DNA from: a virus
Virus record (IMG/VR): IMGVR_UViG_3300043420_001755
Span: 1-25,266 of that record
Reading direction: 5' to 3' (one strand)
DNA length: 25,266 nt
The first letter of the stretch is position 1. Each line of letters begins with the position of its first letter. The notes under the pieces are model-generated. The model ran no database searches and was not told the origin of the DNA. It worked only from the letters and a program-made list of their open reading frames with translations. Shown in pieces: positions 1 through 25,266 of the stretch. The translations under genes were made by a program, and so were the position numbers.

Positions 1-87
1 TTTTACAACTGGAGTGAGGACACCCAAGCGTGGCTTCGGGTAGAATTTGATGAGGCTACACAAACCTGGATAGAGGTCACAGAATGA
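1..87 (+). CDS. C-terminal end of a protein with tandem W-rich repeats (partial)
   Basis: An open frame enters from the left edge and stops with TGA at 85-87, giving 28 visible residues. It contains two copies of a short repeat: EDTQAWLRVE followed by DEATQTWIEVTE. Such acidic, tryptophan-bearing repeats are seen in phage tail or fibre-associated proteins, but the family cannot be fixed from this fragment. The stop overlaps the start of the next gene (ATGA at 84-87), so the two are probably translationally coupled and in the same transcript. Confidence 0.6.
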   Translation, partial: FYNWSEDTQAWLRVEFDEATQTWIEVTE

Positions 88-392
88 AGTTCGTGAAGTA
101 CAAACTGATTCCACGCAAAAATGGTCTTCATATTTCACCAGAGCCACTTTTTGATCGGATGAAATACAGGCTTGAAGTGATCTTCTTTCCTATTGACATG
201 CTTGACTATCACATTGCGAGAGTCAGCGAAAATTGGACCGTAGCACCATACTCGGCATTCCACATGGAAGAAATCACGCAGGAAGAGGCGCTTGAAATCG
301 CCAAAAATGCCGACCCAGACGCCACCATGTCTGACGATGGCGATCTTATTCTTCCAAATATGGTGACATTTATTCCCGACGAAAACACCTGA
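84..392 (+). CDS. hypothetical protein, 102 aa
   Basis: This small soluble-looking protein is not recognised. The start ATG overlaps the upstream stop as ATGA, and GAGGT lies about 7 nt upstream as a ribosome binding site. The N-terminal half is basic (MKFVKYKLIPRKNGL) and the C-terminal half is acidic, with an EEITQEEALEIAKNADPDA helix. There are no transmembrane segments or cysteines. It ends 76 bp before the halogenase gene, and that gap holds no further open frame, so the gene could belong to the upstream (tail-like) operon rather than to the halogenase cassette. Confidence 0.65.
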   Translation: MKFVKYKLIPRKNGLHISPEPLFDRMKYRLEVIFFPIDMLDYHIARVSENWTVAPYSAFHMEEITQEEALEIAKNADPDATMSDDGDLILPNMVTFIPDENT

Positions 393-468
393 CGCTTGCC
401 TTCGCTTTTATGGGCTAGTATTTGCCTCCGATGAACGAAACACTGGTTTCACTAAATACGGAGTCGCC

Positions 469-2019
469 ATGAAAGTCGTAGTAGCAGGTGGGGGGACAGC
501 AGGGTGGTTCACCGCTCTGTTCGCACGTCAATGTTTGCCTGACGCTGAAGTAACTTTGATCGAAAGCGAAGAAGTTGGCATTCTTGGCGCTGGTGAAGGC
601 ACCACGCCCCAAATAATTCAGGCGTTGACGTTTCTCCAAATCCCAATTCGCGACCTGATAATTCAGGCGGAAGCAACAATCAAACATTCCATTCTTTTTT
701 CCAACTGGCAAGGAGATGGACAGTCTTATTCGCATGGCTTCCAGGCTCGCCAGGATCTTTCCTTCTTGCCGCCCGAGGGTTCGCCGATGTCGTTCATTAA
801 TGCGACCACTGACGACTCCTTCATGTATCAAAAACATTTTGATGACCCATATGAGGCCAGTGTCATCACAATGCTTTTGTCAACAATGAAAAAGTCACCG
901 TTTGTCGAACGACCAGTCGATCTTTCCACTATTCAGGATCCTCTGCATATGTTTGACAAGGTATGTAATTTTGCTTTGCATTTCAACGCACGCCAATTAG
1001 CCGAATTTCTAAAACTGGTGGGAACGCATCGCGGTGTAGTGCGAGTAGAAGGCAAAATTAGTCAAATAAACAGCGACGAAACAGGCGACATTACATCTCT
1101 TGTTTTGGAAGATGGCAAAAAAATAGATTGCGATTTTGTTTTTGACTGCTCGGGCTTTCAGCATCTAATTATCGGGAAACACTTCAAATCCGAGTGGCGA
1201 AGTTTCAAAGACTTTCTACCGGCAGATCGCGCGCTTGCATACTTTAAACCGCAACGCAGCAACATTCCCGCTTTTACCGAAGCCGTGGCAATGAAAAATG
1301 GTTGGTCGTGGCAAATCCCCCTTCAAACAAGATTTGGCTCTGGATACGTCTATAGTTCCGCCTATACGGATGAAGACGAAGTTGTCGCCGAGATTGAAGA
1401 ACGTGAAGGCGAAGGGGTGGAGATAACCTGGGGTAAGTCATTTAAATTTGAACCTGGGTACTATAAGGATGTTTGGATTCGGAACTGTGTTGCCGTTGGT
1501 CTTTCGACGGGGTTCCTTGAACCACTAGAAGCAACATCCTTGATGCAGACGTTTGTTCATCTGGAAAACATCTTCAGCCTTCGAATGAATTTACTAGAAG
1601 TTCCGAAACGCGAAAAAGAACTCATAAGCAAAAGATATGCGTCGGCGACAGAAGAAATAGCACAGTTTCTTTATCTTCACTATTTCACTGCTCGCGAAGA
1701 CACGGAGTTTTGGAAGCAATTCAACTACAGCGCGCCAAATATGCCTGAACTGATTAGCGAAATTCTGGGCATATCAAAGTATCGGCAATTGGTTTTTGCC
1801 GATATGCAGCAAATGGCCCTTGCTCAATTTTCTGTTGCCAGTTGGGTGACAATCATCGATGGAAACGGACTAATATCAAAGCAACAGTATGCTGAGATGT
1901 ACGCAAATAGACATTTCGACCGAACGCAAGACTATTTCTCTCTGCGGCGAAACGTTAGTATCGAAGGTCAAAAGTGTCTTAACCATTCAGTATTTCTTTC
2001 AATGATGAGGCGATCATGA
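469..2019 (+). CDS. flavin-dependent halogenase, tryptophan-halogenase family
   Basis: This 516-aa protein has the landmarks of FADH2-dependent halogenases, which turn chloride, bromide or iodide plus O2 into a hypohalous acid and pass it to an active-site lysine that halogenates an electron-rich substrate. Visible are the FAD-binding GGGTAGW motif (residues 7-13), a candidate catalytic lysine at K72 in EATIKHSILFSNW, the family signature WSWQIP at 279-284, and FLEPLEATS at 349-357 with E351 as the usual active-site glutamate. Length matches the family. The start is chosen by GGAG 5 nt upstream of ATG. A free flavin reductase partner is not seen in the window. Related halogenases are known from cyanophages (VirX1, from a Synechococcus phage, prefers iodide), so this could be a viral-type enzyme acting on a small molecule or on a protein; substrate and halide are unknown. 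The stop overlaps the next start (ATGA). Confidence 0.9.
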   Translation: MKVVVAGGGTAGWFTALFARQCLPDAEVTLIESEEVGILGAGEGTTPQIIQALTFLQIPIRDLIIQAEATIKHSILFSNWQGDGQSYSHGFQARQDLSFLPPEGSPMSFINATTDDSFMYQKHFDDPYEASVITMLLSTMKKSPFVERPVDLSTIQDPLHMFDKVCNFALHFNARQLAEFLKLVGTHRGVVRVEGKISQINSDETGDITSLVLEDGKKIDCDFVFDCSGFQHLIIGKHFKSEWRSFKDFLPADRALAYFKPQRSNIPAFTEAVAMKNGWSWQIPLQTRFGSGYVYSSAYTDEDEVVAEIEEREGEGVEITWGKSFKFEPGYYKDVWIRNCVAVGLSTGFLEPLEATSLMQTFVHLENIFSLRMNLLEVPKREKELISKRYASATEEIAQFLYLHYFTAREDTEFWKQFNYSAPNMPELISEILGISKYRQLVFADMQQMALAQFSVASWVTIIDGNGLISKQQYAEMYANRHFDRTQDYFSLRRNVSIEGQKCLNHSVFLSMMRRS

Positions 2020-2723
2020 TACGAATTGGATTCACCGCTGCGGCACACCCTGGACATCCCGGTCGTGTTCTAGAAAGCCACCCCAATTTCTATCCACGCC
2101 GTGAGGACTTTCCTGCCGACGGATCGACTAGAAGGTGTCCAGCATTCCACGACTACACAATGGGTGCGTTTTCGCTTGGCATCGCATACGACATGCGTTT
2201 CTGCGTCAGAAAAACAGCAGACGGAGAGTATTGGGTTGAGTATGACCGATCATTTACCACCCTGCCCGAAGAAGCGTTAGCGCATGCGATTGTCATGCAA
2301 AACATTCAAGAAGGGGTAGCGCAGTTAAACCTGCTGCCGAATTGGATGTTTATTTCTGACACTCCGGATGTCCAGATGATAATCGTGCCCGCCTTGGGAC
2401 AAACGAATCCCGAACCTTTCCGTGGTCAACTCAATATCTACAACTGGTTTCGAAACACTTCATACGCCTTCAAGGTCAAAGTTGATGAGTGGGTGACGAT
2501 TTCCAAAAATTCTCCGATTTTTGCTGTGAAGTTTGTGCATCCCGAAGAGAGCCATTTTGTGTTGGGGGAAATCAAGTTGACCCCAGAAATTGAGCGCCAC
2601 GCACGATACATGGAGGCTCACGGAATTTTGGGAAATCAGACCTTTGCTAAGTGGCGGGAAATTTTCAAGTTCAATGGCAAACGTCGACCTGCGAAGGTTC
2701 TGCAATTCATTGAGGACAAGTGA
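2016..2723 (+). CDS. unknown 235-aa protein coupled to the halogenase (possibly DUF6065-like)
   Basis: The start ATG overlaps the halogenase stop by 4 nt and GAGG lies about 6 nt upstream. The protein is mixed alpha/beta with no membrane segments. Stretches such as RRCPAFHDYTMGAFSLGIAY, then TPDVQMIIVPAL and a strand-rich YAFKVKVDEWVTISKNSPIF, resemble in order the layout I recall for DUF6065 proteins, which have a central beta-rich domain with a CP-x-N/D segment. That assignment is from memory and weak. Tight coupling with the halogenase suggests a linked job, for example presenting or binding the halogenation substrate, but no catalytic residues can be named. Confidence 0.7.
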   Translation: MIRIGFTAAAHPGHPGRVLESHPNFYPRREDFPADGSTRRCPAFHDYTMGAFSLGIAYDMRFCVRKTADGEYWVEYDRSFTTLPEEALAHAIVMQNIQEGVAQLNLLPNWMFISDTPDVQMIIVPALGQTNPEPFRGQLNIYNWFRNTSYAFKVKVDEWVTISKNSPIFAVKFVHPEESHFVLGEIKLTPEIERHARYMEAHGILGNQTFAKWREIFKFNGKRRPAKVLQFIEDK

Positions 2724-2938
2724 TGGAAGAAAACCTGGATATCGACCTCAAGGAAATTATCAACGACATCCTTGAGCAAAACAAAAACTTGACGTTGAAC
2801 AACGCGATGCTTCGCACTGCCGTCAAGCAGTTGCAAGAGCAGAATCGCATTCTGGTTCAGGCAAATAAGCAGATCGAACGGGAAACAGCGGTCCTGCTAG
2901 AGAAAAGCAGGAAAGCAGATGTCGCTGAACCTGAGTGA
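2723..2938 (+). CDS. small coiled-coil protein, 71 aa
   Basis: ATG at 2723 overlaps the upstream TGA by one base. An in-frame GTG three bases earlier is less likely. Residues 5-60 form one long predicted helix rich in Leu, Ile, Asn and Gln with heptad-like spacing (EIINDILEQNKNLTLNNAML and QLQEQNRILVQANKQIERET), so it probably self-associates as a coiled coil. There are no cysteines or catalytic motifs. It overlaps the next gene by 20 bp. It may act as an adaptor or oligomerisation partner for the flanking enzymes. Confidence 0.6.
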   Translation: MEENLDIDLKEIINDILEQNKNLTLNNAMLRTAVKQLQEQNRILVQANKQIERETAVLLEKSRKADVAEPE

Positions 2939-3716
2939 TCTAACGGATCCAGCCCCTGACCCTGGTCCTGCCGACTGGAATGACGAAGGTGTCGTTATAG
3001 TCCAAAACTTCTTCCCAGAAGAACTGTTAGTGCAGTACGAAAAATGCTGGGTCGAATCGAACTCGGACAGGCCAAGGGGATGGCCAGATCCCATCCCATA
3101 CACCCGTCATCCAGAACTTCGTGATCTTTTCTGCTATAAACCCTTGGCTGACCTTCTTGAAACGTTGATTGGCGAACCGGCTGGCCTTCATCTGAATTTG
3201 ACCGGTTGGGTTTCTACGGAACGTGACTGGCATCAGGATTCCTACTTGAATCCACCATGGGTTGGCGACGCATACGCCGCCGTGTGGATTTCTTTTGCTG
3301 ACATCCACCCCGACTCGGGTCCATTCCAATATGTGCCGGGTTCTCACAGATGGCCACAGGTGACACGCCAGAAAATTTTGAATGCTTTGGACCCAGATCA
3401 GCGCGATCATAGATGGCCCAAATTTTCCGAAATCATTCTGTCGCCACTTTTCGAAAACGAAATAAAGGAACGCAACGTCGAAGTAGTCACCCACTTGCCC
3501 AAACGTGGCGATCTTCTTGTGTGGCACGGACGAGTTCTGCATCGTGGATCCAAAGCAAACGTTCCCGGTATGGAACGTCGGTCTGCTATCGCCCACTATT
3601 CCGGTGTTAACCATCGCCACGAAATGCCAGAAGCAGTACAGCACGATGATGGCGGGTTTTATTTTCCTCTGGTGACGGATCTAAACCTTTACTACGAGGA
3701 AGGTTCAGTTACCTGA
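2919..3716 (+). CDS. phytanoyl-CoA dioxygenase (PhyH)-type Fe(II)/2-oxoglutarate oxygenase
   Basis: This 265-aa protein has the double-stranded beta-helix landmarks of PhyH-family oxygenases, which couple 2-oxoglutarate decarboxylation to hydroxylation (or occasionally halogenation) of a substrate. The iron triad is visible: H105-Q-D107 in RDWHQDSYL, and the distal histidine H208 in LLVWHGRVLHRGS, followed by RRSAIAHY, whose arginine would bind 2-oxoglutarate. FQYVPGSHRWPQ is the usual strand between the two halves. Because an acid (D107) is present, it should be a hydroxylase rather than an Fe/2OG halogenase, which would have Ala or Gly there. The start is backed by AGGAAAG just upstream and lies inside the coiled-coil gene. 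Substrate is unknown; it may act on the same target as the halogenase and methyltransferase around it. Confidence 0.88.
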   Translation: MSLNLSDLTDPAPDPGPADWNDEGVVIVQNFFPEELLVQYEKCWVESNSDRPRGWPDPIPYTRHPELRDLFCYKPLADLLETLIGEPAGLHLNLTGWVSTERDWHQDSYLNPPWVGDAYAAVWISFADIHPDSGPFQYVPGSHRWPQVTRQKILNALDPDQRDHRWPKFSEIILSPLFENEIKERNVEVVTHLPKRGDLLVWHGRVLHRGSKANVPGMERRSAIAHYSGVNHRHEMPEAVQHDDGGFYFPLVTDLNLYYEEGSVT

Positions 3717-4291
3717 TGCAACTTTTGAACGCTGGGTGTGGCACGCATTATGCAAAAGGCTGGGTCAACTGTGACGTATGGGAAAGCGATACAACAAAAC
3801 CCGACGTAAAGGTGACGGCAGGTCAGCCATATCCTTTTGAAGACAATTACTTTGATGCGATTTACCTAGGCCACGTGATTGAGCACATTGATTGGGGCCT
3901 TCTTCCAGCATTCCTGGACGACATGCGTCGAATCGCCAAGCCCGGTGCTCCTGTTCTGGTCGTTGGGCCAGACATCGTAAAAACGATTCAACGATGGTCA
4001 GATGGCCGAGAGCCGTGGCACATGGTGATGTCAACCCTGGAACACCAAGACTTCAACTGGCAGCCAGGACGTCAAGCAGAATTCTGGGATGGTGCAACAC
4101 ACCACTGGAACTGCCACCACGAACGGGTATGGAACATCTTGTCTGACATGGGTTTCGAAAACATGGAAGATTATTTCGACATAATCCCCAATTCAACCCA
4201 AATGACCTCATGGCTAGAGGAATCAACTGGTATTGAATGGCCTGTTGTCGCCAAATGGCATTGGCAGTTCGCCATACGTTGTACGGCTTAG
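3716..4291 (+). CDS. class I SAM-dependent methyltransferase
   Basis: This 191-aa protein has motif I LNAGCGT at residues 4-10 (SAM binding), an acidic end of strand 2 (VNCDVWE), and the motif II/post-II stretch FDAIYLGHVIEHI. It belongs to the short group that starts straight at motif I (LNxGCGxxxxxGWxNxD), often found with sugar- or surface-modifying genes. The C-terminal part (WDGATHHWNCHHERVWNILSDM) is His/Trp-rich and probably shapes the acceptor site. ATG overlaps the oxygenase stop by 1 nt, with GAGGAAGG about 14 nt upstream. It is the last gene of the cassette and ends 7 bp before the convergent ribonucleotide reductase stop codon. Methyl acceptor unknown. Confidence 0.85.
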   Translation: MQLLNAGCGTHYAKGWVNCDVWESDTTKPDVKVTAGQPYPFEDNYFDAIYLGHVIEHIDWGLLPAFLDDMRRIAKPGAPVLVVGPDIVKTIQRWSDGREPWHMVMSTLEHQDFNWQPGRQAEFWDGATHHWNCHHERVWNILSDMGFENMEDYFDIIPNSTQMTSWLEESTGIEWPVVAKWHWQFAIRCTA

Positions 4292-4309
4292 CAATCCTTT
4301 ATCGGATTG
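4292..4309. terminator. candidate hairpin between convergent genes
   Basis: CAATCC (4292-4297) and GGATTG (4304-4309) form a 6-bp stem with a 6-nt loop. It spans the gap between the methyltransferase stop and the reductase stop on the other strand. No U-run follows on either side, so it is a weak candidate for a bidirectional or 3'-end-stabilising structure. Confidence 0.3.
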
Positions 4310-6227
4310 GGCAAGCCCCAGTTGCGCATTCGCTGGGATCCAACTCTGTTCCCGAAGCATCCAGAACGAGCGGAACCGAGAAGTCAACCTTCGAAAGCAT
4401 CTTGTTGTACTCGTCTTCGGTGATTTCTTCGTACGGCGGCAACGGGAAGTTGTGGTCAGAGTGAAGAAGGAATGAAACGCTCTTTACCCCGGCAGTGTAA
4501 TTTTCACTCAACCACTGCTTGATGTCGGACAGTTCTTCCTTCCGGTAGTAGACGGTTACCGAGACGGCATTGTCTGCCCAGTCGGTCTGCATTTTCTTGA
4601 CCCACTCCAACTGTTCCACTGCGGTCATGTCTTTCGCCAAGACTGCACCTTCGGGGGATTCAGCGGGGAATTCGACGACATACCGGGTGTGGTCCTCGCG
4701 TCCATCCAAACCGACGTCCCACTTGACCGTGTAGCCGCGTCGACGACAAGCATCTACTAGCGGATCGGCTGCGCCGAAGCGAACACGGCGAATGTAGAAC
4801 CGGGCGTAGGCGGGGTGTACGCCAGGCGTGTTGCCGGGCAGGAGCGACAGTGTTCCGGACGGTTGAACCGTTGTTAGGCGAACGCTAACGGGGAAACCGT
4901 TTGCCGCCGAGTATTCTTCATCGACCTTGCGAAGGTGCTCGTAAACGGGGGACAGCCACGACAACTTCTCTGGGGTGCACTGAAGAACACCGGTAATCGA
5001 CTGGCCAAGACGTGCGTTCTTTTGAACAATCTTGTTTGTCTTGTCGTATGGGTAATTCATCCGTGTGATGTGCTTTTGGGTCATGTACAGCAGTCGGGAG
5101 ATGTCCTTGAACTGCTCCAGGGAGTCAATGTTCGGGAGGAACACGGTCGCCAGGTTGCACGACTCGCCGTCACCCAAAGCAATTTCGGCACATGGGTTGT
5201 ATCCCTCAATAGTGGGATCAGGGCGCTTCTCTCCGAGGCGACCATATTGCCGAGCCAACTTACGATTAACGAGTCCATAGGGTTCTCCTGATCCGTCATA
5301 TCCCTTCCACACCTCGGGAAGGATTTCGTCCCAAGCATCTGCGTAAATGCTGTTGTTGCTGTTTGCGCGCCATGCGGGGACTGATCCTGATGACCAGTTC
5401 TTGGCCCGAAGGAAGAGAACATCGTCCGGGTCGCCGATAGCGATCTGTGCTGAGCGACGTGACGATCCTGAAACCACTATCCGACCGATGATGTTGCAGA
5501 TGTCCAACACATCAATTGATCGCAGTTTCTTGCCAACACGGGCATCCATGACCTTGCAGATGTCGTCGATGCCATCGGTAAGTGCCCCTGGCCCTGATGC
5601 TGTCCCACCAAAACTCTTGAGTGGCGCACCGAATTCACGGATCAGAATTGTGGAGTACGAGAATGATTTTCCGGTGTAGAAGTAGGACTTGAGCACCGAG
5701 TGAAGCAGACGGCTCCATCCCTGACGGGAGTCGGGAACGATCACATCGGCGTCGTTGCTTCGTTCGTGACTGATTTTTACCCCGGCCTTAACCTTGGGCA
5801 GTTCGTGAATCTTGGAGCGCTCTACCGAGAATCCAACTCCACCACCCAGCATCAGGTGGTCGAACAGGAATTCGAAGTCTTCGATTGTTTCGATATTTAC
5901 GAAGTAGCAGTTGTTAAGTGAGGCCGCGTTGAATTTCTTGACGAGGGGTGTTCCCAACTGCCACAGGGCGCGACCAGAGAATGCGCATCGGAGGTTGAAC
6001 ATGTGGTCGAACAAGCGTTCGGCTTCTTCTTGGGTGTAGTCAACGCCGATTTCGATTGCGCCGTTGATGACCCGCTGGATTGTTTCGGGCCACATTTCAT
6101 TGCGCCCCAGTTCTTCAATGTGTCGACTGTATGTGCGCAGATAGACGATTTCGCCTAGTCCACCGAACCCCCATGGTGCCTGCTTCGCAGCGTAGAGAGC
6201 AACAAGGTCATCACTGATGTAAGCCAC
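4299..6227 (-). CDS. nrdJ: adenosylcobalamin-dependent ribonucleoside-triphosphate reductase (class II, monomeric)
   Basis: This 642-aa enzyme reduces ribonucleoside triphosphates to dNTPs using a thiyl radical made from coenzyme B12. The finger loop NPCAEIALGDGESC carries C346 (radical cysteine), E348 and C357; with C107 in LNNCYFV as the redox partner. These match C119, C408, E410 and C419 of the Lactobacillus leichmannii enzyme, including the 11-residue C408-C419 spacing. The C-terminal CATGAC has C634 and C639 spaced like the C731/C736 reductant pair. It is about 100 residues shorter than the 739-aa Lactobacillus enzyme. The start is GTG at 6227-6225, supported by AAGGAA 7 nt upstream. 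The gene provides dNTPs for phage replication and makes the phage depend on host or environmental B12. It lies 25 bp after the small CPxC gene on the same strand. Confidence 0.95.
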   Translation of the reverse strand: MAYISDDLVALYAAKQAPWGFGGLGEIVYLRTYSRHIEELGRNEMWPETIQRVINGAIEIGVDYTQEEAERLFDHMFNLRCAFSGRALWQLGTPLVKKFNAASLNNCYFVNIETIEDFEFLFDHLMLGGGVGFSVERSKIHELPKVKAGVKISHERSNDADVIVPDSRQGWSRLLHSVLKSYFYTGKSFSYSTILIREFGAPLKSFGGTASGPGALTDGIDDICKVMDARVGKKLRSIDVLDICNIIGRIVVSGSSRRSAQIAIGDPDDVLFLRAKNWSSGSVPAWRANSNNSIYADAWDEILPEVWKGYDGSGEPYGLVNRKLARQYGRLGEKRPDPTIEGYNPCAEIALGDGESCNLATVFLPNIDSLEQFKDISRLLYMTQKHITRMNYPYDKTNKIVQKNARLGQSITGVLQCTPEKLSWLSPVYEHLRKVDEEYSAANGFPVSVRLTTVQPSGTLSLLPGNTPGVHPAYARFYIRRVRFGAADPLVDACRRRGYTVKWDVGLDGREDHTRYVVEFPAESPEGAVLAKDMTAVEQLEWVKKMQTDWADNAVSVTVYYRKEELSDIKQWLSENYTAGVKSVSFLLHSDHNFPLPPYEEITEDEYNKMLSKVDFSVPLVLDASGTELDPSECATGACPIR

Positions 6228-6252
6228 TTCGTTTCCTTTTCCCTGAGTTTTT

Positions 6253-6561
6253 TTAGATGATCCCGAGTTCTCTGGCTTGGCTCAGCGGGATGTGTGTTCC
6301 TGCCTTGGCCACTAGAACCGTTGACCGGGTGTAGGGCGTTATTTGCCGTTCTTCCCAAATGTCTTCCCCAACAAGCACGGTTTGCTGGTCTTCGAGAGAA
6401 GGTATGTCCCCCAACCCCCAAATTTTCTTGGGTGGGGACATTGTGCCAGCGCAGTCACCTGTTGGGTGACCACAAACTGGACAAGGACCCCTGTCGGCAT
6501 GCAAAACTCGCGCCCCAGCAACGAAATGGTCTTGGTTGCCGTGGTAGAAGTTTCCGCCCAT
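6253..6561 (-). CDS. small CPxC zinc-knuckle-like protein, 102 aa
   Basis: The protein contains CPVCGHPTGDC (C27, C30, H32 and C37), a likely small metal-binding knuckle, after an N-terminus reading MGGNFYHGNQDHFV. Similar small proteins with YHGNQ and CPxCG segments occur in actinobacteriophages in my recollection, without known function. The frame stays open back to an ATG at 6636, but those extra 25 residues would be encoded by a strong terminator hairpin (6609-6634), so I prefer ATG at 6561. No clear ribosome binding site precedes 6561; GTG at 6579 is another option. The C-terminal half (VLVGEDIWEERQITPYTRST) is likely beta-rich. It lies just upstream of the reductase and is probably co-transcribed with it. 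Confidence 0.7.
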   Translation of the reverse strand: MGGNFYHGNQDHFVAGARVLHADRGPCPVCGHPTGDCAGTMSPPKKIWGLGDIPSLEDQQTVLVGEDIWEERQITPYTRSTVLVAKAGTHIPLSQARELGII

Positions 6562-6608
6562 TAGGAAATCGTACAACACTTTGCGTCGGGCATGGAGCAG
6601 GTAAACGA

Positions 6609-6634
6609 GAAAAGCCGCCCGAAGGCGGCTTTTC
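6609..6634 (-). terminator. strong intrinsic terminator with UUCG tetraloop
   Basis: A perfect 11-bp stem (6609-6619 with 6624-6634) reads, on the minus strand, GAAAAGCCGCC, loop TTCG, GGCGGCTTTTC. The C(UUCG)G closing pair and tetraloop are the classic ultra-stable form, and a UUUU tail follows. It sits 25 bp after the stop codon of the 87-aa minus-strand gene, so it should end that transcript. On the plus strand it could also stop readthrough, but with a CGAA loop. Confidence 0.8.
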
Positions 6635-6659
6635 ATCGACCCTTGTGGGGTGACTTTTG

Positions 6660-6923
6660 TCAGTGGGCGCTGGGGATGCGGTAGCGCTCGTCGTTGTTCG
6701 CCAGGTTGCGGAACTCGGACTCCATCAGGGCGTTGAATTCATCCTCGTAGCGGTACTGGAGAACGATGTGAGCGCGACGACGGGCCTCGTTGCGGAGACG
6801 GTTCTTGATCTTTTGGATCTCCCGTCGCTGCTCCTTCTGCTCGGGGGTCAGGACGCTGGGGCGTCCCCGGCGGATTGCTCCTGCCTTTTCCTTGGTGATA
6901 CGTTCGAACTCGCTAACAGACAT
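6660..6923 (-). CDS. small basic protein with AT-hook-like start, 87 aa
   Basis: The protein begins MSVSEFERITKEKAGAIRRG and continues with RRGRPSVLT, which resembles an AT-hook (RGRP core), then a highly charged helix (EQKEQRREIQKIKNRLRNEA) and a more hydrophobic end. It is rich in Arg and Lys and probably binds nucleic acid; similar small proteins occur in mycobacteriophages in my recollection, with no assigned role. AGAAAGG lies about 8 nt before ATG. It is the first gene of the leftward transcript, reading away from the divergent control region, and is followed by the UUCG terminator. Confidence 0.75.
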   Translation of the reverse strand: MSVSEFERITKEKAGAIRRGRPSVLTPEQKEQRREIQKIKNRLRNEARRRAHIVLQYRYEDEFNALMESEFRNLANNDERYRIPSAH

Positions 6924-7050
6924 GTGATGCCTTTCTGAATAGTTGATTTTTTACTTGTGTGGCTGGGACCTTTTGTTGACAGGTTGTCAACCACGAATAG
7001 GACTTTAGCCCCAGTGTTGACGGAACGCAACTTCTCCCAGGATTTTTTTT
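6924..7050. promoter_or_regulatory. divergent intergenic control region with a 17-bp palindrome
   Basis: This 127-bp gap separates the leftward and rightward gene sets. It holds a perfect inverted repeat at 6975-6991, GTTGACA-GGT-TGTCAAC, that contains the -35 consensus TTGACA on both strands. Matching -10 boxes at 17 bp are poor on both sides (AGGACT at 6999-7004 on plus), so the palindrome could instead be an operator bound by one of the phage HTH proteins. A second TTGACG lies at 7017-7022. A T8 run (7043-7050) directly precedes the GTG start at 7051. Confidence 0.5.
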
Positions 7051-7389
7051 GTGGGACTAGAATCTTATTCGTCCCAGAATCCGACAATCACGAAAGACCT
7101 GGTCACAAGCATGATTTCGCACAAGTTTGCCCTAGAGAAGGCGTCGCAGGCTTCGGTTGATGGGAATTACATGGAAGGAATTTGTTTTTCCCTCTTGGCG
7201 ATTGCCCTAAGCGATGGCATACGAAACAACCCTGATCTTCAGATCGATCATGCTGACCATCATGCCAACCTGGCGGAACTCGAATCAATTGTTCAACTTG
7301 CGTCCAACTTCTTCACCAAGCCAGACGACAGGGCGTTTTCGGAACTGCAGGCCGTGCTTGCGAATTGGGAATATCGCAAAAATCATTGA
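7051..7389 (+). CDS. hypothetical protein, 112 aa
   Basis: This helical protein is not recognised. The GTG start at 7051 has AGGA ending 8 nt upstream, separated by a run of eight T. ATG at 7111 (residue 21) is an alternative with a poorer binding site, and would fit a -10 box TAGAAT at 7058-7063. The body (MEGICFSLLAIALSDGIRNN, then SIVQLASNFFTKPDDRAFSE) is a short all-helical domain. It is the first gene of the rightward small-gene run; 52 bp separate it from the next gene. Confidence 0.6.
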   Translation: MGLESYSSQNPTITKDLVTSMISHKFALEKASQASVDGNYMEGICFSLLAIALSDGIRNNPDLQIDHADHHANLAELESIVQLASNFFTKPDDRAFSELQAVLANWEYRKNH

Positions 7390-7414
7390 CAAGGCCAACT
7401 CGGCCTGATAAACA

Positions 7415-7449
7415 TGCCCCACACTTAACGAAAGGTAAACCGTGGGGCA
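7415..7449 (+). promoter_or_regulatory. inverted repeat enclosing the ribosome binding site and start codon of the 65-aa gene
   Basis: TGCCCCAC (7415-7422) pairs perfectly with GTGGGGCA (7442-7449), leaving a 19-nt loop that contains GAAAGG. The GTG start codon at 7442 lies in the 3' arm. A four-codon open frame (ATG at 7414, TAA at 7426-7428) starts in the 5' arm. This arrangement could make translation of the gene depend on melting the hairpin, for example by ribosomes on the mini-frame. Confidence 0.4.
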
Positions 7450-7639
7450 AGTAATCAAACTTCCAACCGAATACGTCGAAAAACCCAAACAAGACGAGGC
7501 GCTGGCCGAGTACATGACAACAACCATGTGCCGAATCCTGCACCCGTCAGCCGGGAACCTCAGCGATGGGCAACGTAGGCAGATTCTCCAAAAGGCGATT
7601 GACCTTTACGAGCAAGCAAAGTCGCAGAGTCCCAACTGA
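7442..7639 (+). CDS. hypothetical protein, 65 aa
   Basis: The GTG start has GAAAGG about 8 nt upstream, in the loop of a possible hairpin. The protein is unrecognised: a basic/proline N-terminus (MGQVIKLPTEYVEKPKQ) followed by helices (EALAEYMTTTMCRILHPSAG and RRQILQKAIDLYEQAK). Its stop overlaps the next ATG by one base. Confidence 0.6.
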   Translation: MGQVIKLPTEYVEKPKQDEALAEYMTTTMCRILHPSAGNLSDGQRRQILQKAIDLYEQAKSQSPN

Positions 7640-7974
7640 TGGAGATTATTGACCCATCAGAAGAATTCAAACCGATTGACAGTGAACGTTTCACAGTTCT
7701 TATTTCGCTGGTTCAGCGAATGGAAGAACTAGCAACCGACGAAACAATCACCTACGACATCCGACAGGAACTGGGAATTTTTGCTCATCAGTTCGCTGTC
7801 TTGATGTCGCAAGCCATGGCTGGATACGAGTTGTATAAGGCTGTTTACGATCTCGCACTTCGCCTGTACGCAGATCTAGCAACGCAAACATATGAACTTG
7901 GTGTCACCACCCGTCCGGAATCGCTGGCAGATTTCGAGCAACTACTGCTGGCAAGTCACGCAACGGAGGCATAG
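7639..7974 (+). CDS. hypothetical helical protein, 111 aa
   Basis: ATG overlaps the preceding TGA by one base; there is no strong ribosome binding site, so expression probably depends on coupling. The protein is acidic and predicted almost entirely helical (FTVLISLVQRMEELATDE, and a long stretch from residue 45 to 85 rich in Ala, Leu and Tyr). No domain is recognised. The next gene starts 3 bp after its stop. Confidence 0.65.
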   Translation: MEIIDPSEEFKPIDSERFTVLISLVQRMEELATDETITYDIRQELGIFAHQFAVLMSQAMAGYELYKAVYDLALRLYADLATQTYELGVTTRPESLADFEQLLLASHATEA

Positions 7975-7976
7975 CC

Positions 7977-8174
7977 ATGTCGGAACTCGTAAACCGCATG
8001 GAAGTCAACTACGACCTCCAAGAAGAAGACCTTCTCAACGAGGTTGCAAATCGACTGATTGCATTGGAAACCGTAAGCCACGACCTGTACGTTGCGCTTC
8101 GTGAATGCACCGGCAGTGATCGGTCGAAAGCCGCACTAGAGCAATACGAGATAATCAACGAAAGGAAAATGTAG
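7977..8174 (+). CDS. hypothetical protein, 65 aa
   Basis: GGAGG lies 7 nt before ATG, a good ribosome binding site. The protein is small, acidic and helical (EEDLLNEVANRLIALETVSH), with one cysteine. It is not recognised. It ends 2 bp before the next start, as part of the small-gene run. Confidence 0.65.
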   Translation: MSELVNRMEVNYDLQEEDLLNEVANRLIALETVSHDLYVALRECTGSDRSKAALEQYEIINERKM

Positions 8175-8176
8175 GG

Positions 8177-8368
8177 ATGGAATCCGAACGAAAAGAAACA
8201 TATTTGTTGGCAACACTTGACACTGATGCAGGACAGTTTCTTGTCGAAGTGTTTCCTGACGGTCAAGTTCACTTGGCGCAAAGGTCAGATCGTCATCAGA
8301 CTTGGTCTCCCGGATGGTGGACCATAGGGCGGGATGTTCCCTTTGGCGACATCTGTCAGTCTTCTTGA
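8177..8368 (+). CDS. hypothetical protein, 63 aa
   Basis: The ATG is preceded by AAAGGA at about 10 nt. The sequence YLLATLDTDAGQFLVEVFPD followed by GQVHLAQRSD suggests a small beta-sheet protein, with a Trp-rich C-terminus (TWSPGWWTIG). No family is recognised. It starts 2 bp after the previous stop. Confidence 0.6.
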   Translation: MESERKETYLLATLDTDAGQFLVEVFPDGQVHLAQRSDRHQTWSPGWWTIGRDVPFGDICQSS

Positions 8369-8386
8369 GCCTAGGTTTATGGTCGC

Positions 8387-8641
8387 GTGACAGAACTTGA
8401 TCAACTTTTGCGGGAAACAATCAAAACAAGCGATTTGAATACGGTGCGGGAAAATTGCTTGACGGTTTGCGTGCGGCATCTGAAACCAACTTCATCAAAC
8501 TCTTTCCCTTTGGAACTTGTACCTGAAGCGATCCGTCATCTTGATCAAATCGGTTTTTTCAACTTACGTGGAGCAGTGAATAGCGTTTCGTCTACGTTTG
8601 GTGTTTCGCGAGTAACCGTGTACAAGCATCTCAGGCCGTGA
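8387..8641 (+). CDS. small helix-turn-helix DNA-binding protein, 84 aa
   Basis: The C-terminal part, residues 58-82 (NLRGAVNSVSSTFGVSRVTV then YKHL), fits a helix-turn-helix: a first helix, a glycine turn at FGVS, and a recognition helix RVTVYKHL. The N-terminal 55 residues are helical and may dimerise. The start is GTG with no clear ribosome binding site; a three-codon frame (ATG at 8380) ends over this GTG as GTGA. The gene is a candidate phage transcription regulator; the palindromes at 6975 and 9576 are possible targets, but nothing in the sequence proves this. Confidence 0.65.
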   Translation: MTELDQLLRETIKTSDLNTVRENCLTVCVRHLKPTSSNSFPLELVPEAIRHLDQIGFFNLRGAVNSVSSTFGVSRVTVYKHLRP

Positions 8642-8649
8642 CAGCGTCG

Positions 8650-8658
8650 TGTTATCAT
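8650..8658 (+). promoter_or_regulatory. extended -10 promoter element, near-leaderless
   Basis: TGT followed by TATCAT (8653-8658) matches an extended -10 element. No -35 box is evident at 17 bp. Seven nucleotides separate it from the ATG at 8666, so transcription would begin at or just before the start codon, and there is no Shine-Dalgarno sequence in between. Confidence 0.45.
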
Positions 8659-8665
8659 TTGCCGC

Positions 8666-8992
8666 ATGTCGCAACACAACCAGGAAAACATTGGTTATGA
8701 CGAGAACATTTCAACTTGCGAAGTTCTTCGAACGTTGGCGGCGATGATCGACGAATCACGAAAAAGCGCAAGTTTTGGTGTTGTGGTTGAGCCAGATTTT
8801 TTGCGGCGTGTTGCTGACGAACTTGAGGACGCCTTGGATGATCGAATCCAGATCATGTCGTCCGATGGGGATGAGGTATTGGCCGTGATAGATGGCGAAC
8901 TTGCCACGCACATATTGAACGAGGGCGCAAAGTACGTCATTGAAGATGCTTTGCGGCGCGCACTGGAAAAACCTCAAGTTGACATTTTTTGA
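8666..8992 (+). CDS. hypothetical acidic protein, 108 aa
   Basis: The ATG at 8666 lies 7 nt after an extended -10 element and lacks a ribosome binding site, suggesting a leaderless mRNA. The protein is acidic and mostly helical (CEVLRTLAAMIDESRKSA, FLRRVADELEDALDDRIQIM, YVIEDALRRALEKPQ) with a short beta segment. No family recognised. Its 3' end contains the -35 box of the next promoter. Confidence 0.65.
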   Translation: MSQHNQENIGYDENISTCEVLRTLAAMIDESRKSASFGVVVEPDFLRRVADELEDALDDRIQIMSSDGDEVLAVIDGELATHILNEGAKYVIEDALRRALEKPQVDIF

Positions 8993-9007
8993 GATAGCCG
9001 ATATACT
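8979..9007 (+). promoter_or_regulatory. near-consensus sigma-70/SigA promoter, leaderless for the 173-aa gene
   Basis: TTGACA (8979-8984), an exact 17-bp spacer, and TATACT (9002-9007) form the best promoter in the window. The expected start site falls at about 9014-9015, which is the A of the ATG at 9015. Confidence 0.8.
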
Positions 9008-9014
9008 CACATGT

Positions 9015-9536
9015 ATGAAAGAAAACAGCCCTACTATGAATACTTCAACAAATCCCGATTTCCTTCGACAGTTGTGTTCCTCAAATGAGGAATACGAATT
9101 CGCCCTCTTTGTGAATAGCGAGTTCAAGAACAACTACCGGCGTGACCCCAGTCGATACCAGGTTTGGTCCGATATCTACAGGGCGCGATGGATACTTCGA
9201 AACAATCCCGACAAAGATCCTGTCCGCACCCTGAAGGCATACAACGTTTCCAGCGAGGCTGCGCAAATCGTCATCGGTGAACGGGTCGACTTCGAACCCG
9301 AAAAGCGACTTCGTCGCCAAGACAAGTATCAGCGAATAATCGACTGGTGCCTGGAAAACCACCTTGTGCAAACCGACGCCCAGTCCATTGCGGAACTTGG
9401 AGAAATCTCCTATCCCACAGCCCTCAAGTTCATCAAGGATCGACCGGATCTTTTCTACAAGTTGAAGAAGGGCCTGTACGAAGTGCGAAACCCGAAGATT
9501 GTTCGCAAGGAAGAAAAATTGCTTGACAACGCATGA
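9015..9536 (+). CDS. winged-helix-like DNA-binding protein, 173 aa
   Basis: The frame is open back to 8940, but the promoter at 8979-9007 puts the transcript start at 9014-9015, so the ATG at 9015 (or the one at 9036) is the likely start. The C-terminal third, DAQSIAELGEISYPTALKFI followed by KDRPDLFYKLKKGLYEVRNP, reads as a helix-turn-helix plus a wing (F-Y-K-L-K-K-G-L-Y-E-V), typical of winged-helix DNA binders. The N-terminal part is basic and helical. It is probably an early or regulatory protein under its own strong promoter. The stop is followed by the WhiB control region. Confidence 0.7.
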   Translation: MKENSPTMNTSTNPDFLRQLCSSNEEYEFALFVNSEFKNNYRRDPSRYQVWSDIYRARWILRNNPDKDPVRTLKAYNVSSEAAQIVIGERVDFEPEKRLRRQDKYQRIIDWCLENHLVQTDAQSIAELGEISYPTALKFIKDRPDLFYKLKKGLYEVRNPKIVRKEEKLLDNA

Positions 9537-9614
9537 CGGTCGTCCGGTAAAGTCGACCATCTACTACCAGCAAGACCAACGGTCGTTGGGGGCATACAAC
9601 TCAGGAGGGACACA
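9537..9614 (+). promoter_or_regulatory. WhiB upstream region with palindrome and direct repeat
   Basis: The gap holds a perfect 14-bp palindrome CCAACG-GT-CGTTGG (9576-9589). The octamer ACGGTCGT occurs at 9536-9543 and again at 9579-9586, inside the palindrome. A weak promoter can be drawn from TTGACA (9523-9528) and TAAAGT (9548-9553) with a long 19-bp spacer. If real, the repeats would flank the start region, as an operator would. AGGAGGGA ends 4 nt before the WhiB ATG. Confidence 0.4.
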
Positions 9615-9947
9615 ATGTCAGACGATATTGACATGTCATGGGCGGCCAAGGGTGCTTGCCGAAACATGAATGTCGAAACTTTCTACCCTGAAAATGGAGC
9701 ACAGTATTCGCGCCGTCACATCAATGACGCCAAGATGGTTTGCGAATCGTGTGAAGTCAGAATCCCCTGTCTCGAATATTCTCTGAAGTATGAAACTTTG
9801 GGGATATGGGGTGGAATGACAGAATCAGAACGTCGTCGTTTTAGGCTCAAAAACAACATAGCCCTCAATCGAAATCGTTTCGCTTTAGCGAACTTCATTC
9901 CCATCTCGTCTCGTCCCAACAAATACAAGGAGGCGAGCAATGAATAA
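9615..9947 (+). CDS. WhiB-family Fe-S transcription regulator
   Basis: This 110-aa protein has the four conserved cysteines of the WhiB family, C15, C43, C46 and C52 (C-x27-C-x2-C-x5-C), which hold a 4Fe-4S cluster, followed by GIWGG at 63-67 and the basic tail ESERRRFRLK that contacts DNA or the sigma factor. WhiB proteins occur only in actinobacteria and their phages, where they bind region 4 of the principal sigma factor and redirect transcription; mycobacteriophage copies can down-regulate host whiB genes. A strong AGGAGGGA precedes ATG. The last 8 bp overlap thyX. The C-terminal 25 residues after the basic region are extra and unrecognised. Confidence 0.93.
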   Translation: MSDDIDMSWAAKGACRNMNVETFYPENGAQYSRRHINDAKMVCESCEVRIPCLEYSLKYETLGIWGGMTESERRRFRLKNNIALNRNRFALANFIPISSRPNKYKEASNE

Positions 9948-10626
9948 CCACATCGAACTAGAAGCAGGAGGCTTCGTTCGACTAGATGCCGTCATGGCAG
10001 ACGACCTGAGTGTCGTCAATAGTGCCCGCGTCTCCTTCGGCAAGCGAAGCAGCGAAATGACAAAAGCGGACGAAGGCCTGATTCGCTTTCTGATGAGGGA
10101 ACGCCACGGTACGCCATTCGAACATAACTCTTTCCGTTTTCACATTCGTGTGCCCATTTTCGTTGCCCGCGAATGGATGAGACACAGAATCGGTTGGTCG
10201 TACAACGAATTTTCTGCCCGATACTCGGAAATGTCCGAATCGTTCTATGTGCCCGCCACCGAAAACGTGCGATCACAAGTTGGCAAACCTGGCTCCTACA
10301 CCTTTGAAGCAATGCCTCCCGAGATTGCGGATGACATTGCGGACACGATCCGGGAAAGTTCATCCCATTCGTTCCGCACCTACCAGTGGTTGATTGCCAA
10401 CGGGTGCGCAAAGGAACTTGCACGCAGTGTTCTCCCCGTGGGCATGTTCACTGAATTTTACGCAACCACGAATGCCCGAGCGCTTATGCATTTTTGCAGT
10501 TTGCGTTCAGCACCCCAAGCGCAGTTCGAAATTCGCCAAGCGTCTTTGGCGCTCGAAGAATTCCTAGCCGAATACATGCCCGTAACGTATGTTTCTTTTT
10601 TTGAAAATGGAAAGGTGGCACCGTGA
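9940..10626 (+). CDS. thyX: flavin-dependent thymidylate synthase ThyX
   Basis: This 228-aa enzyme makes dTMP from dUMP with methylenetetrahydrofolate and NADPH, using FAD. The signature RHRxxSxNExSxRY is present as RHRIGWSYNEFSARY with one extra residue (R81-Y95), as is usual in the family's variants. The C-terminal ELARSVLPVGMFTEFYATTN and ALMHFCSLRSAPQAQFEIR segments supply the dUMP-binding arginine region. Length matches the family. AAGGAGG lies before ATG, inside the end of the WhiB gene. Together with the class II ribonucleotide reductase it gives the phage its own supply of DNA precursors. The stop overlaps the next GTG (GTGA). Confidence 0.95.
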   Translation: MNNHIELEAGGFVRLDAVMADDLSVVNSARVSFGKRSSEMTKADEGLIRFLMRERHGTPFEHNSFRFHIRVPIFVAREWMRHRIGWSYNEFSARYSEMSESFYVPATENVRSQVGKPGSYTFEAMPPEIADDIADTIRESSSHSFRTYQWLIANGCAKELARSVLPVGMFTEFYATTNARALMHFCSLRSAPQAQFEIRQASLALEEFLAEYMPVTYVSFFENGKVAP

Positions 10627-10784
10627 GCGCCGACCGAGGCAAGGTATATGAAAACGCTTTCACTGCCGTTGACCTGATGAGGGCACGTGGTGCGACTGAA
10701 AAGGAAATTCAGGCATTCCGCAAGCGCCAGACAGAACGCATGATGCGACCTAAGAAGCGAACCAAGGCGTCTAATGGCGGATAG
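10623..10784 (+). CDS. small basic protein, 53 aa, between thyX and the primase
   Basis: GTG at 10623 overlaps the thyX stop as GTGA and the frame ends with TAG at 10782-10784, inside the start of the primase gene (11-bp overlap). The protein starts MSADRGKVYENAFTAVDLMR and has a charged helix (ATEKEIQAFRKRQTERMMRP) and a basic end (KKRTKASNGG). The exact coupling on both sides is the main reason to call it a gene. Function unknown; its place suggests a replication accessory protein. Confidence 0.6.
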   Translation: MSADRGKVYENAFTAVDLMRARGATEKEIQAFRKRQTERMMRPKKRTKASNGG

Positions 10785-12486
10785 GTTCACAACATCACCT
10801 GAAATCGACAACTTTCTTTCACGCCTTCAAGGGGTTCGTTCTAACGGAAGCGGATGGTCGGCGCGTTGCCCTTGTCGGGCAGATGACGAGAATCCCTCGC
10901 TTTCAATCGGCCAAGGAACGGATGGACGTGTTTTAGTTACGTGCCACCGAGGCATTCCTTGCTCCGTGGAGCAAATATGTGATGCTGTTGGCTTGAAGGT
11001 ACCGGAACTTATGCCGCCGAAAGAAGAGGCCAGGAAACCCAAGGCAGAGTTGCGTTTAGTCGAAACATACGATTATCGCGACAGCGAGGGAACTCTTCTT
11101 TTTCAGAAACTTAGGTTCGTTGACGAAAACGGAAAGAAAACGTTTCGCCAACGTCAACCTGACGGAAAAGGCGGATGGAAGTACCACCTTGATGGCGTTG
11201 ATCAGGTTTTGTATAACCTGCCTAAGGTTCTTTCGGCTAAAGCCGAGGGGGACATTATCTTTGTTGTGGAGGGTGAAAAGGACGTCCACACACTTGAGGG
11301 ATTGGGCTACACCGCAACGACTATGCCTGGCGGTGCGGGTAAGTGGCGCGAGAACCACACTGAAGTTTTGGCTGGCGCAAATGTCGTCGTTATTGCGGAC
11401 AACGATACGCCTGGCAAAAAGCATGCGTTAGATGTCAAGGCGCAACTTGAAAGTCGTTCCTGCGCGGTCACTTTGCTTATACCGGATGGTGTAAAGGATG
11501 TGACCGATCATGTTGACGCTGGCGGAAAAGTAGAGGATCTACGCGAGTTCGCTGAAGAACTTGATGTCCCTGTTAAGGAAGATCCATACACGCCGGTTTT
11601 GGCGAAGATCGAAAAGATCCTTCTCCGTGAAGATCTGTCAGATGTTGCGAAGATTTCTCGGGCGTCCTCTGTGTTGCTGGACCTGCAACCGGAGACAACG
11701 GCACGACCGTCTGGCCGCCTTGTCAGTTGGCTTGATTTAATCGATGAAACTGACGACGTTGAGTATGACTGGATTATCCCAAACCTTCTGGAACGTGGCG
11801 AGCGTGTGATGGTGGTTGCCGCTGAAGGCGTTGGGAAGACCATGTTGGCCCGTCAGGTCGCTCTGTGTTCGTCTGCCGGTATTCATCCTTTTACCTTTGA
11901 GCAGATGAAGCCGATCACTACGCTGACGGTCGATTTGGAAAATCCTCAGCGGATCATTAGGAGAACTTCTAGTGACATTGCTCGAAAAGCGCTTCATTAT
12001 GGTTTCACTAAGAACTTGAATGCTCACATTTTGATAAAACCGGACGGCCTGGATCTCCTTTCGTCAGGTGACCGGATGGTCCTTGAGGACGCTATTGAGC
12101 AAATCAAACCTGATCTGCTTCTTCTTGGGCCTATCTACAAGTCGTTTGTTGATCCCGGAAATCGAACCTCTGAAGCGGTGGCGATTGAAGTGGCTAAATA
12201 TTTCGACTCACTGCGCGAGTGGTTTAAGTGCGCCCTATGGCTTGAACACCACGCCCCTTTGGGGACCAGCATGTCGACGCGCGACCTTCGCCCCTTTGGT
12301 TCAGCCGTGTGGTCGCGTTGGCCAGAATTTGGTCTAAGCCTGACTCCTGACCCTACGGCAACCGAAGGATATGTTTATGATGTTAGGCATTTTCGTGGTG
12401 CCCGTGACAGGCGACAGTTTCCGGTTAAGATGACTAGGGGGTTGACATTCCCCTTTGAAGTCCTCGAATTCGCAAAGATGGAGTAA
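10774..12486 (+). CDS. primase-helicase: zinc domain, Toprim and RecA-like ATPase
   Basis: The 570-aa protein has three parts. Residues 28-70 are a CHC2-like zinc-binding primase domain (C32, C34, C57, C63 with DDENPSLSI). Residues 160-260 are a Toprim domain: VVEGEKD with E166, then ADND at 208-211 with D209 and D211 for metal binding. Residues 335-530 are a RecA-like ATPase of the AAA_25/RepA type, with Walker A AAEGVGKT (349-356, K355) and Walker B DLLLLG (447-452). It would synthesise primers and unwind DNA at the phage fork, like T7 gp4 but with a different helicase core. It could also be a primase-like protein with inactive primase function; the ATPase motifs are clear. The TAA stop is 2 bp before the next ATG. 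Confidence 0.87.
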   Translation: MADRFTTSPEIDNFLSRLQGVRSNGSGWSARCPCRADDENPSLSIGQGTDGRVLVTCHRGIPCSVEQICDAVGLKVPELMPPKEEARKPKAELRLVETYDYRDSEGTLLFQKLRFVDENGKKTFRQRQPDGKGGWKYHLDGVDQVLYNLPKVLSAKAEGDIIFVVEGEKDVHTLEGLGYTATTMPGGAGKWRENHTEVLAGANVVVIADNDTPGKKHALDVKAQLESRSCAVTLLIPDGVKDVTDHVDAGGKVEDLREFAEELDVPVKEDPYTPVLAKIEKILLREDLSDVAKISRASSVLLDLQPETTARPSGRLVSWLDLIDETDDVEYDWIIPNLLERGERVMVVAAEGVGKTMLARQVALCSSAGIHPFTFEQMKPITTLTVDLENPQRIIRRTSSDIARKALHYGFTKNLNAHILIKPDGLDLLSSGDRMVLEDAIEQIKPDLLLLGPIYKSFVDPGNRTSEAVAIEVAKYFDSLREWFKCALWLEHHAPLGTSMSTRDLRPFGSAVWSRWPEFGLSLTPDPTATEGYVYDVRHFRGARDRRQFPVKMTRGLTFPFEVLEFAKME

Positions 12487-12488
12487 AT

Positions 12489-13160
12489 ATGTCATCCCAA
12501 AAGGGTTTGACAAAAGAGTTTCTCGCCGAACGCGACCTGCGCATTTTCAAGATGCGACAGGCTGGCGTCGCTCCGAGCGAAATCGCGCGGCGTTTTGGCC
12601 TCTCTGTTGGTTCTGTCAATGCGTCAATTAGACGTCAATTGGAAAAACTTAACCGAGAGGCGCTTCTTGCTTACCCCGAGGTGCTTCGGATGGAATTGGA
12701 GCGCCTTGATACGCTCCAGCAGTCAATCTGGCCATTGACGCAGTTCCGTAAAATTAGAATGGACGACGGGTCTGAAGTTCAGGTTGAACCAGACCTGAAA
12801 GCGATCCAACAGGTTCTAGGCATCATGGATCGACGTTCTAGGCTCCTTGGCCTAGAGCAGACAAATGTCAACATCAATGTTGAGTCTGCCGAGCCACAGC
12901 GTGCCGTTCTTGCGGGTGCCGCAAACGGCCCTATAGAAGTCAACGCATTCAACCCGGAAACGGAAGCGCGTCAATTACTGGAACTTATGGCAAATGCTGG
13001 AGTTTTGCCGCCAGATACCGTCCAGCAACTGCTACAAAGTGCTTCCCCAGCCGAACTTCCGCCAGCAATAGCCATTTCGCAAGAGTCGGAAGCGCGTTCA
13101 CGCGAAATACTGAATGCCGAAATTGTTGAAGAAACACCAGAGGAAATCATTTATGAATGA
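12489..13160 (+). CDS. helix-turn-helix protein, probable terminase small subunit
   Basis: This 223-aa protein starts with a helix-turn-helix at residues 17-49 (IFKMRQAGVAPSEIARRFGL then SVGSVNASIRRQ), followed by a long helical stretch and the segment IMDRRSRLLGLEQTNVNINV. This order (N-terminal DNA-binding domain, helical oligomerisation region, RRxxLLGL then a short strand) is typical of phage terminase small subunits, which recognise phage DNA for packaging. The large subunit is not in the window, so a plain DNA-binding regulator is the alternative. GGAG lies 5-6 nt before ATG. The stop is overlapped by the next start (ATGAATGA). Confidence 0.6.
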   Translation: MSSQKGLTKEFLAERDLRIFKMRQAGVAPSEIARRFGLSVGSVNASIRRQLEKLNREALLAYPEVLRMELERLDTLQQSIWPLTQFRKIRMDDGSEVQVEPDLKAIQQVLGIMDRRSRLLGLEQTNVNINVESAEPQRAVLAGAANGPIEVNAFNPETEARQLLELMANAGVLPPDTVQQLLQSASPAELPPAIAISQESEARSREILNAEIVEETPEEIIYE

Positions 13161-13485
13161 CGAACAGGTTTTTTCCAGTCAGGATGACAACCTGTCTGCC
13201 GCTATGGGAAAGGTCGTCGAATCCATGTCGATGGGGCGTAAACCCAAAACCAATGCCCCTGATGGCGAAACAGCGTCGCGTCAGGTAATTCTTCGTGCTA
13301 CCGAAACAGACCATGACCGCTGGAAAGAGGCTGCGGCTTCGCAGGGAATTTCAATGTCTGAATTCATTCGAAATACTTGTAATGATGCTGCTGCTGACAT
13401 TCTTGACTGCAAGCATCCCGTTGAGTTTAGAAAGATCTATCCGTGGTCTGATGTTTGCTTAAAGTGTGGAACTAGGTTAAAGTAA
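13153..13485 (+). CDS. ribbon-helix-helix protein with C-terminal zinc knuckle, 110 aa
   Basis: The start at ATG 13153 is supported by AGAGGAA 7 nt upstream; an in-frame ATG at 13114 has no such support. Residues 43-80 (RQVILRATETDHDRWKEAAA then SQGISMSEFIRNTCNDAA) match a ribbon-helix-helix (Arc/CopG/MobC-like) DNA-binding fold: a strand, helix, turn and helix. The end has C86-x-H88 and C102-x2-C105 (CLKCGTRL), which could bind one zinc ion. The N-terminal 42 residues look disordered. It overlaps the TerS-like gene by 8 bp. It may assist packaging or regulate the late genes beginning 95 bp downstream. Confidence 0.7.
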   Translation: MNDEQVFSSQDDNLSAAMGKVVESMSMGRKPKTNAPDGETASRQVILRATETDHDRWKEAAASQGISMSEFIRNTCNDAAADILDCKHPVEFRKIYPWSDVCLKCGTRLK

Positions 13486-13580
13486 TTTCAGTAAAGTACG
13501 TTTTGTGTAGCCCAGGTCTTTCACTAGACGACTGAATTTCAGCCTATTATGGTTACCGAAGCCTAGTGCAGAGGTGAATC
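13486..13580 (+). promoter_or_regulatory. candidate late-gene promoter region
   Basis: The 95-bp gap before the protease gene holds a good -10 box TATTAT (13545-13550) and a poor -35 candidate TTCACT (13520-13525) with a 19-bp spacer. The octamer AATTTCAG occurs at 13484-13491 and 13535-13542. AGAGGTG lies about 6 nt before the ATG at 13581. No terminator hairpin was seen. Confidence 0.4.
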
Positions 13581-15272
13581 ATGCGGGCTACCAGCGCTCC
13601 AGAATACGCTACAGAGTTCAAGGCTATTACTGGCCAAATCAACGTCGACGAAGCCCAAGGCATCGTTGAGTGCTTCGTATCTGGCATCGGCAACAAAGAT
13701 TCCGTTGGCGACATAGTCCTCCCCGGCGCTTTTACTGAAAGCCTGAAGCGACGTAAGCCGCGCGTGGTGTGGGGGCACGACTGGAACCACCCAATCGGCA
13801 AGGTATTGGAAATCTACGAGGTTGGAATAAACGACCCTCGCCTGCCAGCAAAAATGCGTGCCGCGCGAATCGGTGGACTTTTCGCCCGTGTTCAATTTAA
13901 CTTGAAGTCCGACAAGGGTCGTGAAGCGTTCACCAACGTGGCGTTTTATGGAGAAGAGCAGGAATGGTCGATTGGGTACAAGACCATCAATGCCATCTAC
14001 GATAACGAGCGTCGGGCAAACCTCCTGCAGGAAGTGGAACTTTATGAAGTTTCACCCGTGCTTCATGGAGCGAACCAACTGACTGGTACCATTTCTATCA
14101 AAGCCGAGGATCAAAGCGGTCAAGTTGATTCCTTTGGTAAAAGCAAGTGGAAAATGTTTGACCGTGAATTCGCAGCCAGAATCAAAGAGGATTATCCAGA
14201 GATTTGGGCAAAAGGTGGCAACATCAAGGGCAACGCCCAGTACGCGATTTTGACAAAGATCGCGGAGCGGGGGGGATCAGCCGACACTCCCGACCAGATC
14301 AACGCCCTCGAATTGCGCGAAGCATGGGTGGCAAGGCACGCGGGCGACTTCCGACTCCCCGGCGTCATCGCTCAGATCAAGTGGCTGGCGATTGGGAGCA
14401 GGGGCGAGGACTATATGAAGAATGTGGTCCGGGAAGCCATGAAGAAGTCGGATATGAAGAAATCCAGCCAGAAAACAGCGCCCGCCGACGGCGACGAAAT
14501 GGCTCAAGAAAAAGGCCACTGGATGCAGGTTCCCAGCGAAAGCAGGAGCATGATGCGTTCACTAGCCGCCGAGATTGGGAAACGATTCGGCGGTCCGGTA
14601 CGTATGCGCCAAGTGTCGAAAAATCAAGTCATCTTCGATCATCTGCACGATGGAAAGCCGATGACGATGAGGGTGGGCTACCACTATGAGGATGGCCAGT
14701 TCATGTTTGGCGATCCGGTCCAGGTTATGGCCAGAACCGTCTACATGGAGATGGAAGACGGCGACGAAGAGGCTGGTTACGGGAACGAATATCAGGGTGA
14801 TGATGAAGGTGAAGAACGGGAGTACCCGACGCCTTCGGACTACGAAAACGAAGACGAGGACTACGAAAAGGTTCTTTGCACTTGTGGCAAAAAGTCCTAC
14901 TTCTCCAACGTAGACGATTTCCTTGACAGCCTTGACACAATTGACATGGACAGCAAGGCTGGCCGTGTTATCAGTCGCAACAATCTTCAGCGACTTCAGC
15001 AGGCAATTGACATTCTTCAGGAAATTGTTGCTGCTGGCGGGCGTGCGGAAATCGAAATGAAGGACGGCAACTTTATTTCTGCCCCAACGGATCGACTGTT
15101 CATCCTCAAAAACTTCATTGACCCCGTACTTGAATTCCATGGGGCCGAAGTTGACATTACTGAAGATGGCATTTCAGTAAAGTCGGTTTCCGGAGATGAG
15201 GAGGCATTTACAGAAGCGCTCCTTAACGCAGTCGCCTCATTCACTACCCTTGAATCCAAGGGACTAATGTGA
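13581..15272 (+). CDS. HK97-family prohead protease with long multidomain C-terminus, 563 aa
   Basis: Residues 15-175 are an HK97-type prohead protease (peptidase U35), which cleaves scaffold and capsid during head maturation. Visible are SVGDIVLPGAFTESL, the catalytic histidine H66 in VVWGHDWNHPIGKV, catalytic S130 in EWSIGYKT, and the ELYEVSPVLHGAN strand (E156). The rest is unusual: a helical domain with EDYPEIWAKGGNIKGNAQYA and LREAWVARHAGDFR (about 190-290), a linker rich in Lys and Ser, an alpha/beta domain (about 310-390), an acidic stretch, a CTCGKK pair (near 433-435), and a C-terminal alpha/beta domain. HK97 gp4 itself is only about 225 aa. The extra domains may act as a built-in scaffold. 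AGAGGTG supports the start. Confidence 0.88.
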   Translation: MRATSAPEYATEFKAITGQINVDEAQGIVECFVSGIGNKDSVGDIVLPGAFTESLKRRKPRVVWGHDWNHPIGKVLEIYEVGINDPRLPAKMRAARIGGLFARVQFNLKSDKGREAFTNVAFYGEEQEWSIGYKTINAIYDNERRANLLQEVELYEVSPVLHGANQLTGTISIKAEDQSGQVDSFGKSKWKMFDREFAARIKEDYPEIWAKGGNIKGNAQYAILTKIAERGGSADTPDQINALELREAWVARHAGDFRLPGVIAQIKWLAIGSRGEDYMKNVVREAMKKSDMKKSSQKTAPADGDEMAQEKGHWMQVPSESRSMMRSLAAEIGKRFGGPVRMRQVSKNQVIFDHLHDGKPMTMRVGYHYEDGQFMFGDPVQVMARTVYMEMEDGDEEAGYGNEYQGDDEGEEREYPTPSDYENEDEDYEKVLCTCGKKSYFSNVDDFLDSLDTIDMDSKAGRVISRNNLQRLQQAIDILQEIVAAGGRAEIEMKDGNFISAPTDRLFILKNFIDPVLEFHGAEVDITEDGISVKSVSGDEEAFTEALLNAVASFTTLESKGLM

Positions 15273-15312
15273 AGACAAAACATATTGTTTCCCTGGTGAT
15301 GTTTACATCTCC

Positions 15313-15318
15313 TATAAA
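15313..15318 (+). promoter_or_regulatory. candidate -10 box before the 520-aa gene
   Basis: TATAAA lies in the 61-bp gap between the protease stop and the ATG at 15334. No convincing -35 box is found at 16-18 bp upstream (nearest TTCCCT). If active, it would give a leader of under 10 nt, as at the two other leaderless-type sites in the window. Confidence 0.25.
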
Positions 15319-15333
15319 CTAAGTGGGCGACAC

Positions 15334-16896
15334 ATGGACGACGAAAAGTCTTTAGTGAAAATCACAAACAAGTACACCTGCATGGTTTCCGGAGAAAAAC
15401 TCATGCAACCATGCCAGGGGTGCACCAATCCAAAAGGCTGCCTGTCATCGGCCATGCAGTACAAGGAGAACGAGGAAATGGACGAAATGGACGAGAAGGC
15501 AGTCGTCAAGATTGACGCTGACGGTGGCGTAGTGAAGTGCGCCAAGGGTCTTGGTGGCGGCGAATGCGGCTACAAGGCTGGTGCCAAGGTCTGTGGTGCT
15601 TGCGGTGCCATGGCTGTTCTCCAGAAGGAAGAAGAAGTCGACGCTGAAGAAAAAGGCGCGATGGAGCCTGCTGAGGCCGTTTCCGAAGACAACAGTGACG
15701 AAGTCAACGAGATTCTGAAGGCCCGTCAGGGACTAGAAGAAGAGCGTCGTATGGAAAACCTTGGTGTTAAGGATGACGCCGAGACCGTCGACGAAAAGGG
15801 CGCAATGAAGCCAATGGTCGCCGACGGAGAAGAAATGGCCATGGCGGACGAGGAAGAAGACGAGGATGAGCCTAAGGGCGGTCTCGTCATGAAGCCACGT
15901 AAGCGTTCACGTCGTATGGCCATGGACTCAATGGGCGTTAAGGCCGATGACCTTGAAGACCCCAACGATGTTTTCCTGTGCGCCGCCGAGCGCAAGATCC
16001 TCCCCAACTCTTCGTCAGTCTGCGAAGGTTGTCCTGGCGGATGTCAGCCCGAAGAAGGCATGCCTGGAATCCTGGACATCGAAGGAATGGCCCTCGAAAT
16101 GGTTGGAGGCAAGGTTCTTGCCTCGGCTTACGTCGAAGAAGGCGACCTGTTCTTTGTTGACGTCCTCGGCAAGGATGGTCAGGCCGTCGAATTCATCGCT
16201 GATGGTTCAACTGGTCAGATTCGCAACTTCCACCTGCTTGCTACGCCAGACGTAGACAAGATCATGGGCGTCAAGAGCGCCGATCAGGATGACAGCGAAG
16301 TTCGCATCATCGACATCAAAACTGCTGAAGCGGTGGCAATTAAGGCACTTCAGGAAGAGTTCGGAACCGAGGGTCTTGTCATCAACGCTGACTCCGAAAT
16401 TTTCGAAGGCTTCGACGCTTACGTTTTCGAAGTTGACGGCAAGGACGGATACTCCTACGACCTGTACGTTGGGGTTGACGGACACTTCCTGGGAACTGAC
16501 GTTTACGATCAGACCGAGGCTGAAGACATTGAGGCAGAAGCCGCTGAACTTGCGTTGAAGCGGGCTTACAGCGATGAAAGTCGCGAGGAAATGGCGAAGG
16601 AAGGAATGGCACTTCCGGACGGTTCGTTCCCGATCAAGGACGAAGCCGATCTTCGCAACGCCATTCAGGCCTTTGGTCGCGCCAAGGACAAGGATAAGGC
16701 CAAGGCTCACATCATCAAGCGTGCCATGGATCTGAAACTTGAGGAACTGATCCCAGAAAACTGGGTTCCCAAGGATATTCAGGAAGAAGCCGCTGGCGAG
16801 AAGGCTGCTTTGGACGGACAGGATCCCGAGTTCGTCAAGGCGCTGATGGAGTTCGAACTTCTGGCCGCCGAAGAAGATCTGCGCGACAAGTTCTGA
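15334..16896 (+). CDS. multidomain Cys-cluster / PepSY-like virion-region protein, 520 aa
   Basis: Three four-cysteine clusters are visible: C16, C27, C30, C36; C69, C78, C87, C90; and C216, C230, C233, C237 (VCEGCPGGC). Between the second and third lies an acidic low-complexity stretch (about 95-205). Residues 248-297 and 325-390 both read like PepSY-type repeats, with a glycine-led strand pair ending DGSTGQI and VDGHFLG. Residues 427-477 (LPDGSFPIKDEADLRNAIQA then FGRAKDKDKAKAHIIKRAMD) match a small helical domain I recall as DUF6582 in phage head-region proteins. Position after the protease would suit a capsid, scaffold or head-decoration protein, but the fold does not look like a HK97 major capsid protein. 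It is strongly acidic overall. The start has only a weak binding site. Confidence 0.7.
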   Translation: MDDEKSLVKITNKYTCMVSGEKLMQPCQGCTNPKGCLSSAMQYKENEEMDEMDEKAVVKIDADGGVVKCAKGLGGGECGYKAGAKVCGACGAMAVLQKEEEVDAEEKGAMEPAEAVSEDNSDEVNEILKARQGLEEERRMENLGVKDDAETVDEKGAMKPMVADGEEMAMADEEEDEDEPKGGLVMKPRKRSRRMAMDSMGVKADDLEDPNDVFLCAAERKILPNSSSVCEGCPGGCQPEEGMPGILDIEGMALEMVGGKVLASAYVEEGDLFFVDVLGKDGQAVEFIADGSTGQIRNFHLLATPDVDKIMGVKSADQDDSEVRIIDIKTAEAVAIKALQEEFGTEGLVINADSEIFEGFDAYVFEVDGKDGYSYDLYVGVDGHFLGTDVYDQTEAEDIEAEAAELALKRAYSDESREEMAKEGMALPDGSFPIKDEADLRNAIQAFGRAKDKDKAKAHIIKRAMDLKLEELIPENWVPKDIQEEAAGEKAALDGQDPEFVKALMEFELLAAEEDLRDKF

Positions 16897-16921
16897 TTTC
16901 TACATAAAAGGAAGATGGTAC

Positions 16922-17236
16922 GTGGACGCAAAAACCGCGAAACTACGTGCCGAAGACACTATTCGGCGTACAGAACTTTTACGAGACCTTACCTCTCGTA
17001 AGTCTTTTCGCATTAGTGCCGACCTTCCCGTAATTACAGAACCTGTCTACATCCCAGAGATGACGGTTGGGTATACGACCGGACGCACGAAAGTTCGTTC
17101 TGTGCGCCACGATTCCCCCACCTCGCGTGGTTTTGTTCAGAAGGTTTTTGCCCGATCACGGGCAGATTTGTACAAGCGACTGGTTCGTGCTTTTGAGTCG
17201 GATTGCGGATGCGGTTGCGGTGGGGAGTGTCAATGA
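16922..17236 (+). CDS. small basic protein with CGCGCG tail, 104 aa
   Basis: GTG at 16922 is preceded by AGGAAG at 8 nt. The upstream ATG at 16915 is out of frame and its frame closes after 29 codons. The protein is basic and unrecognised (AKLRAEDTIRRTELLRDLTS, then VITEPVYIPEMTVGYTTGRT) and ends in D-CGCGCGGEC-Q with four cysteines (C95, C97, C99, C103). Such tails could bind metal or form inter-subunit disulfides. The stop overlaps the next ATG as ATGA, and the Cys-Gly codons supply the G-rich ribosome binding site (GGTGGGGAG) for that gene. Confidence 0.7.
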   Translation: MDAKTAKLRAEDTIRRTELLRDLTSRKSFRISADLPVITEPVYIPEMTVGYTTGRTKVRSVRHDSPTSRGFVQKVFARSRADLYKRLVRAFESDCGCGCGGECQ

Positions 17237-17844
17237 GCGAGTTTGAAACAAAAGCACCCGCACAGGTAGAGGCGCTAATCGATCTCCCCCAAGAGCGAAT
17301 CACGGGAGATGTTCTTCGTGGTTACGGCCCTCGGCGTGGCAATCTTGAAAGGCTGCTTCGCTACTGGCGTCCAATCATGCGTAAGCCTGGTGGTTTCCGA
17401 CGTTGCCGACGAATTCTTGCCGATCATCCCGAGTTGTATCCGCTGGAACGTCTTTGCGCGTGGCTCCATCATGAAACAACAGGTCTTTGGCCGAACGAGG
17501 GATGCCATCATCCTGGCATGAGGAACTGTCGCGGCAAAGTGCGTAAAGGCCGTGGCGGTTCGATTTGGACAGACAAAGAGTGGGAACGTCGTTTGGCACG
17601 TCGTTTTCGTCGCGGAAAGAAGGGCCTTGACGCGATGGAGAACTATGTGGTGACCGAGTCCGACTGGTCGCACGCTTCATCAGTTCTCAAGGATTTCTGC
17701 GCCATGGAAAAGGGATTCTTGGAATACCTTCGGGATGACAAGAACTGGATTCACGAAGGTCAGGACGAGGCTGGCAACTGGGTTGAGCACGCTTGGTCGC
17801 CGTCCAAGGATTCTGGTTGCGGTTGCGGGTGCGGCGATGCCTGA
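17233..17844 (+). CDS. unknown virion-region protein with CGCGCG tail, 203 aa
   Basis: The start is ATG at 17233 (overlap ATGA with the previous gene, GGTGGGGAG upstream) rather than an in-frame ATG at 17203. The protein is basic, with a compact region ILADHPELYPLERLCAWLHH, then GLWPNEGCHHPGMRNCRGK rich in Cys and His, a basic stretch (KEWERRLARRFRRGKKG), and a Trp-containing end. It finishes with SGCGCGCGDA (C196, C198, C200), echoing the tail of its upstream neighbour. The HH..C.HH..C segment could hold zinc. Function not recognised; probably structural. The stop region is overlapped by the next start (ATGCCTGA, 8 bp). Confidence 0.75.
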   Translation: MSEFETKAPAQVEALIDLPQERITGDVLRGYGPRRGNLERLLRYWRPIMRKPGGFRRCRRILADHPELYPLERLCAWLHHETTGLWPNEGCHHPGMRNCRGKVRKGRGGSIWTDKEWERRLARRFRRGKKGLDAMENYVVTESDWSHASSVLKDFCAMEKGFLEYLRDDKNWIHEGQDEAGNWVEHAWSPSKDSGCGCGCGDA

Positions 17845-19912
17845 ACGGATTCCCCGGTCGGCGTCTTTTTCGCGTCACCTTTCTCCCGAGTTGAAGGGTT
17901 TGACCGGTCTCTACTTCGAACCCATCAATGACAACCAGATTCTGGCAGATCACAAGGCTCGTCTTTATCTGAATCGTTCCTTGCGTCGTGGCGAATTCAA
18001 GGTTGGTGCTGTTGGTTCCCGCAATCCTGTAGGGCAGGCTGCTCAGGCTGTTGGAACAATCATTACGCCAGGCAACATCAGTCCTGCCCGTAGTCCGATC
18101 CGTTCGGGAATCGCCCGTGCCCTGACGCCGGGTGGTGGCCGTAACCGTGGTGGTCTTCCTGGTAAACCAGAACGTGGTTATAGGTGTCCTGAAGGCTTTC
18201 AGTTTGGTGGGCGTTTCACTGACGAGGATTTTACGACGTGTGGGAAGCAACTTTTTGACATTCCGTCTTTGAAGGAGTCTGTCGCGCAGGCTGTTTTCCG
18301 TACGCGGTCACGTCGTTCTGCTGGATCTGATGGTGGCCCCCGTGCCGAGGCTGATGTTGAAGTTGTTGCCCCTGGTGAAACTGATCGTGATAACGAACTG
18401 ATGGTTCGTCGGGCGGCGCGTGTTCCGGAAGTTGGTTCGGCGTCGAATAGCAAGAAAACTGCTGCAGAAAAAGATTCAATTGTCAACATTGTGAATCAAC
18501 CTGAAAATTCGAGTGTTCTTGTTCGCCGTGATGGCTTCATCATGGTTCCGGTGGTTTCTACTGCGGAACTTCGCAAAGTTCCTGACAACAGAAACATGGA
18601 AGAAGCGACTTGGATTCAATCCGTTCGTTCCCCCGAAGAAATGGGCAAGGACGAACTTGGCCTTTTGTCAAATACAGGTGTCACAAAACTTGTTTATGTC
18701 ACCCCAAATGGCGTGACCGTAACGCTCGAACGAACCCGTGACCTGGATACTGGGGAACGTCGTCAGTTGGGCAAAGATGCGAACACTGCCGCAGACATGG
18801 ACGTAAACAAAGATCCTTTGGCGCGACTGAACTTTATTGTTGAAAATTCTGAAGGTGCGTTCAAACTTTCGACAGACTTCGGTGACGTAAAAAATCCCGA
18901 GCAGATTCAGGCTGGTGGCAAAAACAAAGGAATGCCCAAGTGGGCTGTTGAGGCTTTTGTTGATGCACCTGAACCCCGAACCGAAGATGCTGCCGACCTT
19001 GACGAACCTGCTGGGGATGCGGACGCACCAGAAGCGCCAGATGCGCCCGAAACCCCAGCATCGGTAGCACCAGCCCCCTTGGAGGAGCGAATCGATTCGG
19101 TCAAGGAGGCTGTCGAGCACCTGAATAAGGGTGGCCTTCTTGCCGACATTGATCCTTCAGTGCTGTACGAAGCACTTCAACGGGCCGAAGAGTACAAGAA
19201 GCGCAAGATCCGAGATGACATCACTGTTTTGGAAGGGCCTAACGGCCTGAAGTTGCTGTTGAAAGAAAATAACGAGGACTTCGAACACATCAGTGCCCAC
19301 TATTCGTCTGAACTTTTGCGTGAACTTGGCGTTCAGGCACCTGCTGTTAGATTTGCTGGAAGCGAGACGAATAGGCCGTTCGTCTACCGATCCCCCGATG
19401 ATGTGATCGAAAACGCAGAGTTGGACAGGGATATTCGTACGGAAGATTTTCCGCCCGAACGGATTTTGGGGATTCAGATTTCGGACTGGCTGGCGGACAC
19501 CCGAGGGCGCACCGCAGCGTCAGTTGTTGGGGTTCGTGTTGGTGACGAAACTGAGCCGGTTGCCAATATCGGTCCACGGTCGGCCCTGATTGGTTTGGAC
19601 GCAGATGAACTTGCTGCCCGACGGGATGTCGGTTTGGAGCAGTTTTTTGACGACACCACTGCCGCTTATGGGCGAACCTTTGGGGAAGCGGAGCAGCAGG
19701 AAAAGGATTTGATGCTTCAAATTCTTGAATCGTTGATCGAAAGGGCTAACGAATTTTCTTGGGAGGATTACCGGGCCAAACTTGCTGCTGACGGTATTAT
19801 TTCAGAGGCAGAAGAAAGACACCTAAGTATTGTTCAGGAACTTTTTAACCGCCGCCTAGAAGCGTTGAACAGTTCCAAAGAAACCATTCAAACGATTTTG
19901 GGACTTGTATGA
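17837..19912 (+). CDS. 691-aa virion-region protein with a degenerate kinase-like domain
   Basis: ATG at 17837 overlaps the upstream gene by 8 bp and has a G-rich stretch before it; the in-frame ATG at 17735 is buried in that gene and is rejected. Residues 1-115 are basic and Gly/Pro-rich. Residues 116-136 carry RCPEGFQFGGRFTD and a second cysteine (C117-x17-C135). A beta-rich middle domain follows, then an Ala/Pro/Asp linker (about 375-415). Residues 460-585 align with the kinase-like domain of the next protein: K476 in KLLLKENNEDF, then HISAHYSSELLRELG and AVRF. At the catalytic sites it has GRTAAS (557-562) and GPR (579-581), so the catalytic Asp, Asn and metal-binding Asp are lost. I read it as a pseudokinase. 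The stop overlaps the next start (ATGA). Confidence 0.75.
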   Translation: MPERIPRSASFSRHLSPELKGLTGLYFEPINDNQILADHKARLYLNRSLRRGEFKVGAVGSRNPVGQAAQAVGTIITPGNISPARSPIRSGIARALTPGGGRNRGGLPGKPERGYRCPEGFQFGGRFTDEDFTTCGKQLFDIPSLKESVAQAVFRTRSRRSAGSDGGPRAEADVEVVAPGETDRDNELMVRRAARVPEVGSASNSKKTAAEKDSIVNIVNQPENSSVLVRRDGFIMVPVVSTAELRKVPDNRNMEEATWIQSVRSPEEMGKDELGLLSNTGVTKLVYVTPNGVTVTLERTRDLDTGERRQLGKDANTAADMDVNKDPLARLNFIVENSEGAFKLSTDFGDVKNPEQIQAGGKNKGMPKWAVEAFVDAPEPRTEDAADLDEPAGDADAPEAPDAPETPASVAPAPLEERIDSVKEAVEHLNKGGLLADIDPSVLYEALQRAEEYKKRKIRDDITVLEGPNGLKLLLKENNEDFEHISAHYSSELLRELGVQAPAVRFAGSETNRPFVYRSPDDVIENAELDRDIRTEDFPPERILGIQISDWLADTRGRTAASVVGVRVGDETEPVANIGPRSALIGLDADELAARRDVGLEQFFDDTTAAYGRTFGEAEQQEKDLMLQILESLIERANEFSWEDYRAKLAADGIISEAEERHLSIVQELFNRRLEALNSSKETIQTILGLV

Positions 19913-22900
19913 CGCACAATCTGACCCTTATCAAGGACGCAATGAGTGGCGAACTGTATGGTGCCGTCGTTCATTCTGACGTTGAAACCAAGACTGTCGG
20001 CTTCTGCTCAAACGCCAAAGAATGGGCTGGCTGGGCAAACGATTCAAACGCCACATTCTCCGAGATCAAGGACTCGTTGGATTTCACGCTTCAACAAGAG
20101 CAGCCAGTAAAACTGTCCGCAAAAAACCTTGCTGAACTTCGTACAAAACTTTCTGATGTTGACTATTTCAAAGTTAAGCGACTAGCCCCTGATACCGCCG
20201 TGGTTCAGTACGGACCAAAGCACAAAACCATGGGGACGCGTTACGTGTCGAAACGGGTTTTGGAGCACAAGTCTCCCGTTTCTGGAACCATGTCGCGACC
20301 ACTTGCGTCCTTTGGAAAAGACCAGCAGGCCGCAGTTCTTTCGTACAAAGCGCAGTTCCTCGTAACCCAGGAACGCTACGCGAGCCTGAACCTTCAGGTA
20401 AAGCGAAACCGAGCACTTTTCGATCCCAACATTGGTCCTGGCGGTGGATGGCGCTGTCCTGATGGAACGCTTTACGGTGGTCAGATCACTGACCGGTTTG
20501 GTCGCGGGTGTGGCGGTGGACTTACCCGTCGTATCGGGCGCGCATTGCTGCAAGCAGGACAACGACTTGATGACATGGGTGTGGCCCGTGATCAGCGTCG
20601 TTTGGCACGCAGAGCGCAGGCATCCGAACGGCGCGCACAACGGCGCGAAGCGCTGGGCAATTTCTTTGATGCGACTGGTGACAAACTTGAGGCTTGGGCG
20701 CAAGCACTTGTAGGTGACTACGTTCCGTCCAAGGGTGGTCGTCGTCGCCGAAGGGGCCTGGAGGCTGGCAAAGTAACACGTCAAGCCAAGGGAAAGAAGA
20801 AGCGTGTAATTCCTGACAAGAGTCCTGCTGCAAAAAAGAAGGGCCAAAGAAAGAAGAAAGGAACACGGGCACGTCTCGCCGATTTTTCTGATCGTGTTTC
20901 TGCTGCCGCCGAGCGAATGGCGCAACGTCTTGTTGGTGATTACAAGCCACCGAAGAAAGAACGCAAAAAGAAGGGTTCGAAGAAAGAGGGTGCAGCGTCG
21001 AAACTTGATTCGTTGGCGGCGAAGTTGGAACGCGCCGCACAGCGCATTCTTGGTGGTGGACGGCGCGAGCGTCGCAAGAAGAATCAGAAGCCCGTTGATC
21101 GTAAGCCTTCAAAAAAGGTTCCTACCGGCAAGAAGCCTTCCCCTAAGCCGAAACCAGAAAAGAAGCCTGCCCCAAAGAAGCCTCGCAAGGTTGATGCCAA
21201 GAAGGAACGCATCAAGGAAATTGATGCTGAACTTTCTAAGATTGACCAAGAGATTGCAAAAACTGAGTTTGCGATCATGCAGAACGAAGAATATGGGGTT
21301 TCTTCCGAAAAACTAATTCAGGAAGTAAAAGACCTAGAAAAGAAGCGGGCAGAACTTATTGCCGAGCGTGTTGCGCTCAACTCTACCGATCCTGTAACAC
21401 CAGCAAAGTTGCCGCAAAAGAAGCCGTCAGGGAAGCCTTCTGGCGCTAAGAAAAACCTTCCTGGCAAACAACATGGCGGCGTTTTCACAAAACCCGAGAA
21501 CGCAAAGAAAAAGGCTAACGAAGCATCGGTACAGGAAGGAAAGCCCCTTTTCGTTGTTCAGGATGCTAACGGCAAGTACCGGGTTGTTGACGAAGAACGA
21601 CTCAAGGCTGATGATTCGCTACAAGTCGTTTTTGCAACAGACCAAGAAGGTGGAATCATTGAATTCACCGACACGGACTCGCCTGTCGATGAAATCATTG
21701 AAGAAGCAAACAAGGCTGCCGAAAATGTTGAGAAAGCGGCCAATGAACACCTTAAAGACCTTGATGTTGATGCGCTTGACCTTGAACTGAAGCGATCCAA
21801 GACTGGTGCTTTCCTTCCAGAGAACTTCGACAAGCAGGTTCTTGACAACTATTCATCGCTTGCCGACAAGCGTTTTCGTGAAACGTTCCACAAGGAGCGG
21901 ATGACGAACTGGCGGTTCTGGCAGAAAACTCTTGGTGACGACAAGATTGAGGGCGTTGAAGATTCCAAGACGATGCTTGCCTTGATCGATAAAATGATCC
22001 AAGAAGAATCCGAGAAGCCTGACGCTAACCAGTCTGTCCTTGGCGTTATGCGGGCAGAGCGCGCGAACTTCCTGGCGATGTGGGTTCCCGACGAGGGTCA
22101 GGACGAAGTTAACTTCTATGAACGGATCAACTTTGTTCAACCAAAAAGGCGTCAAAACATAATCACAAACGCCGACCTCGGTGACTTGATTGTTGGAAAT
22201 AAGAAGTCGAAAAAGAAGACTAAGCCAAAGAAGGTCTCCCCCGAGGCTTCAATTAAACCAGATGACAAGAACGTTCCTGAAGCGTCAGATATGGGTAAGC
22301 CGACTCCGGAGCCTGACGCTGATGAACCACAGATTTCTACATTAGATCAACTTGTCAGCAAGTTCTTTGGAGAAGAAATCGACAACGTAACGGCAGCGAT
22401 GAACAAGGCTGTCAAAGACGTGCAGGACAGCAACTTTGCCGAGTTCCGCGACAAAGACGGCAAGATTGATATCGATAAAGCGAAAGCCGATCTTGACAAA
22501 GAATCGGACGAACTTAGCGACGAATACCACGGAATCTACAATCGGATTCTTGCTGGTGAAAGTGTTCCCGAAAGTGAAGTTATTGCTTCAGCACAGCGAA
22601 ACATTAATTTCAAGGCTCGGCGGGCCGCTTTCGACGAAGCGAAAAAGCAGCATGCCAACGAAATAGAGATGGCCGACAAGGCCAACGACAACACCGTAGA
22701 TACCGAAGCAGTCACCCCAGATAACGTCCCCACAGGACCATCACAGGCTGACCTTGTCAAAGCATACACCGACACGTGGAATACAGACGAGGACTTCGAG
22801 AAAATTCATGCCAATGATTTGGCTGATGACATCCTTCAGCAATCGGGTCTTCAATCGAAAATCGACGCCAATGATTTCGATAATGAGAATTCGGTTGACG

Positions 22901-25266
22901 TCTACTTCGACACCTTGGATGTAGTTATCGAATCCCGTCGCAAGGAAGCGCAGGACCGTGTAAATAAAGCGATAGCAGACGAGTACATCTACGACAAACA
23001 GGATCCGTCGACACCAAACCTTGAAGACGATCTGAAACTTCTTACGTCCTACGATTCCTTGAAAGCACGTCTTGATTCAGATCGCAAGAAGGCAAAGGAT
23101 AATCACAACAAGAAGTTGGATTCATCTGATGGAAAACTCAGTAAGTCTGAAGCACTTACCAAGTTTTTCAATGACGCAAAGGCGAAGGGGTTTGATCCAA
23201 GCAAGATCGAAACAGAGCAAACCAATAAGCATCTTACTGGAATAGATACCGCCAATCTTATTGATCAGTTGAACAACAAGAGTGCTCAAACTGATTACCT
23301 AAATCAACTTCCCGACAATTTTGCCGAGTTGTCGGTAGATGATCAGTTGGATGTTATCCGACAGATAACTGGCCAAGACGACGAGGTTAAAGCGCTTGGC
23401 CGAATGTACCGTGCGCTTCACTACAAGCGGTTCGGTGAAAGCCAAAGCCTTACAGATCTAAAGACTGACGTAGCAGCGGCAAAGCAAATGCGCCAAGGTG
23501 GGCCTACCGTCACCAAGTCTGTTGCAGACATCGACGCTGATATTGATTCGCTGAAGAAATCTTTGAATGATCTTGCCCAGAAGAAAATCAACGGCGAAAT
23601 CGACGCACTATCGCCACTTGAGCGACTTCAAGCAGAAGCAGCCGAAGCCACTGTTCGGAACCGCCTCATTGGACAACTCGCTTTACGATTGAACCATCCG
23701 GACACGCCGAACAGCGAGAAAAGTCCTCTATTCATCCGCTTACAGTCCGAGATTGACGCAACACGAAACCCGCTCGGAGACAGGCTAAGGGCCGATCTTT
23801 TCCCCGACTCCAAGCCGAAGAGCAAAGCCCCAAGCGCACAGGTGTCGTCCGGTTCAGCAAAGCCTGACGCTTTTGACGCAACAGCGCTTGCTAGCACCCA
23901 AGAAACTGGCGAAGCAATCGCAACTCACGTTCCAGTAGGAGCGAATGCTATCTACGATCAGCAGACGGCTTCAGTTCTTGTGGCTGACGGCGCACCTTTG
24001 TCCTCTGTTCCGGACGATTTCCTTGCTGAATCAATCAAACAAAACATTGGTGACGACAAGCGTTTCCGTATGTTGAAGATCGACAAGGGTTTCAACAGCG
24101 ATACCACTGCCGTCCTGGATACAACAACAGGCAAGAAGTACATCATCAAGACCGAAGACCGTAACCATCACGGTCACATCCAAGAATCTGCTGCGGCACT
24201 GCTGGCCCAGGAACTTGGTTTCGGAACCGTTGGTGTCCGGTTTGGTTCACCACTCAAGGATGTTGACCTTCCTTCGGCGCAAAAGTCGTCTGAAGGTGTA
24301 TCTGTCGGCAAGGGCCGAACGATGGTTATCGAACATCTTGAAAACTTGTTCGTTGATCCAGCCGCTGGACCGAATGCCGAAAAGAAAGTTTTTGCTTTCC
24401 ACGAACTGCCAGCAGGTGCGCAACTGGATGGTCGATCCATCGCACGACTTATGGTTCTTGACCGGTCAATGAACTATTTTGACCGCACCCCAGGAAACCT
24501 GTTTTTTGTAAAGAATGCTGACGGCAAGTATTCGGCACATCCGATTGACCATGGGAACGCTTTCCGTCCGTGGGGTGGATCATCGTCCGAGCAGTCCACC
24601 GGTTTCGTCAAGATCACCAAGGGCGACAATGTAAACCTTTTGTCCCTAGTGTCGTCACTTGACGATGAAGGAAAGCAGGAGTTCGCTAAAGCGTTGATTG
24701 ACGCCAAGAAGCGATTCCAGAAAAAGAACTTTGGTGAAACGTTTAAGAAGATTGGAGATCTTCAGGTTCTTTCAGGTGAGGAAAAGGACCGTCTGAAGAA
24801 GCATGCTGACTTTTTGACTGCTCGTCAGACTTCTTTGGACTGGGATGCCATGACTACTGATGTTCTTGGCAAACTAGGTTTCACGCCTCAGCAGTCCAAG
24901 GATTTGATTACTCCTCCGCAGTGGTCGCTTCCGCAGTCAACATCAACTGTCAACAACCTTGAAAGTGCTATTGACTCTGTGCGTTCTGACGCGAAGAAGC
25001 CGTTTGTTCGTATCGCCCACGATGGTGGTGCGATTGAATTCAATGAGATTCGTGTTGCGGATGTTGAAATTACAGGCGCACCAGGGATGGTTATGGGTGA
25101 TGGCACTGTCCGCTCGTCTATGTTCACCTTCAGGCGGCGCGTAGACAAGGACAAGTATCCGATAAACGAAAACACTGGATGGACCACCCTCCAGAGTGGT
25201 CATGTTGTTCCAACGCGCGACGAACAAACCGGAAAAATTACCTTTAATTTTGCAAACAAGGGCAAC
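19909..25266 (+). CDS. giant virion-region protein with RCPDG motif, basic repeats and a HipA/PI-kinase-like domain (partial, at least 1786 aa)
   Basis: ATG at 19909 overlaps the preceding stop; 1786 codons are open to the right edge with no stop. Residues 1-180 are unknown. RCPDGTLYGGQITD follows, with C183-x17-C201. Residues 248-392 are three amphipathic/basic repeats, and then a Lys/Pro-rich stretch reaches about 430. Residues 440-1340 are largely helical and charged, with coiled-coil character. Residues 1382-1605 are kinase-like: K1414 in KKYIIK, HIQESAAALLAQELG, then LDRSMNYFDRTPGNLFF (D1525, N1530) and HPIDHGNAF (D1547). These match the DRxxxN and IDHG motifs of phosphatidylinositol 3/4-kinases and relatives such as HipA. 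A beta-rich domain begins near 1690. It may be a head-internal or tail protein whose enzyme part enters the cell. Size and location also suit a polymorphic effector fused to a structural protein. Confidence 0.8.
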   Translation, partial: MTHNLTLIKDAMSGELYGAVVHSDVETKTVGFCSNAKEWAGWANDSNATFSEIKDSLDFTLQQEQPVKLSAKNLAELRTKLSDVDYFKVKRLAPDTAVVQYGPKHKTMGTRYVSKRVLEHKSPVSGTMSRPLASFGKDQQAAVLSYKAQFLVTQERYASLNLQVKRNRALFDPNIGPGGGWRCPDGTLYGGQITDRFGRGCGGGLTRRIGRALLQAGQRLDDMGVARDQRRLARRAQASERRAQRREALGNFFDATGDKLEAWAQALVGDYVPSKGGRRRRRGLEAGKVTRQAKGKKKRVIPDKSPAAKKKGQRKKKGTRARLADFSDRVSAAAERMAQRLVGDYKPPKKERKKKGSKKEGAASKLDSLAAKLERAAQRILGGGRRERRKKNQKPVDRKPSKKVPTGKKPSPKPKPEKKPAPKKPRKVDAKKERIKEIDAELSKIDQEIAKTEFAIMQNEEYGVSSEKLIQEVKDLEKKRAELIAERVALNSTDPVTPAKLPQKKPSGKPSGAKKNLPGKQHGGVFTKPENAKKKANEASVQEGKPLFVVQDANGKYRVVDEERLKADDSLQVVFATDQEGGIIEFTDTDSPVDEIIEEANKAAENVEKAANEHLKDLDVDALDLELKRSKTGAFLPENFDKQVLDNYSSLADKRFRETFHKERMTNWRFWQKTLGDDKIEGVEDSKTMLALIDKMIQEESEKPDANQSVLGVMRAERANFLAMWVPDEGQDEVNFYERINFVQPKRRQNIITNADLGDLIVGNKKSKKKTKPKKVSPEASIKPDDKNVPEASDMGKPTPEPDADEPQISTLDQLVSKFFGEEIDNVTAAMNKAVKDVQDSNFAEFRDKDGKIDIDKAKADLDKESDELSDEYHGIYNRILAGESVPESEVIASAQRNINFKARRAAFDEAKKQHANEIEMADKANDNTVDTEAVTPDNVPTGPSQADLVKAYTDTWNTDEDFEKIHANDLADDILQQSGLQSKIDANDFDNENSVDVYFDTLDVVIESRRKEAQDRVNKAIADEYIYDKQDPSTPNLEDDLKLLTSYDSLKARLDSDRKKAKDNHNKKLDSSDGKLSKSEALTKFFNDAKAKGFDPSKIETEQTNKHLTGIDTANLIDQLNNKSAQTDYLNQLPDNFAELSVDDQLDVIRQITGQDDEVKALGRMYRALHYKRFGESQSLTDLKTDVAAAKQMRQGGPTVTKSVADIDADIDSLKKSLNDLAQKKINGEIDALSPLERLQAEAAEATVRNRLIGQLALRLNHPDTPNSEKSPLFIRLQSEIDATRNPLGDRLRADLFPDSKPKSKAPSAQVSSGSAKPDAFDATALASTQETGEAIATHVPVGANAIYDQQTASVLVADGAPLSSVPDDFLAESIKQNIGDDKRFRMLKIDKGFNSDTTAVLDTTTGKKYIIKTEDRNHHGHIQESAAALLAQELGFGTVGVRFGSPLKDVDLPSAQKSSEGVSVGKGRTMVIEHLENLFVDPAAGPNAEKKVFAFHELPAGAQLDGRSIARLMVLDRSMNYFDRTPGNLFFVKNADGKYSAHPIDHGNAFRPWGGSSSEQSTGFVKITKGDNVNLLSLVSSLDDEGKQEFAKALIDAKKRFQKKNFGETFKKIGDLQVLSGEEKDRLKKHADFLTARQTSLDWDAMTTDVLGKLGFTPQQSKDLITPPQWSLPQSTSTVNNLESAIDSVRSDAKKPFVRIAHDGGAIEFNEIRVADVEITGAPGMVMGDGTVRSSMFTFRRRVDKDKYPINENTGWTTLQSGHVVPTRDEQTGKITFNFANKGN
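20650..21084 (+). repeat. three diverged amphipathic-helix plus basic-patch repeats in the giant protein
   Basis: Units at 20650-20757, 20869-20976 and 20992-21084 each encode an Ala/Leu-rich helix followed by a basic patch. The first two share AQ-A/R-LVGDY-x-P (VGDYVPSK and VGDYKPPK), 222 bp apart; the third has AQRILGGGRRERRKK. They probably bind nucleic acid or a negatively charged partner. Confidence 0.55.

Follow-up and report, generated by a model that had tools for sequence, protein, structure and literature searches.

We know of no native role for the halogenases that bacteriophages carry, including VirX1, which is used in biotechnology. A gene for a flavin-dependent halogenase (FDH) in a 25,266-nucleotide stretch of viral DNA (IMG/VR record IMGVR_UViG_3300043420_001755; hereafter the window) raises the question of what such an enzyme does for a phage, and with which partners. 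One more phage FDH would by itself be ordinary. The part worth testing is its possible partnership with the product of the overlapping downstream gene, ORF2: a recurrent overlapping partner with a recognisable fold is a concrete handle on the role of phage halogenases.

Results

An intact halogenase gene

We analysed the integrity of the halogenase gene (HAL; positions 469..2019, plus strand) and the conservation of its motifs. The reading frame starts with ATG, encodes 516 amino acids and is uninterrupted, without frame defects. The Pfam profile PF04820 (Trp_halogenase) matched HAL with 356.7 bits (E 2.6e-106; cut-off 21) over profile positions 1-449 of 458, and the phage family phrog_2928 ('tryptophan halogenase') matched at 2e-101, which bears out the identity proposed in an earlier note on this DNA. 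The flavin motif GxGxxG is present as GGGTAG at residues 7-12 (GGGTAGW starts at residue 7), the WxWxIP motif as WSWQIP at residues 279-284, and alignment to RebH K79 places the catalytic lysine at K72, all as the note had it. Its catalytic glutamate, E351, has to be corrected: of the two Glu residues in EPLEAT(S), E351 comes first, whereas the catalytic one is the second, E354, which aligns with RebH E357 (PDB 7ju0, EPLESTG); the corresponding catalytic Glu of BrvH is E349 (PMC5945002). K72, E351 and E354 are invariant across 14 aligned viral sequences. We thus confirm that HAL is an intact FDH with all catalytic residues present, and these residues suggest that it would halogenate.

The halogenase lies upstream of a resident gene block

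The window is a 25-kb fragment of an IMG/VR viral contig that encodes, besides HAL, an HK97-type prohead protease (13581..15272, plus strand), which marks the contig as caudoviral, a primase/helicase, a class II ribonucleotide reductase, ThyX and a WhiB-family transcription factor (9615..9947, plus strand). The phage origin is therefore secure. WhiB was also matched in sibling phages, and because it is found in both, an actinobacterial host is likely; 'actinobacteriophage', the term of the earlier note, is accordingly a likely description rather than a proven one.

HAL heads a row of plus-strand genes arranged head to tail. Its stop codon overlaps the start of ORF2 (2016..2723, plus strand, 235 amino acids) in the sequence ATGA at 2016-2019. 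ORF2 abuts a small coiled-coil-like ORF of about 72 amino acids (2723..2938, plus strand), which overlaps the gene for a PhyH-type 2OG-Fe(II) oxygenase (2919..3716, plus strand), which in turn overlaps that for a SAM-dependent methyltransferase (3716..4291, plus strand). The adenosylcobalamin-dependent (class II) ribonucleotide reductase gene on the opposite strand (4299..6227, minus strand), 75-92% identical to its sibling copies, forms the right border of the cassette. The operon with an oxygenase and a methyltransferase that had been proposed is thus real, and larger than was stated.

PhyH served to find sibling phages (24 loci in 21 records). PhyH and the methyltransferase occur together at 17 of the 24 loci, while just 1 of the 21 records has a halogenase, which is a different FDH elsewhere in the genome. 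The coiled-coil-like ORF is 90% identical to the ORF just upstream of PhyH in the sibling G001. Since siblings keep PhyH and the methyltransferase without a halogenase, HAL and ORF2 are the variable part, upstream of a block that is resident in the phage group. For the same reason the oxygenase and the methyltransferase were rejected as specific pathway partners of HAL, and their presence is weak evidence for a shared pathway. No flavin reductase gene was seen in the window, and a promoter and terminator scan of positions 1-4400 gave matches no more than chance. The G+C content of the halogenase region is 44-46%, against mostly 48-54% elsewhere in the window, at most a weak hint of a separate origin.

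HAL belongs to an all-viral clade

Viral halogenases had been described in the earlier note as rare, with VirX1 as the best-known example, and one in an actinobacteriophage as a broadening of the known range. Relatives of HAL are present in 78 of 50,697 GenBank phage records, mostly of cyanophages, and at 32 IMG/VR loci. FDH genes have been reported in 20 of 153 cyanophage genomes (PMC10452541), and a 2010 paper already named prnA among the genes that occur sporadically in cyanophages (PMC3037559). Nor is the host range new, since an annotated tryptophan halogenase of the Actinomycetia phage DSL-LC01 has already been published (PMC10611076). Neither the rarity nor the broadening can be maintained.

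We compared HAL with VirX1, RebH and bacterial FDHs in a tree of 71 rows, including 40 bacterial proteins (thinned from the best 80 of >593 matches to the viral alignment), RebH and 6NSD. In this quick tree, supported by SH-aLRT only, HAL falls in a 19-row all-viral clade (SH-aLRT 95) with the phage family phrog_2928, which comprises HTVC008M, IMG/VR relatives and DSL-LC01, whereas VirX1 of cyanophage Syn10 falls on the bacterial/RebH side. Descent of HAL from a VirX1-like enzyme is therefore not supported, and VirX1 is not its nearest relative. A nearer bacterial or actinobacterial relative of HAL may lie beyond the best-80 bacterial set. An all-viral FDH clade would be a source of new biocatalysts.

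Within the clade, the HTVC008M enzyme, from a Pelagibacter phage, is 34.5% identical to HAL and keeps the aligned motifs, as HAL does. That of DSL-LC01, a phage recorded with an actinobacterial host, like the probable one here, is 26% identical. Neither has a dUTPase-fold neighbour. VirX1, 27.6% identical to HAL and outside its clade, shares with it the WxWxIP and EPLE motifs and a position directly before an overlapping gene of the ORF2-like or DUF6065-like kind. DSL-LC01 and the first halogenase of Syn10 form long branches in the tree. The regular patterns WxWxIP and EPxExT, both kept in HAL, were not found in either of these two (L034:8980-10551 and L036:2473-3996, respectively), whose active sites are possibly altered, judging from the sequences.

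ORF2 and its sister family

ORF2 had no match in Pfam, and a single-sequence search found no relatives of it in phages or in the first viral scan; its family was reached only through the neighbours of other phage halogenases. These neighbours form two related families, one DUF6065-like (phrog_7084) and one ORF2-like (phrog_17480). The sole PHROG matched by ORF2 is phrog_17480 (E 0.0012; 8e-11 for its 49% identical ortholog in G001); ORF2 itself did not match the phrog_7084/DUF6065 profile, and hhalign linked the ORF2 family to the DUF6065 alignment weakly (prob 58).

For a model of the DUF6065-like protein, the top PDB entries listed by Foldseek were dUTPases and dCTP deaminases (probability about 1.00, best E 6.9e-5). 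The sequence profile of this family also raised dUTPases, without significance, and the record of cyanophage S-CREM1 labels its own copy 'triphosphate nucleotidohydrolase'. As modelled, the sister family DUF6065/phrog_7084 thus shows a dUTPase fold. The match is weaker for ORF2 (model pLDDT 82), for which dCTP deaminases led the PDB matches (best E 0.02, prob 0.66-0.89), and strong matches were to uncharacterised phage proteins. The model points, less firmly than for DUF6065, to a divergent protein of the dUTPase/dCTP-deaminase fold, distantly related to phrog_7084/DUF6065. ORF2 has little sequence identity to the dUTPase/dCTP deaminase superfamily, and the catalytic Asp of dUTPase motif 3, kept in the DUF6065 branch (G-I-V-D-T-D), is Asn in ORF2 (GQLNIYNW). 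Because of this replacement, ORF2 is probably not an active dUTPase.

A gene of probable dUTPase fold recurs beside phage halogenases

As seen from the fetched loci, an ORF2-like or DUF6065-like gene adjoins or lies near an FDH gene in the window, in the L002-L006/L026 lineage, in L009, L030, L076 and L081/L082 (three halogenases and three dUTPase-fold genes), in the phages G007 and G056, and in Syn10, where the phrog_7084 gene, CPUG_00130, overlaps and directly follows VirX1. Read from coordinates and annotations, a gene of the Syn10 type (>34% identity) stands beside a halogenase in 8 distinct cyanophages, one of which is P-TIM40, where it lies within 2 kb. The pairing thus recurs in many unrelated phages.

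Within the phage group of the window (the window and 34 sibling records retrieved through the prohead protease), a dUTPase-fold gene is adjacent in 3 of 3 halogenase-bearing members and present in 1 of 32 halogenase-free ones (Fisher p = 0.0006, a value that ignores relatedness and fragmentation and belongs to a comparison chosen after the pattern was seen). The FDH of the sibling G007 is 30% identical to HAL and adjoins the capsid gene; in this syntenic genome it stands a long way from PhyH. Given this low identity and the separate sites, the window and G007 hold different FDHs at different loci, each beside a dUTPase-fold gene.

The link is not obligate. No dUTPase-fold gene is present in the fetched stretches of L007, L011, L013, L015, L017, L018, L021, L023, L025, HTVC008M and DSL-LC01. 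Conversely, G001 keeps an ortholog of ORF2, and its capsid gene is immediately followed by a DUF6065-like gene, but its 105 kb contain no halogenase; and tailed viruses of haloarchaea (HF1, HF2 and others; matches H93-H142) carry DUF6065-like genes, annotated as hypothetical, and none of these viruses is among the halogenase matches listed. No DUF6065-like or ORF2-like neighbour was found at the 80 bacterial halogenase loci fetched (the best 80 of >593). Among open-licence PMC papers we found none on DUF6065, or on tryptophan halogenase, dUTPase and phage together. As far as could be checked, the pairing has not previously been noted; what is new here is the gene of probable dUTPase fold recurrently beside phage FDHs, the FDHs themselves being already known.

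Other neighbours were surveyed as well. Among 44 genes near halogenases, from about 20 loci, the most frequent Pfam families were 2OG-FeII_Oxy_3 (8/44), 2OG-FeII_Oxy_5 (7/44; the two may overlap) and carbamoyltransferase (4/44), counts made with no background set and hence carrying no claim of enrichment. The carbamoyltransferase-like genes stand beside halogenases at L015, L017, L021 and L023, a locus assignment made partly by eye.

Discussion

We give about an even chance to the reading that HAL is an active FDH of a phage-specific clade, held in a cassette with ORF2, that acts on an aromatic compound, though not on free tryptophan, with ORF2 as its co-worker. FADH2 would be supplied by a flavin reductase of the host. 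FADH2, O2 and halide would yield hypohalous acid at the flavin, and K72 would hand the halogen on to the substrate, an electron-rich aromatic compound that E354 polarises. Translation of HAL and ORF2 is probably coupled, since the start of ORF2 overlaps the stop of HAL. ORF2 most likely works with HAL: it may bind or present the substrate, perhaps a nucleotide-like compound or a macromolecule, or both proteins may act on one target. We infer this joint action from the recurrent adjacency of the two genes.

It is improbable that HAL is decayed, or a flavin monooxygenase that does not halogenate. The catalytic Glu is followed by A-T-S in HAL where PrnA has S347-T348-G349, and this Ser-to-Ala and Gly-to-Ser change would fit decay; however, 21 of the 26 viral members that carry an EPxE motif likewise have ATS after the Glu, and BrvH, like HAL, has Ser at the last position. 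All catalytic motifs are kept in HAL, and pairs of related viral FDHs (HAL itself has no relative near enough) give dN/dS values of 0.08-0.16, which indicate purifying selection on the related phage enzymes. That HAL halogenates free tryptophan like PrnA, as phage genes of this kind are often annotated, is very improbable. The names of the Pfam and PHROGs families say so, and a PrnA annotation with a role in making an antibiotic precursor has been proposed for a cyanophage (PMC9964418). The Trp4 motif, which holds tryptophan by its amino and carboxyl groups (PMC8269204), was nevertheless matched neither in HAL nor among the 46 viral ORFs scanned (duplicates included), in a scan set that lacked a positive control, as the pattern was also unmatched in 138 bacterial ORFs. 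In addition, the best PDB matches of HAL include the Xanthomonas halogenase 6y1w and BrvH (6frl). These two are bacterial, not phage-borne (PMC5945002, PMC7336383), and have EPxEST for the EPLEAT of HAL; BrvH has an open pocket and halogenates indole, and not tryptophan (PMC5945002). Without the Trp4 loop, as in BrvH and 6y1w, the pocket of HAL is probably open too. Because of the missing motif and the BrvH-like matches, we rejected free tryptophan as the substrate; HAL is probably BrvH/Xcc4156-like, with another aromatic compound as its substrate.

Which compound that would be, and whether ORF2 shares in the reaction, divides the remaining readings. HAL could act alone on a small host metabolite such as an indole or phenol, the relatives of ORF2 being independent nucleotide-pool or accessory proteins that share hypervariable cargo sites. 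We regard this as possible, if tentatively: many viral FDHs lack a dUTPase-fold neighbour, haloviruses and G001 have dUTPase-fold genes without an FDH, and 2OG oxygenases, glycosyltransferases and a P450 are also exchanged at the cargo sites of the group. However, the adjacency is immediate, often with overlap, across unrelated phages, and syntenic siblings show the pairing at two separate loci, which is more than shared cargo sites would easily give. Rather unlikely is the reading that HAL modifies the side chains of Trp or Tyr in a protein of the virion or the host, as part of a decorating set with 2OG oxygenases. These oxygenases are the commonest FDH neighbours, BrvH-type pockets are open (PMC5945002), and phage FDHs do stand among tail or capsid genes (beside the capsid gene in G007, among tail genes in G056) or, in DSL-LC01, after collagen-like genes. 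Such places near late genes may, however, only reflect cargo sites; no specific target gene recurs beside FDHs and no modified protein is known. A long shot, finally, is a more specific form of the partnership between HAL and ORF2: a two-component system in which the dUTPase-fold protein would bind a pyrimidine nucleotide or a nucleic-acid base and the FDH would halogenate it. If this were true, halogenated nucleotides would be toxic to the host or serve as marks on the phage DNA, and the natural role of VirX1 would be the same.

Some further features of these loci were observed. In L081 and L082, 2OG-oxygenase-like genes are interspersed among the three FDH and three dUTPase-fold genes, all within positions 920-8015 (about 8 kb). 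The window contains a very long K-rich ORF (19909-25266) that runs off the window end; approximately at residues 1509-1557 it weakly matches PI3/PI4-kinases, with an E of 0.0005 that does not reach the cut-off of Pfam. A sibling phage encodes a cytochrome P450 (PF00067, E 4.4e-9) at L042:2-1007 on the minus strand, truncated at the border of the locus as fetched.
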